A stretch of 64,000 nt of DNA, from positions 620,001-684,000 of the forward strand of contig NZ_FQWW01000003.1 of assembly GCF_900129795.1 (NCBI RefSeq). The letters run 5' to 3'. The notes beneath the pieces were generated by a model. The model saw only the letters and a list, made by a program, of their open reading frames with translations, ran no database searches and was not told the DNA's origin. Both the position numbers and the translations under genes were made by a program. The DNA comes from Flavobacterium sp. CF108. Lineage in GTDB: Bacteria > Bacteroidota > Bacteroidia > Flavobacteriales > Flavobacteriaceae. This document shows, piece after piece, positions 1-64,000 of the stretch. Position 1 is the stretch's first letter. Each line of letters opens with the position of its first letter.

Positions 1-1
1 A

Positions 2-103
2 CTTGTAGAAACCGCATGGGAAAAATTGGATAAGCTCCTGCCAGATTCCTTTTTTAAAGTTAGATTACGGGCTTTTGGCTGGTATGCCTTAAAAAAGGAA
101 TGA
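2..103 (+). CDS. C-terminal end of an unidentified protein (cut by window edge)
   Basis: An open frame enters from the left edge and gives 33 residues ending ...RAFGWYALKKE before a TGA stop. The fragment is amphipathic and rich in Lys, Leu and Phe. It is too short to assign to a family. It converges on the CocE-type hydrolase gene, whose stop lies 15 bases further on. It could be a chance reading frame, although 33 codons without a stop in such AT-rich DNA, ending next to a gene end, favours a real gene. Confidence 0.45.
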   Translation, partial: LVETAWEKLDKLLPDSFFKVRLRAFGWYALKKE

Positions 104-117
104 TTTTAAAATTACAT

Positions 118-1869
118 TCATTTCAAAACCGGAATTTTCACAAAACTGTCATTATACCATTTTATTTGCAAAGGTACTTTTGCATCCAGAATTGTTTCAT
201 CGCTTACTTCTTTTCCGGTTCCATAATTTAACTGCGAAAACGGATTTTTATTTACATTAACGGCAATCAATAAACGGCTTCCTTTACTTAGTTGTTTGCT
301 GACAAAATGAGTATTAGTAAAAGAGATTGTTTCCAATTTATTAGGTTCTAAAAGCTGTCTTTTTTCAATATCTTTTGCATAACTGGCGCGGCCTATGTAA
401 TACGATAAATGAAAGTATTCGTCATTTGGAGTAACCTCATAAAGCGTTACGCCCAGATCCATATCTTTTTTGTTGATGCTGCATTTGATTTCTCCCAAAA
501 ATGACCCATTTACAATCAAAGCTTCTTTTAACGGTTCGCTTATAAAAAAATATCCGTCATATTTGCTGACTTCTTTTTGAATAATCGGGCTTGGATAATA
601 ATTGTTATTGCTCGTTTGTCGGTCTGCAAAATCAACTTCCTGCGATAGGAATTCTTTTTTCTTAGGTTTTTGAGAATCGGCTAAATGGAAATCTCCTGAT
701 TTATTTGCTGTTAAATAAAAAGTCAGGAAACCGTTGTGCATTTTTTCGAATGAGGAAGCACTTTTCCATTCATTCGCGCCCATAACTTCATAATTGATTT
801 TGTCTTTTAGAATTTCAGGTTTAGTGCTATTCTTCAAAATAAAATCAAACCATTGATAGGTAATTTTTTTAATATCGATTAAAGCATTGGAGTCGACTTT
901 ATAATCATTTAAAATGGCCTCGCCGCCAATCTGGGTTCCAAAATGTCCATAAGGGCCAATTACAAGATAAAAAGGTGTTTTCGGACTATACTTTTGAAGT
1001 TCTTTCAAATAGTATAAACTAGAGTTTTGAGAATCATTATAATAACCATCAAAAGCTAAAATGGGAATATTAATCTGCGAAAAATCATTTTTATAAGGCG
1101 CCATTTTTTGCCAGTAATCATCAAATGACGGATGTTTTATCCATTTCTGAAACCATCGGTTAGGCTCTCCGTCAATACTGTCTAATGTTTTATAAGCAGC
1201 ACCAGATTCCCACCATCTAAATTTTAATCCTCTAAAACGTGGTCTGTTATTATTGGTAACTGTATCAAGATATTTGTTGTTTCCCACATAAAACGCCCAT
1301 TCGTAATTTGGGTTTATAAAAACATTATTTTCCATTGGTAATCCCATTCCGGGTCTGTTTGCAACGTAGGGAACAATTGTTTTAAGCGCCGGATGCATCT
1401 TTTTACAAGCCGCCCATTGTGTAAAACCGTTATAACTGCCGCCATACATTCCAACACTTCCGTTACACCATTTTTGTTTGCTGATCCAGTCAATTGCATC
1501 ATAAGCATCGCTGCTTTCATTTTCATACGGATCAATTTCGTTAGGGCTGAAACGCTTTCCGCGAGAATAAACAATTACGCCTGTATACCCTTTATCAACA
1601 GATTCTTTTATGGTTTTGAGATCCCTGTCTTTGTCACGAACATAAATCGTGTATTGAAGAATTACAGGTTTTGCATCAGTATCATTCTTTTTTCGGGCAA
1701 CCATTGCAGATAATATGGCACCGTCCCGCGTTGTAATCGAAACACTGTCCTGAATATCATAATTACTTTCGTTATTTGCTAATTTTGTGGCTTTTGTCTG
1801 CTGGGCAGAAAGTCCGCAGATTGTAAAAAATAAACTCAGAAATAAAAACAATGCTTTCTTATTCATCAT
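118..1869 (-). CDS. CocE/NonD family hydrolase (peptidase S15-like, secreted)
   Basis: Predicted alpha/beta-hydrolase of the X-Pro dipeptidyl-peptidase S15 / CocE family. It begins with a Sec signal peptide (hydrophobic core about residues 6-20, then SAQQ). The nucleophile elbow is GGSYNG with Ser145. The likely acid is Asp279 in GYYND and the likely base His309 in GPYGHF, in the order expected for the family. The rest of the protein matches the beta-rich C-terminal domain of this group. Length of 583 residues is normal. Relatives hydrolyse acyl esters or N-terminal dipeptides; the substrate cannot be read from sequence. Two ATG codons are adjacent at the start and either could be used. The gene is divergent from the VanX-like dipeptidase across an 8-bp tandem repeat. 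Confidence 0.85.
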   Translation of the reverse strand: MMNKKALFLFLSLFFTICGLSAQQTKATKLANNESNYDIQDSVSITTRDGAILSAMVARKKNDTDAKPVILQYTIYVRDKDRDLKTIKESVDKGYTGVIVYSRGKRFSPNEIDPYENESSDAYDAIDWISKQKWCNGSVGMYGGSYNGFTQWAACKKMHPALKTIVPYVANRPGMGLPMENNVFINPNYEWAFYVGNNKYLDTVTNNNRPRFRGLKFRWWESGAAYKTLDSIDGEPNRWFQKWIKHPSFDDYWQKMAPYKNDFSQINIPILAFDGYYNDSQNSSLYYLKELQKYSPKTPFYLVIGPYGHFGTQIGGEAILNDYKVDSNALIDIKKITYQWFDFILKNSTKPEILKDKINYEVMGANEWKSASSFEKMHNGFLTFYLTANKSGDFHLADSQKPKKKEFLSQEVDFADRQTSNNNYYPSPIIQKEVSKYDGYFFISEPLKEALIVNGSFLGEIKCSINKKDMDLGVTLYEVTPNDEYFHLSYYIGRASYAKDIEKRQLLEPNKLETISFTNTHFVSKQLSKGSRLLIAVNVNKNPFSQLNYGTGKEVSDETILDAKVPLQIKWYNDSFVKIPVLK

Positions 1870-1906
1870 TTGTAAGTTTTTTAGTTAAACGAATTTAATT
1901 ATAAAT

Positions 1907-1973
1907 TTATATATTTATATATTTATATATTTATATATTTATATATTTATATATTTATATATTTATATATTTA
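1907..1973. repeat. 8-bp tandem repeat TTATATAT, about eight copies
   Basis: Perfect head-to-tail copies of TTATATAT fill the spacer between two divergent genes. It lies about 38 bases upstream of the hydrolase start and about 29 bases upstream of the dipeptidase start, so it occupies the place of both promoters. Such tracts can change copy number by slippage. Confidence 0.9.
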
Positions 1974-2001
1974 CTTCAATAATGACTCAAATTATAACTT
2001 C

Positions 2002-2655
2002 ATGTTACAATATATTAAATCTTCATTTTTTTTAATATGCTTTTGCTGGATAATTTCTGCGAAAGCACAAAATGAAGCATATGCAGAACCTGTAGAAAAT
2101 AAAATTGAGGATACAACCTTTGTAAATCTTAAAGACTACAGCAAAGATTTTATTTATGATATGAAATATGCCACAGAAGATAATTTCCTGAAGGCAAAAG
2201 TATATGATTGTGCAGAATGTTTCCTGCGATTAAAAACCGTAAAAGCTTTAGTCGAAGCTAATAAAGATTTTATCAAAAAAGGATATAAAATAAAGCTGTA
2301 CGATTGTTACAGGCCTTTATCGATTCAGCAGAAAATGTGGGCAATTGTTTCGAATCCGGAGTATGTGGCAGATCCAAAAAAAGGCTCCATTCACAATAGA
2401 GGAGGAGCCGTAGATATTTCGTTAGTCGATTCTAACGGAAAAGAACTTGAAATGGGAACCGCTTTTGACTTTTTTGGTCCAGAAGCTGGTCACAACTACA
2501 CTAAATTTTCTAAAGAAGTTTTATCAAATAGAAAATTCCTTAAAAAAATAATGATCCAAAACGGTTTCAATTCCTTTGATTCAGAATGGTGGCATTATAA
2601 TTTAAAAACCGGATTAAAAGATCCGGTTGCGAATCAAAAATGGAATTGCGAATAA
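2002..2655 (+). CDS. VanX-like D-Ala-D-Ala dipeptidase (peptidase M15D)
   Basis: Zinc dipeptidase of the VanX/DdpX family, which cleaves D-alanyl-D-alanine. The family signature is complete: Arg104 in YRPL, zinc ligands His131 and Asp138 in SIHNRGGAVD, and Glu195 with zinc ligand His198 in EWWH. An N-terminal signal peptide (about residues 1-22, ending SAKAQ) places it in the periplasm. A periplasmic enzyme suggests scavenging of D-Ala-D-Ala from peptidoglycan turnover rather than vancomycin resistance, and no vanH/vanA homologue is nearby. Its 3' end meets the next gene tail to tail with a 2-base gap. There is no strong Shine-Dalgarno, as is usual in this phylum. Confidence 0.9.
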   Translation: MLQYIKSSFFLICFCWIISAKAQNEAYAEPVENKIEDTTFVNLKDYSKDFIYDMKYATEDNFLKAKVYDCAECFLRLKTVKALVEANKDFIKKGYKIKLYDCYRPLSIQQKMWAIVSNPEYVADPKKGSIHNRGGAVDISLVDSNGKELEMGTAFDFFGPEAGHNYTKFSKEVLSNRKFLKKIMIQNGFNSFDSEWWHYNLKTGLKDPVANQKWNCE

Positions 2656-2657
2656 AA

Positions 2658-3224
2658 TTACTCAACGCATCTGATATTCTGCATGAAATATGTATTGGGC
2701 TGATACGTTTTGTTATTCATTTCAGAAACTAATTCTCTTTTTACAATATAATCTTCTGTATCTGTAAGATATTTAATTCGCATAATCAAAATAGGCGAAG
2801 TTTTTAAATCTTCATAATTATCTTTCATAAACATAAAAATCCCGGTATTTACACGATTGTCAAAACCCTTGTCGTCGCGAATTAAAGTACCGCAGTTTTC
2901 CTGGTTAATATGCATAAGCGTAACAATTTTTCCGTTTTCTAATTGTAAATAAACTTTAGAATTTTTATCAAAACAATTCGCTTTTATAAAGTCTTTGCTT
3001 TTTTGAATAAGCTGTAAATTTAAAGTAGGTAAACCGTCTGTCTGCGCAAGCGAAAAGAAAACATAACTAAAAGTACCGCCAAAGTTCTTCTCACTTATCA
3101 AATATTCATTAGTTACTTTATAAGTTCCAATCGAGTCTGTTACATTGGCACTGTATTCACAAGGTTTTTGAGCAAATGCGGTAAAGGTTAATAAAAAAAG
3201 AGTTAGAGTAATTAGTTGTTTCAT
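2658..3224 (-). CDS. small secreted protein of unknown function
   Basis: 188 residues, not recognised as a named family. A clear signal peptide starts at MKQLITLTLFLLTFTAFAQ. A start nine codons further upstream is possible but would overlap the preceding methyltransferase gene and put charged residues ahead of the signal sequence, so the inner ATG was chosen. The mature part has four cysteines (CEYS, NCFD, ENCG, IRCVE), which could form two disulfides in the periplasm. It is the last gene of a three-gene operon behind the methyltransferase (8-base gap). Confidence 0.7.
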   Translation of the reverse strand: MKQLITLTLFLLTFTAFAQKPCEYSANVTDSIGTYKVTNEYLISEKNFGGTFSYVFFSLAQTDGLPTLNLQLIQKSKDFIKANCFDKNSKVYLQLENGKIVTLMHINQENCGTLIRDDKGFDNRVNTGIFMFMKDNYEDLKTSPILIMRIKYLTDTEDYIVKRELVSEMNNKTYQPNTYFMQNIRCVE

Positions 3225-3232
3225 TTTTAGAT

Positions 3233-4414
3233 TTAGATTATTTTTCTGCAAATTAAAACTATTTTGCTTTCATTTTTATCTGTTGTAAAAAAACAATAAA
3301 TATTTCCACCATTTTTTATTTTCCATTTCTTCCGAATGTTTTCTACAGTTTCAGGAAAGTTGCGGGTTGTAACGTTTGCCTGCTGATTTAACAGCTCGGT
3401 TTTCATCTCATTTTTGCTGTATGAAATTACTTTCTCAATCTCAAAACGGCGTCCCGGAAAATCAATTAAATCTTCAGATGTATATAAATGAGAATGTTTA
3501 TGCAACTTATTGATTTGGAATATCGTGCTTACTTCATCAAACCCGCCCGACTTCATAATTGCCGAATTAGCTTCGTAAAGATATTTTTGAGGAAGATGAT
3601 ATGATGGAAATGGAGTATCATCGCCTAAAACAAATTCAAACGTTTCTATTTTATCTTTTAAAATATTGGCTGTTTTTAAAGTTATTTCTCCCGAATAATT
3701 TTTATGAATTTCAAAAAGCAATTCTTTAACCTCATTTTCGAGTGCGATAATATGAATGTTTTTTACAAATTTCAATTCAGATAAACCTGCAGAAATATCT
3801 AATAAAGGCGCGGTTTTAATTAAAATAGAATCAGCCTTTTCAAAATAAAAATCTAAAGAATCGGGAACATTTGGCAAGCAGTCTTTCAGCATAAAAACTT
3901 TACCTTTTGCATCATTTCTTCTAGAAGGATCAATATAAATCCAATCGAATTTCTGGTTTAAACCATTTAAAACATTGGCAGAATCATCGGCATAAAAACT
4001 GCAGTTTTCAACACCTAATTGTTTGAAGTTATGTTTTACAATTGCAGATAAATCTTCGTTTATTTCGCAATGTGCAATAGTTTTAAATTGTTTGGAAAAA
4101 TAATAATCATCAACACCAAAGCCTCCGGTAAGATCAATTAAACTTTTTCCCGAAATTAAAGAAGCTTTATAAGCCGCTGTCTTTTCAGAAGAAGTCTGCT
4201 CGACAGAAATTTTACTCGGATAAATAATATTTTCTGCAGCAAACCAGGTTGGTAATTTGTCTTTTGCTTTTGACTTCGCTTCGATTTGGTTTAAAATTAA
4301 AATCCATTCCACCTCTGGAAAAGGATTTTTTTGAAGCGCTAATTTTGTAATGGATTCACTGCTATTCAGCGTTATAAAATCTTGAATATTTTTACTTAAA
4401 ATAGAAGTGTTCAA
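3233..4414 (-). CDS. class I SAM-dependent methyltransferase with THUMP-like domain
   Basis: 393 residues. The central Rossmann fold has a motif I LIDLTGGFGVDDYYF for S-adenosylmethionine and a motif IV YIDPSRR, which resembles the catalytic DPPY-type loop of nucleic-acid methyltransferases. This arrangement is that of the Bacteroidetes PG_1098 family, with an N-terminal helical part, the methyltransferase core and a C-terminal THUMP-like domain. RNA modification is therefore likely, but the target is unknown. The start is 2 bases from the stop of the upstream permease, indicating a tight operon. Confidence 0.8.
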   Translation of the reverse strand: MNTSILSKNIQDFITLNSSESITKLALQKNPFPEVEWILILNQIEAKSKAKDKLPTWFAAENIIYPSKISVEQTSSEKTAAYKASLISGKSLIDLTGGFGVDDYYFSKQFKTIAHCEINEDLSAIVKHNFKQLGVENCSFYADDSANVLNGLNQKFDWIYIDPSRRNDAKGKVFMLKDCLPNVPDSLDFYFEKADSILIKTAPLLDISAGLSELKFVKNIHIIALENEVKELLFEIHKNYSGEITLKTANILKDKIETFEFVLGDDTPFPSYHLPQKYLYEANSAIMKSGGFDEVSTIFQINKLHKHSHLYTSEDLIDFPGRRFEIEKVISYSKNEMKTELLNQQANVTTRNFPETVENIRKKWKIKNGGNIYCFFTTDKNESKIVLICRKII

Positions 4415-4416
4415 AG

Positions 4417-5508
4417 CTAAATTCTTTCGGTTAAAACAGATATAATTTTGTTATCAGGAAAAAATTCTTTTAAAATTACTTTTATCATAGTAAAAAGCGG
4501 AACTGCGATAATCATTCCTACGATTCCAAAGGTAATGCCGCTAACTAAAGTAATCAGGAATATTTCCAGCGGATGCGAATTTACGCTTTTTGATGAAATT
4601 ATAGGCTGGCTGATGTTATTATCAATCGCCTGTACCAGTAAAAACCCAATCACAACATAAATAGTAGTTGGTAAAATTTCAGATCTAAAATCCTGCCCAA
4701 TTAAGCTGATCATAGTTAAAAGCGCAGCTAAAGTAGTCCCAATGATTGGCCCGATGTAGGGAATGATATTTAAAACGGCACATAAAAACGCAATTACAAA
4801 AGCATTTTTATTTCCGAAAATCACTAAAACAATCAGATAAAGAATAAATACAACCGTTAATTGAAGCAAAAGCCCAATAAAATAGCGGGTTAACATATGG
4901 TTTATCTTGGTGATCGAATTTAAAATTTTGTCTTCGTTTGAATCTGGAAGTAATTTTCTTGCTGTAGATTTAAACTGATCCTGATCTTTAATAAAGAAAA
5001 AAGTAATGAAGAATACAGAAACTAATCCCATTCCCATATCAGCCATAAAATTCAAAATCGAGTTGATAAAACCAGTAAAATAACTAAAATCCAACATCGA
5101 AGTAACTTTTGAATCTCTCAGTACTTTATTGAGATCAAAATGCGGAATATTAAAGTAGGTTTCAATAGTTTGTTCCGTTTCCATGAACTGAGATTGCAGC
5201 TGATTGGTATCTAAAAGCGATAAATTATTGGCCTGAGAAATGATTAATGGAACAAATAAAAAGATAAAGCCAACCATTAATAAAACAAAAATTACAATGG
5301 CGGTTGTCGCGGCAAGTGAATCTTTGAATTTTAATTTATTCTTTAAAAACAAAACCAGCGGATTTGATATTAAACACAAGATCAAAGAAATACATAAGTA
5401 AACAATGACAGTTTGTATTTCGTATAAAAAGTATAAAACAATACCAATTATTAATATTGTAGTTAATGCTCTTAAGATTCCGTTAGAAATAGTTTTTGAC
5501 GTTATCAT
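4417..5508 (-). CDS. AI-2E family transporter (YdiK/PerM-like permease)
   Basis: 363-residue integral membrane protein with the AI-2E transporter family layout: two to three N-terminal helices (about residues 12-85), a long periplasmic stretch (about 90-145), then helices including the conserved PYIGPIIG region (about 250-258) and a C-terminal bundle. Family members export diverse small solutes or ions; the name does not show that autoinducer-2 is the substrate. It leads the operon with the methyltransferase and the small secreted protein. Confidence 0.85.
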   Translation of the reverse strand: MITSKTISNGILRALTTILIIGIVLYFLYEIQTVIVYLCISLILCLISNPLVLFLKNKLKFKDSLAATTAIVIFVLLMVGFIFLFVPLIISQANNLSLLDTNQLQSQFMETEQTIETYFNIPHFDLNKVLRDSKVTSMLDFSYFTGFINSILNFMADMGMGLVSVFFITFFFIKDQDQFKSTARKLLPDSNEDKILNSITKINHMLTRYFIGLLLQLTVVFILYLIVLVIFGNKNAFVIAFLCAVLNIIPYIGPIIGTTLAALLTMISLIGQDFRSEILPTTIYVVIGFLLVQAIDNNISQPIISSKSVNSHPLEIFLITLVSGITFGIVGMIIAVPLFTMIKVILKEFFPDNKIISVLTERI

Positions 5509-5567
5509 ATTTAAATTTTAGACTATAAAAATAGGAAAAACCTTTTAATATTCTAGCTTTAAAATAA

Positions 5568-5595
5568 AAAAGCGAGATGGAAACATCTCGCTTTT
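5568..5595. terminator. intrinsic terminator, bidirectional
   Basis: Perfect 12-bp stem AAAAGCGAGATG / CATCTCGCTTTT with a 4-base loop. T runs flank it on both strands. It lies just downstream of the M43 protease gene and shields the permease promoter. Confidence 0.85.
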
Positions 5596-5623
5596 ATAGG
5601 GTATTTTAAGACTGTTTAAAAGT

Positions 5624-6586
5624 TTATGGCTGTCCAAAAGAAAATCTTGCACCTCCGCTTACGAAGATAGCAGCCATTCTGTTTTTCTGTCCTGTAGAGA
5701 ACATATACATTCCAGCATCATCAGTGTAATCCATGTAGTTCATTGTCATTTCTACCGGAGTACCAGAACAAGTACTGTAGTGTGGATAAGCAGGAACGCC
5801 ATAGTTTGCAGTGTTGTGAGTAGGAGTATCTGAAACTAAATCGCTTCCGCAAGTTGCATCTCCCCAAATGTGACGTAAGTTCATCCAGTGTCCAACTTCG
5901 TGAGTACCAGTTCTTCCTAAATTATAAGGAGCCGCAGAAGCACCAGATAATCCGAAATATTTAGAATCAATTACAACTCCGTCTGTAGAAGAAGATCCTC
6001 CAGGAAATTGTGCATAACCTAAAATTCCGCCGCCAATAGTACAAGCCCATAAATTAAGCTTTGTAGTAGGAGAAGTTGGTGCTAAACCGCCCTGAGCTGT
6101 TTTTTTCATAGCATCATTGGTTCCCCAAGAAGTTTTAGTTGTAGATTTTCTAATAACCTGGTCTAAAACAAATGAAATTCCAACGTTAGCTTTAACACCT
6201 GCAAAAAGTGCTGGTACGCTGTTATAATCAGAGTTTTGTGCGTTGAAATCTTTGTTTAGAACATCAATTTGAGATTGAATTTGAGCATTTGAGATATTCT
6301 CTGCAGTTGTTCTGTACAAAACGTTTACTACAACAGGAATTTGAATTTTACCATTTACAAGTTTACCTGTAAGTAAAGTTTTGTTTGTAAAAGCTTCAAT
6401 TTCGTTCATTCTGATCGCTAATGTAGGATCAGCTTTTAACTGAGCTTCTAAAACATCCTGAGTTGCGCAAGAACGAAGCGTTGCTTTTGCAGCAGAAGCT
6501 TCAGATCCGCTTGCGTCAGCAGATTGATCGTTTTGACAAGAAAACAGCACTAGTGCTGTAAATGCAGTAATAATAACTTTTTTCAT
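5624..6586 (-). CDS. M43 family zinc metalloprotease lipoprotein (pappalysin-like)
   Basis: Metzincin protease of the cytophagalysin/pappalysin family. The zinc site is HEVGHWMNLRH, with His229, Glu230, His233 and His239, followed by IWGD as usual for M43. The Met-turn is supplied by the NYMDY region near residue 285. The N-terminus is a lipoprotein signal with lipobox LFSC, so the protein is probably lipid-anchored. An N-terminal propeptide-like part (about residues 20-85) precedes the catalytic domain. Cysteines around the zinc motif (DATCGSD, YSTCSG) could form a disulfide. At 320 residues it is a single catalytic domain, with no T9SS C-terminal sorting domain visible. Confidence 0.9.
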   Translation of the reverse strand: MKKVIITAFTALVLFSCQNDQSADASGSEASAAKATLRSCATQDVLEAQLKADPTLAIRMNEIEAFTNKTLLTGKLVNGKIQIPVVVNVLYRTTAENISNAQIQSQIDVLNKDFNAQNSDYNSVPALFAGVKANVGISFVLDQVIRKSTTKTSWGTNDAMKKTAQGGLAPTSPTTKLNLWACTIGGGILGYAQFPGGSSSTDGVVIDSKYFGLSGASAAPYNLGRTGTHEVGHWMNLRHIWGDATCGSDLVSDTPTHNTANYGVPAYPHYSTCSGTPVEMTMNYMDYTDDAGMYMFSTGQKNRMAAIFVSGGARFSFGQP

Positions 6587-6892
6587 AATAACGGGGTTTT
6601 TTGTTATAAAATATTAGTTTTGGTTAACCAGATCGCAATTTTATAACAAAAACATTTTGTAGCCAAATTTTTATATGGAATTATTTGTGTGAAATTTTAC
6701 AATCCCTTGTATAGTCTAGTTCTTACAAAAAAGTTAAAATTATTTTTATGATGTAAATTCTTATTTATGAATGTTTTTAGGAGTAAAAAAACTATAATTA
6801 GATTAAAATTTAACCTTTTGGTAAAATGTTTGTATTAATTTTAACACTGTTTCCTACGTATTTCTACTTTTTTTAGAAAAGTATCTTTTATG
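6587..6892. other. gene-free AT-rich spacer
   Basis: About 300 bases between the protease start and the stop of the SpoU methyltransferase gene, both on the minus strand. It must contain the protease promoter, but no convincing TAnnTTTG box, small ORF or stable hairpin was found. Confidence 0.5.
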
Positions 6893-7393
6893 TTAAAGAG
6901 GGAAAGAAGTAATCTCATATAGCGCAATACTCGCAGCTTGTACAACATTCATACTAGAGTTTTTTCCAAACATATTGATGTGTACAATTTGATCACAGAT
7001 TTTTAAAAGTTCATTTGAAATTCCATTGATTTCATTTCCTATCAAAAGGGCTGTTTTTTTATTTGGAAGCACAACTTCTTTTAGAGGTTTGCTATTGCTT
7101 GTAATTTCTAAAGCAATGATTTCGAAGCTGTTTTGTTGTAAGTATTCAATTAATTCTGAAGTTTCTTCGATAATTTGATGCGGTACATGAAGATGCGTAC
7201 TGCGGGAAGTTTTGTTAATTTTTCTTGGCGTAAGCGGAATATCTTTCCCCAGAAAAATAATATTTTCGACACCAAAAGCCTCAGAAATTCTAAAGAGTGA
7301 ACCAATGTTTTGCTGAAAATAAATATGATCGCAAACCAAAGTTATAGGAAATGTTTTTCTCTCAAATTGATTTTCTTCGTGAGTAAGCTGCAT
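6893..7393 (-). CDS. TrmH/SpoU family RNA 2'-O-methyltransferase
   Basis: 166-residue SPOUT-class enzyme that transfers methyl from SAM to a ribose 2'-OH. Motif 1 is NIGSLFRISEAFG (Asn29, Arg35), motif 2 is LLIGNEINGIS, and motif 3 is SSMNVVQAASIALYE; together they form the knotted SAM site. It is a minimal single-domain protein without the L30e-like N-terminal domain found in RlmB, so a tRNA or a different rRNA site is plausible. The target base cannot be inferred. Confidence 0.87.
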   Translation of the reverse strand: MQLTHEENQFERKTFPITLVCDHIYFQQNIGSLFRISEAFGVENIIFLGKDIPLTPRKINKTSRSTHLHVPHQIIEETSELIEYLQQNSFEIIALEITSNSKPLKEVVLPNKKTALLIGNEINGISNELLKICDQIVHINMFGKNSSMNVVQAASIALYEITSFPL

Positions 7394-7398
7394 TTTTG

Positions 7399-7459
7399 TT
7401 AGTAAAAAGTAATTAGTAAAAAGTAATTAGTAAAAAGTAATTAGTAAAAAGTGATTAGT
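7399..7459. repeat. 14-bp tandem repeat TTAGTAAAAAGTAA, four copies
   Basis: Three perfect copies and a fourth with one change, followed by a partial fifth. It sits immediately upstream of the SpoU methyltransferase start. A degenerate relative (TTAGTAAAGAGTGACTGG and following) occurs after the PrcB-like gene near position 29850. Confidence 0.9.
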
Positions 7460-7527
7460 GTTGAGAGGTGACGTTGTTTTTTTAAAATTGATTGAATTAC
7501 TAGTTACTTATCACTTGAGACTAGTCA

Positions 7528-8166
7528 TTAATTAGTAAAAATATAATTGATAATGTTGGCACCCATTTTTAAAGCTTTGTCGCGAACATTTGCAGGGTCA
7601 TTGTGCACTTCAGGATCTTCCCAGCCGTCGCCTAAATCGCATTCGTAAGTATATAATAAAACTAATTTATTTTCTACAAAAATTCCAAACGCCTGCGGAC
7701 GGGTTCCGTCGTGTTCGTGAATTTTAGGTAATCCGTTTGGGAACGGAAATGGTTTTTGGAAAATCGCGTGATTTGCAGGAAGTTCTACTAAATTATTATT
7801 CGGAAATATTTTTTTGATTTCTTTTCGAATGTATTGATCCATACCGTAATTATCATCGATATGAAGAAAACCGCCTCCGTATAAATAATTTCTAAGATTG
7901 GTTATGTCTGAATCGCTGAAAACAACATTTCCGTGTCCGGTCATGTGTACAAACGGATACGAAAGCAAATCAGGATTACTTGGTTCTACTGTCGATGGTT
8001 TTGCTTTTATTCTGGTATTGATGGTTGAATTGCAAAAACGAATTAAGTTGGGCAATGATGTTGGGTTTGCATACCAATCGCCGCCGCCGCTGTATTTAAG
8101 CAAAGCAATTTCCTGAGAAAATGAAGAGATTGAAAAAAGTAAAAACAGGTAAAATATTTTTTTCAT
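7528..8166 (-). CDS. DUF4159 domain-containing secreted protein
   Basis: 212 residues with a short signal peptide (about 1-17, ending SSFSQ). The rest matches the DUF4159 family: GGGDWYANPTSLPNL near the start, FVHMTGHGNVVFS, YGGGFLHIDDNYGMD and a Trp/Asp-rich CDLGDGWEDPEVHND near the end. The fold resembles a glutamine-amidotransferase-like flavodoxin fold. In Bacteroidetes the domain is often found near gliding or envelope genes, but no biochemical function is established. It follows rsmE in the same direction after an inverted-repeat element. Confidence 0.85.
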   Translation of the reverse strand: MKKIFYLFLLFSISSFSQEIALLKYSGGGDWYANPTSLPNLIRFCNSTINTRIKAKPSTVEPSNPDLLSYPFVHMTGHGNVVFSDSDITNLRNYLYGGGFLHIDDNYGMDQYIRKEIKKIFPNNNLVELPANHAIFQKPFPFPNGLPKIHEHDGTRPQAFGIFVENKLVLLYTYECDLGDGWEDPEVHNDPANVRDKALKMGANIINYIFTN

Positions 8167-8187
8167 GTAATTTTTAATTATTGATCT

Positions 8188-8294
8188 GTCATTGCGAGGA
8201 ACGGAGCAGCCTCACTAATAATTCGTATTCTAAAACTTTGGCAAGCTCAGTAAGTTTAATTTGAAAGTGTGATTGTTTCGTTCCTCGCAATGAC
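8188..8294. repeat. inverted-repeat intergenic element (GTCATTGCGAGGAACG arms)
   Basis: Two perfect 16-bp inverted arms, GTCATTGCGAGGAACG and its complement, enclose about 75 bases without coding capacity. The arms resemble a repeat common in non-coding DNA of many bacteria. Related arms (ATTCCGAGGAACG) occur in the element near 27.4 kb. It lies between rsmE and the DUF4159 gene and could fold in the transcript. Confidence 0.8.
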
Positions 8295-8304
8295 TAAACT
8301 AAAC

Positions 8305-9018
8305 TTAATTCGGCGTTTCATTAAAAAACACAACACTATGGCAAGCGACAACTGCAGCAGTTTCTGTTCGCAAACGTGTATTTCCTAAAGTTACCGGCTG
8401 ATATTTATTTTCGATGGCCAAAGCTATTTCTTTTTCTGAGAAATCTCCTTCGGGACCTATTAATAAAGTTACATCTTCATTTGGCTTTAAAGTTTCCTTC
8501 AACGATTTTTTATCGGTTTCTTCACAATGTGCAATAAATTGTAAACCCTGATTTTTTTGTTTTATGAATTCCTTAAACGAAATAGCATCATTTAATTTTG
8601 GAAGAAACATTTCATTTGATTGTTTCATTGCCGATAAAATAATCTTTTCAAAACGCTCTAAATTAATTACTTTTCGTTCAGAACGATCGCAGATAATAGG
8701 CGTAATTTCCTGAATTCCAATTTCTGTAGCTTTTTCTAAAAACCATTCAAAACGATCATTCATTTTGGTTGGTGCAACGGCTAAATGCAGGCGAAATTTT
8801 GGTTCTGGAGATTTTGTTATTGAACGAACGGCAACAATACATTTATTGTCTGAAGCCAGCGTAATTTCAGTTTCAAACAATAAACCAAAACCGTTTGTAA
8901 CATGCAGGATATCTGAATCTTTCTTTCGTAAAACTTTTATAATATGTTTGCTTTCTTCTTTATCAAAAGAAAAACTCTCGGTTGATTCGTCAATATCAGG
9001 ATTGTAAAATAACTGCAT
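8305..9018 (-). CDS. rsmE: 16S rRNA (uracil-1498-N3)-methyltransferase RsmE
   Basis: 237-residue SPOUT methyltransferase that methylates U1498 of 16S rRNA. It has an N-terminal PUA-like domain (about 1-65, with KEESKHIIKVLRKK) and the C-terminal knotted SAM domain. The diagnostic motifs are LLIGPEGDFSEKEI, LGNTRLRTETAAVVA, and the basic stretch IICDRSERKV that contacts RNA. Length is typical. The gene starts 2 bases after the tsaD stop, so the two are co-transcribed. Confidence 0.95.
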   Translation of the reverse strand: MQLFYNPDIDESTESFSFDKEESKHIIKVLRKKDSDILHVTNGFGLLFETEITLASDNKCIVAVRSITKSPEPKFRLHLAVAPTKMNDRFEWFLEKATEIGIQEITPIICDRSERKVINLERFEKIILSAMKQSNEMFLPKLNDAISFKEFIKQKNQGLQFIAHCEETDKKSLKETLKPNEDVTLLIGPEGDFSEKEIALAIENKYQPVTLGNTRLRTETAAVVACHSVVFFNETPN

Positions 9019-9020
9019 AA

Positions 9021-10043
9021 TTAAAATTGAATTCGCGCTTTAGAAACCACCGCAGAAGTTTCGAAACGACTTGATAAATATTTTTGATAGCCCACAATTC
9101 CAATCATTGCAGCATTATCTGTAGTATATTCAAATTTCGGAATAAAAGTTTTCCAGCCGTATTTGGCTTCGCTTTCTTTCAAAGTAGTCCTGATTCCTGA
9201 ATTTGCCGAAACTCCTCCGCCAATGGCAATTTGTTTAATTCCGGTTTCTTTGACAGCCAGTTTCAGCTTGTCCATCAAAATTTCGATAATTGTATGCTGA
9301 ATAGAAGCGCAGATATCGTTTAGGTTTTCATCCACAAAATTTGGATTCTCCAGTTTATTCTTCTGTATAAAATATAGAATTGCTGTTTTCAATCCCGAAA
9401 AACTAAAATCTAATCCCGGAACTTTTGGTTTTGTAAAAGTAAAAGCTTTTGGATTTCCTTCTTTAGCATATTTGTCAATCAAAGGTCCGCCCGGATAGGG
9501 AAGCCCTAAAATTTTTGCACTCTTGTCAAAAGCTTCTCCAACGGCGTCATCAGTCGTTTCACCAATAATTTCCATGTCAAAAAAGCTGTTCACTTTTACA
9601 ATTTGGGTATGTCCGCCGCTGATAGTTAAAGCCAAAAAAGGAAACTCAGGTTTATCGTAGCCTTCTTCATCAATAAAATGAGCTAAAATATGAGCATGCA
9701 TATGATTTACAGCGATTAACGGAACGTTTAATGCTAATGCTAATGATTTACTGAAAGAACTTCCTACTAACAATGATCCCATTAAACCCGGACCTTGTGT
9801 AAAGGCAATGGCAGTTAGCTGTTCTTTTTGTACATTTGCTTTACGAAGCGCTGCGTCGATTACAGGAACTATATTTTGCTGATGGGCTCTTGAGGCTAGT
9901 TCAGGAACCACACCGCCATATTGATTGTGAATTAATTGATTAGCCACAACATTTGAGAGAACTTTATCGTTATGTAAAACTGCGGCGGCAGTATCATCGC
10001 ATGAACTTTCGATGGCAAGAATAAAAACCTCTGAATTTTGCAT
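9021..10043 (-). CDS. tsaD: tRNA N6-adenosine threonylcarbamoyltransferase TsaD
   Basis: Universal enzyme that, with TsaB and TsaE, transfers threonylcarbamoyl to A37 of ANN-decoding tRNAs. It is an ASKHA-fold protein with the metal motif HMHAH, N-terminal AIESSCDDTAAAV, the loop ISGGHTQIV and the C-terminal AIGGGVSANSGIR. The frame stays open 11 codons upstream, but the ATG at MQNSEVFILAIESS fits the family N-terminus and gives the usual length of 340 residues. It heads the tsaD-rsmE pair and is divergent from the TamB-like gene. Confidence 0.95.
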   Translation of the reverse strand: MQNSEVFILAIESSCDDTAAAVLHNDKVLSNVVANQLIHNQYGGVVPELASRAHQQNIVPVIDAALRKANVQKEQLTAIAFTQGPGLMGSLLVGSSFSKSLALALNVPLIAVNHMHAHILAHFIDEEGYDKPEFPFLALTISGGHTQIVKVNSFFDMEIIGETTDDAVGEAFDKSAKILGLPYPGGPLIDKYAKEGNPKAFTFTKPKVPGLDFSFSGLKTAILYFIQKNKLENPNFVDENLNDICASIQHTIIEILMDKLKLAVKETGIKQIAIGGGVSANSGIRTTLKESEAKYGWKTFIPKFEYTTDNAAMIGIVGYQKYLSSRFETSAVVSKARIQF

Positions 10044-10165
10044 ATAAAGGCACGAATTTTGAATTATATTTGACAAATCAAATTTTGAATTGCTTTGATT
10101 TGAAGCAGAGCCCCAAAATTAAAGAATTTTTATCAAAACAGCCGCCCTTTGTCTGTTCAAATTAA

Positions 10166-13100
10166 ATTAAAACAAAATCTATAATAATACCAGTTATCAA
10201 AAGAGTTAAGAAAATAGTATCCAGAACCCTAATTGGCTTAATTTTACTTTTGCTGGTACTTGCTATCACTCTGTCACTTCCTGTCGTACAGACAAAAATC
10301 GCAAAATATATTACCGAAACTTTAAATACAGACTTCAAAACAAACATTAGTGTTGATAAAGTTGCCATTAATATTTTTGGCGGTGTAAAACTTAAAAAAG
10401 TCCTGATTTTAGATCATCACAAAAAAACGATGATTTATTCTGATATTATTACGACTGATATTTTAAGCATAAAACGACTTATTGACGGCGATTTACTTTT
10501 TGGTGATATTCGTTTAACGGGTTTGATTTTTAACCTAAAAACCTATAAAAACGAAGACGAAAACAATATTAATAAGTTTATTAAATTGTTTGAAACCAAG
10601 GAAGAAAAGAAACAATCAGGTAAACATTTTCTTTTTACAGCCAAAAACGCCTACATCACAAACGGAAATTTTTCTGTTGTGGATGAAAATAAAAGAACCC
10701 CGCAATTTTTAGATTTTAAAAAACTGAACGCTTACATAAGCGATTTCAAATTATATGGGCCTGATGTAAATACTACAATTCACAGATTTTCATTTTTAGA
10801 TCACCGCGGTTTGTATGTTTCTAATTTTACAGGGAAATTCAGCTATACTAAAAAACAAATTAAAGTCGAAAATCTGGCAATTAAAACCAAAAGATCATGG
10901 ATTTACGGAAAAGCGATTTTGAATTATAAAATCAAAGATTTTCTCGATTTTACAGATAAAGTGCAGTTTGATGTTGCGTTAGATTCGTCTTCAATTGCTT
11001 CAAACGATATTCGTTATTTTTATGATGGCTTAGGAAAAAACCAGCATTTTAAAGTTAGGACTAAGATAAAAGGAACTTTAAACAACCTGAATTTAAACCG
11101 CCTTAGACTTACTGATACAAACGGTTCTAAAATTTTTGGAACAATCAATTTTAGAAATCTTTTAGGATCAAAAGAGCAGAAGTTTTCTATGGACGGAAAG
11201 TTTGATAAATTGATTTCAAGCTATGATAATCTGGTAGTTTTACTTCCGGGTATTTTAGGCAAAAAGCTTCCGAAAGAACTAAAAAGAATCGGGAAATTTA
11301 ATATTGTTGGAAAGGCAAAAGTCTCGACAACAGATCTAGAAGCAGATTTTAAAATGGCAACTGATTTAGGAAACGGCAAAGTCGATCTTCATATGAATAA
11401 TATGGATTTTATTGATAAAGCTTCTTATGCGGGAAATATAGTTCTGGATAATTTTAATGTTGGCGCTTTATTAGATCGAAAAGATATAGGGAGAACAACC
11501 TTAGATATTGATGTTGACGGCGTTGGTTTTACAGAAAAATATTTGAATACTATCGTAAAAGGAGATATTGCCAAATTAGATTACAATAAATATACCTACA
11601 GTAATATTGTTGTAAATGGAAATTTCAAACTTCCTTATTATAAAGGACAAATTTCTGTAAATGATCCAAATCTAAGCCTGACATTTGATGGTTTGGTTGA
11701 TTTAAGCAAAAGAGAAAGCCGTTACGATTTTCATATCAATGTCGAAAATTCTGATTTGCGAAAACTGAAATTCATAAGCGATTCGATTTCTCGTTTTAAA
11801 GGGGATGCCGTTGTGCAGTTAACCGGAAATTCGATCGAAAATCTTCAGGGAAATATTTACATTAAAGATGCTGTATATCAAAACCCAAAAGCAACGTATG
11901 CTTTTGATGAAGTTACGGTAAGCTCGAATTTTGATGCAGACAGACTCCGTACCATAACCGTTAATTCATCGGATATTGTTGAAGGAAAAATTGTGGGTAA
12001 ATTTCAGTTTGCACAATTAGATAAATTGGTAATGAATTCTGTTGGAAGTCTTTATACCAATTATAAACCTTTTAAAGTTAAAAAAGGGCAGTTTCTGCGT
12101 TTCAACTTTCATGTATATAATAAAGTTGTCGAAATGCTGTATCCAGAAATGAAAATTGATTCGAGTACAGTAGTTCGCGGAAAAATCGATTCAGATTTAC
12201 AGGAATTTAAATTCGGATTCAGATCAAAACAAATCAGTGCGGCTAAAAATACTTTTGATAACATCAGAATTAGTATTGATAATAAAAACCCGCTTTATAA
12301 TGCTTTCATTGAGTTAGATAGTATCAAAACGCCGTATTATAAAATACGAGATTTCAATTTAATCAATGTAACCGCAAAAGATACTTTGTTTGTTCGTTCT
12401 GAGTTTAAAGGCGGCGACAAAGGGCAGGATTATTTCAATCTCGATTTGTTTCATACCATTGATAAAAACAAGAATAATATAGTCGGCATCAAGAAATCTG
12501 AAATGAAATTTAAAGACTATTTATGGTATTTAAATGAAGATGCGAAAAAAGACAATCAGATTGTTTTTGATCAGTATTTTAAAAACTTCTCAATAGATAA
12601 TATTGTATTGTCGCATGAAAACCAGAAAATTGATTTAAACGGAGTCATAAAAGGAAAAGATTATAAAGATCTCGTCCTCAATTTTGAAGATGTAGATATC
12701 AATAAAATTACACCTTTTAACTCCAAGTTTGTTTTTAACGGAAACTTAAACGGAAATATAAATTATAAGCAGAATAAAGATGTCTTTCAGCCCACGGCAA
12801 GTATTGTGGTAGATCATCTTAATTTAAATAAAGTCGATCTGGGAACTTTGAATTTTGATATTTCGGGAGATCAGAGTTTTAAAAAGTTTACTATAAATTC
12901 TTCGATTGTAAATGGTTTTGCCGAGTCGTTTAGAGCAAACGGAACAATTGCTGTCGAAAATAAAGAGACATTCTTAGATTTAAATTTAAAACTCGAAGGA
13001 TTTAATCTGGCAACTTTAGGAACTGTCGGCGGCGATGTATTATCAAATGTAAGAGGTTCTGTTTCAGGAAATGCTGCTGTTGTGGGGAATTTGAAAAAAC

Positions 13101-14740
13101 CGGAAATCAACGGACGTTTGTATGTGGAGAAAGCCGGAATGACAATTCCGTATCTTAATACAGATTATGCATTGAGCGACAGAACAGTTATTGACTTAAC
13201 CGATGAAAAATTCCTGTTTAGAAATAATCAGTTAACTGATACAAAATTTGGAACAAAAGGATTGCTGAACGGAACAATTGAGCATCATAATTTTGGAGAC
13301 TGGAAATTAGATTTAACCATAACTTCAAAACGATTATTGGCACTTGACACAAAAGACAGTGAAGATGCGGCGTATTTTGGAACGGCGTTTATAAACGGAA
13401 CTGCCAGCATAAAAGGTCCAACGGAAAGTTTATTTATTAAGGTTGATGCAAAATCTGAAAAAGGAACAGAGGTTAAAATTCCGATTAGTAACGTACAAAA
13501 TTCGAGTGAAAGCAACTGGATTCATTTTGTAACGCCAAAAGAGAAATACAATTTAGCTAAAGGTATTGTTGAGAAAACCCGAAATTATAACGGACTTGAA
13601 TTAGAGTTTGATTTTGATATTACACCAGATGCCGAGGTTGAAGTAATTCTGGATCGAAATTCCGGTCACGGTATGAAAGGAAAAGGATACGGATCGTTAT
13701 TGTTTAAAATCAATACGCTGGGTAAATTTAATATGTGGGGAGATTTCCAGGCCTACGAAGGAACGTATAATTTTAAATACGGTGGTTTAATCGATAAAAA
13801 GTTTGCGGTTAAAAAAGGAGGTTCGATTATTTGGGAAGGTAACCCAATGAAAGCCCAGCTGAATTTAGAAGCGGTTTACAAAACAACGGCAAATCCTGCG
13901 GTATTATTAGACAATTCATCTTTCAATAAAAAAGTTCCGGTAGAAGTTGTAATTGGTTTAAGGGGAGATTTAACGAGCCCTGAACCTAATTTTGATATTC
14001 AGTTTCCATCCGTGAGTAATGTTTTAAAATCGGAGATACAATATAAGTTAGACGATAAAGATGTACGCCAGACACAAGCCTTGTATTTATTGTCGACAGG
14101 CTCATTTATGAGTCAGGACGGATTTAATCAAAGCGATTTATCTGGAACATTTGCAGAAACGGCTGCGAGTTTGTTAGGCGGCATTATAAAATCGGATAAT
14201 GACCTTATTAATATAGACTTGAATTTTATATCAGCAGACAGAAGAATAGGACAGGAAGCTGACGGACAGTTTGTGGCCAATATTTCATCGCAGATTAATG
14301 AACGAATTTCAATAAACGGAAAAGTAGGGGTTCCCGTTGGAGGAGTAAACGAATCTGCCATTGTGGGAGATATTGAAATTTTATATAGAGTAAACGAAGA
14401 TGGATCAATGAACCTTCGTTTGTTTAATAAAGAAAATGATATTAATTATATAGGACAAGGAATTGGTTATACACAAGGAGTTGGTATTTCGTATGAAGTC
14501 GATTTTGATACTTTCAGTGAACTGGTCAATAAGTTGTTTAAAAGCCATAAACTGGAAAAAGCTATAAAAAATTCAGATGAATTTCAGGATTCTAATTTAA
14601 ATCCGGACTTTGTTAATTTCAATAACAATAAAAAGGAAGCTGAAAAAAATAAAAAGAAATCAGAAAAAGAAAAAGAAGAGGAGAGTAAACCAAAGCCTCA
14701 AAACAATAATGAAGGTCTGATTCCTGACAACGATTTCTAA
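10166..14740 (+). CDS. TamB-like translocation/assembly module protein (very large, non-canonical start)
   Basis: About 1,524 residues, with an N-terminal membrane anchor (about 23-45, LIGLILLLLVLAITLSLP) after a basic stretch. A long periplasmic beta-helical body follows and ends in the TamB/DUF490 domain (roughly the last 400 residues, including the LLSTGSF region and the final VNEDGSMNLRLFNKEN part). TamB proteins bridge inner and outer membrane and help lipid transport or autotransporter and barrel assembly. The tail is low-complexity Lys/Glu. The frame is open back to the ATT at the given start, but there is no in-frame ATG or GTG. The only standard candidate, a TTG at 10250, would remove the basic residues and half of the anchor. 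An ATT or ATA start upstream is therefore likely, and the given start is the outer limit. Confidence 0.85.
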   Translation: MKTKSIIIPVIKRVKKIVSRTLIGLILLLLVLAITLSLPVVQTKIAKYITETLNTDFKTNISVDKVAINIFGGVKLKKVLILDHHKKTMIYSDIITTDILSIKRLIDGDLLFGDIRLTGLIFNLKTYKNEDENNINKFIKLFETKEEKKQSGKHFLFTAKNAYITNGNFSVVDENKRTPQFLDFKKLNAYISDFKLYGPDVNTTIHRFSFLDHRGLYVSNFTGKFSYTKKQIKVENLAIKTKRSWIYGKAILNYKIKDFLDFTDKVQFDVALDSSSIASNDIRYFYDGLGKNQHFKVRTKIKGTLNNLNLNRLRLTDTNGSKIFGTINFRNLLGSKEQKFSMDGKFDKLISSYDNLVVLLPGILGKKLPKELKRIGKFNIVGKAKVSTTDLEADFKMATDLGNGKVDLHMNNMDFIDKASYAGNIVLDNFNVGALLDRKDIGRTTLDIDVDGVGFTEKYLNTIVKGDIAKLDYNKYTYSNIVVNGNFKLPYYKGQISVNDPNLSLTFDGLVDLSKRESRYDFHINVENSDLRKLKFISDSISRFKGDAVVQLTGNSIENLQGNIYIKDAVYQNPKATYAFDEVTVSSNFDADRLRTITVNSSDIVEGKIVGKFQFAQLDKLVMNSVGSLYTNYKPFKVKKGQFLRFNFHVYNKVVEMLYPEMKIDSSTVVRGKIDSDLQEFKFGFRSKQISAAKNTFDNIRISIDNKNPLYNAFIELDSIKTPYYKIRDFNLINVTAKDTLFVRSEFKGGDKGQDYFNLDLFHTIDKNKNNIVGIKKSEMKFKDYLWYLNEDAKKDNQIVFDQYFKNFSIDNIVLSHENQKIDLNGVIKGKDYKDLVLNFEDVDINKITPFNSKFVFNGNLNGNINYKQNKDVFQPTASIVVDHLNLNKVDLGTLNFDISGDQSFKKFTINSSIVNGFAESFRANGTIAVENKETFLDLNLKLEGFNLATLGTVGGDVLSNVRGSVSGNAAVVGNLKKPEINGRLYVEKAGMTIPYLNTDYALSDRTVIDLTDEKFLFRNNQLTDTKFGTKGLLNGTIEHHNFGDWKLDLTITSKRLLALDTKDSEDAAYFGTAFINGTASIKGPTESLFIKVDAKSEKGTEVKIPISNVQNSSESNWIHFVTPKEKYNLAKGIVEKTRNYNGLELEFDFDITPDAEVEVILDRNSGHGMKGKGYGSLLFKINTLGKFNMWGDFQAYEGTYNFKYGGLIDKKFAVKKGGSIIWEGNPMKAQLNLEAVYKTTANPAVLLDNSSFNKKVPVEVVIGLRGDLTSPEPNFDIQFPSVSNVLKSEIQYKLDDKDVRQTQALYLLSTGSFMSQDGFNQSDLSGTFAETAASLLGGIIKSDNDLINIDLNFISADRRIGQEADGQFVANISSQINERISINGKVGVPVGGVNESAIVGDIEILYRVNEDGSMNLRLFNKENDINYIGQGIGYTQGVGISYEVDFDTFSELVNKLFKSHKLEKAIKNSDEFQDSNLNPDFVNFNNNKKEAEKNKKKSEKEKEEESKPKPQNNNEGLIPDNDF

Positions 14741-14761
14741 CACATTGTTAAAAAAGAGTAT

Positions 14762-14795
14762 AAAAAAACCATTCGCCGCAACGAATGGTTTTTTT
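14762..14795. terminator. intrinsic terminator after the TamB-like gene
   Basis: A 14-bp stem AAAAAAACCATTCG / CGAATGGTTTTTTT with a 6-base loop and a T run, 21 bases after the stop. Confidence 0.9.
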
Positions 14796-14950
14796 ATGCC
14801 TAACTTTAGCGCTTTTAGTAAATTTTTGCTAAAGCACTGTTCTTAATATTTTTATAACACTTCATTTAGGTATTGTTATTTTTAAAGAATTAATTAAAAA
14901 ATGGGGTATTTATTATTTTAAATGAAATTTTTAGTATCAAAAAACTTATT

Positions 14951-14962
14951 AACGAAAACGTT
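14951..14962. promoter_or_regulatory. palindrome AACGAAAACGTT upstream of pfkA (possible operator)
   Basis: Perfect AACG-N4-CGTT palindrome in the 310-base spacer before pfkA; apart from the terminator this is the only notable structure there. Near-matches (AACGTTTTCGTA and TACGTTTTCGGT) lie at the left ends of the conserved elements upstream of the two susC genes. LacI-type repressors bind sites of this shape, but the motif is short and no repressor gene is present in the window. Confidence 0.35.
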
Positions 14963-15050
14963 TGAATTTAACATATTTTACTAATTTATTATAAACAGAA
15001 CCCGAAAAGTGCTGAATGTTTGCTAAATTTACAACTTTAATACTTAAATA

Positions 15051-16037
15051 ATGTCAAAAACAATAAAAAAAGTAGGTGTTCTTACCTCAGGAGGAGACTC
15101 ACCAGGAATGAATGCTGCAATACGATCTGTTGTTCGAACATGTGCTTATCATAATATAGAATGCATAGGAATTTATAGAGGGTATCAAGGAATGATAGAA
15201 GGCGATTTTAAAGAAATGGGTCCTCGAAGCGTTAATAACATTGTAAATAAAGGAGGAACGATCTTAAAATCAGCTCGTTCTGTTGATTTTAGAACTCCGG
15301 AAGGAAGAAAAAAAGCGCACGAAAACCTTTTAAAAGCCGGAATTGATGCTTTAGTAGTTATTGGCGGCGACGGAAGTTTTACCGGAGGTTTAATTTTCAA
15401 CTCAGAATATAATTTCCCGGTAATGGGAATTCCTGGTACAATCGATAATGATATTTATGGTACAAGTTTTACTCTAGGTTACGATACTGCTTTAAATACT
15501 GTTGTTGACTGTATTGATAAAATTAGAGATACTGCAAGTTCACATAACCGTTTATTCTTTGTAGAGGTTATGGGTAGAGATGCAGGTCACATCGCACTTA
15601 ATGCAGGAATTGGTGCAGGTGCAGAAGAAATCCTTATTCCTGAAGAAGATTTAGGTCTTGACAGATTGTTAGACTCTCTTCAAAAAAGTAAAGCTTCAGG
15701 AAAATCATCAAGTATAGTGGTTATTGCCGAAGGTGATAAAATTGGTAAAAACGTATTCGAATTAAAAGATTATGTTGAAGCTAATTTACCAGAGTATGAC
15801 GTAAGAGTATCTGTTTTAGGGCACATGCAGCGTGGTGGTTCGCCATCTTGTTTTGACCGTGTTTTAGCAAGCCGTCTTGGTGTAAAAGCAGTAGAATCTT
15901 TAATTGAAGGAAAATCAAACTACATGGTTGGTCTTAAGGAAGATAAAGTTATTTTAACTCCGCTTGAGCAGGCAATTAAAGGTAAATCTGAAATTGATAG
16001 AGAATTATTGAGAGTGTCAGACATTATGTCTACATAA
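15051..16037 (+). CDS. pfkA: ATP-dependent 6-phosphofructokinase PfkA
   Basis: Phosphorylates fructose-6-phosphate to fructose-1,6-bisphosphate in glycolysis. All family motifs are present: the ATP site GVLTSGGDSPGMNAAIR and GGDGSFTGG, the catalytic PGTIDNDIYGT with the general-base Asp in TIDND, VEVMGRDAGHIA for substrate binding, and HMQRGGSPS. The length of 328 is normal for the bacterial single-domain enzyme. The Gly after GGDGS is the feature of ATP-using rather than PPi-using enzymes. gapA follows 94 bases downstream in the same direction and may be co-transcribed. Confidence 0.97.
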   Translation: MSKTIKKVGVLTSGGDSPGMNAAIRSVVRTCAYHNIECIGIYRGYQGMIEGDFKEMGPRSVNNIVNKGGTILKSARSVDFRTPEGRKKAHENLLKAGIDALVVIGGDGSFTGGLIFNSEYNFPVMGIPGTIDNDIYGTSFTLGYDTALNTVVDCIDKIRDTASSHNRLFFVEVMGRDAGHIALNAGIGAGAEEILIPEEDLGLDRLLDSLQKSKASGKSSSIVVIAEGDKIGKNVFELKDYVEANLPEYDVRVSVLGHMQRGGSPSCFDRVLASRLGVKAVESLIEGKSNYMVGLKEDKVILTPLEQAIKGKSEIDRELLRVSDIMST

Positions 16038-16107
16038 TTATATAGAGAAAAGTTTAAAAGAGAAGAAGTTTATTGTGAGGAAATTAGACTTTGAATTAGT
16101 ATAATAA

Positions 16108-17136
<1,029 letters not shown>

Positions 17137-17152
17137 TATTATATATTTTTAC

Positions 17153-17184
17153 AAAATCCCGTTATCACCAAGTAACGGGATTTT
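17153..17184. terminator. intrinsic terminator after gapA
   Basis: Perfect 12-bp stem AAAATCCCGTTA / TAACGGGATTTT with an 8-base loop and following T-rich stretch. Confidence 0.9.
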
Positions 17185-17207
17185 CTTATTTTGTTCTGTC
17201 TTTAATT

Positions 17208-17229
17208 AATGTAAAAAACACACTTATTT
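17208..17229 (+). promoter_or_regulatory. 22-bp motif shared with the aldolase upstream region
   Basis: AATGTAAAAAACACACTTAT plus TT here matches 21 of 22 bases at 44661-44682, upstream of the transaldolase-like gene. It lies 30 bases before the kinase start. Its position in front of two sugar-metabolism genes suggests a shared regulatory or promoter element, but AT-richness leaves chance possible. Confidence 0.35.
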
Positions 17230-17259
17230 GAAGAAAAACTAATTCAAAAAACAAAAAAA

Positions 17260-18111
17260 ATGAAATTAATAGTTGATAGTGGATCTACTAAAGCCGATTG
17301 GATTGCAATTGATGATAATGGAAAAGTATTATTCACCACACAAACCTTAGGATTAAATCCTGAAATTCTTGACGGGCCGGAAATTCTTGCAAGATTAAAC
17401 GACCGTTTTGATATTTTACAAAATAAAAAAAATGCAACACATTTGTTCTTTTACGGAGCAGGTTGTGGAACAGACAGAATGAAAAAAGCTTTAAAGCAAA
17501 TTTTTCAAGAGTATTTTACTAACGCGATTGTTGACGTTCAGGAAGATACTTATGCTGCAGTTTATGCTACAACTCCAAAAGGAGAAGAAGCAATCGTATC
17601 TATCTTAGGAACTGGGTCAAACTGCAGTTATTTTGATGGAAAAGTATTGCACCAAAAAGTTCAGTCATTAGGATATATTGTAATGGATGACTGCAGCGGA
17701 AACGTTTTTGGAAAAGAATTAATTAGAAAATACTATTTTAATAAAATGCCTAAGGAATTAGCGGTTGAGCTTGAAAAAGAATACGACGTTGATCCTGATT
17801 TTATTAAAAACAAATTATATAAAGAAGCAAACCCAAATGCTTATTTGGCAACTTTTGCTAAGTTTTTAATCAAACATAAAGACACAGAATTCTGCAGAAA
17901 AATTATTTTCAAAGGAATGAAATCTTTCGTTAAAAACTACATCAAACAGTTTGATAACTGTAAAGAAGTTCCTGTGCATTTTGTGGGTTCTATTGCTTTT
18001 TATCTGAAAGATGAATTACAAGAAACTTTCGATAAATACGAGCTTAAATTAGGAAATGTGTTAAGAAGACCAATTGATGGTTTAATTGCTTACCATGTTG
18101 CTAACCAATAA
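17260..18111 (+). CDS. BadF/BadG-type sugar kinase (N-acetylglucosamine kinase-like)
   Basis: 283-residue ASKHA-fold kinase of the BadF/BadG/BcrA/BcrD ATPase family. The phosphate-1 motif LIVDSGSTKADWIAID is at the N-terminus. The phosphate-2 loop is SILGTGSNCSYFDG and the adenosine loop HFVGSIAFYL. Members of this length in Bacteroidetes act on GlcNAc or glucosamine. Placement beside pfkA, gapA and mgsA agrees with a role in hexosamine entry to glycolysis, and it could supply GlcNAc-6-phosphate for the chitin pathway at the other end of the window; that link is inference. mgsA starts 8 bases downstream, so the pair is an operon. Confidence 0.8.
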   Translation: MKLIVDSGSTKADWIAIDDNGKVLFTTQTLGLNPEILDGPEILARLNDRFDILQNKKNATHLFFYGAGCGTDRMKKALKQIFQEYFTNAIVDVQEDTYAAVYATTPKGEEAIVSILGTGSNCSYFDGKVLHQKVQSLGYIVMDDCSGNVFGKELIRKYYFNKMPKELAVELEKEYDVDPDFIKNKLYKEANPNAYLATFAKFLIKHKDTEFCRKIIFKGMKSFVKNYIKQFDNCKEVPVHFVGSIAFYLKDELQETFDKYELKLGNVLRRPIDGLIAYHVANQ

Positions 18112-18119
18112 TTAAATTT

Positions 18120-18494
18120 ATGGAAATAGCTATAATAGCACACGACGGAAAGAAAGCAGATATGGTTCAGTTTTTAAATAAAAACAAGGCCTTGCTTCTT
18201 TTAGAAAAAATTAATCTTATCGCAACAGGAACTACCGGAAGTAAAGCTGTAAATGCTGGTTTTAAAGTACGAAGAATGCTTTCTGGACCTATGGGAGGTG
18301 ATGCACAAATTGCTGCAAGGGTAGCCGAAGGGAAAACTCAAATGGTTTTCTTTTTTAAAGATCCACTGGCGAGCCATGCCCATGAAGTTGATATTAATAT
18401 GTTAATTCGTGTTTGTGATGTACATAATGTGCCTTTGGCAACAAATGAAGCTTCCGCACAACTATTGTTAAATGCAGTTGCACTGCAATTATAG
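18120..18494 (+). CDS. mgsA: methylglyoxal synthase
   Basis: Converts dihydroxyacetone phosphate to methylglyoxal plus phosphate, a bypass used when phosphorylated sugars accumulate. Compared with E. coli MgsA the whole site is intact: His in AHDGKK, the phosphate-binding TGTT loop (ATGTTGS), Ser-Gly in LSGPMGGD, the catalytic Asp of GGD and the His in SHAHEVD. At 124 residues it lacks the C-terminal tail of the E. coli enzyme. It is coupled to the sugar kinase (8-base gap) and is followed by its own terminator and a diverged second copy. Confidence 0.93.
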   Translation: MEIAIIAHDGKKADMVQFLNKNKALLLLEKINLIATGTTGSKAVNAGFKVRRMLSGPMGGDAQIAARVAEGKTQMVFFFKDPLASHAHEVDINMLIRVCDVHNVPLATNEASAQLLLNAVALQL

Positions 18495-18522
18495 ATAAAT
18501 TTTCCTTTTTAACATATAAGCT

Positions 18523-18558
18523 TAAAGACCGCTGCATATTAGATGTCGCGGTTTTTTT
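18523..18558 (+). terminator. intrinsic terminator after mgsA
   Basis: GC-rich 5-bp stem ACCGC / GCGGT extended by A-T pairs, with a run of seven T. It separates the two methylglyoxal synthase genes. Confidence 0.7.
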
Positions 18559-18693
18559 ATGGAATTAATTTAAACTTTAAGCTGAAAGGCCTGCTTTTTT
18601 TGAGTTTTTAAATGTAAATCCTTGATTTTGACGAATTTAATGTGGGAATTATCTTTTTTTATTTAAATTTGGTAATAATTTTATTATAAATTC

Positions 18694-19080
18694 ATGAAAA
18701 AAATCATTGAAATAGCGATTATTGCTCATGATAATAAAAAAGCCGATATGGTTCAGTTTTTAATTAAAAACAGGATCGTATTAGAGAGTGAGAGATTGAA
18801 ACTTGTTGCGACAGGTTTGTTGGGCAGGAGCGCAGAGAATACAGGTTTAAAAGTAGTTAAATTACTGCCATGTTCTATGGGAGGTGATGCCCAAATAGCA
18901 GCAAGAGTAGCAGAAAGTAAAATTAAGGTTGTGCTTTTTTTTAAAGATCCGCTTGCGAGTCATGCACACGGGGTTGATATCAGTATGCTTGTTAGAATTT
19001 GCGATGTACACAATGTGCCGCTGGCAACAAATGAAGCAACGGCACAATTATTAGTTGATGCTATTGCACAGCAATTATAG
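18694..19080 (+). CDS. methylglyoxal synthase paralogue with altered phosphate site
   Basis: 128 residues, clearly a duplicate of the preceding mgsA: AIIAHD.KKADMVQFL, MGGDAQIAARVAE and FFKDPLASHAH are shared. The catalytic Asp (GGD) and the active-site His remain. However, the phosphate-binding TGTT of MgsA is TGLL here, and the Ser-Gly of LSGPMGGD is Pro-Cys (LPCSMGGD). These are the positions that hold the substrate phosphate in E. coli MgsA, so activity on dihydroxyacetone phosphate is doubtful. A TAAATTTG box 23 bases upstream could be its own -7 element. The 3' end overlaps the convergent RidA gene by 20 bases. Confidence 0.85.
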   Translation: MKKIIEIAIIAHDNKKADMVQFLIKNRIVLESERLKLVATGLLGRSAENTGLKVVKLLPCSMGGDAQIAARVAESKIKVVLFFKDPLASHAHGVDISMLVRICDVHNVPLATNEATAQLLVDAIAQQL

Positions 19081-19441
19081 AGATTTCAACATTTACATTT
19101 TTTGGCAGACATGCCACTTGTACCGTTTCACGTGCTGGAGCGGTTTTTTCGTTAAAATAAGAACCATAAATAGTGTTAATAGCACCAAAATTGTTCATAT
19201 CCATAATAAAGATCGTTGCTTTTACAACATTTTCAAAAGTCATGTTAGCCGCTTCTAAAATAGCTGCTATATTCTCCATTACTTGTTTAGTTTCATCATT
19301 GATGTTATCAGTAACAAGTTCTCCCGAAGCTGGATTTATAGCAATTTGCCCAGAAGCATAAAGTGTATTTCCTGATAATACCGCTTGATTGTACGGCCCA
19401 ATAGGAGCCGGAGCTTTTTCTGTAAAGATTATTTTTTTCAT
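19061..19441 (-). CDS. RidA/YjgF family enamine/imine deaminase
   Basis: 126 residues, the standard size. Members hydrolyse reactive enamine/imine intermediates from PLP enzymes. The signature is complete: GPYNQAV near the N-terminus, YASGQIAINPASGEL, and the Arg in APARETVQVACLPKNVNVEI that binds the substrate carboxylate. This is the archetypal RidA pattern rather than the Rid1-7 variants lacking Arg. It is convergent with the second methylglyoxal synthase gene (20-base overlap) and probably follows the LptD-like gene in one transcript, 25 bases behind it. Confidence 0.93.
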   Translation of the reverse strand: MKKIIFTEKAPAPIGPYNQAVLSGNTLYASGQIAINPASGELVTDNINDETKQVMENIAAILEAANMTFENVVKATIFIMDMNNFGAINTIYGSYFNEKTAPARETVQVACLPKNVNVEISIIAVQ

Positions 19442-19466
19442 GATAAATTTATTTTAAGTCGACAAA

Positions 19467-22118
19467 TTATCGATTTGAAGTACTGCGTTTGTTCCATTTA
19501 ATGTCACTCAGCATACCCGATTTAATTCCAATGAAGAAGTTCCAGTTAGCGTTTGGTCCCATCGGATTCCAGTTAAAAGCCATTCTCCAGCTTAACAAAT
19601 CTCTTTCAAAACGGAATTGAGTAAAAGTAACCCCTTTTTGAACAAAATCATAACCTGTAGAAACCCCGCCTTTCCATTTAGGCGTAATATCCATATTCGC
19701 AGAAATCATAATAGAGTTTCCGGATATTTTATTTTCTCTGGCAGTATTGGAATAAGTAAGCGAATACGCCATTGTCATATCCCAAGGAATTTTTGAGCTG
19801 AAAAACTCGCTTACAACATCTTCGTCGCGTTCCGGTTCATTCGCAAACTGACTATTTCGGCTGTCATTTAAGTCTGTGTTTGTTCCGAATAAATCGTCAT
19901 TACGACCACCGTTTCGCTGGCTTTGCGTATTTTTTTCTTTTCCGGTTCCCTTATTCGAGAAAGAATAGTTCATGGTTAAGTTTGCACTAGTCATTCTAAA
20001 CAAACTTCCTCCATTATCAATATTATACTTGTTTATAACATTTCCTGCATTGTCGATAGCATAAGGATTTAAAACAGCTCCAAAATTGACATTCATTTTA
20101 TTGTCAAAAAACTGCGTTCCCCCGCTTACTACAATTGGCTGCCAGGCTAAAGTCTTTTTTCCGTCTGCGCTAAAATTATAACTTGTATTGAAGTTTAAAT
20201 TGTTCAGCAGCATTATCTTCTTAGGTTCTGTTTTTGTGCTGTCTTTATCCCTTACTTTGGCTTCAAACGTGTTGCTTAATGAAAAACCTACAATATTTGA
20301 ATTACTTTGCCCTGGAGCGCCATAAATACCATTTGCGAACCGCGAGTATTCATCGGTTGAAATTTTACCAGACGCATCAACCGTATAATGTTCATAATAT
20401 TGATCAAAACTTGGCGTATAGGAATACGTAAGACTCGGCCTCATAACGTGGCGGATAGACTGAATCCTTTTGTCCTCACCAAAATTAAATGTACCATAAA
20501 TAGTAGTTCCTAAATTGGTGCTTAAATTATATGTTCTGTATGAGTCAAAACCATTTACTGTTTTATCATCCACTTTTCCTGCAGTGTCGTCAAAACCTTT
20601 TTTAATAGTTTTGGTTACCCAGGTTTCCTGATAGTTTGTAGATGCCCCGGCACTAAAATATTTGAATACTTTAAAGTTAGTACTTATCGGAATAGAGTGC
20701 TGCATACCAATTTGTGCATCTCTAAACATTTGAGGCTTAAAAAACAAGGAATCGTAAGTAGTGATATTGTTTTTACCTGTTACGTTATATTGTAAGTTGA
20801 TGTTTTTGATAAACCCTTTTTTAACTCCGTCTTTTCCAACAAAAGGATAAATACGATCAATACTCCCCTGAAGGTTAGGAAGGCTCATCTGGATTTGCTC
20901 TGTCTGTGTATTTTGCTGATGCGTAGCAGATAACGAAATACGAGAACCCGGAATCGTATTAAAAGTTTTGTTGTATGAAATAGACGAACTCAATGTATTG
21001 TTCAAATTTGACCCAACGTTAGCCTGATTAATAGACTGTTTAAAGTACTTACTGCTACCCATATTTACAGAGGCACTAAAACTTGAGTTGGGATTAGATT
21101 TTGTGTCTTTTGAATGTGACCACTGAATATTGTAAATATTTTGTTTCGAATAATCTGGATAACCTCTTTCGCTGCTAATTAAATTCTCAAATCGAATATT
21201 GACATTTCCTCTATATTTATATCGGGTTGCATAAGCCGATTCAAAACGCATGGCGTAACTACCATTGGTATAATAATCTCCTAAAACAGTTAAGTCGTAA
21301 TTGTCGCTTAAAGCAAAATAATAACCTCCATTTTGTAAAGAGAAACCTCTGGTATTTGAATCATTATAACTTGGAATAATAATACCCGAAACACTTTTTT
21401 CCTGACTCAACGGGAAATAACCATAAGGCAATGCCAGCGGAGTAGGGACATCAGCAATAACCATTTGCGTTAAACCGGTAACAATTTTTTTTCCGGGAAC
21501 AAATTTAATTTTGCTTGTTCTAAAGTAGTATTCCGGATTGTCAATATCCTGAGCTGTTGTAATACGAGCCTCTTTTAGATAATAAACAGAGTCATTTTCT
21601 TTTTTGGTAACCGCAGCTTTAATATTTAATTCACCTTGTTTGGTTCTCGAATTATAAATTAATGCTTTTTTAGTTTTAAAATTAAAGCGGATAGAATCGG
21701 GCTGGACTTCACTCTCGCCTTGTTTAAAGTTTGGGAACTGCACTAAAGCCCCGGCAGAATCTTTAATTCTTCCGGCATAAACTTCATCCTTTTCATAATT
21801 CAAAACAATTATACCAGATTTTAGTTCAACATCTTTATAGTATAATTCGGCTTCGTTGTATAAAGTAATCAGTTTTTTCTTCTGATCGATTTTTGCGTAA
21901 TCTTTTGCCTTGTATCTAACCTTACCATCGAGGAAAGTCTTGGTAGGTCTGACAGTATCTAATTTTATAGTGTCATTTTGGGTTATTTGAGGCTTATCTG
22001 TTTGTTTTGCAGCTGGTAAAGGCTTTTTTTTAGATTTTATCTCTTGCGAATATAAATTACCACATCCCATTGTTAGGAAAAATGATATTAAAACGATATT
22101 AAATAAGTTTGTCTGCAA
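19467..22118 (-). CDS. LptD-like outer-membrane LPS assembly protein
   Basis: About 883 residues. A signal-like segment (LFNIVLISFFLTMG) is followed by a Lys/Pro-rich linker. An N-terminal beta-jellyroll of OstA/LptA type follows (roughly 70-230: YKAKDYAKIDQKKKLITLYNEAELYYKD). The long C-terminal part is a beta-barrel rich in alternating aromatic strands and ends as an outer-membrane protein. This is the Bacteroidetes form of LptD, which inserts lipopolysaccharide in the outer leaflet. The frame is open 28 codons further to an ATG, but that region contains the probable promoter of this gene and runs into the divergent amidase leader, so the TTG start at LQTNLFN was preferred. Confidence 0.8.
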   Translation of the reverse strand: MQTNLFNIVLISFFLTMGCGNLYSQEIKSKKKPLPAAKQTDKPQITQNDTIKLDTVRPTKTFLDGKVRYKAKDYAKIDQKKKLITLYNEAELYYKDVELKSGIIVLNYEKDEVYAGRIKDSAGALVQFPNFKQGESEVQPDSIRFNFKTKKALIYNSRTKQGELNIKAAVTKKENDSVYYLKEARITTAQDIDNPEYYFRTSKIKFVPGKKIVTGLTQMVIADVPTPLALPYGYFPLSQEKSVSGIIIPSYNDSNTRGFSLQNGGYYFALSDNYDLTVLGDYYTNGSYAMRFESAYATRYKYRGNVNIRFENLISSERGYPDYSKQNIYNIQWSHSKDTKSNPNSSFSASVNMGSSKYFKQSINQANVGSNLNNTLSSSISYNKTFNTIPGSRISLSATHQQNTQTEQIQMSLPNLQGSIDRIYPFVGKDGVKKGFIKNINLQYNVTGKNNITTYDSLFFKPQMFRDAQIGMQHSIPISTNFKVFKYFSAGASTNYQETWVTKTIKKGFDDTAGKVDDKTVNGFDSYRTYNLSTNLGTTIYGTFNFGEDKRIQSIRHVMRPSLTYSYTPSFDQYYEHYTVDASGKISTDEYSRFANGIYGAPGQSNSNIVGFSLSNTFEAKVRDKDSTKTEPKKIMLLNNLNFNTSYNFSADGKKTLAWQPIVVSGGTQFFDNKMNVNFGAVLNPYAIDNAGNVINKYNIDNGGSLFRMTSANLTMNYSFSNKGTGKEKNTQSQRNGGRNDDLFGTNTDLNDSRNSQFANEPERDEDVVSEFFSSKIPWDMTMAYSLTYSNTARENKISGNSIMISANMDITPKWKGGVSTGYDFVQKGVTFTQFRFERDLLSWRMAFNWNPMGPNANWNFFIGIKSGMLSDIKWNKRSTSNR

Positions 22119-22138
22119 AGGTTTAAATGCTATTTTTG

Positions 22139-22169
22139 TAAAATTATGGCTTGTTTTTTGACATGTCAA
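22139..22169 (-). promoter_or_regulatory. probable promoter of the LptD-like gene
   Basis: On the minus strand, TTG (-33) is followed after 20 bases by TAATTTTA, close to the Bacteroidetes consensus TTG-N17-23-TAnnTTTG (last base differs). It places the transcription start a few bases upstream of the TTG start codon and argues against the longer ORF start. Confidence 0.5.
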
Positions 22170-22251
22170 ACTTACATATAATTTTTTGGCAAAAATAATC
22201 AATTGTAAAAATTATAACAGCTGCATTTTATTAAAATTAACTTTAGGATTT

Positions 22252-23367
22252 ATGAATAGATTAAATAAAATTAAGGTAATCTTTACCTTTTTTCTAACAA
22301 TAGCGTCATTTTGCACATATAGTCAATCAAATGTTTTTAAAGTAACACTTGATGCCGGACACGGAGATCACGACTTTGGTGCAGTTTACAGCGGGCGGAT
22401 TGAAAAAAATATTGCCTTGGCTATTGTACTGAAAGTAGGGAAAATTTTAGAACTTAATCCAAATATCAATGTAATCTATACTCGTAAAACAGATGTCTTT
22501 ATTGATTTGGTCGAAAGAGCCAATATCGCAAATAGAGCCAACTCTAATATTTTTGTTTCTATACATTGTAATGCAAATAAAAATACAGCAGCAGATGGTA
22601 CCGAAACGTATGTAATGGGTTTAAGTAAAGTTGCATCAAATCTTGAAGCGGCGAAAAAAGAGAACTCGGTAATTACTTTAGAGAAAGATTATAAACGTAA
22701 ATACGATGGTTTTGATCCAAATTCTCCAGAACAAATGGTTGGAATTACTTTAATGCAGGAAGAATATTTGGATAATAGTATTTCGTTAGCAAGTAAAATT
22801 GAAGATAATTTTGAAAGACTTGGAAAAAAAATCAGACAAGGCGGTGTAAAACAAGCACCATTTATGGTACTTCATAAAGCTTACATGCCAAGAGTTTTAG
22901 TTGAAACCGGATTCGTATCTAATCCAATAGAAGGAAATATTCTAAATTCTGAAGAAGGACAGGATGATATCGCAAAAGCAATTGCAGAAGCTATTTTGAG
23001 CTACAAAAGAGAATATTTTGGTTCAGGAACTTCAGAAGCAGTTGAAGCCAAGCCTGTAAAAGACACTTCAACTCCAAAGAAAGTTGTGCAAACACCTGCG
23101 CCTGCAGCCCCAAAAGGAACATTCTTTAAAGTGCAGCTTATAGCAAGTATCAAAAAAACACCTTTAGAACCTAAAAATTTTAAAGGACTAAAAAATGTAA
23201 CAATGATCTACGAAAACAATATTTATAAATATTTCTATCAGGAAACTTCCGATTATGAAGCTGCGAAAAAATATCTGGAAGAAGCTAAGGATAAAGGATA
23301 TGGCGCTGCATATTTGATAGCAACTAAAGACGGAGAAAAAATCAGTATTCAGGATGCTGTTAAATAA
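22252..23367 (+). CDS. N-acetylmuramoyl-L-alanine amidase with C-terminal SPOR-like domain
   Basis: 371 residues. Signal peptide about 1-24 (FFLTIASFCTYSQ). The Amidase_3 zinc domain covers about 30-255 with LDAGHGDHDFGA (His ligand), the Glu ligand in RIEKN, VSIHCNAN (His ligand) and VLVETGFVSN (catalytic Glu). A Pro/Ala-rich linker leads to a final 80-residue FFKVQLIAS... segment resembling a SPOR domain, which binds denuded glycan strands at division sites. It cleaves the stem peptide from peptidoglycan. The inner ATG was chosen because the upstream extension has no function-like sequence and overlaps the divergent promoter. Confidence 0.9.
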   Translation: MNRLNKIKVIFTFFLTIASFCTYSQSNVFKVTLDAGHGDHDFGAVYSGRIEKNIALAIVLKVGKILELNPNINVIYTRKTDVFIDLVERANIANRANSNIFVSIHCNANKNTAADGTETYVMGLSKVASNLEAAKKENSVITLEKDYKRKYDGFDPNSPEQMVGITLMQEEYLDNSISLASKIEDNFERLGKKIRQGGVKQAPFMVLHKAYMPRVLVETGFVSNPIEGNILNSEEGQDDIAKAIAEAILSYKREYFGSGTSEAVEAKPVKDTSTPKKVVQTPAPAAPKGTFFKVQLIASIKKTPLEPKNFKGLKNVTMIYENNIYKYFYQETSDYEAAKKYLEEAKDKGYGAAYLIATKDGEKISIQDAVK

Positions 23368-23419
23368 TCCTCGCAAGTTCGAATATTTATACTAATTTTG
23401 TAACAAAACACTTAGAATT

Positions 23420-24385
23420 TTGAAACTAACAAGAGAAATTAAAACGGCTGTATTAGTCATAGCGTCTATTTTATTATTTATCTGGGGCTACAGTTTTTTA
23501 AAAGGAAAAGACCTTTTTACTAATTATAAAACATTATATGCTGAATATGATAATGTTGAAGAACTGACACAATCAGCACCAGTTACCATAAACGGACTTG
23601 TAGTTGGTAAGGTAAATAAAATCACAATCAATGAAACAACAGGAAAATTATTAGTTGAACTTCAGTTAAAAACAGATTTTCCTATTTCAAAAACAAGTAA
23701 AGCATCTTTATATTCAGCAAGTTTAATAGGAGGAAAGCAAATCGCTATTATTCCAAATTTAGCAGATAAAGAACCTGCAGAAGAAGGGCAGACACTTGAG
23801 TCTGTTGTTAAGCTGGGATTAACAGAATCTTTAGGGGGTAAAATCGAACCAATTACATTAAAATTGGATAAAATGCTCTTAAATATTGATAATCTGGTTA
23901 CCGGATTAAACAATGTTTTAGACCAAAAAACACAACAGGATTTAAAGAAAACTTTAGCAGAATTGAGCCAGACAATGGAGCAGTTTCATAGAGCTTCAGG
24001 AAGTATCAACAATATTTTAGATACTAACAAAGGCCAGATAAACGGAGTTGTGACAAACTTTAATAAAATGTCAAGCAACTTTAATAAAATATCTGATTCT
24101 TTAAATAAAGCCGATCTTGGAAAAACAGTTCGTAACCTAAACCAGACTTTAGCAAAAGTAGATGGTATTATGGCTAGTTTAAATTCTGGAAAAGGTACAG
24201 CAGGTAAATTGTTAAGCGACGATGCGCTTTATAACAATCTTGCAAAAACTTCAAAAGAACTTGAATTGTTATTACAAGATGTTCGACTTTATCCAACACG
24301 TTACGTAAACGTTTCTCTTTTTGGAAAGAAAAACAAACCTTATGTAGCACCAGCCGGAGAAACAAATTCAACTGATAAAAAATAA
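23420..24385 (+). CDS. MlaD family (MCE domain) lipid-transport protein
   Basis: 321 residues, starting at TTG (KLTREIKTAVLVIASILLF). One N-terminal membrane helix (about 7-24) is followed by a single MCE domain (about 30-115) with VTINGLVVGKVNKI. A long helical, Gln/Asn-rich tail (about 140-290) probably forms a coiled tunnel or oligomer needle. MCE proteins move phospholipids between the membranes together with a MlaE/MlaF ABC transporter; no such partner gene is in this window. A good -7 box TAATTTTG lies 20 bases before the start. The Fe-S gene follows 5 bases downstream, so an operon is likely. Confidence 0.88.
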   Translation: MKLTREIKTAVLVIASILLFIWGYSFLKGKDLFTNYKTLYAEYDNVEELTQSAPVTINGLVVGKVNKITINETTGKLLVELQLKTDFPISKTSKASLYSASLIGGKQIAIIPNLADKEPAEEGQTLESVVKLGLTESLGGKIEPITLKLDKMLLNIDNLVTGLNNVLDQKTQQDLKKTLAELSQTMEQFHRASGSINNILDTNKGQINGVVTNFNKMSSNFNKISDSLNKADLGKTVRNLNQTLAKVDGIMASLNSGKGTAGKLLSDDALYNNLAKTSKELELLLQDVRLYPTRYVNVSLFGKKNKPYVAPAGETNSTDKK

Positions 24386-24390
24386 TTGTA

Positions 24391-25722
24391 ATGAGTTATT
24401 TAGATAATATTTTATTCGCCATACTTCTTGTCGTAGGTTTTGGTTTTTTTGCAGCGAGCGTAAAAAAAATCATCCGCAACATTAATTTAGGAGTTGACGT
24501 AGATAGAAAAGATAATCCTAAAGCTCGTTGGAAAAACATGGCTTTGATTGCTCTTGGGCAGTCAAAAATGGTGAGACGCCCTGTTGCCGGAATACTTCAT
24601 ATTTTAGTATATGTAGGTTTCGTAATTATTAATATTGAATTACTTGAAATTATAATCGATGGATTAGTAGGAACTCATAGAATTTTTGCTCCTTATTTAG
24701 GTGTAGTTTATGATGTTTTAATTGCTTCATTTGAAATATTAGCCATACTTGTAATTTTTTCTGTTACCGTTTTTTGGCTTAGAAGAAATTTTATCAGATT
24801 AAAACGTTTTATACATTCTGATCTAACAGGATTTCCTAAAAGCGATGCAAACTACATTTTGTATTTTGAGACCGTTTTAATGATCTTGTTTTTATTAATG
24901 AACGCATCTGACCTGCATTTGCAAAATGTTCCGGGAGGAGTTTTTCACAAAGCAGGAAGTTTTCCAATAAGTCAGTTCATCGCGCCAATTTTTAATGGAA
25001 TGTCAAACGAACTGGTTGTAATATTGTTTGAAGCATTTTGGTGGCTGCATATCGTTGGTATTATGGTTTTTATGAACTATTTATATTTCTCAAAACACTT
25101 ACACATACTTTTAGCATTCCCAAATACATACTTTGCGAATTTAAAACCAGAAGGACAGTTTGATAATCTGGAATCAGTAACAAAAGAAGTAAAACTAATG
25201 ATGGATCCAAATGCAGATCCTTTTGCAGCGGCTCCGGTTGATGAAAATGCGGCTCCATCTAAATTTGGCGCAAGCGATGTTCAGGATTTAAACTGGGTTC
25301 AGCTTTTAAACGCATATACTTGTACAGAATGTGGTCGTTGTACGTCTTCATGTCCGGCAAATCAAACGGGTAAAAAATTGTCTCCACGTAAAATTATGAT
25401 GGACACAAGAGACCGTTTAACTGAAGTTGGGAAAAACATAGATGCTAATAAAGGTGTTTTTGTTCCGGATAATAAAACATTATTAAACGATTATATTACA
25501 CCAGAAGAATTATGGGCTTGTACATCATGCAATGCTTGTGTAGAAGAATGTCCCGTAAATATTAGTCCGTTATCTATTATAATGGATATGCGTCGTTATT
25601 TAGTAATGGAGCAGAGTGCTGCGCCAATGTCACTGAATGCTATGATGACCAATATCGAAAATAATGGTGCGCCATGGCAGTACAGCCAGCAGGACCGATT
25701 GAATTGGAAAAACGAGAATTAG
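24391..25722 (+). CDS. membrane-bound 4Fe-4S protein (HdrC/NarI-like electron-transfer subunit)
   Basis: 443 residues. The N-terminal half has five to six membrane helices with His residues (RPVAGILHILVYVGFV, FWWLHIVGIMVF) resembling the heme-binding gamma subunit of nitrate reductase. The C-terminal half carries two ferredoxin-type clusters: CTECGRCTSSCP from about residue 311 and CTSCNACVEECP from about residue 377. It probably passes electrons between the membrane quinone pool and its CCG-domain partner encoded next. The physiological donor is not shown by sequence. An inverted repeat separates the two genes. Confidence 0.85.
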   Translation: MSYLDNILFAILLVVGFGFFAASVKKIIRNINLGVDVDRKDNPKARWKNMALIALGQSKMVRRPVAGILHILVYVGFVIINIELLEIIIDGLVGTHRIFAPYLGVVYDVLIASFEILAILVIFSVTVFWLRRNFIRLKRFIHSDLTGFPKSDANYILYFETVLMILFLLMNASDLHLQNVPGGVFHKAGSFPISQFIAPIFNGMSNELVVILFEAFWWLHIVGIMVFMNYLYFSKHLHILLAFPNTYFANLKPEGQFDNLESVTKEVKLMMDPNADPFAAAPVDENAAPSKFGASDVQDLNWVQLLNAYTCTECGRCTSSCPANQTGKKLSPRKIMMDTRDRLTEVGKNIDANKGVFVPDNKTLLNDYITPEELWACTSCNACVEECPVNISPLSIIMDMRRYLVMEQSAAPMSLNAMMTNIENNGAPWQYSQQDRLNWKNEN

Positions 25723-25734
25723 AGTAGTTTAAAT

Positions 25735-25831
25735 GGTTAATTGTTTAACCGTTTAATCGATTTGAGTAAATATTTAAGGTTTTTAGTAAGGTTATTGTAA
25801 AGAGAGCAATTAACCAAATAAACAATTAACC
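25735..25831. repeat. inverted repeat between the two Fe-S genes
   Basis: Perfect 13-bp arms GGTTAATTGTTTA / TAAACAATTAACC separated by 71 bases, in the 128-base spacer inside the presumed operon. It lacks a T run on either side, so it is not a typical terminator. Confidence 0.7.
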
Positions 25832-25850
25832 GATTTAACAAAAAAAGAAG

Positions 25851-26642
25851 ATGTCAGAAAGTTTAGTAGTGCCAACAATGGCAGAAATGCTAGCCCAGGG
25901 AACACAGCCAGAAGTTTTATTTTGGGTAGGTTGCGCAGGGAGTTTTGATGATAGAGCAAAAAAAATCACAAAAGCATTTGTACGTATTTTAAATCGTACT
26001 AATGTTTCTTTTGCAGTATTAGGTACAGAAGAGAGTTGTACTGGTGATCCTGCAAAAAGAGCCGGAAATGAATTTTTGTTTCAAATGCAGGCCATGATGA
26101 ATATCGAGGTTTTAAATGCTTATGAAGCAAAAAAAATCGTTACAGCTTGTCCGCATTGTTTTAATACTTTAAAAAATGAATATCCTGAATTAGGTGGAAA
26201 CTATGAAGTTATTCATCATACAGAATTCCTGAAGTCATTAATTGATGACGGAAGACTTACGGTTGAAGGCGGACAGTTTAAAGGAAAGAAAATTACTTTC
26301 CACGATCCTTGTTATTTAGGAAGAGCCAATAAAGTATACGAAGCGCCAAGAGATTTAATCCAGAAATTAGACGTTGAATTAGTCGAAATGAAACGCTCTA
26401 AAGCAAACGGATTATGCTGTGGAGCGGGTGGAGCGCAGATGTTTAAAGATGCTGAACCTGGAAACAAAGAAGTAAACGTACTGCGTACAGAAGATGCACT
26501 AGAAGTTCAGCCGGATATTATCGCTGCCGGATGTCCTTTCTGTAACACGATGTTAACCGATGGTATCAAACATCAGGAAAAAGAAGGACAGGTAAAAGTG
26601 TTAGATATCGCGGAGTTAATTGCGAATGCGCAGGATCTTTAG
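25851..26642 (+). CDS. CCG-domain Fe-S protein (HdrB/LutA/GlpC-like)
   Basis: 263 residues with two cysteine-rich CCG domains. The first contains GCAGSFDDR, EESCTGDPAKRAGNE and TACPHCFNTLKNEYP; the second contains DPCYLGR, LCCGAGGAQMF and AAGCPFCNTML. Such domains bind a non-cubane 4Fe-4S cluster in heterodisulfide reductase HdrB and relatives. The pair with the preceding membrane Fe-S protein matches a split HdrC/HdrB-type module common in Bacteroidetes, likely in quinone-linked redox of an unknown substrate. The protein is soluble and has no signal peptide. Confidence 0.87.
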   Translation: MSESLVVPTMAEMLAQGTQPEVLFWVGCAGSFDDRAKKITKAFVRILNRTNVSFAVLGTEESCTGDPAKRAGNEFLFQMQAMMNIEVLNAYEAKKIVTACPHCFNTLKNEYPELGGNYEVIHHTEFLKSLIDDGRLTVEGGQFKGKKITFHDPCYLGRANKVYEAPRDLIQKLDVELVEMKRSKANGLCCGAGGAQMFKDAEPGNKEVNVLRTEDALEVQPDIIAAGCPFCNTMLTDGIKHQEKEGQVKVLDIAELIANAQDL

Positions 26643-26772
26643 TTTTTAAGGTTCAAAGAGATAAAGGTGCAAAGGGACAAAGTTTTTCAACCTGAAACCT
26701 GAAACTTTAAACTTTAAACTTTAAACTTTAAAAAAAATCTAAAATCTAAAATTAACAATTTAAAATTAAAAA

Positions 26773-27255
26773 ATGTATATACCTTTTGAAAATTTACCTG
26801 GTGAATCAAGAGTTTGGATTTACCAATCGAACAGAAAATTTTCTGAGGAAGAGTTTTCTGAAATCGAAACAGATTTAAAAGCTTTTGTAGAAGAATGGGC
26901 CGCACACGGAACAAGTCTTGAAGCATCATTTTTGCTAAAATACAATCGTTTTATAATATTAGCCGTAAATCAGGACGTTCAGGCTGCTACAGGCTGTTCT
27001 ATTGATAGTTCGGTAGAATTTATTCAAGGTTTAGAGAAAAAGTACAATGTCGATTTATTAGACAAAATGAACGTTACTTTTAAACTTGGAGAACATATTG
27101 CACACAAACCATTAATTGATTTCAAGAAAATGGTAAAAGATAAATCAGTTTCTGAGAACACAATTGTTTTCAATAATTTGGTTAACAATATCGAAGAATT
27201 CAACGAATCGTGGGAAGTTCCTGCTGCCGACAGCTGGCACAGCAGATTTTTCTAA
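26773..27255 (+). CDS. conserved Bacteroidetes protein of unknown function
   Basis: 160 residues, cytoplasmic, no signal or membrane helix. The N-terminus is PFENLPGESRVWIYQSNRKFSE, and there is a central NQDVQAATGCSIDSSVEFIQ with one Cys that looks functionally conserved. Homologues are sometimes labelled ABC transporter ATPase in databases, but there is no Walker A, Walker B or signature motif here, so that label is not supported. It follows the CCG-domain protein after a low-complexity spacer containing four AACTTTAA copies and may share its transcript. Confidence 0.7.
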   Translation: MYIPFENLPGESRVWIYQSNRKFSEEEFSEIETDLKAFVEEWAAHGTSLEASFLLKYNRFIILAVNQDVQAATGCSIDSSVEFIQGLEKKYNVDLLDKMNVTFKLGEHIAHKPLIDFKKMVKDKSVSENTIVFNNLVNNIEEFNESWEVPAADSWHSRFF

Positions 27256-27356
27256 GAGAAATTTATAATATATTTGAAAGGCATGAAATTTTAGATTTTG
27301 TGCCTTTTTTTGTTTTGATTGTTTCAAGTTTCAGGTTTCAGGTTTCGCCAAAGTTT

Positions 27357-27670
27357 GTCATTCCGAGGAGATTGTTAAATCCGACAGGTTTTAAAAACCT
27401 GTCGGGTTTCGTTGCGTAATCTTTGTGAGTTTTTTTGTTTTTTTTACGTAAAGCTTGTTATTCCGAGGAACGAGGAATCGCACTAGAGAATCGACAAAGA
27501 TTGGCGATTATGTTTGCGAAGATGGATTAAAATCCATCCCTACAATATAACTTGTTCCTACGGAACGCTGCATATAAAATTCCGAAGGAATGATTTATTT
27601 TGTAGTAACGGATTTTAATCCGTTGAAGACATAGTAAGCCCAATTATCATTCCGAGTAACTAGGAATGAC
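27357..27670. repeat. compound inverted-repeat intergenic element
   Basis: A non-coding block bounded by GTCATTCC and GGAATGAC. Inside are several palindromes: a 25-bp one centred near 27393 (CCGACAGGTTTT / AAAACCTGTCGG), GGATTAAAATCC near 27530, and CGGATTTTAATCCG near 27616. It also has a second ATTCCGAGGAACG arm related to the element at 8.2 kb. It looks like an accumulation of small mobile-type repeats, and each palindrome could form a hairpin in RNA. Confidence 0.65.
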
Positions 27671-27704
27671 AAGAATATCTAATTTTAATAATTTAATATT
27701 AAAC

Positions 27705-28007
27705 ATGAGGAAAGTTTTGAATATTTGTAGCGTTTTGTATTTTATTTGGACTTCAATAATACTAACCTTAATTTTTAATGGAAAAATAGTTTTCGGACAA
27801 GGAATTGGAGACATGTTTTATGTAATATTATTAGTCATTTTGCAAATTATATTCGGGTATATTTTTTTTCTAAACATTAAAAAGAAAGTTACTTTACCTT
27901 TAATAGTGACAATTTTATTAATCGTATGTGTCTTGCTGTTTACCTTGAAAATGACAATTTATAGAGGAATAGAGTATCCTTGGAACGGTAGTGTTTTTTT
28001 TGAATAG
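27705..28007 (+). CDS. small membrane protein of unknown function
   Basis: 100 residues from MRKVLNICSVLYFIW; an upstream ATG exists but it falls inside the repeat element, so the inner start was chosen. Three predicted helices (about 5-25, 36-57, 65-85) with a Lys-rich turn NIKKKV between the second and third. No family recognised. It stands alone between two repeat elements with no obvious operon partner. Coding status is moderately supported by the coherent hydrophobic pattern. Confidence 0.5.
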   Translation: MRKVLNICSVLYFIWTSIILTLIFNGKIVFGQGIGDMFYVILLVILQIIFGYIFFLNIKKKVTLPLIVTILLIVCVLLFTLKMTIYRGIEYPWNGSVFFE

Positions 28008-28050
28008 AATCATTTAAATTATTTTCTTATAAAAACAAAAACGTCTAATC

Positions 28051-28151
28051 TAGCCCCGATGGAAGCGGTATCCTTTTATGGTGGGGTTCGCCATAAAAGA
28101 TTTAGTGTACAGCGGGACTACTGATCTTTTTGGGAGATATTGTCCTGCTTC
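28051..28151 (+). ncRNA. candidate structured RNA / intergenic element (possibly Flavo-1-like)
   Basis: A strongly folded block about 110 bases upstream of bshA. TTTTATGG pairs with CCATAAAA around a 9-base loop, and the outer CCCCG (28054-28058) can pair with CGGG (28113-28116). The same AGCGGGAC (28111-28118) can instead pair with GTCCTGCT (28142-28149) around an inner ATCT/AGAT hairpin, so two alternative structures compete. The opening TAGCCCCGATGGAAGCGG recurs between genes in many flavobacteria as I recall it, and a conserved Flavo-1 RNA motif is known from this group; identity with it is only a guess. The strand is inferred. Confidence 0.45.
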
Positions 28152-28259
28152 TAAAAATATTTATCAACCAGATTTAATCTAATTTTGTCGAAAATCTAAC
28201 AATTTAAAAGCCTAATTAAACGTGATTTTTGAGTACTTTCGTAGAATTAAATTTAATAC

Positions 28260-29396
28260 ATGAAAATAGCAATAGTTTGTTATCCGACATTTGGCGGTAG
28301 TGGTGTAGTTGCTACAGAACTAGGTCTCGAATTAGCCAGACGCGGACACGAAATACATTTTATAACTTACAGTCAGCCAGTAAGATTAGCGCTTTTAAAC
28401 CCTAATGTTCATTATCACGAAGTAAACGTTCCTGAATATCCTTTATTCCATTATCAGCCGTATGAATTGGCTTTGTCAAGCAAATTGGTCGATATGGTGA
28501 AATTGTATAAAATAGAAGTTCTGCATGTGCATTACGCTATTCCCCACGCTTATGCGGGTTATATGGCGAAACAAATGCTTAAGAATGAAGGAATTAATCT
28601 TCCGATGATTACAACGCTTCACGGAACTGATATTACGCTTGTTGGAAATCATCCGTTTTACAAACCTGCGGTAACTTTTAGTATCAATAAGTCTGATTAC
28701 GTGACTTCGGTTTCTCAGAGTTTGAAAGATGATACGCTGAAATTGTTTAAAATTAAGAATAAAATTAAGGTAATCCCGAATTTTATTGAATTGGATAAAG
28801 TTAGAAAAGACCCAACGGAACCTTGTCACAGATATGTAATGGCAAAGGAAAATGAGCGAATCGTAACACACATTAGTAACTTTAGAAAAGTAAAACGTAT
28901 TCCGGATATTATCAAGATTTTTTATAATATTCAGAAAGTAATGCCGGCTAAATTAATGATGGTGGGCGATGGACCTGAAAAAGAAAGAGCAGAGGTTTTG
29001 TGTATGGAACTGGGAATTTACGACAAAGTAATTTTCTTTGGGAACAGTAATGAAATCGATAAGATTTTATGCATGACTGATTTGTTTTTACTTCCGTCAG
29101 AAACAGAAAGTTTTGGTTTAGCAGCCTTAGAAGCAATGGCTTGCGGAGTTCCTGTAATTTCAAGTAATTCAGGAGGCTTGCCGGAAGTTAATTTTGATGG
29201 TGTTTCAGGATATTTAAGTGATGTTGGAAATGTCGACGAAATGGCTGCAAATGCAATCAAAATTTTAAAAGATGACGAAACTTTGAATAAGTTTAAAATC
29301 AATGCCTTAGAAGTAGCTAAGAACTTTGATATTAAAAATATTCTGCCTAAATATGAAGCTTTGTATCAAAGAGCAATTGACGATTATAAAGAATAG
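28260..29396 (+). CDS. bshA: N-acetyl-alpha-D-glucosaminyl L-malate synthase BshA
   Basis: First step of bacillithiol synthesis: transfers GlcNAc from UDP-GlcNAc to L-malate. GT4 glycosyltransferase, 378 residues, two Rossmann halves. Diagnostic N-terminus CYPTFGGSGVVATELGLELARRGHEIHF, then HVHYAIPHAYA, HGTDITLVG, and the nucleotide-sugar site LLPSETESFGLAALEAMACGVPVI with the catalytic Glu pair. Bacillithiol is the low-molecular-weight thiol of many Bacteroidetes. bshB and bshC are not in the window. The PrcB-like lipoprotein gene follows in the same direction after 28 bases. Confidence 0.94.
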   Translation: MKIAIVCYPTFGGSGVVATELGLELARRGHEIHFITYSQPVRLALLNPNVHYHEVNVPEYPLFHYQPYELALSSKLVDMVKLYKIEVLHVHYAIPHAYAGYMAKQMLKNEGINLPMITTLHGTDITLVGNHPFYKPAVTFSINKSDYVTSVSQSLKDDTLKLFKIKNKIKVIPNFIELDKVRKDPTEPCHRYVMAKENERIVTHISNFRKVKRIPDIIKIFYNIQKVMPAKLMMVGDGPEKERAEVLCMELGIYDKVIFFGNSNEIDKILCMTDLFLLPSETESFGLAALEAMACGVPVISSNSGGLPEVNFDGVSGYLSDVGNVDEMAANAIKILKDDETLNKFKINALEVAKNFDIKNILPKYEALYQRAIDDYKE

Positions 29397-29424
29397 AAAC
29401 ATTAATTTTAAAAATTTGAACGTA

Positions 29425-29847
29425 ATGAAAAAAGTAATTTCGGTTTTAGTAATTTTTGTTTTGATTTCCTGCGGAGCTAAAAAAACAACAGATTCAAAAG
29501 CTTTATATGAAGTTTTAACTGAACAGTCTGATGGAGGGGGAAATATTAAATTTTTCGAAATTTTGACAGAACCTAACGAGATCAAAATGCTTGAAAATGA
29601 TCCGCTTCTGGCTGCTAAAATGAAGCAGACTGATATTGCCAATTCTAATTATGTTATCCTTAATATGGGTGAGAAAAACACCGGAGGATATTCTATTGAA
29701 ATTGAAAAGGTTGAAGAAACGGATAAGAATATTATCATTACAGTAAAAGAAAAAAATCCTGCTCCAGATGCAATGGTAACGCAGGCTATAACTTATCCTT
29801 ATACAGTTGTAAAAATACATTCTAAAAAGGAGATTATTATTAAGTAA
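29425..29847 (+). CDS. PrcB-family lipoprotein
   Basis: 140 residues. Lipoprotein signal MKKVISVLVIFVLISCGAKK with lipobox LISC. The C-terminal half has the PrcB_C pattern, NSNYVILNMGEKNTGGYSIEIEKVEE, known from the dentilisin complex subunit PrcB, where it stabilises a protease. Homologous domains occur in many secreted proteins with no known protease partner. The longer in-frame extension overlaps bshA and was rejected because the lipobox start is unambiguous. Likely co-transcribed with bshA. Confidence 0.78.
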   Translation: MKKVISVLVIFVLISCGAKKTTDSKALYEVLTEQSDGGGNIKFFEILTEPNEIKMLENDPLLAAKMKQTDIANSNYVILNMGEKNTGGYSIEIEKVEETDKNIIITVKEKNPAPDAMVTQAITYPYTVVKIHSKKEIIIK

Positions 29848-29909
29848 GTTATTAGTAAAGAGTGACTGGTAAATAGTTATTAGTTATTAGTGAAAAGTTA
29901 GATGTGAAA

Positions 29910-29975
29910 TGTCAGGCTGAGCGTAGTCGAAGCCCTTTTTACCTTTAAAGCCCTTCGACTACGCTCAGGGTGACA
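29910..29975. repeat. inverted repeat with CTGAGCGTAGTCGAAG arms
   Basis: Arms CTGAGCGTAGTCGAAG and CTTCGACTACGCTCAG (16 bp, extended by TGTCA / TGACA at the outer ends) around a 20-base spacer. This sequence is a familiar dispersed intergenic repeat of Flavobacteriia. It sits just before a bidirectional terminator. Confidence 0.85.
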
Positions 29976-29997
29976 ATAATTTTTCAAAACATAAAAA

Positions 29998-30025
29998 AAA
30001 CCTGTCGCATTACAACGACAGGTTT
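29998..30025. terminator. intrinsic terminator, bidirectional
   Basis: Perfect 10-bp stem AAACCTGTCG / CGACAGGTTT with an 8-base loop, A run on the left and T-rich on the right. It serves the convergent PrcB-like and outer-membrane protein genes. Confidence 0.9.
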
Positions 30026-30052
30026 CTTCTTACAATTATTTTTTATTTTTAA

Positions 30053-30550
30053 TTAGAATCTGAATTTGACACCTAAACCAACGTCAAATCCGAAATTGTC
30101 ATCGTCATAGTATCCAGAACCGATTTCAGGTCTTGCATCTAATGACAGTGTGATAGGCACTTCTTTAAATCTATATTCGATACCAATATCTCCGGCCGCA
30201 AAAACATAAGTTCCGCTGTCATTGTATCTGTAATTATTGTTGTAATAATCGTGATCCCAGGCAGCAAGTCCACCACCTACACCAGCGTACCAGTTAAATC
30301 CTCCATCGATGTTCCAAACCCATTGGTAAAGAGCAACAGCTTTTATAGCGTCTACATCACTGCTGTTTCTCCAGCCTAAATCAAACTCAAGTCTGTTTTT
30401 TTGGTTCAATCCCAGCTGATATGATACTTCACCTCCAAATCCGTTATTGTCTCCTAAACGTAATCCTAAAGCGTGTTTTGAAATTTCTTGAGATTGAGCC
30501 GTAAATGCTAATCCCAAGAGCATAATGGCAGATAAAATAATCTTTTTCAT
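30053..30550 (-). CDS. small outer-membrane beta-barrel protein
   Basis: 165 residues. Signal peptide about 1-20 (LLGLAFTAQSQ). The mature part alternates hydrophobic and polar residues in about eight strands and ends in Phe (FDVGLGVKFRF), the hallmark of an OmpA/OmpW-size barrel. Asp/Tyr/Asn-rich loops (DHDYYNNNYRYND, GSGYYDDDN) would face outward. No enzymatic motif. A -7 box TACATTTG lies about 22 bases upstream on the coding strand. Confidence 0.82.
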   Translation of the reverse strand: MKKIILSAIMLLGLAFTAQSQEISKHALGLRLGDNNGFGGEVSYQLGLNQKNRLEFDLGWRNSSDVDAIKAVALYQWVWNIDGGFNWYAGVGGGLAAWDHDYYNNNYRYNDSGTYVFAAGDIGIEYRFKEVPITLSLDARPEIGSGYYDDDNFGFDVGLGVKFRF

Positions 30551-30707
30551 AAAATGGTTAATTAATTTTTTTCAAATGTATAATCGTACTCTATGTAAGA
30601 ACGTATAACATTTTTAGAAATTGTTATATAATTCACATTTTGTAAATGTAAATTACATAAACTTAAAATAGTTAACCTTTGTGAATGCTTGTAAATACTG
30701 GCGCATT

Positions 30708-31532
30708 TTACTTTTTAAGAATGATATTTGATAGCATTTGAGAGGTCAAAATATCTTCCATTTCAAAAAGATTTTCTTCTTCTGTAAAGTCTGTATGGGT
30801 GTATGAGTATAATTTCCAACGCTTTTTATGATACTCAAGAGCCGTTAAATTTTCGACCCAGTCGCCAGAATTTAAGTATAAAGTAGAACCGTGTTTGTTC
30901 TCTTTAGTAAGGATTTTTGGTTCATGAATATGCCCGCAGATTACATAATCGTAATTTTTCTCGATAGCCAGATCAGTTGCTGTAGTTTCAAAATCCGAAA
31001 TAAATTTTACAGCCTTTTTTACGCTGGCTTTTATTTTTTTAGAAAAAGAGTAAGGTTCGCGGCCTAATTTTGCCAGACACCAGTTAGCAAAACGATTCAT
31101 CAAAATTAAATAATCATAACCTAATCCGCCTAGTTTTGCAATCCATTTAGAATGCTGTACAGATGCATCAAAAACGTCTCCGTGAAAAATCCAGGCCTTT
31201 TTATCGTCTAATTCTATAACTAATTTATCGACCAAAGAAAAATTTCCCATGTTCATGTCGCTGAATTTTCGAAGAATCTCGTCATGATTTCCAGTAATGT
31301 AATACACTTTTGTGCCTTTAGAAGCCATCCCGATAATGCGCTGGATTACTCTTAAATGTGATTTAGGAAAATAAGATTTTCTAAACTGCCATGCATCAAT
31401 TATATCTCCGTTTAAAACTAAAATTTTAGGTTTAATGCTTGATAAATAGTTGTTTAGTTCTTTAGCGTGGCTTCCGTAAGTTCCCAAATGGACATCAGAA
31501 ATAATGACCAATTCGACATTTCGTTTTTTCAA
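30708..31532 (-). CDS. lpxH: UDP-2,3-diacylglucosamine diphosphatase (LpxH-type metallophosphoesterase)
   Basis: Calcineurin-like phosphoesterase that hydrolyses UDP-2,3-diacylglucosamine to lipid X in lipid A synthesis. Metal motifs are all present: ISDVHLG, NGDIIDAW, TGNHDE, IFHGDVFD and CGHIHEP. The central insert with the aromatic/basic LAKLGREPYSFSKKIKASVKKAVKF resembles the lipid-binding cap of LpxH. At 274 residues it is about 30 longer than the E. coli enzyme. Family assignment is firm; the exact substrate is inferred. Confidence 0.82.
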   Translation of the reverse strand: MKKRNVELVIISDVHLGTYGSHAKELNNYLSSIKPKILVLNGDIIDAWQFRKSYFPKSHLRVIQRIIGMASKGTKVYYITGNHDEILRKFSDMNMGNFSLVDKLVIELDDKKAWIFHGDVFDASVQHSKWIAKLGGLGYDYLILMNRFANWCLAKLGREPYSFSKKIKASVKKAVKFISDFETTATDLAIEKNYDYVICGHIHEPKILTKENKHGSTLYLNSGDWVENLTALEYHKKRWKLYSYTHTDFTEEENLFEMEDILTSQMLSNIILKK

Positions 31533-31696
31533 TTTTTCTTAATTTGAAGTTCCACAAATGAAAGAAAATCTATCAGAATTTGTTTTATCAAAAGGTTACT
31601 AATTCGGAGGCAATCTTAATAAATTGTGATTTTTAAAGTGTTTAATCTTTAATTAATATTACCAATTTTTAATTTTTTAATTTAATTCATAAAACT

Positions 31697-31704
31697 TACA
31701 TTTG
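31697..31704 (+). promoter_or_regulatory. -7 promoter box upstream of aroC
   Basis: TACATTTG matches the Bacteroidetes -7 consensus TAnnTTTG and lies 16 bases before the aroC start. No TTG at the expected -33 distance was found. Confidence 0.5.
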
Positions 31705-31720
31705 CTCAAAACAAATTACA

Positions 31721-32779
31721 ATGGCAGGAAATAGCTACGGCACCCTATATAAAGTTACAACATTTGGAGAATCTCATGGTGAAGCTTTAGGCGGAATTAT
31801 AGACGGTTGTCCATCAGGAATACAGCTTGATTTTGAAGCGATTGAAGTTGAAATGTCTCGCAGAAAACCGGGGCAGTCGGCTATCGTAACACAAAGAAAA
31901 GAACCAGATGCGGTTCAGTTTTTATCTGGAATATTTGAAGGAAAAACGACCGGAACACCAATTGGTTTTATTATCCCAAATACCAATCAAAAATCAGACG
32001 ATTACTCGCATATAAAAGATAATTACAGACCAAGTCATGCTGATTATGTGTATGACCAAAAATATGGTTTTCGTGATTACCGCGGCGGCGGAAGAAGTTC
32101 TGCGCGTGAAACAGCAAGCAGAGTAGTAGCAGGTGCAATTGCAAAACAAATGCTTCCTCAAATAAAAATTAATGCTTACGTTTCTTCTGTTGGCCCAATT
32201 CATTTAGATACACCTTATCAGGAATTAGATTTCTCTAAAATCGAAAGCAATCCTGTTCGCTGCCCAGATGAAAAATCGGCAGCTATTATGGAAGAATATA
32301 TTCGTGATATCCGCAAGCAGGGAGATACTGTTGGCGGTGTAGTTTCATGTGTAATTCAAAATGTTCCGGTTGGTTTAGGTGAACCTGTTTTTGATAAATT
32401 ACATGCAGAATTAGGAAAAGCAATGCTTTCAATCAATGCAGTAAAAGGTTTTGAATACGGAAGTGGTTTCTCTGGTTCTGAAATGAAAGGAAGCGAACAC
32501 AACGATTTATATAATCCTGACGGAACTACAAAAACAAATCTTTCTGGCGGAATCCAGGGCGGAATAAGCAACGGAATGGATATTTATTTTAGAGTAGCTT
32601 TTAAACCTGTTGCGACTATCATGCAGACTCAGGATTCTCTGGATAATAAAGGAAATATTACACCAATGACCGGAAAAGGACGTCATGATCCGTGTGTGGT
32701 GCCTCGTGCAGTACCAATCGTTGAGGCGATGGCTGCGATTGTTTTGGCTGATTTTTATTTAATCAACAAAACATATTAA
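31721..32779 (+). CDS. aroC: chorismate synthase
   Basis: Last step of the shikimate pathway: converts 5-enolpyruvylshikimate-3-phosphate to chorismate with reduced FMN. 352 residues. Signatures present: [18 protein letters not shown] near the N-terminus, the Arg-rich [19 protein letters not shown]-type loop ([11 protein letters not shown]), and the C-terminal [20 protein letters not shown]. It stands in a monocistronic position with a transporter gene 51 bases downstream. Confidence 0.97.
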
Positions 32780-32830
32780 TAAAAGTAAGACAGTGAGGGT
32801 CTTATATTTTAATAATTTAAAAGTAAATTA

Positions 32831-34117
32831 ATGCAAATTACAGAAACTAAAAAGAAATCATTTTTTTCGGGATTAACGGGGCAAATTATAATTGCAATGG
32901 TGCTTGGGGCAGTTTTGGGAATTATTATCCATAATTCAATTTCACAAGAAGCAGCAGTATCGTTTAGTAATAAAATAAAAATGCTGGCTACGATCTTTAT
33001 CAGATTAGTACAAATGATTATTGCGCCTTTAGTTTTTACCACATTAGTAGTAGGAATTGCAAAGTTAGGTGATATTAAAACTGTTGGAAGAGTTGGAGGA
33101 AAAGCACTTGGCTGGTTTTTTACAGCTTCTTTTGTATCCTTATTAATCGGATTATTTTTTGTAAATATTTTAGAACCGGGTGTTGGTTTAAAGCTTGATC
33201 ATGTTGATATGGCTGCTGCCAGCGAAGTTACAGCTAAAACAAAAATATTATCTGTTGAAAATTTTGTTGAGCATATTGTTCCTAAAAGTATTTTTGAAGC
33301 AATGGCAACTAATGAAATCTTGCAAATTGTAATATTTTCTATCTTTTTTGGATTAGCAGCTGCTTCATTGGGAAGTACGGTAAAACCAATTATAAATGCC
33401 TTTGATAAAGCTTCGCATATCGTTTTAAAAATGGTAAACTATGTAATGAACTTTGCTCCAATTGGAGTTTTTGGTGCCATTGCAGGAGTATTTGCTATTA
33501 GAGATGCAGAAGAATTAATTATTACTTATTTTAAATTCTTCGGATCATTTTTAGTAGGTATCGGGACCTTATGGGTAGTCTTAGTTGTAGTAGGTTATAT
33601 TTTCTTAAAAGGAAGAATGACCGAATTATTAAAACGTATTACAGGACCATTAGCGATTGCTTTTGGAACAACAAGCAGTGAAGCCGTTTTTCCTAAATTA
33701 ACAGAGGAATTAGAAGATTTTGGTGTTAAAAACAAAATTGTAGCCTTCATGCTGCCATTAGGTTATTCGTTTAACCTTGACGGAAGTATGATGTACATGA
33801 CTTTTGCCAGTATCTTTATCGCTCAATTTTATGGCGTTCATTTAGATGTAGGGACGCAAATGGCTATGCTTTTGGTTTTAATGTTAACCAGTAAAGGTAT
33901 TGCTGGTGTACCAAGAGCAAGTTTAGTAATTGTTGCAGCGACTTGCGGAATGTTTAAAATTCCGGTTGAAGGTATTGCCTTGATTTTACCAATTGACCAT
34001 TTCTGTGATATGTTTAGAAGTGCAACAAATGTACTTGGAAACGCGCTGGCAACTTCGGTTGTTGGAAAATGGGAAGATGGTAAAGAAGAGAAATTGGATA
34101 TAGCAGAAGAGAATTAA
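32831..34117 (+). CDS. dicarboxylate/amino acid:cation symporter (DAACS family)
   Basis: 428 residues with the eight-helix, two-hairpin fold of GltPh-like transporters. Landmarks: LGMIIHNSI-type TM1, FVRLVQMIIAPLVF-type segment (FIRLVQMIIAPLVFTTLV), hairpin 1 GTTSSEAVFPK, the TM7 Na-site NLDGSMMYMTF, hairpin 2 KGIAGVPRASLVI, and in TM8 DHFCDMFRSATNVLGNA with the Asp and Arg that bind the substrate amino or carboxyl groups. The Arg in TM8 favours acidic substrates such as glutamate, aspartate or C4-dicarboxylates. A strong terminator follows. Confidence 0.92.
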   Translation: MQITETKKKSFFSGLTGQIIIAMVLGAVLGIIIHNSISQEAAVSFSNKIKMLATIFIRLVQMIIAPLVFTTLVVGIAKLGDIKTVGRVGGKALGWFFTASFVSLLIGLFFVNILEPGVGLKLDHVDMAAASEVTAKTKILSVENFVEHIVPKSIFEAMATNEILQIVIFSIFFGLAAASLGSTVKPIINAFDKASHIVLKMVNYVMNFAPIGVFGAIAGVFAIRDAEELIITYFKFFGSFLVGIGTLWVVLVVVGYIFLKGRMTELLKRITGPLAIAFGTTSSEAVFPKLTEELEDFGVKNKIVAFMLPLGYSFNLDGSMMYMTFASIFIAQFYGVHLDVGTQMAMLLVLMLTSKGIAGVPRASLVIVAATCGMFKIPVEGIALILPIDHFCDMFRSATNVLGNALATSVVGKWEDGKEEKLDIAEEN

Positions 34118-34134
34118 TATATTCTTTAAAACAT

Positions 34135-34173
34135 AAAAAAACCGTAACAGACTTTTGTTTGTTACGGTTTTTT
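34135..34173. terminator. intrinsic terminator, bidirectional
   Basis: 13-bp stem AAAAAACCGTAAC / GTTACGGTTTTTT with a 13-base loop. It ends the symporter transcript and can end the peptide transcript coming from the other side. Confidence 0.9.
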
Positions 34174-34219
34174 ATTTTTATAATAGTTTGCGGCTGAACA
34201 AAATCAGTCCATAAACTTA

Positions 34220-34345
34220 TTAAGCAGCTACTTTTCCTTTTCTATCAGCTTCATCAGGTGCTGGTGTGTCACCGCCTGTAATAGTTTTTTGTTGTGCTTT
34301 AGTCAATTTTTCAGTTTCTGCAAATTTTAAAAAGTTTTCTAACAT
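34220..34345 (-). CDS. double-glycine leader peptide 1 (41 aa)
   Basis: A tiny gene on the minus strand. The leader is MLENFLKFAETEKLTKAQQ followed by KTITGG, the Gly-Gly pattern (Leu-Thr-Lys then Ile-x-Gly-Gly) of bacteriocin-type precursors exported by C39-peptidase ABC transporters. The predicted released part is 16 residues, DTPAPDEADRKGKVAA; it is very hydrophilic and lacks Cys, so it does not look like a lanthipeptide or a pore-forming bacteriocin. A near-identical gene lies 92 bases upstream with its own copy of the leader region. No C39 exporter, radical-SAM or cyclase gene is nearby, so export would use a distant machine. Coding status is supported by the preserved frame between the two copies. 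Confidence 0.75.
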   Translation of the reverse strand: MLENFLKFAETEKLTKAQQKTITGGDTPAPDEADRKGKVAA

Positions 34346-34437
34346 AGTTTTTTAGTTTTAGTTGCTCCAATCTTCTAAAACACTTGGGGCATGTGTTTTT
34401 TTATTTCTATAAAAGTTGAATAAAATCAACTAATAAA

Positions 34438-34569
34438 TTATTTTGCTGCAACTTTACCTTTTCTAGAATCTTCTGACTCTGGAGCTAGTGCTTCACCACC
34501 AGTGATTGCTTTTTGTTGTGTTTTAGTCAATTTTTCTGTTTCTGCAAATTTTAAAAAGTTTTCTAACAT
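34438..34569 (-). CDS. double-glycine leader peptide 2 (43 aa)
   Basis: Paralogue of peptide 1, on the same strand. The leader differs at only a few residues (MLENFLKFAETEKLTKTQQ, then KAITGG). The predicted core is EALAPESEDSRKGKVAAK, and its terminal RKGKVAA is identical to that of peptide 1, whereas the residues just after Gly-Gly differ. Strong conservation of the leader and of the last seven residues, with drift between them, is what selection on two functional ends would give. About 55 bases of 5' leader are also conserved between the copies, so each could be transcribed independently. Function unknown. Confidence 0.75.
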   Translation of the reverse strand: MLENFLKFAETEKLTKTQQKAITGGEALAPESEDSRKGKVAAK

Positions 34570-34901
34570 AGTTTTTTAATTTTAGTTGCTCCAATCTTCT
34601 AAAACACTTGGGGCTTGTGTTTCTTAATTTTGTTAAAAATAGCATTATTTTTCATGATTATGATGTTTTTATTAAATATTTTATAATAAAAAGCACATTA
34701 AAAGTAAAGATCTTGTCTTGCAATGTTTTAAAGCTTTGAAAGAGTTTTTGTTGAGAATAGTAACTTAAGCCTATAAACTTTAAGTTTCATAAATATTTAA
34801 ATGCCTTTTTTAAGTATTTTTAGAAGCGAAAAATAGTAGAATGATTATTGAATCTTTAGGTTATTAAGGCAATACTGTTACTGTGTATTATGATAATAAT
34901 G

Positions 34902-34909
34902 TATATTTG
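34902..34909 (+). promoter_or_regulatory. -7 promoter box of the hybrid histidine kinase gene
   Basis: TATATTTG fits TAnnTTTG exactly and lies 19 bases before the start codon, giving a very short 5' leader. No clear TTG at -33. Confidence 0.5.
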
Positions 34910-34928
34910 AATAAACATATCCCAAATT

Positions 34929-37115
34929 ATGCTTCATTATAGATTTTGTTTTTTAATTTTTACTTTTTTAAACATACTATGTCTTGAGTCGCCAGCTCAA
35001 AACCATGCTGTATCTCTTATAAAAGTTAAAGACATAACTCAAGAAGCTTGCGATTATTTAGACGAAACTAATTACGAAAAATCCTTAAAGAAATCCGGAA
35101 TTGCCCTGCAGTATGCATTTGATCTAAAAAATGATACGCTGATTTCAAGGAATTACAACATAATCGGAATTAATTTTCACGATTTGGGCGAAGTTAATAA
35201 AGCTGTATTTTTTTATAAGAAGGCATTATTCTACGCAGAACGATCTAATATTGTTAGCTTAAGAATGATGATAACCAGTAATTTAGGTAATTTGTATTTT
35301 TTTGAAAAAAGAATGTACAATGACGGAATTACGTATTATAAAGAGTCATTAAAATTTGGAAGACAGCAAAAATACCTCAAAGAAGTTGCCATAACCAATC
35401 TTAATATAGTCTGGTCGTATTTCAAGATTGGAAACTATAAAGAAGGATTACCTTATTTGCAATACATCAATAAACATCAAAATGATTTAAAAGGAAAATC
35501 AAATGATATTGCTTTAAATTTTTTAAATGGAATGTATTGGGCCAGTGAAAATGAAAATGATAAAGCAACTGCCTATTTTATAAAAGCAATTTCTTGCGGT
35601 AAGTCTCAAGATGAAAAACCAGATTTGGCATATGCGCATTTAGAGTATTCAAAATTTTTAAGTAAAATAGGAAAACACAAAGAAGCGTATAATAATCTGG
35701 TTATATATAATAAAATTACAGGTGAACTCTATAGTCAGGAAAAGCTTAAAAAAGCCTCTATAGCGGGTTTAAACTTAGAACTGGATGAATACAAAAGACA
35801 GATTGAGAAAATTGAAAATGAAAAAACATCTCAATTACAAAGTTTAAAAAAATCAAGGATCATTGTAATCCTGTTTATCCTTATTTCGTTGATTCTGCTT
35901 TTTTTAATTGTAACCTTAATTAAGAATATCGGACTTAAGAAAAAGCACAATTTAGAGCTTCTAAAAGCAAAAGAAATGGCAGAAGAAGCCTCTGTGCTTA
36001 AAACTCAATTTATTTCTACGATAAGCCACGAATTGCGTACTCCGTTGTATGGCGTTGTCGGGATAACCAATATGCTTTTAGAAGAACACAAAGAGTTATC
36101 TCAAAGTGAACATTTAAGTGCTTTAAAATTTTCTGCCAGATATTTGTTATCTCTTGTAAATGATATTTTGCAAATCAATAAAATTGAAGAGAATAAAGTC
36201 GTTCTGGAAAGTTTAACTTTTAATATTTCAGATGAGATAACGGTGATCAAGAATTCACTTTCTTTTTTATCTCAAAAAAATAACAACAAAATTAATGTTG
36301 AAATTGATCACGCAATCCCCGAATATTTAATTGGAGATAAACTGCGTCTGGCTCAAATTTTAATGAACCTCGTAAGCAACGCTTTAAAGTTTACTAAAGA
36401 TGGTGAAGTTGAAATTAGAGTTAAACTGGATAGGATAGAAGGTAAGTTTTATCATCTGGATTTTTTGATAAAAGATAATGGTGTTGGAATTGCTGCTGTC
36501 GATCAAAATAAAATATTCGAGAAATTTGTTCAGGTAGGAAGAAAAGAAGAAGATTACCAGGGAACAGGATTAGGTTTAAGCATTGTAAAACGCTTATTAG
36601 GGCTTTTTGGAAGCTCGATCAGTCTAGAAAGTGATCTTGGTGCAGGAACTTCATTTTCATTTTCTATTCCTTTTGAACATGATCCTCTCAAAACAAAAAA
36701 AATCATTGAAAATATCGAAGTCGATTTAACTTCAAGCGATATCTACAAAATTCTTATTGTCGAAGATAACCTCATTAATCAATTAGTAACCAAGAAAATT
36801 ATTGAAAAAAATAATTTTGTCTGCAAAGTAGTTGATGACGGTTTTGCTGCTCTTTCAATATTAGATAAAGAAGAATTTGATCTTATCTTGATGGATATTA
36901 ATATGCCGTTAATGAACGGATTTGAAACCACAAAAAGAATTCGCCAGCTTGGTATAAAAACCCCGGTTGTAGCTTTAACCGCTTTTGATAAAGATGAAAT
37001 TACAGATGAAGCAGTTTCATCAGGAATGAATGATATTATCGTGAAACCTTTTGAACCTGTAAAGCTGTTTAAGATTTTAAATTACCTTATAAATGAATCA
37101 AAAAACGCTGGTTAA
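34929..37115 (+). CDS. TPR-containing hybrid sensor histidine kinase/response regulator
   Basis: 728 residues. Signal sequence about 1-23, then a periplasmic region of tetratricopeptide repeats (about 40-265). A short coiled coil follows, one membrane helix (about 310-331), a HisKA domain with phospho-acceptor His367 in ISHELRTPL, and a HATPase domain with the N, G1 and G2 boxes (NLVSNALKF, DNGVGI, GTGLGLSIVKRLLG). The C-terminal receiver domain has Asp656 in LMDINMP and VALTAF. The output would be a phosphorelay to a separate partner, since no DNA-binding domain is attached. TPR sensors of this type are common in flavobacteria. Its stop lies inside a terminator hairpin shared with the convergent helicase gene. 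Confidence 0.92.
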   Translation: MLHYRFCFLIFTFLNILCLESPAQNHAVSLIKVKDITQEACDYLDETNYEKSLKKSGIALQYAFDLKNDTLISRNYNIIGINFHDLGEVNKAVFFYKKALFYAERSNIVSLRMMITSNLGNLYFFEKRMYNDGITYYKESLKFGRQQKYLKEVAITNLNIVWSYFKIGNYKEGLPYLQYINKHQNDLKGKSNDIALNFLNGMYWASENENDKATAYFIKAISCGKSQDEKPDLAYAHLEYSKFLSKIGKHKEAYNNLVIYNKITGELYSQEKLKKASIAGLNLELDEYKRQIEKIENEKTSQLQSLKKSRIIVILFILISLILLFLIVTLIKNIGLKKKHNLELLKAKEMAEEASVLKTQFISTISHELRTPLYGVVGITNMLLEEHKELSQSEHLSALKFSARYLLSLVNDILQINKIEENKVVLESLTFNISDEITVIKNSLSFLSQKNNNKINVEIDHAIPEYLIGDKLRLAQILMNLVSNALKFTKDGEVEIRVKLDRIEGKFYHLDFLIKDNGVGIAAVDQNKIFEKFVQVGRKEEDYQGTGLGLSIVKRLLGLFGSSISLESDLGAGTSFSFSIPFEHDPLKTKKIIENIEVDLTSSDIYKILIVEDNLINQLVTKKIIEKNNFVCKVVDDGFAALSILDKEEFDLILMDINMPLMNGFETTKRIRQLGIKTPVVALTAFDKDEITDEAVSSGMNDIIVKPFEPVKLFKILNYLINESKNAG

Positions 37116-37129
37116 TACCAGCGTTTTTT
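37100..37129. terminator. bidirectional terminator with both stop codons in its loop
   Basis: Perfect 12-bp stem AAAAAACGCTGG / CCAGCGTTTTTT around the loop TTAATA. The loop holds the TAA of the kinase gene on one strand and the TAA of the helicase gene on the other. Confidence 0.93.
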
Positions 37130-38359
37130 ATTTTGTTTTGAAGCATTCGATTTTCTCGATTTGTGAGCACCGCCGCTTCGGTTTGAATTTTTAGGCTTTT
37201 CGCCGGCTTCTGGACTTCCTGCATGCCATGGATAAGGATGATCTGTAATGATTTTTACATCTACTTTTATTAATTTCTTAATATCCTTCCAGTAAGGCTC
37301 TTCGTCTTTACCGCAAAATGAAATCGCAATTCCGCCATTTCCTGCACGTCCGGTACGGCCAATTCTATGAACATACGTTTCAGGGATATTCGGTAAATCA
37401 AAGTTAATCACATACGGTAACTGGTCAATGTCAATTCCCCTCGCTGCAATATCTGTGGCCACTAAAACGCCAACTTCTTTGTTTTTAAAAGCATCCAGAA
37501 CACGTTGTCTCGCATTTTGCGATTTATCTCCGTGAATCGCTTCTGCCGGAATATCTTTTTTGCGAAGTGCTTTTACAACATTATCCGCACCATGTTTCGT
37601 TCTTGAAAAAACCAGCACATTTGATAAATTTTCGTTTTTAATCAAATGATATAATAAGTTTCTTTTTTCTGTTTTGTCAACAAAATAAATACGCTGCTCT
37701 ACATTTTCAGCAGTTGATGAAACCGGAGAAACTTCAACTTTTTCAGGATCTTGCAAAAACATTTCTGCCAATTCGCGAATTGCAAGAGGCATTGTTGCAG
37801 AGAAAAGTAAAGTTTGTCTGTTTTTAGGTGTAAGTTTTACAATCTTTTTTACATCGTTTATAAAACCCATATCCAGCATTTGATCGGCCTCATCTAAAAC
37901 TAAAGTGTGTAAATGATTCAAATCCAGAAAACCCTGTTTTTGTAAATCTAATAAACGACCCGGAGTCGCAACTAAAATATCAATACCATTTTTTAAGGTA
38001 TCAACCTGCGGATTTTGAGAAACCCCGCCAAAAATCGTTAATTGTGTTAAATTGGTATATTTTGCATAAGTGTCAAAACTCTGTCCAATCTGCACCGCTA
38101 ATTCACGAGTTGGGGTAACGATAAGAGCACGAATTACTTTGGCTTTTTTTGATGAACCTACAATTCGATGCAGTTGATGTATAATTGGAATAGCAAATGC
38201 GGCAGTTTTTCCCGTACCAGTTTGAGCACAGCCAATTAAATCCCTTCCGGCTAAAACAATCGGAATCGATTTTTCCTGAATTGGAGTGGGGTTTAGGTAG
38301 CCTTCTTCAAATACGGCTTTTTGTATACTTTTTGAAAGTGATAAATCTTCGAATAACAT
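37112..38359 (-). CDS. DEAD-box RNA helicase (RhlE-like)
   Basis: 415 residues with the full motif set: Q motif (NPTPIQEKSIP), motif I AQTGTGKT, Ia PTRELAVQ, Ib TPGRLLD, II DEAD in VLDEADQMLDMGF, III SAT, IV VFSRTK, V ATDIAARGIDI and VI HRIGRTGRAG. The short basic tail (GGAHKSRKSNASKQNKKRWY) is typical of RhlE-type helicases working in ribosome assembly or RNA decay. RhlE subgroup is the best match but the numbering among paralogues cannot be fixed from one window. Its 3' end overlaps the kinase gene by 4 bases. Confidence 0.93.
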   Translation of the reverse strand: MLFEDLSLSKSIQKAVFEEGYLNPTPIQEKSIPIVLAGRDLIGCAQTGTGKTAAFAIPIIHQLHRIVGSSKKAKVIRALIVTPTRELAVQIGQSFDTYAKYTNLTQLTIFGGVSQNPQVDTLKNGIDILVATPGRLLDLQKQGFLDLNHLHTLVLDEADQMLDMGFINDVKKIVKLTPKNRQTLLFSATMPLAIRELAEMFLQDPEKVEVSPVSSTAENVEQRIYFVDKTEKRNLLYHLIKNENLSNVLVFSRTKHGADNVVKALRKKDIPAEAIHGDKSQNARQRVLDAFKNKEVGVLVATDIAARGIDIDQLPYVINFDLPNIPETYVHRIGRTGRAGNGGIAISFCGKDEEPYWKDIKKLIKVDVKIITDHPYPWHAGSPEAGEKPKNSNRSGGAHKSRKSNASKQNKKRWY

Positions 38360-38483
38360 ATCTTACTAATTAAGAACTTTAGTTTTAAGTACTAAATTCT
38401 GTGCAAAGATAGGTTTATTCAGTTAACCGTTGATTTGAATCTTCTATTATTTGGGAAATATGTGGCTGCAGACCACTTGCTCT

Positions 38484-39530
38484 TCAATAAATTTTATCTT
38501 TTTCGTTGTTCGCTTTTATAAAATCAGTTACTAAATAACCAATTAATTTTCCAATTAAATTATTGTTTGGAGAATCGGCAAGATCTGGCGCGCCTTCACA
38601 AATATGTAAATAGGTCGCATTTCTGTGCTGTGCAAAAAATGAAATAAACTGTCTTAATTCTTCTACCGAAAAACCGCTTATTGTCATAGCGCTGCTGGCG
38701 ATATTAGGAATTGCGTCTAAATCAATTTCAATTCCAAATGAATCTGTCTTGATAAATTCAAGAGCCAGAGCCATTTCCCTCTCAAAATCTTTTTCCTTGC
38801 GAATATTTACGCTGTCATACGTATTATAACGAACACGATCTTCAAGTTTTTTAATAATATCTAAAACGCTTTTTGAAGTATAATTTTCGTGAAGCCCAAA
38901 AATGAAGTATTTTTTAAGGAAACCTTCTTCATAAGCATAAGAAAAACCATTTCCGCTGTGACGGCCTTCCAGAATCCTAAAATCAGAATGCGCATCAAAA
39001 TTAATGGCATTAATAGGTTTTCCTTTGGCTAAAGCCGAACCTTTAATATTTCCGTAAGCGTTATTATGACCGCCTCCAATAATAATTGGAGTTTTTCCCG
39101 CTTTAATTATAGTAAATATGATATGCGAAACTTCTTTGTCGATTTTTTCGACTAACTGGCTTAGTTTAGAACGATCGTCGATATCATTAAAATCTAATTT
39201 TTCGACATCACGCATTTCTTCAGAAACATCTAAGTGTCCTAAAATAATAATCTGACTTCCTTTACAAAATCTATTATGCTGAATATTTGCAATGCTTTTA
39301 ATAGCGCTTTTCCAGGCAGATGCCGCTCCGGGTCTTCCGTAATTCGCTCGTACACCAATATCTTCAGGAATTCCTAACAACACATACTTCGCCTCCGATT
39401 CTTGCAAAAACTTGATTCTATCTACTTCTTTAGGAAGCACAATCATTTTTTCTCCGAATTTTATTTCACCACTACGATGATTTGTGACTTTTGCCAAATC
39501 ATTGACAGTAAAAGGAACTAATTTCTCCAT
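38484..39530 (-). CDS. hutG: formimidoylglutamase (arginase family)
   Basis: 348-residue binuclear manganese hydrolase of the ureohydrolase family. Metal motifs: GGGHNNAYG, NFDAHSDFR and IEIDLDAIPNIASSA. The Bacteroidetes members with this layout act on N-formimidoyl-glutamate in histidine degradation. Support comes from hutI only 1.3 kb away on the same strand, though a plus-strand gene intervenes. Agmatinase or arginase activity is less likely given this neighbour. Confidence 0.82.
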   Translation of the reverse strand: MEKLVPFTVNDLAKVTNHRSGEIKFGEKMIVLPKEVDRIKFLQESEAKYVLLGIPEDIGVRANYGRPGAASAWKSAIKSIANIQHNRFCKGSQIIILGHLDVSEEMRDVEKLDFNDIDDRSKLSQLVEKIDKEVSHIIFTIIKAGKTPIIIGGGHNNAYGNIKGSALAKGKPINAINFDAHSDFRILEGRHSGNGFSYAYEEGFLKKYFIFGLHENYTSKSVLDIIKKLEDRVRYNTYDSVNIRKEKDFEREMALALEFIKTDSFGIEIDLDAIPNIASSAMTISGFSVEELRQFISFFAQHRNATYLHICEGAPDLADSPNNNLIGKLIGYLVTDFIKANNEKDKIY

Positions 39531-39627
39531 GAAAAAAATTTATTTTCCAAAAATAATATAATTGTTACAACTTACGTTATTAAGATATATTAATTCTTAA
39601 ATTTGTTATTAAAGAAAATTATTCAAT

Positions 39628-40509
39628 ATGGAAAACCCAACGAACAACAACAATTCAAGTCTAAAAGCGGTTATAGCGGTTTTAGCAGTCCTACTAATTG
39701 GTAGCTTAGTGTATATCTTTAAACTTTCTTCTGATACTGAAGTGGTTAAAACAGAATTGACAACGTCAATGACAGAAAAAGAATCTGTTATGAAAGATTT
39801 ACAGGAATTAAAAGCAACTTACGATGCTGCAATTGCTGAAAACACGTCAATGTCTGATGAATTAATTCAGGAAAGAGATAAAGTTGTCGCTTTAATGGCA
39901 GATTTAAATAAATCTAAAGGTGACGTTTCTAAATACAGATCTCAAGTTCAGGCAATGCAGGGCAAAATGAAAACTCTTGTTGCTGAAAATGACGAATTGA
40001 AAAAACAAAATGGTGTTTTAACAGTTCAAAGAGATAGTACAATTACAGTTTTAGGGGAGTCTAAAAAATATAACGAAGTACTTGTAGGTCAAAATGAAGA
40101 GCTTGCAAAAACAGTTGAAAGAGGTTCTAAATTATCTATTACGAACACTAAAACTGCAGCTTATAAATTAAGAAGCTCTGGAAAACAAATTGAAACAGAC
40201 AAAGCAAGCCGTGCTGATGTTTTAAAAGTAAGTTTTACAATTGCTGAAAACCAAATTGCAAAATCTGGAGATAAAACATATTATGTTCAGGTTATCGATG
40301 CAAAAAATAACGTTTTGGGCGAGAAAAAAACGGAGAACTTTGGTGACAACTCTTTAACATACAGCTTTAAAACTACTGTAAAGTATGAAAACAAAACTGT
40401 AAATGTTACGGAAGATTTACCAGGAAAAGATTTTGCTAAAGGAACTTACTTTATCAATGTTTTTGATAATGATGAATTAGTTTCTAAAACTAGTTTCAGC
40501 TTGAGATAA
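39628..40509 (+). CDS. membrane-anchored coiled-coil protein of unknown function
   Basis: 293 residues. A short Asn-rich N-terminus is followed by one membrane helix (about 13-31). A long coiled coil comes next (about 35-165, heptads such as VVKTELTTSMTEKESVMKDLQEL). The C-terminal globular part (about 175-293) is beta-rich, with VSFTIAENQIAKSGDKTYYVQV. Homologues are sometimes labelled as chromosome-partitioning ATPase, but there is no Walker motif here. It probably spans the periplasm. It lies between the two hut genes on the opposite strand. A TAAATTTG -7 box is 22 bases upstream of the start. Confidence 0.75.
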   Translation: MENPTNNNNSSLKAVIAVLAVLLIGSLVYIFKLSSDTEVVKTELTTSMTEKESVMKDLQELKATYDAAIAENTSMSDELIQERDKVVALMADLNKSKGDVSKYRSQVQAMQGKMKTLVAENDELKKQNGVLTVQRDSTITVLGESKKYNEVLVGQNEELAKTVERGSKLSITNTKTAAYKLRSSGKQIETDKASRADVLKVSFTIAENQIAKSGDKTYYVQVIDAKNNVLGEKKTENFGDNSLTYSFKTTVKYENKTVNVTEDLPGKDFAKGTYFINVFDNDELVSKTSFSLR

Positions 40510-40550
40510 ATTCTCATCGTCGTTTAAGTAAAAATACCACTTAAGATATT

Positions 40551-40584
40551 AAAGGTCTGTGATTTTCTTCACAGACCTTTTTTA
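40551..40584 (+). terminator. intrinsic terminator after the coiled-coil gene
   Basis: Perfect 12-bp stem AAAGGTCTGTGA / TCACAGACCTTT with a 6-base loop and a T run. Confidence 0.92.
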
Positions 40585-40631
40585 ATTTTTATGTTTTCTG
40601 GTGTTTGGCTGAAAGCGTGTTTAGCGATACG

Positions 40632-40814
40632 TTTCCCGTGGTTGAAACCACGGGCTATATTTGAGAATGTTATTTTATATGCATAGGCAGCGGTTTTAAT
40701 CGTTGCGGATATGTGGCGTTTGAAAATATGTTTCCCGTGGTTGAAACCACGGGCTATATTGAAGAATGTATAATTATTGATGTTGTGATATAGGCAACGG
40801 TTTCAACCGTTGCG
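40632..40814. repeat. tandem pair of two-hairpin intergenic repeats
   Basis: Two copies of a roughly 80-base unit. Each starts with a palindrome CCCGTGGTTGAAACCACGGG followed by CTATAT. It ends with a second hairpin, GCAACGGTTTCAACCGTTGC in copy 2, and GCAGCGGTTTTAATCGTTGC in copy 1. The two hairpins share the central GGTTGAAACC/GGTTTCAACC theme, so the unit may itself be a nested repeat. No coding capacity; it fills the gap between the terminator and the hutI stop. Confidence 0.85.
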
Positions 40815-40832
40815 AATCGTATGTATAAGTTA

Positions 40833-42068
40833 TTATATAATTTCACCCTCAATAATAACATCTTCAATCAAATTGCTTCCAAAAGCATAAGGAATTTGGT
40901 AGTAAGATGAAATTGGTTTCGTCACAATTAAATTGGCTTTTTTACCTTTTGTGATACTTCCGTGCGTATCAGAAAGTCCCATTGCGTAGGCGCCGTTTAT
41001 TGTAGCAGCATTAATGGCTTCTTCTGGCGTCATTTTCATTTTAATGCATGCCGTTGCCACAACAAAATTCATGTTTCCGGATGGAGTAGAACCGGGGTTA
41101 AAATCGGTTGCTAATGCGAGAGGTAAACCTGCTTTTATCATTTCGCGTGCCGGTGTATACGGAATGCTTAAAAAATACGAACAAGACGGTAATGCAACCG
41201 GCATAGTTTCTGTACCTTTTAAAGCTTCAATATCTTCTGGATTCATTATTTCAAGATGATCGACAGAAAGCGCGTTAAATTTAACTCCAGCCTGAATTCC
41301 GCCAATAGAATTAAACTGATTCACATGAATTTTTGGCTTTAAGCCGAATTCAATTCCGGCCTGCATAATTTTTTCTGTTTCTTCAACAGAGAAATAACCG
41401 CTTTCGCAGAAAACATCCACGTAATCTGCCAGCTTGTTTTGAGCAATTTCAGGAAGCATTTTAGTTATAATTTCATCAATATAACCTGCTTTGTTTTCTT
41501 TATAATGTGTTGGAAAAGCGTGTGCGCCAAGAAAAGTTGTTTTTATAGAAATTGGATAATTTTCTGCCAGTTTCTTAATTACACGAAGCATTTTTAATTC
41601 GCCTTCAATAGTTAATCCGTAGCCGGATTTTATTTCTACAGCTCCAGTTCCTAAACGCATAACTTCTTCAAGACGAAGTTTGGACTGTTCATAGATTTTT
41701 TCTTCAGAAGTTTCGTTTAACTTTTTAGCCGAATTTAAAATACCGCCGCCACGATTGGCGATTTCTTCATAAGTAAATCCGTTAATGCGATCTACAAATT
41801 CCTGTTCGCGGTTTCCTGCATATACAATATGGGTATGGCTGTCGCACCAAGTCGGGAGAACAATGCGACCCTCAGCATTAATAACTTTGTCAACTTTGAT
41901 TTCGGGTAAATTTTCCATCGAACCAAAATCAGCAATTAAATTGTCTTTTATAATTAAGAAAGCATTTTTAATCGTAGGAAGTTCTGCCATCCCAGCCCCC
42001 GAAACTTTAGAAACAGAAGTTTCACGGACTTGAAGCAGTTCTTTTATGTTTTTTATTAATGTTGTCAT
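40833..42068 (-). CDS. hutI: imidazolonepropionase
   Basis: Hydrolyses 4-imidazolone-5-propionate to N-formimidoyl-glutamate in histidine degradation, producing the substrate of the HutG protein encoded nearby. Amidohydrolase fold, 411 residues. Metal ligands are seen in DSHTHIVYAG, FLGAHAFP, IHVNQF and ATDFNPGS. The C-terminus AMGLSDTHGSITKGKKANLIV is typical of the amidohydrolase beta-sandwich. An ATG eight codons upstream exists; the start at MTTLIKNIKELL fits the family better. Confidence 0.94.
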   Translation of the reverse strand: MTTLIKNIKELLQVRETSVSKVSGAGMAELPTIKNAFLIIKDNLIADFGSMENLPEIKVDKVINAEGRIVLPTWCDSHTHIVYAGNREQEFVDRINGFTYEEIANRGGGILNSAKKLNETSEEKIYEQSKLRLEEVMRLGTGAVEIKSGYGLTIEGELKMLRVIKKLAENYPISIKTTFLGAHAFPTHYKENKAGYIDEIITKMLPEIAQNKLADYVDVFCESGYFSVEETEKIMQAGIEFGLKPKIHVNQFNSIGGIQAGVKFNALSVDHLEIMNPEDIEALKGTETMPVALPSCSYFLSIPYTPAREMIKAGLPLALATDFNPGSTPSGNMNFVVATACIKMKMTPEEAINAATINGAYAMGLSDTHGSITKGKKANLIVTKPISSYYQIPYAFGSNLIEDVIIEGEII

Positions 42069-42185
42069 TGTGGATATTGTTATAAAACACAAATTTGCTT
42101 CGCCTGTTCCCTACGGTCGAGTCACAAATTATCACGAACTAATCCGTGAAATCTGTGAAATTCGTGTTTTTATTCTTTATGTTTT

Positions 42186-43235
42186 TTATTCTGAAACTGT
42201 GATTTCAAACATTTTCTCCCAGTATTTACCTGTAACAAAAATGGTTTTAGTTTGAGGATTGTAAGCAATTCCGTTTAAAACTTCTGCTTTTGGAGCTTTA
42301 ATAAATTTACGTAAATCAGAAAGGTTTAATATTCCTTCAACTGCGCCAGAAGTTGGATTTACAACCGCAATTGCATCTTTTTGCCAAACGTTTACATAGA
42401 ATTTTCCATCGATTAATTCTAATTCGTTGATTGCTTTAATTTTTGAAGAACCGGAATATACATTGATATAATCAATTAATTTTTGAGTATTTGGATCCAT
42501 TTTCCAGATTTTCTCAGTACCGTCAGAGTGATAAATATATTTGTCATCATGTGTCATTCCCCAGCCTTCAATATCTTTATCGTATTTGAAAGTTTTCTCT
42601 AACTTGAAAGTCTTAGCATCATAAATAAAACCTGTTTTTTCCTGCCAGCTTAATTGAAATAATTTGTCATTGATAAAAGTAATTCCTTCTCCAAAATATT
42701 CTTTAGGAAGATCAACCTGCTTAATTACTTTTCCGGTTTTATAATCAACAGATCTAAAGTATGAATCTTCTTTTTGACCTGTACTTTCGAATAAAACGCC
42801 ATCATGAAACTCTAAACCTTCAGTAAAAGCTTCTGGATCGTGTGGAAAAGTATTTACTATTTTATATTTTAATGCTTTAGGTTGAACATCAGAAACAACT
42901 TCAATTCGTTTAGTTGCATCAGAAGAATCACTTCCAAAATAAGCAGTAGCTTTTAAATATTGATAACCTAATTTTTGATCTTTTAACTCAAATTTAAATT
43001 TCTCAGCACCTTTTGCAGTTCCCACTTTTTTGTCGTTAACAAAGTAAACAATGCTGTCGATTTCTTTCGAATTTGGGTTTAAAATTCCAATTGAAACCGC
43101 TTCTTTTGGCAGAAAATGCGCTGGAAAAGCAGAATCATCGATAGTAAATAAAGAATTTTCACCTTTTTTTGTGCCATTACATCCAATTAATGTAATTCCT
43201 AATAAAATGACAGTTAGGAAGTTATATTTTTTCAT
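42186..43235 (-). CDS. glutaminyl-peptide cyclotransferase, lipoprotein
   Basis: 349 residues. Lipoprotein signal with lipobox LIGC. The beta-propeller of the plant-type glutaminyl cyclase family (Glu_cyclase_2) covers about 95-349. It opens with NTFPHDPEAFTEGLEFHDGVLFESTGQ and repeats with YKTGKVIKQVDLPKEYFGEGI. A shorter Ig-like domain precedes it. The enzyme turns N-terminal Gln into pyroglutamate, which protects exported proteins from aminopeptidases; in Bacteroidetes many secreted proteins begin with Gln after signal-peptide cleavage. Role by family knowledge, not tested here. Confidence 0.88.
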   Translation of the reverse strand: MKKYNFLTVILLGITLIGCNGTKKGENSLFTIDDSAFPAHFLPKEAVSIGILNPNSKEIDSIVYFVNDKKVGTAKGAEKFKFELKDQKLGYQYLKATAYFGSDSSDATKRIEVVSDVQPKALKYKIVNTFPHDPEAFTEGLEFHDGVLFESTGQKEDSYFRSVDYKTGKVIKQVDLPKEYFGEGITFINDKLFQLSWQEKTGFIYDAKTFKLEKTFKYDKDIEGWGMTHDDKYIYHSDGTEKIWKMDPNTQKLIDYINVYSGSSKIKAINELELIDGKFYVNVWQKDAIAVVNPTSGAVEGILNLSDLRKFIKAPKAEVLNGIAYNPQTKTIFVTGKYWEKMFEITVSE

Positions 43236-43290
43236 AGTTTAAAATTTGAATAAGCCAATATACAACGATATTTTTATAGCAGCAAAGCTC

Positions 43291-43320
43291 TTGCAAAAAT
43301 ATAAAAAGATTGTATATTTG
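43291..43320 (+). promoter_or_regulatory. strong promoter of the SRP RNA gene
   Basis: TTG at -33 (43291-43293), 19-base spacer, and TATATTTG at -7 (43313-43320). This is a perfect match to the Bacteroidetes consensus, and the RNA starts 5 bases later. Confidence 0.88.
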
Positions 43321-43324
43321 CACC

Positions 43325-43417
43325 GGCAAGTCCTACACGACCAGCTCCTGCAGACTCCCCCAGGATGGGAACATAGCAAGGGTACGTGGTTGAGCGGTGC
43401 GATGTAGGTCGCTTGCC
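43325..43417 (+). ncRNA. ffs: signal recognition particle RNA (4.5S, bacterial small type)
   Basis: A 93-base RNA closed by GGCAAG at the 5' end and CTTGCC at the 3' end, with long imperfect pairing between (CCTACACGACC against GGTGCGATGTAGG). The apical part CCAGGATGGGAACATAGCAAGGGTA has the asymmetric loop and tetraloop layout of the Ffh-binding domain in flavobacterial SRP RNAs. It guides co-translational membrane targeting with Ffh and FtsY. A perfect promoter stands in front and T-rich DNA behind. Confidence 0.93.
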
Positions 43418-43448
43418 ACTTTTTATTTTTTAGAATTTGTATAAAAGT

Positions 43449-43473
43449 AGTCTTCCTTCGGGAGGATTTTTTT
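43449..43473 (+). terminator. terminator with UUCG tetraloop downstream of ffs
   Basis: TCTTCC-TTCG-GGAGGA hairpin followed by seven T. It lies about 30 bases after the mature SRP RNA end and would leave a short precursor tail for trimming. Confidence 0.7.
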
Positions 43474-43572
43474 ATTTTTGGACCTTTCGTAGGGTTAGAA
43501 GTTAAATGTTAGAAGTAAAAAGATTTCTCTGCATCAAACTCATAGCTCATAACTTATAACTCAAAACTCAAA

Positions 43573-44376
43573 ATGAATAAAGTCGTTTTAATTACAGGAG
43601 GATCATCGGGAATTGGTAAATCTATTGGAGAGTTTTTACATGCAAAAGGTTTCGTTGTATATGGAACGAGCAGAAACCCTGAAAAAGTTTTAAATTCAGT
43701 TTTTCCATTAGTTGCTTTAGATGTCCGAAATGCTGATTCCATTAAAACAGCTGTTGCAAAAATTATAGAAAGTTCTGGAAGATTAGATATTGTAATTAAC
43801 AATGCTGGAGTTGGAATTACGGGACCTTTGGAAGAAATTCCGATGGAAGAAATTAAAAACAATTTTGAAACAAATTTCTTTGGTCCAATTGAAGTAATGA
43901 AAGCTGTTTTGCCACAAATGCGTGAGCAAAAATCAGGTTTGATTATCAATATCACGTCTATTGCCGCTTATATGGGATTGCCTTACAGAAGTGTTTATTC
44001 GGCTTCAAAAGGAGCTTTAGAATTAATTACCGAAGCCTTAAGAATGGAAGTAAAGCAATTTGGAGTTGAAATTACGAACGTTGCTCCGGGTGATTTTGCA
44101 ACTAATATTGCATCTGGACGTTATCATGCGCCAGTTTTAAAAGGTTCTGCTTACGAAAAAGTATATGGAGATACACTTTCCACCATGAACGAACATGTTG
44201 ATGCAGGAAGTAATCCAAATGAAATGGCGGAGGCGATTTTTAAAATCATACAAAAAGACAAACCAAAAATTCATTACAAAGTGGGTGTTTTCATGCAGAA
44301 ATTTTCAATTATTTTGAAACGCACACTTCCGGATAAAGTCTATGAAAAAATGCTCATGAATCATTATAAATTATAA
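43573..44376 (+). CDS. SDR family oxidoreductase
   Basis: 267-residue classical short-chain dehydrogenase/reductase. Nucleotide-binding TGGSSGIGKSIG at the N-terminus, the NNAGVG motif, the catalytic Ser in INITSIAAYMG, and YSASKGALE with the catalytic Tyr and Lys. A Thr-Ser-Arg following the second strand (YGTSRNPEK) favours NADPH. The substrate is unknown. The small membrane protein gene begins 4 bases downstream and is probably translationally coupled. Confidence 0.9.
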   Translation: MNKVVLITGGSSGIGKSIGEFLHAKGFVVYGTSRNPEKVLNSVFPLVALDVRNADSIKTAVAKIIESSGRLDIVINNAGVGITGPLEEIPMEEIKNNFETNFFGPIEVMKAVLPQMREQKSGLIINITSIAAYMGLPYRSVYSASKGALELITEALRMEVKQFGVEITNVAPGDFATNIASGRYHAPVLKGSAYEKVYGDTLSTMNEHVDAGSNPNEMAEAIFKIIQKDKPKIHYKVGVFMQKFSIILKRTLPDKVYEKMLMNHYKL

Positions 44377-44380
44377 AAGA

Positions 44381-44593
44381 ATGAATGAAATTTCTACGTA
44401 TTTCCCTATGATTTTTTGGATTCTAATTATTGTTGTTGTTGTTTGGATAGTAATTCGCAGAATACTTTTACAAATAAGCGATAAGATAAACAATGCAGAA
44501 GTTTATAAAGAAAATACTTTAAAAGTTCTGGAAGAAATTAGAGATGAATTGAAAGAATTAAATAGAAATAATTCTAAAAGTAGTGTTTTTTAG
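44381..44593 (+). CDS. small single-span membrane protein of unknown function
   Basis: 70 residues: one strong helix (about 8-27, MIFWILIIVVVVWIVIR) and then a charged amphipathic helix (about 30-62, AEVYKENTLKVLEEIRDELKELN) that could form a coiled coil in the cytoplasm. It sits 4 bases behind the SDR gene, which supports it being translated. No family recognised. Confidence 0.65.
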   Translation: MNEISTYFPMIFWILIIVVVVWIVIRRILLQISDKINNAEVYKENTLKVLEEIRDELKELNRNNSKSSVF

Positions 44594-44660
44594 CTACGTG
44601 TATTTTTTTGATATATCTTTTTTAAAGAAAATATTTGCAAAAAGTATTGCATTATTTAAA

Positions 44661-44682
44661 AATGTAAAAAATACACTTATTT
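44661..44682 (+). promoter_or_regulatory. 22-bp motif shared with the sugar kinase upstream region
   Basis: Second copy of the AATGTAAAAAA-ACACTTATTT motif, 21 of 22 bases identical to the one before the BadF-type kinase gene. Here it is about 155 bases before the aldolase start. Confidence 0.35.
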
Positions 44683-44739
44683 TTAACATATAATTTGAAA
44701 ATGGTTTTAATTTTAAAAAGGTTATTGATATTGATTTCG

Positions 44740-44747
44740 TAATTTTG
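44740..44747 (+). promoter_or_regulatory. -7 promoter box of the aldolase gene
   Basis: TAATTTTG matches TAnnTTTG. It leaves a 5' leader of roughly 80 bases. The nearest TTG upstream is 12 bases away, too close for a normal -33. Confidence 0.45.
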
Positions 44748-44836
44748 CAGCTAGAATTTCTTCAGATATTTTGTTTGAAGAAAGATTTACAAAAATAGAA
44801 ATACGAAGAAACCATTTTTAATTAAACAAATAAATT

Positions 44837-45493
44837 ATGAAATTTTTTATTGACACAGCTAACCTAGATCAAATTAAAGAAGCACAAGCTTTAGGTGTTT
44901 TGGATGGTGTAACGACAAATCCGTCATTAATGGCGAAAGAAGGAATTACAGGAAAAAATAACATTTTAAAGCATTATGTTGACATTTGCAATCTTGTAGA
45001 AGGTGATGTAAGTGCTGAAGTAAACGCTCTTGATTATGATGGAATGATCAAAGAAGGTGAGGAATTAGCTGAATTACATGACCAAATCGTTGTAAAATTG
45101 CCTATGACTAAAGAAGGTGTTATGGCTGCAAAATATTTTTCTGATAAAGGAATTAAAACTAACGTAACTCTTGTTTTCTCTGTAGGACAAGCTCTTTTGG
45201 CTGCTAAAGCCGGAGCTACTTATGTTTCTCCGTTTGTGGGTCGTTTAGATGATATTTCAACTGACGGATTAAACTTAATTCAGGAAATTAGAGAAGTTTA
45301 CGATAACTACGGTTACGAAACTCAAATCTTAGCTGCTTCAGTACGTCACACAATGCATATTGTAAATTGTGCTAAAATTGGTGCTGACGTTATGACTGGG
45401 CCTCTTTCTGCAATTTACGGATTGTTGAAACACCCGTTAACTGATATCGGTTTAGCTCAGTTTGTTGCTGACTTCGAAAAAGGAAACAAGTAA
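44837..45493 (+). CDS. fructose-6-phosphate aldolase / transaldolase (TalC-MipB family)
   Basis: 218-residue TIM-barrel class I aldolase of the small transaldolase subfamily. N-terminus [31 protein letters not shown] with the substrate Asp and Asn; the Schiff-base Lys lies in IVVKLPMT; then [20 protein letters not shown] and [22 protein letters not shown]. In Bacteroidetes this short form usually works as transaldolase in the pentose phosphate pathway. Sequence alone does not separate it from fructose-6-phosphate aldolase. Codon use looks optimised, suggesting high expression. Confidence 0.9.
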
Positions 45494-45514
45494 TCCTTAG
45501 ATACTTATAAAAAT

Positions 45515-45550
45515 TAAATCGTCTTTTTTCTAACGAGAAAAGACGATTTT
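45515..45550 (+). terminator. intrinsic terminator after the aldolase gene
   Basis: Stem TAAATCGTCTTTT against AAAAGACGATTTT (12 of 13 positions paired) with a 10-base loop, ending in a long T run. Confidence 0.88.
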
Positions 45551-45583
45551 TTTTACTTTTATATGAAACTTAAATTGTTGATT

Positions 45584-46081
45584 ATGAAAGTGATATTGAT
45601 AATTTTGTCTTTTTTTGCCATTAGTATTTCAATAAATGCACAGACGGCTGAAATATTGAAAAGTGTAAATGATGCCGGCGATGTGGCCACATTTGAATTA
45701 GATTGTTCTGTAGCATTTCAACCTTTAGCAAAAGGGCTTCGGTATAATATTACAAGGCATGAATTCAAAGGCCCTGAAATGAAAAATTCGTATAGACTGC
45801 TTCTTGTCATGGACGGATTTTATTCTAAAACCTTAAATAAAGAAATGACGATTTCGGCTGTTTTAAGCAATGGAACTGTTATCCAAGCAAAGAAAATTAT
45901 TGAAGATGATGGCTTTTTTGATGGAGCTTGTACTTTAAAAATAAAAGATCCGCAAGCGCTTGCAGAAGAGAATATTGAGAAAGTTATTGTTCATGCAGAT
46001 AAAGATGTTGTCTATCAAATATCAGAACAAAACAGGGAGATTTTTAAGAAGAACCTGAGTAATGTTATTAATGCTAAATAA
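45584..46081 (+). CDS. small secreted protein of unknown function
   Basis: 165 residues from MKVILIILSFFAISISINAQ, a clean signal peptide; a start seven codons upstream is equally possible. The mature part contains two Cys (LDCSVAF, GACTLK) and is predicted mixed alpha/beta. The end is rich in charged residues. No family recognised. It stands alone between two terminators, so it is its own transcription unit. Confidence 0.7.
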   Translation: MKVILIILSFFAISISINAQTAEILKSVNDAGDVATFELDCSVAFQPLAKGLRYNITRHEFKGPEMKNSYRLLLVMDGFYSKTLNKEMTISAVLSNGTVIQAKKIIEDDGFFDGACTLKIKDPQALAEENIEKVIVHADKDVVYQISEQNREIFKKNLSNVINAK

Positions 46082-46132
46082 AAGGGATTAAGGTTCTGAG
46101 TTGCTAAGATACTAAGGTTTTCTTTTGTGAAT

Positions 46133-46178
46133 AAAAAAATCCAAATTCCTATTGTAAAATTGGAATTTGGATTTTTTT
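46133..46178. terminator. intrinsic terminator, bidirectional
   Basis: Stem ATCCAAATTCC / GGAATTTGGAT flanked by A and T runs. It ends the MFS transporter transcript on the minus strand and the small secreted-protein transcript on the plus strand. Confidence 0.88.
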
Positions 46179-46199
46179 TATATTGTTATTTCTAAAATT

Positions 46200-47666
46200 T
46201 TAGTGACCGCCGCCTTCGCTTTGAACGTGGCTGATTCCTTGTCTTTTTAGTATTTTAGGGCAATAGAAACCGTAGAATCCTAAATAAGCAAAACCAATAA
46301 GTGGTACTATATAAGAGAAATGTGTCCATGTAATTCCTAGAATTCCTCCTGGGCTTGTTACATCAAGATCACAAATACTTCCTTGAACTAAAGGAATAAC
46401 TCCTCCTCCAAGAATCATCATAATTAAGAATGAAGATGCTTTTCCTGTATTTTTACCTAAACCTGCAATCGCTAAATCGAAGATTGAAGGCCACATGATT
46501 GACAAGAATAATCCACCAGAAATAAAGAAGAATTTAGCAATTGAAGGGTCTGGCCAAGCTAATCCGGCAACCATCATTAATAATCCTGATATTCCGAAAA
46601 GCATTAAAGTTTTTCCGGCATTTTTTCCTCCAACAAAACTTACAGCTATAAATAATAAAATCCAGATTGGGTAAATGTAGAATGAAGAAACGTCGTGTGC
46701 AGCAAAAATGTTAGCTCCAATGATTACTCCAAATGCTAAAGCTGGTACAATGAATTTTAAAGCCGTATTTACTAAAGTAGAAGTGTTGAAAACGTTAACA
46801 CCACCATTCCAACGTCCAATCATTAAACTTCCCCAATAAAGGGCGATAAATGGTGCGATTGCATCTTCTAATACATTTCCGAATTCTGCTGTATGTAATA
46901 AAGCTGGTAAATTACTAATGATAGTTACCTCAGTTCCTACATAAATAAAGATACCTAACATTCCTAAATATAATTGTGGGTAATCAAGAATGTTGAATTT
47001 TTCGTGTGCTGTTTTAACAACTTCTTCCTCTTTTTCCGGATCTTCGATTTTAGAGAAGTTCATGAAAACTGCCACTACGATAAAAGCAAGACCAAGAATG
47101 ATAAATGGCAATTTAATATCTTCTAAAGAAAGAGATGTGTTTTTGTTATCTCCCATTCCGAATAAAGCAATACCTAAAAGAATTGCTCCAATAGTAGTTC
47201 CGAATGAGTTGATACCTCCTGCTAAAGTTAAACGGTGCGCTCCTGTGGCAGGACTTCCCATTTTAATTGCTAAAGGATTTGCTACAATTTGTTGAATTGA
47301 AAAACCTAAACCAACAGTAAACAAAGCGGTTAAAAAGAAAGGGAAACTTTCCATTGTTGCAGCCGGAACGAATAAAAATGATCCAACAGCCGAAAGAATT
47401 AAACCAGCTGAAAGTGTTTTTTTATAACCGAATTTTTGCAGTACATCTAATTTTAAAGAAACTAAAAAGAAGATAATTGAACCTACAAAATATGCAGCAT
47501 AAAATGCCCAGGCTACTAATTGTGATTGTACCTGAGATAAAGTAAATACTTTTTTGAATACTGGAATCAGGATATCATTGGCAGAACCAACAAAACCCCA
47601 AAAGAAGAAGACGATTATCAATGAGATAAACTGTCCCCATTTGGTTTGAACATTTTCTGAACTCAT
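46200..47666 (-). CDS. MFS sugar transporter (FucP-like, probable GlcNAc permease)
   Basis: 488 residues, about 12 membrane helices, of the fucose/glucose-galactose-type major facilitator group: FFFWGFVGSANDILIPVFKKVF in TM1, GLGFSIQQIVANPLAIKMG, and RLTLAGGINSFGTTIGAILLG. The cytoplasmic loop DPEKEEEVVKTAHEKF and the His-rich end (HVQSEGGGH) are divergent. The neighbouring chitin genes and a shared upstream element point to GlcNAc or (GlcNAc)2 as substrate, like NagP; this is by context. It is in its own transcription unit, divergent from no gene but behind the lytTR gene on the same strand, with a promoter region of its own. Confidence 0.85.
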   Translation of the reverse strand: MSSENVQTKWGQFISLIIVFFFWGFVGSANDILIPVFKKVFTLSQVQSQLVAWAFYAAYFVGSIIFFLVSLKLDVLQKFGYKKTLSAGLILSAVGSFLFVPAATMESFPFFLTALFTVGLGFSIQQIVANPLAIKMGSPATGAHRLTLAGGINSFGTTIGAILLGIALFGMGDNKNTSLSLEDIKLPFIILGLAFIVVAVFMNFSKIEDPEKEEEVVKTAHEKFNILDYPQLYLGMLGIFIYVGTEVTIISNLPALLHTAEFGNVLEDAIAPFIALYWGSLMIGRWNGGVNVFNTSTLVNTALKFIVPALAFGVIIGANIFAAHDVSSFYIYPIWILLFIAVSFVGGKNAGKTLMLFGISGLLMMVAGLAWPDPSIAKFFFISGGLFLSIMWPSIFDLAIAGLGKNTGKASSFLIMMILGGGVIPLVQGSICDLDVTSPGGILGITWTHFSYIVPLIGFAYLGFYGFYCPKILKRQGISHVQSEGGGH

Positions 47667-47771
47667 AATTGTAATTAAGGTTAATTTTTTAATAAAATTG
47701 TTTTTTGAAGACCGTAAATATATTTGTTACATGAATCAAAAAAAAATTATTGATCGAAAATAATGTTAAAT

Positions 47772-47799
47772 TTAAACGAACAACCTTATTTATTCAACA
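47772..47799 (-). promoter_or_regulatory. third copy of the shared chitin-locus element, upstream of the MFS gene
   Basis: On the minus strand, TGTTGAAT, 10 variable bases, then GTTCGTTTAA, the same order and spacing as in front of the two susC genes. The second half-site 21 bases on is degenerate (TTTTCG). It lies 106-133 bases before the transporter start. Confidence 0.6.
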
Positions 47800-47836
47800 A
47801 TGTGTTAATTTATATAGAGTTAGAAATGTTAAAGTT

Positions 47837-48538
47837 TTATTCGAGAATTCTGTTTTTTACGTCTTTACTATAATTTCTTCCTATTGGAATTGTGTAAGAC
47901 TGAATTTGAATACGGTTTCCTTCGATAGATTTGACTTTATTTAAGGCAATAACGTAGGATTTATGGATGCGTAAGAAACGATCTGCCGGTAATTCTTCAG
48001 ATAATGAAGTCAAAGATTTATGCGTAATATAGGTTTTATCAGGCGTTACAACCTTTATATATTCTTTCATTCCTTCGATAAAAAGAATTTCTTCAATATT
48101 AATTTTCATCATCTTTTTATCAACCTTAATAAAAATATGCGAATCGCCTTTGGCTACATCAATTTTAATATTGTTTTTTAAATTGAATTCGGTTGTAATT
48201 TTATTAATGCATTTGATAAATCTCGGAAGCGGAATAGGTTTTACTAAATAATCTAAAACATCAAGATCATAACTTTCTGCAGCAAATTCTCTAAAAGCGG
48301 TTGTGATGATAACTTTGGTTTTGTTTTCGATTAAGCTTATCAGCTCAAAACCAGTCATCATGGGCATATTAATGTCTAAAAAAACGGCATCTACAGAAGT
48401 GCTGTTTATGAAATCCAGAGCTTCTAAAGAATTATTGAATGTGCCGATAACTTCAAAATCTGTAAAATTGTTAAAATAATTCTGCAGCACTTTGATTGCT
48501 AAGGGTTCATCATCAATCAGTACACATTTAATTTTCAT
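47837..48538 (-). CDS. LytTR family response regulator
   Basis: 233 residues. Receiver domain (about 1-120) with Asp9-Asp10, phospho-acceptor Asp55 in AVFLDINMPMM, Thr in IITTAF and the Lys in LVKPIPL. The C-terminal LytTR DNA-binding domain (about 135-233) shows IFIKVDKKMMKINIEEILFIEG and FLRIHKSYVIALNKVKSIEGN. Such regulators bind pairs of 9-bp direct repeats with centres about two helical turns apart; exactly such a pair is seen before both susC genes. The gene overlaps the sensor kinase gene by 11 bases, so they form one operon and presumably a two-component pair controlling the chitin locus. Confidence 0.93.
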   Translation of the reverse strand: MKIKCVLIDDEPLAIKVLQNYFNNFTDFEVIGTFNNSLEALDFINSTSVDAVFLDINMPMMTGFELISLIENKTKVIITTAFREFAAESYDLDVLDYLVKPIPLPRFIKCINKITTEFNLKNNIKIDVAKGDSHIFIKVDKKMMKINIEEILFIEGMKEYIKVVTPDKTYITHKSLTSLSEELPADRFLRIHKSYVIALNKVKSIEGNRIQIQSYTIPIGRNYSKDVKNRILE

Positions 48539-49580
48539 TATGGATAGGTATTTGCAAACGAATTATATAGTAATTCAGTTTTATTTTGTCTTTTAAACTG
48601 AAATTATTCTTGTAAATTAATTTTAGTCTCTTCTTTGTGTTAACTAAACCAATGCCGCCTTTTGACTTAACATTTTGTGAAATTACAAAATTATTTAAGA
48701 TTTCAAAGTCTAACATTTTATTGTCGATAACTTTACAATTGATTTTAATTTTAAAGTTATTATTATTGACTCCGCCATGTTTGAAAGCATTTTCGACCAA
48801 TGAAATAAATATTAAAGGTGGAACCACAATGTCTTCAATGTTTGATTCTAAATTTACGGTAACTTCCACATTTTCAAAACGAAGCTTTTCAATTTCAATA
48901 TAATTTTGAATGTAATCGATCTCTTTTATCAGCGGTACAAACTTGGTTCCTTTTACATCATACAGCACATATTCCATCAAATTAGAAAGCTTGATAATTA
49001 CATCCGGAACTTTATCTGAAGATTCTAAAGATAAGGCATAAAGATTATTTAATGTATTGAAAAAGAAATGCGGCTGAATTTGATTTTCGAGATATTTCAG
49101 CTTGATTTTAAACTGATTTTCTCTCAGAGATCTGTTTCTTTCCCTTTCGCGAAGCCAGGTTAAAGTCAAGTACACTGATGACGCCATTGCCAAAACGTAC
49201 AATTCACCAATACAAACTGCTACAATATGGTTGATTTCAAAAGGATGGTATTCTCTGTTGGCTTCCGGCCAGATATTTTCGGATATAATATAATAGGTAA
49301 GCGCAGTTTTTAATAAATAAATTCCAAAAAGGCTTACAATTAGTGCGAGTGTATAGGTTATATATTTTTGTTTAAGAACATATTTTGGGACTAAAACGAA
49401 AAGGTTAAAATATACTAATGGTATATGAAGCGAAAACTCAATTAAGTTCGATTTAAACGAATACGGATAGTCGTTAAAGTAAGCGCCCCATCGTAAAAAG
49501 TTGAGAGCGAAATAAGAACCCCAAAACCAGATATGATTTTGCAGTTTTATGTCAAATTTTAGTTTTTGAATTTCGTTCAA
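48528..49580 (-). CDS. LytS/YehU-type sensor histidine kinase
   Basis: 350 residues. About four membrane helices (near 20-35, 45-65, 75-100, 118-142) with almost no extracytoplasmic domain. Then the His_kinase domain with phospho-acceptor His171 in ENQIQPHFFFNTLNNLYAL, and an ATPase part with LVENAFKHGG (N box) and GGIGLVNTKKRL (G box). Lack of a ligand domain suggests sensing within the membrane or through a partner such as the transporter. It is translationally coupled to the LytTR regulator. No copy of the shared susC element was found in its own upstream region. Confidence 0.92.
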   Translation of the reverse strand: MNEIQKLKFDIKLQNHIWFWGSYFALNFLRWGAYFNDYPYSFKSNLIEFSLHIPLVYFNLFVLVPKYVLKQKYITYTLALIVSLFGIYLLKTALTYYIISENIWPEANREYHPFEINHIVAVCIGELYVLAMASSVYLTLTWLRERERNRSLRENQFKIKLKYLENQIQPHFFFNTLNNLYALSLESSDKVPDVIIKLSNLMEYVLYDVKGTKFVPLIKEIDYIQNYIEIEKLRFENVEVTVNLESNIEDIVVPPLIFISLVENAFKHGGVNNNNFKIKINCKVIDNKMLDFEILNNFVISQNVKSKGGIGLVNTKKRLKLIYKNNFSLKDKIKLNYYIIRLQIPIHNEN

Positions 49581-49716
49581 CTTTTTTTAACGTTTTGTTA
49601 TTATTTGTAAAGCTTTGTAATTACTGTGCAACTTTACACAATTACTGGCTAAATCGCAATTCTTTTGAATAAAATTTTGTAAAAAAAGCTAATTAATATC
49701 TTATTTAAATAGGATA

Positions 49717-49810
49717 ACGTTTTCGTATAGCATAATGTTGAATGTTTTATGTCGTTCGTTTAACAAATTTAACTGTTCGTATAAAATATTTTTTTTAACA
49801 CTCCCTTAAC
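49717..49810 (+). promoter_or_regulatory. conserved element upstream of susC1 with LytTR-like repeats
   Basis: Begins with ACGTTTTCG, then TTGAATGTTTTATGTC, then GTTCGT at 49754, a second GTTCGT at 49775 (start-to-start 21 bp), an AT-rich block with eight T, and TTAACACTCCCTTAA. It aligns without gaps to the region upstream of susC2. The 9-mers GTCGTTCGT and ACTGTTCGT resemble LytTR half-sites. No standard TAnnTTTG box is found, which fits an activator-dependent promoter. Confidence 0.7.
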
Positions 49811-49841
49811 AATAAATTTATCGCTTAACTAATCAAAAACC

Positions 49842-52800
49842 ATGATAAAAATGAAACAAATTATGTTAATCCTTATGATTGTCTTTACGGCGCAATTGTC
49901 TGTTGCGCAGGTAAAAACGGTCAAAGGTTTGGTAAGCGATCAAAATGGTCTGCCGCTGCCGGGTGTAAGTATTCTTATTCAAGGTACAAAAACGGCAAGT
50001 CAAACCGATTATGACGGTGTGTATACGATTCAGGCATCTGCAGGAGATGTTCTTGTGTTTTCGTATATCGGTATTAAAACTAAAACTGTAACAGTTGGAT
50101 CTTCTGCAACTGTAGATGTTGTGCTAACTCAAGACGCACAAAATTTAAATGAAGTTGTTGTTACAGCGTTAGGGATTAAGAGACAGAAAAAAGAATTGGG
50201 TTATGCCGTTCAGGATGTAAAAGGAGACCAGTTAAACAAGGTTATTACGACCAATGTAACTACAGCTCTATCAGGAAGAGTTGCGGGTGTTGATGTTTCT
50301 ATACCAGCTACGGGTGTTGCAGGAAGTACAAGGGTTATTATTAGAGGTATTTCGAGTATTGGTGAAAGCAATCAGCCTCTTTATGTGGTTGATGGAGTTC
50401 CTATTGACAACTCTGGTTTAAATAATGATCAGGCTGCAACAAGTAAATGGTTTGACGGTCGTGATAACGGAGATGGAATCTCTGGAATCAACCCAAACAA
50501 CATCGAAAGTTTAACGGTACTTAAAGGAGCTGCCGCTGCGGCTTTGTATGGTTCACGAGCTTTGAATGGTGTAATCTTAATTACTACTAAAAAAGGAACT
50601 AAAGGAAAACTTCGCGTAGAATTAACAAGCGGGGTGAATTTTGACCGAGTAAATGCTAAATATTCAGATTACCAAAGTGAGTATGGTACAGGATCAAATG
50701 GTGCACTGCCGGATCCTACAAGAGCCCCAACAGAAATTTACGGCTATACTACAAATGCCTGGGGACCTAAGTTTTCTGAATCAGTAGGGCAGCAGGTAAA
50801 AATATTTGATGGCTCAATGAAACCGTATGCAAAAGTAAACAACAACATTCAGGATTTCTTTGGAACAGGGTTTACTACAACAAACGGAATTGCTATTTCT
50901 GGAGGAAATGACAGCGGATTTGTACGTTTTGGTTACAATAACCTGAAAAATGATGACGTGGTTCCAGGATCAGGTTTAGAAAGAAACGATGCAACATTGA
51001 ATGCTACTTTAAGATCAGAAAAATTTACTTTGGATGCTAACGTAAATTATATTGCTGAAAACACGAATAACAGACCAGGTTTAGGAGATTCTCCTAATAA
51101 CGTAGGATATTCATTAAGCGGATTAGCTCCAAACATTGATCAGGCTTGGCTGAAAAATTATAAAAATAATGATACAGGTCAGATTTATCCATGGAACAAC
51201 AATGTTTATTTGCTGAATCCATATTTTGTGACAGAAGAAAATCATAACTCATCTGTAAAAAATCGTTTTATAGGAAATGTTACAGGGACGTATCAGTTGA
51301 AAAAATGGATTGCTCTTACTTTTAGGACAGGTCTTGATACTTATGCTTTTAGTGCAAAAGATTTCATGGCAGCCGGAAGTACCTGGCCAGGAAGAGATGA
51401 AGGATATCTTGGTTTAAACAATATTAATGTATCAGAAATGAATACAGATATTATTGCGACTTTGAGCGATATTAAACTAGCTAAAGATTTAACTTTTTCT
51501 GGGATTTTAGGTACAGCAAGAAGAGATTTTAGAAGAGAACAAAATTCAAGATTTGGAACAAAAATTATTGAACCGGGTACAGAGTACATCAGTAATTTTG
51601 TGAATAAAACTGAAAATGCTCCGGTTGAAACAAAAACTAGAACAAACTCAGTTTACGGATCTACAAAATTAGATTATAAAGGATATTTATATGCTGAGTT
51701 TACAGGAAGAAATGATTGGTTTAGTGTGATTTACAGCGGTGATGAAAGTGCATTCTATCCTGCGGGTTCATTAGGGTTTGTATTCTCAGATGCGTTTAAT
51801 ATTCAAAACGATACTTTCTCGTATGGTAAGTTTAGAGCATCTTGGGCACAGGTTTCGAATTCACCGGGAGCTTATAAAAATGCGTTGAACTATACTACAT
51901 TTTCTTCATACGACGGACAAAGTGTTGTAAACATTAAAAATACTGCGGCACCAAACCCTAACTTAACCTATCAGTCAAAAACAGGAGTTGAGTTTGGAGT
52001 TGAAACTGCTTTCTTCAAAAACAGATTAAAAGCAGATATTACAGTATATCGTGAAGATACATCAGATCAAACACTTGATTTGCCTTCATCTGCAACATCT
52101 GGATATGAGTTTATTTCTGTAAATGCTGGAAAATTGCGTAACGAAGGGATCGAGATATTCTTATCTGGTACTCCAATAAAAACAAATAGTTTTGAATGGG
52201 GGATCGACTTGAACTTCTCAAAAAACAAAAACTCAATTCTTTCATTGCATCCAGATATTAATACTTACACTATTTCTGAAGCTCGTTGGGCTGGAGCGGC
52301 TGTTGTGGCTCAGGTTGGCGGACAATACGGAACTATTATGGGTAGAGATTTCTTAAGAAATGAAAATGGAGAAAAAGTAGTAGCTGCAAATGGTTTACCA
52401 TTATTTACAGATGAAAAAGTAGCTTTAGGAAAAGGACTTCCTGACTGGGCTGCCGGTTTAACTAACAGATTTACTTACAAAGGAATTACACTTCAGTTCT
52501 TGATCGATATGAAATTTGGTATGGATGTATACTCTATGACAAATTCATTAGCTGCAACAAAAGGACTTTTAGATGTAACGACAGAAGGCAGAGATGCGTA
52601 TAACCATGCAAGAGCAGAAGCCATTGCTAATGATCCTAACTTTAGCCAGTCTACATGGGTTCCTACAGCAGGTTATGTTGCAGAAGGAGTTGTAAACACA
52701 GGAACAGCAGCTAATCCGGTTTATGTTAAAAATACAAAACCTATTAACCCTCAGGATTACTGGAATACGGTATTCAACAATTCACCAGCACCATTTGTTT

Positions 52801-53048
52801 ACGATGCATCTTATGTGAAATTAAGAGAGATAAGTTTAGGATATACTATACCATCAAGCGTTTTTGGTAATTCAAAAATAAGTTCAATTTATGTATCGGC
52901 ATTTGCAAGAAACTTATTGACTTTCAATAAAGATCTTCCAAATATTGACCCTGAGTCAATGTATACTTCTGGAAACGGACAAGGTTTTGAATATGGCTCA
53001 TTACCATTTAGACAATCGTACGGTTTTAATATTAAAGTTGCATTCTAA
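49842..53048 (+). CDS. SusC-type TonB-dependent transporter 1
   Basis: 1,068 residues. Signal peptide about 1-24 (LMIVFTAQLSVAQ). A carboxypeptidase-regulatory-like domain (about 25-110: VKGLVSDQNGLPLPGVSILIQGT) is followed by the plug with NEVVVTALGIKRQKKELGYAVQ and the SusC signature NIESLTVLKGAAAAALYGSRALNGVILITTKKG. The 22-strand barrel follows and ends in Phe (NIKVAF). It imports chito-oligosaccharides across the outer membrane with its SusD lid, powered by TonB; substrate by context. The N-terminal TonB box region lacks an anti-sigma domain, so control is through the two-component system rather than FecR/sigma. Confidence 0.93.
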   Translation: MIKMKQIMLILMIVFTAQLSVAQVKTVKGLVSDQNGLPLPGVSILIQGTKTASQTDYDGVYTIQASAGDVLVFSYIGIKTKTVTVGSSATVDVVLTQDAQNLNEVVVTALGIKRQKKELGYAVQDVKGDQLNKVITTNVTTALSGRVAGVDVSIPATGVAGSTRVIIRGISSIGESNQPLYVVDGVPIDNSGLNNDQAATSKWFDGRDNGDGISGINPNNIESLTVLKGAAAAALYGSRALNGVILITTKKGTKGKLRVELTSGVNFDRVNAKYSDYQSEYGTGSNGALPDPTRAPTEIYGYTTNAWGPKFSESVGQQVKIFDGSMKPYAKVNNNIQDFFGTGFTTTNGIAISGGNDSGFVRFGYNNLKNDDVVPGSGLERNDATLNATLRSEKFTLDANVNYIAENTNNRPGLGDSPNNVGYSLSGLAPNIDQAWLKNYKNNDTGQIYPWNNNVYLLNPYFVTEENHNSSVKNRFIGNVTGTYQLKKWIALTFRTGLDTYAFSAKDFMAAGSTWPGRDEGYLGLNNINVSEMNTDIIATLSDIKLAKDLTFSGILGTARRDFRREQNSRFGTKIIEPGTEYISNFVNKTENAPVETKTRTNSVYGSTKLDYKGYLYAEFTGRNDWFSVIYSGDESAFYPAGSLGFVFSDAFNIQNDTFSYGKFRASWAQVSNSPGAYKNALNYTTFSSYDGQSVVNIKNTAAPNPNLTYQSKTGVEFGVETAFFKNRLKADITVYREDTSDQTLDLPSSATSGYEFISVNAGKLRNEGIEIFLSGTPIKTNSFEWGIDLNFSKNKNSILSLHPDINTYTISEARWAGAAVVAQVGGQYGTIMGRDFLRNENGEKVVAANGLPLFTDEKVALGKGLPDWAAGLTNRFTYKGITLQFLIDMKFGMDVYSMTNSLAATKGLLDVTTEGRDAYNHARAEAIANDPNFSQSTWVPTAGYVAEGVVNTGTAANPVYVKNTKPINPQDYWNTVFNNSPAPFVYDASYVKLREISLGYTIPSSVFGNSKISSIYVSAFARNLLTFNKDLPNIDPESMYTSGNGQGFEYGSLPFRQSYGFNIKVAF

Positions 53049-53059
53049 AAAAAGAAATT

Positions 53060-54583
53060 ATGAAATTTAAACAAATAATTATAGCCGTACTCACATTGTT
53101 TATTGCAGTAGGCTGTACCGAAAATTTTGACGAACTGGAAAAAGATCCGGTTGCGTTGTCTGCAAATCCAGCTGGGCAGCTTACGTTTACCCAATTGTGT
53201 ATGTCGGGTGACGGATTTTACCAATGGAGAACCAATTTAATTTATTCAGGAGGTTTTGTGCAGCATTATGCGGGAGCATGGAACGTGACTGAGTTTGGAA
53301 GCAAATTCAAAAAAGATGATGGTTATGCAACTGCTCTTTGGAGAAACGGTTACCAAAACGAATTAAAAAACGTAGTTGATATCCTTGAAAAAACAAACGG
53401 AGATCAATCAGCCGTAAATATGAATGCTGTTGCTAAAATTATGAGAGTAATGGTGGCACAGCGTATTACAGATATTTACGGAGATATTCCTTATTCTGAA
53501 GCCGGATTAGGTTTCTCAAAAGGAATTGTAACGCCTAGATATGATACACAGGAAGAGATTTATATGTCATTCTTTCATGATTTAGAAGAAGCTTATAATC
53601 AGTTAAATGCTAATGGCGGATCTGTAAAAGGTGATTTGTTCTATGCTGGAGATATCACTAAATGGAAAAAATTAGCCAATACTTTAAGACTTCGTTTAGG
53701 AATGAGAATTTCGGAGATTAAACCGGCAGAAGCAGAAAAACAAGTAAAAGCTGCTTTAGCGGCAGGTGTTTTTACAAGTAATGCTGATAACTGTATTATG
53801 AAACATTTAGATGCAACTTTTAATGATGATCCTGCTTCTATTGATTTTAGAGGAAATGGATTAGCGTATGCACTTGTTGGTAATGAAAATGGGGATCATT
53901 TTAGTACTTTGGTAATTGACTTTTTAAGAGACAACGGAGATCCAAGATTACCAATGTATGCAACTCCAAAAACAACAAGCAGTCTTGCTTGGGGAGCACC
54001 ATTGCAGCCGGGTGAAACACCATATGAAGGTGTAAAGCCAGGACTTTTTCAATGGGAAGTTCCAATGGGAGCAAGCTCAACATCTGGTATTCAATCTTAC
54101 TTTAAGCAAAAAACAACACCATTTTTACACGTAAGTTATTCAGAATCTCAATTGTTACTTGCAGAAGCTGCATTTAGAGGCTGGGTTGCAGGTTCTGCAG
54201 CAGACTATTACAAAAAAGGAGTTGAAGCAGGTATCAAACAATTAGAGATTTATGGAGCGACACCTGCTACACAAGCAGCGATCGATACCTATTTAAATGC
54301 TAAACCATTAGTTGCTGGACAGGAGTTAAAACAAATTTCAACACAGCTTTGGATTACTTATATCTTTAATAGTATTGAAGCCTATTCAAACTGGAGAAGA
54401 ACAGGATTCCCGGTATTGATTCCAATTACAAACCCTGATTCTGAAACAAACGGAGTTACACCAAAACGTTTGTACTATCCTAATGATGAGATGCAGAAAA
54501 ATGAGAAAAACTATAAAGAAGCATTATCCAGAATGGGAGGAACAAATGACTGGTTGAATAAAGTTTGGTGGGATGCAAACTAA
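53060..54583 (+). CDS. SusD-type glycan-binding lipoprotein 1
   Basis: 507 residues, lipobox AVGC at the N-terminus followed by TENFDELEKDPV. It belongs to the SusD/RagB-like group 2 with helical TPR-like core (RVMVAQRITDIYGDIPYSEAG; LANTLRLRLGMRISEI) and a C-terminal RRTGFPVLIPI block. It closes the barrel of the SusC protein encoded 11 bases upstream and binds the sugar on the cell surface. Translationally coupled to susC1. Confidence 0.92.
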   Translation: MKFKQIIIAVLTLFIAVGCTENFDELEKDPVALSANPAGQLTFTQLCMSGDGFYQWRTNLIYSGGFVQHYAGAWNVTEFGSKFKKDDGYATALWRNGYQNELKNVVDILEKTNGDQSAVNMNAVAKIMRVMVAQRITDIYGDIPYSEAGLGFSKGIVTPRYDTQEEIYMSFFHDLEEAYNQLNANGGSVKGDLFYAGDITKWKKLANTLRLRLGMRISEIKPAEAEKQVKAALAAGVFTSNADNCIMKHLDATFNDDPASIDFRGNGLAYALVGNENGDHFSTLVIDFLRDNGDPRLPMYATPKTTSSLAWGAPLQPGETPYEGVKPGLFQWEVPMGASSTSGIQSYFKQKTTPFLHVSYSESQLLLAEAAFRGWVAGSAADYYKKGVEAGIKQLEIYGATPATQAAIDTYLNAKPLVAGQELKQISTQLWITYIFNSIEAYSNWRRTGFPVLIPITNPDSETNGVTPKRLYYPNDEMQKNEKNYKEALSRMGGTNDWLNKVWWDAN

Positions 54584-54659
54584 ATAAAATAGCAACCTAC
54601 AAAACATAAAGTTATGCCTAATGAGGTCATATTTTCATTCTAATTAAATTTAAAAAATT

Positions 54660-55685
54660 ATGATAAAAAATAAAGCCTTATTAGGCATCCTTTTTTATAT
54701 AAGTTCTCTTTTTTCAGTATACAGCTGTACAAACGAAAAAGAGCATAATCCAGAAGAATCTAAAACTAAAACAGCAAGAGTCGTTGGATATTTATCCACA
54801 GATAGTTTCAGTAAAATTTCTTCAATACAGTTTTGTAAGCTAACGCATTTAAATATTGCATTTGCAAACCCTGATAAAGATGGAAATATACTATTTACAG
54901 GAGATATTGATGCTGTAGTCAAATACGCAAAATCAGTTAACCCGAATATTATTGTAAGTATCTCATTGGCTGGCGGTGTTATTTCTGAAGAACAGGCTAA
55001 AAACTGGTCGTCATTAATTGATAAATCTGAAAACCGTCCGGCATTCATACAAAATATTCTAAAATTTGTAAAAGACCATAATTTAGACGGTGTCGATGTT
55101 GATCTCGAATGGGACGCAGTAACATCTGGTTACAGCGGTTTTGTGGTTGAATTAAAAAAGAGCCTGGCAGATGATAAAAAACTTCTTACTGCAGCTTTAC
55201 CCAATAGTGTGCGATTTGTAAATATAAATTCGGCAGCATTAAACGCTTTTGATTTTATAAATATAATGGCGTACGATAGTACAGGACCATGGAGTCCGAC
55301 TAAAGTTGAACAGCATAGTTCTTATGAATTCGCAAGAAGCGGAATCGAATTTTGGCATAAACAGCAAAATGTCCCAAGTGAAAAACTTACGCTTGGAGTT
55401 CCTTTCTATGGATATAATTTCACTTTTCCAGAAGTAACAAGTTCAACTTTTGGACAAATAGTCGAGGTTGGAACTCAGTTTGCTGACCAAGACGAAATTG
55501 GAAAAATATATTATAATGGAAGACCCACAATTTCCAGAAAAGTAGAATATGCTGCAGAATATACAGGAGGAATAATGATTTGGGAATTGGCACAGGATTC
55601 TTTTACTGAATATTCTCTATTAGATGTAATTCATAAAAAATATTCTTCTTTAAAATTTAAAACTTCGGGTTTGTGTGGTAATTAA
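54660..55685 (+). CDS. GH18 family chitinase lipoprotein (ChiB-like)
   Basis: 341 residues, single-domain glycoside hydrolase family 18. The lipoprotein signal ends at Cys23 (SVYSC), so it is anchored at the cell surface or in the periplasm. The catalytic motif DGVDVDLEWD covers residues 143-152 with proton donor Glu150; the other conserved pieces are SISLAGG, IMAYDSTGPW and the final GGIMIWELAQD with the Trp of the active-site floor. It hydrolyses beta-1,4 links of chitin or its oligomers by substrate-assisted catalysis. It sits 76 bases after susD1 in the same operon. ATGCCTAAT in the leader can pair with ATTAGGCAT just inside the gene, enclosing the start codon. Confidence 0.92.
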   Translation: MIKNKALLGILFYISSLFSVYSCTNEKEHNPEESKTKTARVVGYLSTDSFSKISSIQFCKLTHLNIAFANPDKDGNILFTGDIDAVVKYAKSVNPNIIVSISLAGGVISEEQAKNWSSLIDKSENRPAFIQNILKFVKDHNLDGVDVDLEWDAVTSGYSGFVVELKKSLADDKKLLTAALPNSVRFVNINSAALNAFDFINIMAYDSTGPWSPTKVEQHSSYEFARSGIEFWHKQQNVPSEKLTLGVPFYGYNFTFPEVTSSTFGQIVEVGTQFADQDEIGKIYYNGRPTISRKVEYAAEYTGGIMIWELAQDSFTEYSLLDVIHKKYSSLKFKTSGLCGN

Positions 55686-55721
55686 ATAGCTCTCTTACAG
55701 CTTTTTAAAATTAATAAGTTT

Positions 55722-55766
55722 TTCGCTTCTTTTTAATTCAATAATTAGAAAGAAGCGATTTTTTTT
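55722..55766 (+). terminator. intrinsic terminator after the GH18 gene
   Basis: Stem TCGCTTCTTT / AAAGAAGCGA, extended inward by AATT / AATT, with a T run. It ends the susC1-susD1-GH18 unit; the 328-base gap after the GH18 gene otherwise holds only the susC2 regulatory element. Confidence 0.85.
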
Positions 55767-55883
55767 ATTTAAATACCAGATTTTTAAATATTTGCTGATT
55801 TTAAATATTTTTTAATGAATTGTAAATTTTTTGAATAAAAATAGTCGTAAATGGGGTAAAATCTGCTTTTAATAGAAACGAAT

Positions 55884-55977
55884 ACGTTTTCGGTTCGCAG
55901 ATTATTGAATGTTTTATGTCGTTCGTTTAAAAATTGTAGCTGTTTGTATAATATATTTTTTTTAACAATCCCTTAAG
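55884..55977 (+). promoter_or_regulatory. conserved element upstream of susC2 with LytTR-like repeats
   Basis: Aligns without gaps to the susC1 element: ACGTTTTCG, TTGAATGTTTTATGTC, GTTCGT at 55921, GTTTGT at 55942 (again 21 bp start-to-start), the eight-T block, and TTAACAATCCCTTAA. The distance from the first repeat to the start codon is 93 bases against 88 for susC1. Confidence 0.7.
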
Positions 55978-56013
55978 AATAATTTTACGTCATAACTAAC
56001 AAAATAAATAAAC

Positions 56014-59000
56014 ATGAAAAAAATTTTCTTAATCTTTATGATTGTTTTTACGGCGCAGGTTTCGCTTGCACAAGTAAAAAATGTTAAAGGTGTGATTACA
56101 GATTCTGATGGGATGCCGTTACCGGGTGCATCTGTTGCTGTACAAGGAGGTCAAAAAGGTGCTACTACCGATTTTGACGGATTGTACTCAATTGAGGTTC
56201 AAAAAGGACAAACATTAGTTTTTAGCTATGTTGGCCTAGAAACACAAAATATAGTTGTAGGCGATGCTGCTACAATTAATGTAAAAATGGGACAAGCAGC
56301 GTCAAATGCATTAAATGAAGTAGTTGTAACTTCATTAGGGCTTAAAAGATCAAAGAAGACTCTTACTTATGCAGCACAAGAGGTTAAAGGTGATGAAGTA
56401 ACAAGAGTAAAAGATGCCAACTTAATGAACAGTTTATCTGGAAAAGTTGCTGGTTTAATTGTTGGGAAAAGCTCAGCTGGAGCCGGTGGTGCAGTAAAAG
56501 TAACTATTCGTGGTAACTCATCTGCTACAAATAACCAGCCTTTATATGTTATTGATGGAATTCCATTATTGAACTCTAACTCTGCTCAGGCTAATCAGGT
56601 TTTTGGTGATACAGCTGGAGGAAATAGAGATGGTGGAGACGCAATCTCAATGATGAACCCTGATGACATTGAATCTATGACAGTTCTAAAAGGAGCTTCT
56701 GCAGCTGCTTTATATGGTTCTCAAGGAGCAAATGGTGTAATCTTAGTAACAACTAAAAAAGGAAAAGAAGGAAAAGTAACAGCCGCTTATAATGCAAGTG
56801 TTTTTGTAGATAATGTGGTTTCTTTACCAGAATTTCAAACTAATTATGGGGCAGCTCCATCATCTGATAAAACTTGGGGTGCTGCTAAGAAATCTCCTGA
56901 CCATGTAAAAGGTTTTTACAACACTGGTTTAACGATGATTAACTCTGTATCTGTAAATGGAGGATCTGATAAAATGACAACTAGCCTTACATATGCAAAC
57001 ACTAAAGTTGATGGAATAATCCCAACAAACGAGTTTAAGAAAAATAACATTGCACTTCGTCAAAGCGTTAAGTTATTTGATGATAAAGTAACTGTAGACG
57101 GTTCGATATCTTATGCAGAGCAAAAGATTATAAATAAACCAACAAATGGGTTGTATTTTAACCCATTGACTGGAGTTTATTTATTTCCAAGAGGAAATGA
57201 TTTTAATGATTACTACAAGAATTTTGAAGTATTCGATCCAGCAAGAAATTTAATGACTCAAAGATGGCCAGCTCAAACATCGGATATTATTCAAAATCCA
57301 GGATGGATCTTAAACAGAAATAGATCTATCGACAAAAATCAATCTTTAATTACTTCTGCAGCTCTTACCTATAAAGCAACTGACTGGTTAAGTATTAAAG
57401 CAAGAGGAGGTTATAATAAATTTTATAATACTTTTGATAAAAGAATGTATGCCGGAACTAATGAAACATTGGCTCCATCTACAGGTAGATATATTTACTC
57501 AGATAGTGAAAGTTCTCAATTGTATGGAGATTTAATAGCTACTATCAATACAAAATTCAATGAAGATTTCTCATTCAGTGCTAACATTGGTACAAGTATT
57601 ACAAAATCTACAATTAATGACGCATATATAAGTGATTCAGGTCAAAAAAATGGATTAATCAATGCGAACTGGTTTAATACAGGAAATTTTGTGTCTGCTG
57701 AAAGAAATGCACACACTATTGGAGGTAAAAAAGAAGTTCAGTCTCTTTTTGCAAGCGCAACTTTTGGCTATAAAGACATGATTTATCTTGATGTAACGGG
57801 AAGAAATGATTGGTCTTCAACTCTAGTAAATACAGATAACATAAGTTTCTTTTATCCTTCTGTAGGTTTGTCTGCAATTCTAAGCCAAATGGTAACATTA
57901 CCAGAAGCAATTAGTTATGCAAAAGTAAGAGGATCTTTTGCTCAGGTAGGTAATGATGTTAATGCTTTTTTAACTTCACCAGTAAATACGCTGGTTGGTG
58001 GTCAAGTTACACCGCCGCTGGTAGGTCCAAAACCTGGAACTTCTTTGAAACCAGAAATGCAAAATTCATATGAATTTGGAACAGAATGGAGATTTTTAAA
58101 TAACAGAATCGGATTTGATTTCACTTATTACAGAAACGTGACAAAAAATCAATTAATTACTGCTCCAGCTCCAATTCCAAATACTACAGGATATACGAAC
58201 TATGCATTTAATGCTGGTCGTATCGAAAATAAAGGTTTTGAAATTACACTTACAGGTAAAGCAATTGAAACAAACACATTTTCTTGGGATCTTGGATTAA
58301 ACTATGCTTCAAACAAAAATACAGTACTTGATTTAGGTACAGGAGCAAATGGTGATGTAAATACTGTTATTTTAACAAATGGAGATCCAAATAGCTACAG
58401 ATATGTTTTAAAAGTTGGAAAACCTTTTGGTGAAATTCAAGGAAAAAATATTTTAAGAAATGCTCAAGGTCAAATGGTACTTGATGGTGTTGGTGCTGCG
58501 GCTAAGATTCAAAAGACTGATTGGGTAGATTTTGGAAGCTCAAATCCTGATTTTATGCTAGGTTTTTCAAACTCATTCAAATACAAAAAGATATTCTTAA
58601 ATGTTCTTATCGATGGTCGATTTGGAGGTAATGTAATGAGCATGACTGAAGCAATGCTTGATTCTTATGGTGTTTCTAAAGCTTCTGGTGCTGCAAGAGA
58701 TGCTGGTGGAGTTAAAATAAATGCAGTAGATTCTAATGGAAATGCAGTTACTACAATGAGCGCTCAAGATTATTATAGTTCAGTTGGAGATAGAGCTGGT
58801 GCTACAGGAGAATATATGTACAAAGCGACAAATATTAAATTAGGTGAACTATCGTTAGGTTACACTTTTGATTTCAGCAAAACCTCAATTTTCAATGCAG
58901 TGAATGTTTCTCTTGTTGGTAAAAACTTATTTTTCTTCTACAAAGATGCTCCGTTTGATCCAAACGTAACATTAAGTTCTGGAGAAGGATTACAAGGTGT

Positions 59001-59061
59001 TGATATTTTTGGAATGCCTTCAACAAGAAGTATAGGTGTTAATTTAAATTTAACTTTCTAA
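56014..59061 (+). CDS. SusC-type TonB-dependent transporter 2
   Basis: 1,015 residues. Signal peptide about 1-20 (FTAQVSLAQ), regulatory-like domain [23 protein letters not shown], plug signature [33 protein letters not shown], and a barrel ending in NLNLTF. N-terminal sequence is close to SusC1, but the barrel differs throughout and has long Ser/Thr-rich loops, so it probably takes a different chain length or form of chito-oligomer. Partner SusD2 is encoded 156 bases downstream. The transcript is controlled from the element shared with susC1. Confidence 0.93.
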
Positions 59062-59217
59062 CTTATAAAAAAAACACAAAACCTTTTGGTTGTTGTAAGA
59101 TGATGTTTGTTCTCAGAATGTTGAATGTAGAAAAGAAACGAACAATTAACCTTAAATAAGAATAGGGTAGCTTATAAGACAATAAAAATGTTTTTAAATA
59201 ACAATAAAAATTCACAG

Positions 59218-60795
59218 ATGAAAAATAAATTATTAATGTTTAGTGCAGTTTTAGCCCTTTCATTAGGCAGCTGTACAGGTGACTTTGAAGATATAAATAC
59301 CAATGAAACTGGTTTTACCAATGGTCAATTAGAACAAGATTTTAATCAGGTAAAAGCTCCTCTTAAAACTATGCAGAGAGGAATGTATATCTTGGTTGCA
59401 GATGATTGGCAGGGAGATATTCAGTTTAATTTAAATGCAGATATTTTTTCTGGATATATGGGAACCCCTCATGATTTTGAAGGGAATACAAATAATTCAA
59501 CATATGCTCTTTTAGATGGATGGAATGGTGCTGAATGGGTTCAGAAGTATCAAAGAGAGATGGTTAATGCTTATAATCTTGAAAAATTAACAAAAGAGAA
59601 ATACCCTCAGTTTTATGCTTGGTCTCTTATCTTAAAAGTTTATGCAATGCATAAAACAACAGATTATTATGGACCGATCGTTTATTCAGGTTTTGGAAAC
59701 GCTGACGGATCAACGCCTTATGATTCTCAAAAAGCAGTTTACGATCAATTTTTTGCTGAGTTAAAAACTGCAATTGATATCTTAACTCCAAAAGCGGCTG
59801 ATGCTTCTGCTACTTTTTTCGCAGCAGGAGATGCAACTGATGGAACGACAGCGGGCGGAAATATACAAAAATGGGTAAAATTTGCTAACTCTTTAAGACT
59901 ACGTTTGGCAATACGTATTTCTAATATCGATCCTGTAAAAGCAAAAGCCGAAGGTGAAGCAGCATTGGCAGGTTTAGGTGTTATTACTTCTAATGCTGAT
60001 AACATGGCTTATATTGCTGAGCACCCTGTTAAAACATATACAGGTCCATGGGCAGATATAAATGCAGGTGGGGCAATTGTATCTATAATGAATGGTTACA
60101 ATGATCCAAGAAGAGCAACTTTTTTCCATACAGCTACCGGAGGTGTTTATCAAGGTATTAGAATGGGAACTTTAGTTGATGCTAATTATAGAACTGCTAA
60201 AGCTGACTTGTTCTCAAAAGTTGGACCTATTGTAGAAAATAACTTGATTCCTTGGTTTAATGCGTCTGAGTCTCACTTTTTGAAAGCTGAAGCTGCATTA
60301 AAAGGATGGAATGTTGGAGGATCTGCTAAATCATTCTATGAGTCAGGAATTGCAGTTTCTTTTGCACAATTAGGCGCAGGTGATGCTTCTACTTATATTA
60401 GTGATAATACTTTATTACCAGCTAATTTTACTGATCCATTAAATGCAGCTAATAATATTGCAGCACAAAATTTAGTAACTGTACAATGGTCTGATGCAGC
60501 ATCTAATGAGGTAAAACTACAAAAAATCATTACACAAAAATGGATTGCTGGTTTTCCTGACGGTCAAGAAGCTTGGGCAGAAACAAGAAGAACTGGGTAT
60601 CCAAAATTATTCTTGCCAGTAAATAATTATTCTGGAGGAAAAATTCCTCTTGGAACATTTGTAAGAAGATTGAATTTCTATGTAAATGAGAAAACTTCTA
60701 ATCCAACTGGTTATGCACAAGGTGTTAGCCTTTTAGGAGGTCCTGATACTGGAGGAACAAGACTTTGGTGGGATACTGGAGTGAACAAATTCTAA
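59218..60795 (+). CDS. SusD-type glycan-binding lipoprotein 2
   Basis: 525 residues from the inner ATG (MKNKLLMFSAVLALSLGSCTG), whose lipobox LGSC is clear; the ORF is open 10 codons further but that adds only polar Asn/Lys residues. SusD-like group 2, with ILKVYAMHKTTDYYGPIVYSGFG, FANSLRLRLAIRISNIDP and EAWAETRRTGYPKLFLP. It is the surface lid of SusC2. Downstream of it an inverted repeat precedes the deaminase gene. Confidence 0.92.
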   Translation: MKNKLLMFSAVLALSLGSCTGDFEDINTNETGFTNGQLEQDFNQVKAPLKTMQRGMYILVADDWQGDIQFNLNADIFSGYMGTPHDFEGNTNNSTYALLDGWNGAEWVQKYQREMVNAYNLEKLTKEKYPQFYAWSLILKVYAMHKTTDYYGPIVYSGFGNADGSTPYDSQKAVYDQFFAELKTAIDILTPKAADASATFFAAGDATDGTTAGGNIQKWVKFANSLRLRLAIRISNIDPVKAKAEGEAALAGLGVITSNADNMAYIAEHPVKTYTGPWADINAGGAIVSIMNGYNDPRRATFFHTATGGVYQGIRMGTLVDANYRTAKADLFSKVGPIVENNLIPWFNASESHFLKAEAALKGWNVGGSAKSFYESGIAVSFAQLGAGDASTYISDNTLLPANFTDPLNAANNIAAQNLVTVQWSDAASNEVKLQKIITQKWIAGFPDGQEAWAETRRTGYPKLFLPVNNYSGGKIPLGTFVRRLNFYVNEKTSNPTGYAQGVSLLGGPDTGGTRLWWDTGVNKF

Positions 60796-60823
60796 AAAAA
60801 ATAAGATTTTAAGTTTGGTTAGT

Positions 60824-60859
60824 AAACGGTATAAGAAATGCAAATTGCTTATACCGTTT
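60824..60859. repeat. inverted repeat between susD2 and the deaminase gene
   Basis: Perfect 12-bp arms AAACGGTATAAG / CTTATACCGTTT with a 12-base loop. There is no T run after it, so it is better read as an mRNA processing or stabilising hairpin, or an operator, than a terminator. Confidence 0.75.
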
Positions 60860-60897
60860 CAAAAACCAAAATTGTACATACCAAAAAAAGAAAAAAA

Positions 60898-62838
60898 ATG
60901 AAAAGTGCTTTAGAAACAAAACCTGATATCAGCTATAAAAGCGCCGGAAAATTTGAAGAAACACGATTTGAAAAAATTCACAACGAAATCTTCAAAAGTT
61001 CTGCTGAAGCATCGGTAATTGTAGCGCAGGAAATCGCTCAGTTAATTAGATCTAAGCAGGAAAAAAATAAATCTTGCGTGCTTGGTTTGGCAACAGGATC
61101 TTCTCCTATAAAAGTATATGAGGAATTAGTTAGAATGCACAGAGAAGAAGGACTAAGCTTTAGCAATGTAATCACTTTTAACTTGGATGAATATTATCCA
61201 ATGAACAGAGAAAACAATCAGAGCTATCATTATTTCATGCACCAGCATCTTTTTAATCATATTGATATTAAACCTGAAAATGTTAATATTCCTGATGGTA
61301 CAGTTTCTATTGATGAATTAAATCAATATTGTATCGACTATGAAATGAATATTAAACAAGCTGGAGGTTTAGACTTTCAGTTATTAGGAATTGGGCGTAC
61401 AGGTCACGTTGGTTTCAACGAGCCGGGTTCACACATCAATTCCGGAACAAGAATTATTACACTGGATCACATTACAAGAGTAGATGCTTCATCTGACTTT
61501 AACGGAATCGACAACGTTCCAAAAAGAGCCATTACAATGGGAGTTTCTACCATTATGAGATCTAAAAGAATCGTATTAATGGCTTGGGGACAAAACAAAG
61601 CTGATATCATTAAGAGAACAATTCAAGGAGATATTAGTTCAGAAGTTCCTGCGACATTTTTGCAAAATCATTCAAATGCAACTTTCGTATTAGATCAGTC
61701 TGCAGCATCAGAGTTAACGCGTTTTAAAACGCCTTGGCTTGTTGGAGAATGTATTTGGACACAAGAATTAAAAAGCAAAGCGATTGTTTGGCTTTGCCAA
61801 AAAACAAACCAGTCTATATTAAAATTAACAGACCGTGATTACAACAACAACGGAATGTCTGATTTATTAGCACAAGAAGGTTCTGCTTACGATTTAAACA
61901 TCAATATGTTTAATGTATTGCAGCACACCATTACAGGATGGCCAGGTGGAAAACCAAATACAGATGATTCACATCGTCCGGAGAGAGCCAATCCAGCTAA
62001 AAAAAGAGTTATCCTTTTCAGTCCGCATCCAGATGATGACGTGATTTCGATGGGAGGAACATTTTCAAAATTGATTAAACAAGGTCACGATGTACACGTT
62101 GTATATCAAACCTCTGGAAATATTGCAGTTACAGATGACGAAGCATTAAAATTTGCTGAGGTTTGTAATGATTTCACTGGTGGAAATCTTCCAAAAGACA
62201 TCAACTTTAAATCTGTAATTGAATTTTTAAATAACAAATCAGAAAATCAAATCGATTCTCTGGAAGTTAGAAAACTAAAAGGATTAATTAGAAGAAGAGA
62301 ATCTTACGCAGCAACAAGATACATTGGTTTAAAAGATGAAAATACACACTTTTTAGACCTTCCTTTTTACGAAACAGGACAAGTTAAAAAGAATCCGTTA
62401 GGGCCAGAAGATATTGCTATTGTAAAAGATATTATTGCAAAAATAAAACCGCATCAAGTATTTGCCGCAGGAGATTTGGCAGATCCGCACGGAACGCACG
62501 AAGTTTGTCTGAATGCTATTTTTGCAGCAATGAAACAATTAAAACCAGAAAAATACATGGACGACTGCTGGCTATGGCTTTACAGAGGAGCTTGGCACGA
62601 GTGGGATATTCATGAAATAGATATGGCGGTACCGCTTTCTCCGTCAGAAGTTTTATTAAAACGTCATGCCATTTTATACCATCAGTCTCAAAAAGACAGG
62701 GTAATGTTTCAAGGAAACGATTCTCGAGAATTCTGGGTAAGAGCCGAAGATCGAAATAAAAATACAGCTGTACTGTATGATGAATTGGGACTGGCAGAAT
62801 ACGAAGCTATTGAAGCTTTTAAACGTTTTGATTATTAA
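60898..62838 (+). CDS. nagB: glucosamine-6-phosphate deaminase fused to a PIG-L/LmbE deacetylase domain
   Basis: 646 residues, two domains. Residues about 30-310 are the NagB fold that converts glucosamine-6-phosphate to fructose-6-phosphate and ammonia: GLATGSSPIKVYEELV, catalytic Asp97 in NLDEYYPM, LGIGRTGHVGFNEPG. In E. coli NagB the loop reads GNDGH with a functional Asp; here the position is Thr168, while His170 and Glu175 remain. Residues about 370-640 are a PIG-L/LmbE zinc deacetylase domain with SPHPDDDVISMGG and DPHGTHEVC. Fusions of this kind are usual in Bacteroidetes. No separate GlcNAc-6-P deacetylase (NagA) is in the window. The longer ATG upstream falls in the inverted repeat and was rejected. 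Confidence 0.88.
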   Translation: MKSALETKPDISYKSAGKFEETRFEKIHNEIFKSSAEASVIVAQEIAQLIRSKQEKNKSCVLGLATGSSPIKVYEELVRMHREEGLSFSNVITFNLDEYYPMNRENNQSYHYFMHQHLFNHIDIKPENVNIPDGTVSIDELNQYCIDYEMNIKQAGGLDFQLLGIGRTGHVGFNEPGSHINSGTRIITLDHITRVDASSDFNGIDNVPKRAITMGVSTIMRSKRIVLMAWGQNKADIIKRTIQGDISSEVPATFLQNHSNATFVLDQSAASELTRFKTPWLVGECIWTQELKSKAIVWLCQKTNQSILKLTDRDYNNNGMSDLLAQEGSAYDLNINMFNVLQHTITGWPGGKPNTDDSHRPERANPAKKRVILFSPHPDDDVISMGGTFSKLIKQGHDVHVVYQTSGNIAVTDDEALKFAEVCNDFTGGNLPKDINFKSVIEFLNNKSENQIDSLEVRKLKGLIRRRESYAATRYIGLKDENTHFLDLPFYETGQVKKNPLGPEDIAIVKDIIAKIKPHQVFAAGDLADPHGTHEVCLNAIFAAMKQLKPEKYMDDCWLWLYRGAWHEWDIHEIDMAVPLSPSEVLLKRHAILYHQSQKDRVMFQGNDSREFWVRAEDRNKNTAVLYDELGLAEYEAIEAFKRFDY

Positions 62839-62995
62839 AGTTGTTTTTTTTTAGATTCGGGTGAGAGCGAATCAAATTTCAAAATTCAGATGGACCTCAA
62901 AGCGATAAGTGAGGTAAGCAGAAGTCTTTCTGAGTTTTGTTTTTTTCTAATTTAAATGGATGTTTTAGAAAAGCATCTGACCAAAAAAATTAAAA

Positions 62996-64000
62996 ATGAA
63001 ATATTTATTTGTACTACTATTAGCGGGTGTAACAGCTGGTGCTCAAGTTAAAAAGGAGCAGTTGAACCTTATGCCCTGGCCTCAGAATGTTGTTGTAAAC
63101 GATGGAAATTTTACTTTAAGCAAAAACTTTAAAGTTAATATTTCCGGAAATCCAAATCCAAGAATTTTTGGTGGAGTAACTCGTTTTTTGCGCCGATTAG
63201 ATGGTAGAACAGGTATATTTTTCGAGCAGGGCTTTATTTCTAAACTAAACGAATTTCCAAACGCTGAATTACAGATCAATTGTGATAAAAACGGAAAAAT
63301 TGGTTTATACGAAGATGAAAGTTACAGCGTAGATATAAAATCAAACAAAATAATAATTAATGCAACGAGCGATTTAGGCGCTTTGCACGGATTAGAAACG
63401 TTGTTACAGCTGCTGCAAAATGACAACAAATCATTTTATTTTCCGGTATCTCAAATTTCAGATTTTCCAAGATTTACATGGAGAGGTTTAATGATTGATG
63501 CAGCAAGACATTTTCAGCCTGTAGATGTAATCAAAAGAAATATTGATGCATTGGCAGCGATGAAAATGAATGTTTTTCACTGGCATTTGGTTGATGATCA
63601 AGGCTGGAGAATTGAAACTAAAAAACATCCAAAATTAATCGAATTAGCTTCGGATGGATTGTATTACACACAAGAGGAAATTAGAAATATCGTAAAATAT
63701 GCTGATGAGCGCGGTGTTTTAATAGTTCCCGAAATAGATGTTCCGGGTCATGGATCTGCAATACTTACGGCTTATCCGGAAATAGGAAGTAAAGTGATCA
63801 CGCTGACAGGAGGAACTTCTGAAAAAAATATTCAAGGTACAGCAATTAGTACCTATGGAATTGAAAGAAATGCGGGTATTTTTTCACCAACATTAGATCC
63901 TTCAAATCCTAAAACGTATAAAATATTAAATGAACTTTTTGACGAGGTATGCCCATTATTTCCCGGAGCTTATTTTCATATTGGGGGAGATGAGAACGAA
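62996..64000 (+). CDS. GH20 beta-N-acetylhexosaminidase (3' end beyond window)
   Basis: 335 residues to the window edge. Signal peptide MKYLFVLLLAGVTAGAQ. GH20 N-terminal alpha/beta domain (about 22-155), then the catalytic barrel beginning with FTWRGLMIDAARHFQPVDVIKRNIDALAAMKMNVFHWHLVDDQGWRIE. The catalytic pair Asp332-Glu333 in HIGGDENE is at the very end of the window, so roughly the last 300 residues are missing. It releases GlcNAc from chito-oligosaccharides, most likely in the periplasm. It follows the deaminase gene by 157 bases containing small hairpins (GATTCG..CGAATC; CCTCA..TGAGG). Confidence 0.93.
   Translation, partial: MKYLFVLLLAGVTAGAQVKKEQLNLMPWPQNVVVNDGNFTLSKNFKVNISGNPNPRIFGGVTRFLRRLDGRTGIFFEQGFISKLNEFPNAELQINCDKNGKIGLYEDESYSVDIKSNKIIINATSDLGALHGLETLLQLLQNDNKSFYFPVSQISDFPRFTWRGLMIDAARHFQPVDVIKRNIDALAAMKMNVFHWHLVDDQGWRIETKKHPKLIELASDGLYYTQEEIRNIVKYADERGVLIVPEIDVPGHGSAILTAYPEIGSKVITLTGGTSEKNIQGTAISTYGIERNAGIFSPTLDPSNPKTYKILNELFDEVCPLFPGAYFHIGGDENE

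Follow-up and report, generated by a model that had tools for sequence, protein, structure and literature searches.

The stretch of DNA analysed here (hereafter the window; 64,000 nt, positions 620,001-684,000 of the forward strand of contig NZ_FQWW01000003.1, assembly GCF_900129795.1) comes from Flavobacterium sp. CF108. It carries a chitin locus that, set against the locus tags in the main text of PMC5127042, corresponds to the ChiUL locus of F. johnsoniae in gene content and order. Three genes lie on the minus strand: an MFS transporter gene (46200-47666; PF07690, in the ChiUL position of Fjoh_4565), cusR (47837-48538; receiver domain PF00072 and LytTR domain PF04397, both above cut-off, with the phospho-acceptor Asp55 present) and the histidine kinase gene cusS (48528-49580; PF06580). 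On the plus strand, a first unit consists of cusCII (SusC-like, 49842-53048), cusDII (SusD-like, 53060-54583) and the GH18 gene chiB (54660-55685). A second comprises cusCI (56014-59061, SusC-like by its match to CusCII and by ChiUL order), cusDI (SusD-like, 59188-60795), nagB (60838-62838) and a GH20 gene that continues past the window end (62996-64000). The nagB ORF joins a glucosamine-6-phosphate isomerase (deaminase) domain and a PIG-L de-N-acetylase domain in one 666-aa protein. The chiA gene, presumably the counterpart of Fjoh_4555, lies beyond the window end, 472 bases after the GH20 gene in the CF108 genome. GH20 and chiA were assigned by order and sequence. We use the ChiUL names: the SusCD1 and SusCD2 of an earlier note on this DNA are CusCII/DII and CusCI/DI, respectively.

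In F. johnsoniae, the corresponding tags are Fjoh_4565 (MFS), 4564 (cusR), 4563 (cusS), 4562 (cusCII), 4561 (cusDII), 4560 (chiB), 4559 (cusCI), 4558 (cusDI), 4557 (nagB) and 4556 (GH20), and deletion of cusS-cusR abolished ChiA and growth on chitin, a defect that was complemented (main text of PMC5127042). The CF108 genome encodes 22 LytTR proteins; thus, membership in the LytTR family cannot by itself name the binder of any site at this locus.

A Shared Element before Three Transcription Units

The earlier note had described an ungapped conserved block of nearly 100 bases before both susC genes. It is indeed there: positions 49717-49810 align without gaps with 55884-55977 (offset +6167, 80/94 identities), and the flank 49650-49716 reaches only 33/67 identities at the same offset. 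Placed anywhere else in the window without gaps, the block reaches at most 48/94 identities (mean 27.2, sd 4.5). Two places attain this score, and one of them is the MFS promoter, aligned in the same register. Each block contains, as claimed, two repeats spaced by 21 bp: GTTCGT at 49754 and 49775, and GTTCGT and GTTTGT at 55921 and 55942. The exact tandem, GTTNGTTTAA-N11-GTTNGTWTAA, occurs twice in the window, against a shuffle mean of 0.03 at up to two mismatches.

A core, TGTTGAAT-N10-GTTCGTTTAA, is found at 49736-49763 (plus strand), at 47772-47799 (minus strand) and, with one mismatch, at 55903-55930 (plus strand); shuffling the window 100 times yielded no copy at up to one mismatch. The copy on the MFS side thus has the spacing that the earlier note had given it, but it lacks a good repeat at +21 (TTTTCGATCA). 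A LytTR regulator gene, cusR, does stand between the sites. Across the 5.61-Mb genome, the core at up to one mismatch occurs only at these three sites. A single match with two mismatches, on contig C16, lies inside an alpha-amylase-domain coding sequence and was rejected as an additional site. A place on contig C6 matches with three mismatches; the gene for a PPIC-type isomerase begins about 140 bp downstream of it.

Anatomy of the Predicted Module

We compared orthologous loci in a close set (80 loci, CusR 93-100% identical) and a diverged set (30 loci, CusR 73-93% identical; 29 from Flavobacterium and one from another genus). In the window, the predicted CusR operator before cusCII is composed of a weak unit R1 (TAATGTTGAA, 49733-49742), R2 (GTTCGTTTAA, 49754-49763) and, 21 bp after R2, R3 (GTTCGTATAA, 49775-49784), with a predicted -7 element TAAATTTA at 49813-49820, all on the plus strand. 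The arrangement recurs on the plus strand before cusCI, with a weak R1 (GATTATTGAA, 55900-55909), R2 (GTTCGTTTAA, 55921-55930), R3 (GTTTGTATAA, 55942-55951) and a predicted -7 element TAATTTTA at 55980-55987. The predicted operator before the MFS gene, on the minus strand, consists of R1 (CATTGTTGAA, 47793-47802) and R2 (GTTCGTTTAA, 47772-47781), and the predicted -7 element is TATATTTA (47715-47722). The -7-like element, TAHHTTTA, stands at exactly +59 from the GTT of R2 in all three copies. It differs in one base from TAHHTTTG, the -7 consensus of F. johnsoniae; according to PMC6847099, 4-5 nt often separate this consensus from the start site. We infer a start site near +71. Relative to it, R2 would span roughly positions -71 to -62 and R3 roughly -50 to -41, adjoining the -33 region; the repeats stand just upstream of the -35/-33 region of the predicted promoter.

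This position of the -7-like element is kept among relatives. In the close set, TAHHTTTR lies exactly at +59 in 112/119 cusC and 80/80 MFS promoters (192/199 together), and in the diverged set in 28/31 promoters, the background being 0.0018 per position. Promoter logos (109 unique cusC rows and 58 unique MFS rows) give a near-invariant cusC pattern, TTGA-N12-GTTNGTTTAA-N11-GTTNGTWTAA followed by T-rich DNA and TAHHTTTA; the TTGA columns are at 100% in the 109 unique cusC promoters.

The two kinds of promoter differ in register, with two direct repeats of about 21-bp period formed by R2 and R3 at cusC and by R1 and R2, R1 being the weaker, at MFS. When the R2 unit was scanned along 112 unique of 119 cusC promoters and 70 unique of 80 MFS promoters (short-flank or identical promoters dropped), +21 was the only strong place at cusC (12.8; mean -15.6, sd 7.6) and -21 the best at MFS (1.1; mean -16.4, sd 7.4; next -1.6). 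The partner repeat of the MFS copy therefore looks like the unit at -21 (CATTGTTGAA). More generally, TTGAA, or TGTTGAAT, is probably a further upstream unit R1 phased by 21 bp, a reading with moderate support from (i) the -21 score at MFS; (ii) the exact NTTNGTTGAA-N11-GTTNGTTTAA found in 4/25 diverged MFS promoters (L192, L231, L234, L239); and (iii) locus L189, where GTTTGTTGAA is itself the R2 of a cusC tandem.

Conservation across Orthologous Loci

Every cusC and MFS promoter of the close set carries the site: it precedes all 119 cusC starts with 0-3 mismatches to TGTTGAAT-N10-GTTNGTTTAA, and all 80 MFS starts with 0-2. Behind these sites, the cusC proteins range from 55 to 98% identity with whichever of the two in the window is nearer. 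Among cusC genes, about 105 bp including the leader are conserved, up to the start codon, and the GTT lies 83-88 bp from that codon in the 80 loci. The repeats lie in the divergent gap between cusS and cusC, at a fixed distance from cusC that is kept where the gap is longer (e.g., L029, L037, L085). Such constancy fits a site that serves cusC and not the two-component genes, in keeping with the earlier note's expectation that the latter have no site of their own.

The diverged set shows which gene the site follows. In 26/30 loci the tandem is present at up to one mismatch before cusC or nagB; the remaining four (L195, L197, L238, L246) have no copy at up to one mismatch before a regulon gene. 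The site accompanies the first gene of a unit, which is cusC in most diverged loci. Where nagB has no cusCD in front of it, the site lies before nagB (L190, L196, L243), and where nagB stands apart, it lies before both cusCII and nagB (L232, L233). MFS promoters carry the core or the tandem at up to one mismatch in 9/25 cases and are weak in 16/25; in several of the others, a copy with 2-3 mismatches sits about as far from the start. The predicted regulon of three units (transporter, first and second susC operon) holds in that sites precede all three, but it is not closed, as it extends in some relatives to the nagB-first units and to an unlinked TonB-receptor operon described below.

The chiA gene has no conserved upstream copy, the best tandem matches in 25 loci showing 3-7 mismatches. 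Five of these loci, including that of CF108, share a place with three mismatches about 465-500 bp upstream, which is not found in the others. The set of 25 includes one misplaced start (L321) and the second gene of one genome (L324, G158), and six of the 30 genomes searched had no chiA match. Without a conserved site, the CusR dependence of chiA may be due to read-through from cusCI across the GH20 gap, or be indirect.

Coding sequences and promoters do not always diverge together. In 13/80 close loci, the MFS protein is 49-51% identical to the window's and the promoter 79-100% identical. CusCI is often about 60% identical behind well-kept promoters, and regulon genes differ strongly even at 100% CusR identity (L013). 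It is as if regulon coding sequences (MFS, cusC; L013-L092) had been swapped behind kept promoters. In a diverged locus (L189, genome G061), an extra tandem at 14382 on the minus strand is followed, 200 bp downstream, by an ORF of 800 aa that contains carbohydrate-binding modules; together with the ChiB-like gene that follows, this ORF is an apparent extra chitinase unit.

Co-occurrence of the Tandem with CusR

Among 199 Flavobacterium genomes, 59 contain CusR at E <= 1e-80 and 140 do not. The exact tandem is present in 52/59 of the former and in 0/140 of the latter, and its reversed control in 2/199 genomes. Linkage within one locus and relatedness of the genomes inflate these figures, so that the Fisher p of about 1e-40 is not a probability of function. 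Three of the seven CusR-containing genomes without the exact tandem have it at one mismatch before cusC or nagB, and the rest are more diverged. The looser core at up to one mismatch occurs in 26/199 genomes, 24 with CusR and two without (G126, G171), against 6/199 for its reversed control. At up to one mismatch, the tandem is found in 88/199 genomes, with and without CusR. Among the matches listed, much of this is GTTGGTTTAAGTTTKATTAATGTTTGAATAA, which in CF108 falls within the ribosomal protein L1 gene (L188:5308) and was rejected; because such matches swamp the one-mismatch search, the tally was limited to the exact tandem. Had the block recurred in front of numerous unrelated susC genes with no LytTR gene nearby, this would have spoken against the earlier note. 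It does not do so: in the CF108 genome the core at up to one mismatch is unique to the locus, and the exact tandem tracks CusR across the 199 genomes.

The 75 exact tandems include 68 located 1.2-10.3 kb from cusR and seven that are unlinked. Five of the seven represent one promoter type (G053, G057, G095, G107, G108; L181-L185), before an operon beside pnp that encodes a 233-268 aa protein, a TonB receptor and a DUF4249 protein. A -7-like TAGTTTTA stands at +59 in all five, and only those five of the 199 genomes have orthologues of the receptor at an identity of at least 88%. Using tblastn with two query proteins, we found no CusR-like gene in nine stretches around unlinked sites from five genomes, and one other, non-CusR, LytTR gene, in G053. 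The CF108 homologue of the receptor (60% identical) has no tandem at up to three mismatches and is preceded by a response-regulator gene of another system. The two remaining unlinked tandems look like chance matches: one lies inside an ORF (G186) and the other before no same-strand ORF of at least 150 aa (G153).

Does the association extend beyond the genus? A family search found CusR relatives at E <= 1e-65 in 76/349 genomes (CF108 and two other Flavobacterium included), and 17 distant loci were fetched, plus G411 (82%). At 50-55% CusR identity, in other genera, a CusS relative adjoins in 16/17 distant loci, and many are also near cusCD, nagB and GH20 relatives. The upstream regions match GTTNGTTTAA poorly, and 21 bp is the best of the lags from 12 to 32. 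The mean lag-21 score of 12 of the 17 loci (L255, L258, L259, L260 and L266, with no clear syntenic first gene, left out) was reached in 0/300 shuffles; the repeat is clear by score in three of the 12 (L252, L261, L267), and in others it can be made out by eye only. A co-drift of site and regulator beyond the genus appears moderately supported.

Proposed Mechanism and Alternatives

We propose, with a probability of roughly 0.84, that the shared element is the operator-promoter module of the CusS-CusR (LytTR) system and would drive the three units through binding of CusR. CusS would sense chitin breakdown products and phosphorylate CusR. CusR would then bind direct repeats of the GTTNGTTTAA type, each of 10 bp and phased by 21 bp; two of them, or possibly as many as three, would be occupied. 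They adjoin, on its upstream side, the -33 region of a promoter with the -7 element TAHHTTTA. By recruiting RNA polymerase there, it would switch on the MFS gene, cusCII-cusDII-chiB and cusCI-cusDI-nagB-GH20, and chiA would perhaps be reached by read-through. Activation of these promoters by phosphorylated CusR is the simplest account. The tandem is very probably the docking site of CusR, named as the putative binder on the grounds of linkage, co-occurrence and the mutant of a relative. We infer direct binding, phosphorylation dependence, activation, the ligand and a behaviour of the strain like that of F. johnsoniae.

What else could act on these promoters? Another of the 22 LytTR proteins might bind the repeats, or a second conserved box might be the real control. 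The box reads ACGTTTTCG before both cusCII (49717-49725) and cusCI (55884-55892), on the plus strand, and is among the features that the cusC copies have in common beyond those of the MFS copy. Of the close cusC promoters, 118/119 have CGTTTTCG in the 60 bp upstream of R2, and of the diverged ones 23/26 have it in the 40 bp upstream of R2. In nearly all close cusC promoters, the AACGTTTTCG box stands about 37 to 28 bp before R2, often as CGTTTT-N3-AAAACG (46 of the 111 unique promoters among 119); it resembles a LacI-type operator. The unlinked promoters have CGTTTTCA in this place in four of five cases and CGCTTTTCA in one. As a genome-wide motif, AACGTTTTCG is uninformative alone, since at one mismatch it matches fewer places (60) than its reversed control (205). 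The number of LytTR genes and the near-constancy of the box at cusC thus speak for a different regulator. Yet CGTTTTCG is found in 0/80 MFS and 0/5 nagB promoters, where the repeats are present, the exact tandem is restricted to genomes with CusR, and deletion of cusSR abolishes ChiA in F. johnsoniae (main text of PMC5127042), so that we consider control by a different regulator unlikely.

Somewhat less probable still is shared ancestry without a specific regulator, the cusC upstream regions being remnants of a duplicated promoter and leader that descent or recombination has preserved. It would account for a conserved stretch of about 105 bp that takes in the leader while cusC coding sequences vary, and for the fading of the MFS copy in diverged loci. 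However, the repeats and the +59 element recur without the rest in the MFS and nagB promoters, which belong to genes unrelated to cusC; the unlinked operon also has the module; and the exact tandem is missing in each of the 140 genomes that lack CusR. An RNA element in the 5' leader, such as a riboswitch or attenuator, would fit conservation up to the start codon but is highly improbable, because the predicted -7 element stands downstream of the repeats, which would not be transcribed from it, positions 44000-64000 have no Rfam match, and the block folds no better than shuffles (z = 0.44).

Comparison with Known Systems

An operator bound by phosphorylated CusR would have parallels in E. coli. 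YpdA/YpdB (target yhjX) and YehT (target yjiY) are systems of a membrane histidine kinase and a LytTR response regulator; YpdB binds two 10-bp direct repeats, and its D53E variant is constitutive (sections of PMC4847170 on these systems). The YpdB sites, GGCATTTCAT-N11-GGCATTTCAT, have the same geometry as the CusR-type tandem, the spacer being counted on the oligonucleotide given in PMC4847170. The earlier note's appeal to a LytTR geometry of 21 bp agrees with this 11-bp spacer and with the 11-13 bp spacers reported for LytTR sites in the part of PMC6193735 that deals with them. In contrast to YpdB and YehT, the repeat letters are different here, several operons of one catabolic locus would be served, and the predicted promoter is of the Bacteroidota type.

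In the LRS systems, LytTR repeats measure 9-11 bp, are separated by 11-13 bp and adjoin the -35/-33 region on its upstream side, with examples from Bacteroides (PMC6193735, same part). As characterised there, an LRS pairs a LytTR regulator with a membrane inhibitor, is autoregulated and has its repeats before its own regulator operon. Here, a receiver-LytTR protein, CusR, is coupled with a PF06580 kinase and the site follows cusC, not cusS; with a histidine kinase as the partner of CusR, the system falls outside the LRS class. Comparative genomics has likewise placed direct-repeat operators of HTCS and SusR regulators before susCD operons of Bacteroides (PMC3878776, in its treatment of these regulators). 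An HTCS, however, is a single hybrid protein with an AraC-type domain, whereas CusS and CusR are separate and CusR has a LytTR domain, so that they do not belong to that class either. The main text of PMC3878776 does not use the word LytTR.

The F. johnsoniae ChiUL has the same gene order and two-component pair as the CF108 locus, and its description predicts regulation by CusS/CusR (main text of PMC5127042); the cis element and the limits of the regulon are added by the present analysis. The words promoter and LytTR are absent from that main text. In the open-access literature searched, Fjoh_4564 is mentioned only in PMC5127042, and no publication was found that connects LytTR with a binding site at susC. 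The locus, the need for the two-component pair and LytTR tandem-repeat operators in general are known; we found no earlier record in the same literature of this regulon's operator or its two registers, nor of the extension to the unlinked receptor operon and the units led by nagB.

A ChiUL-type locus with a genetically known pair thereby gains a concrete sequence as candidate operator, and a regulon that can be tested. It also offers a LytTR alternative for susCD loci, for which hybrid regulators are the usual description. Short and specific as it is, the tandem could serve to predict which Flavobacterium operons are induced by chitin; across the family, the way its letters drift along with the regulator would be a natural experiment on LytTR-DNA recognition.

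CusR without a Kinase Partner

In one diverged locus with the operator before nagB (L190, genome G017), the CusR at 7973-8674 is an orphan: in that genome, the best hit to CusS shows 29% identity. Its Asp55 is replaced by Glu, the only residue other than Asp at this position among 186 loci, some of which repeat one genome. The D55E orphan is possibly a constitutive switch.

A broader joint reading, which we offer as speculative and on balance doubtful, would combine a three-slot array read in two registers, a second regulator at cusC and this constitutive switch. R1, R2 and R3 would follow a period of 21 bp before a fixed -7 element, R1 and R2 being read at the transporter and R2 and R3 at cusC and nagB; a second regulator would act on cusC promoters through the AACGTTTTCG box; and in at least one lineage (G017), loss of the kinase and the change of CusR Asp55 to Glu may have made the switch constitutive. 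If the two-register array were true, one regulator could give different strengths or a different order of induction. In a further locus (L196, genome G177), the CusR at 8463-9170, whose genome has no CusS match at E <= 1e-20, retains Asp55.
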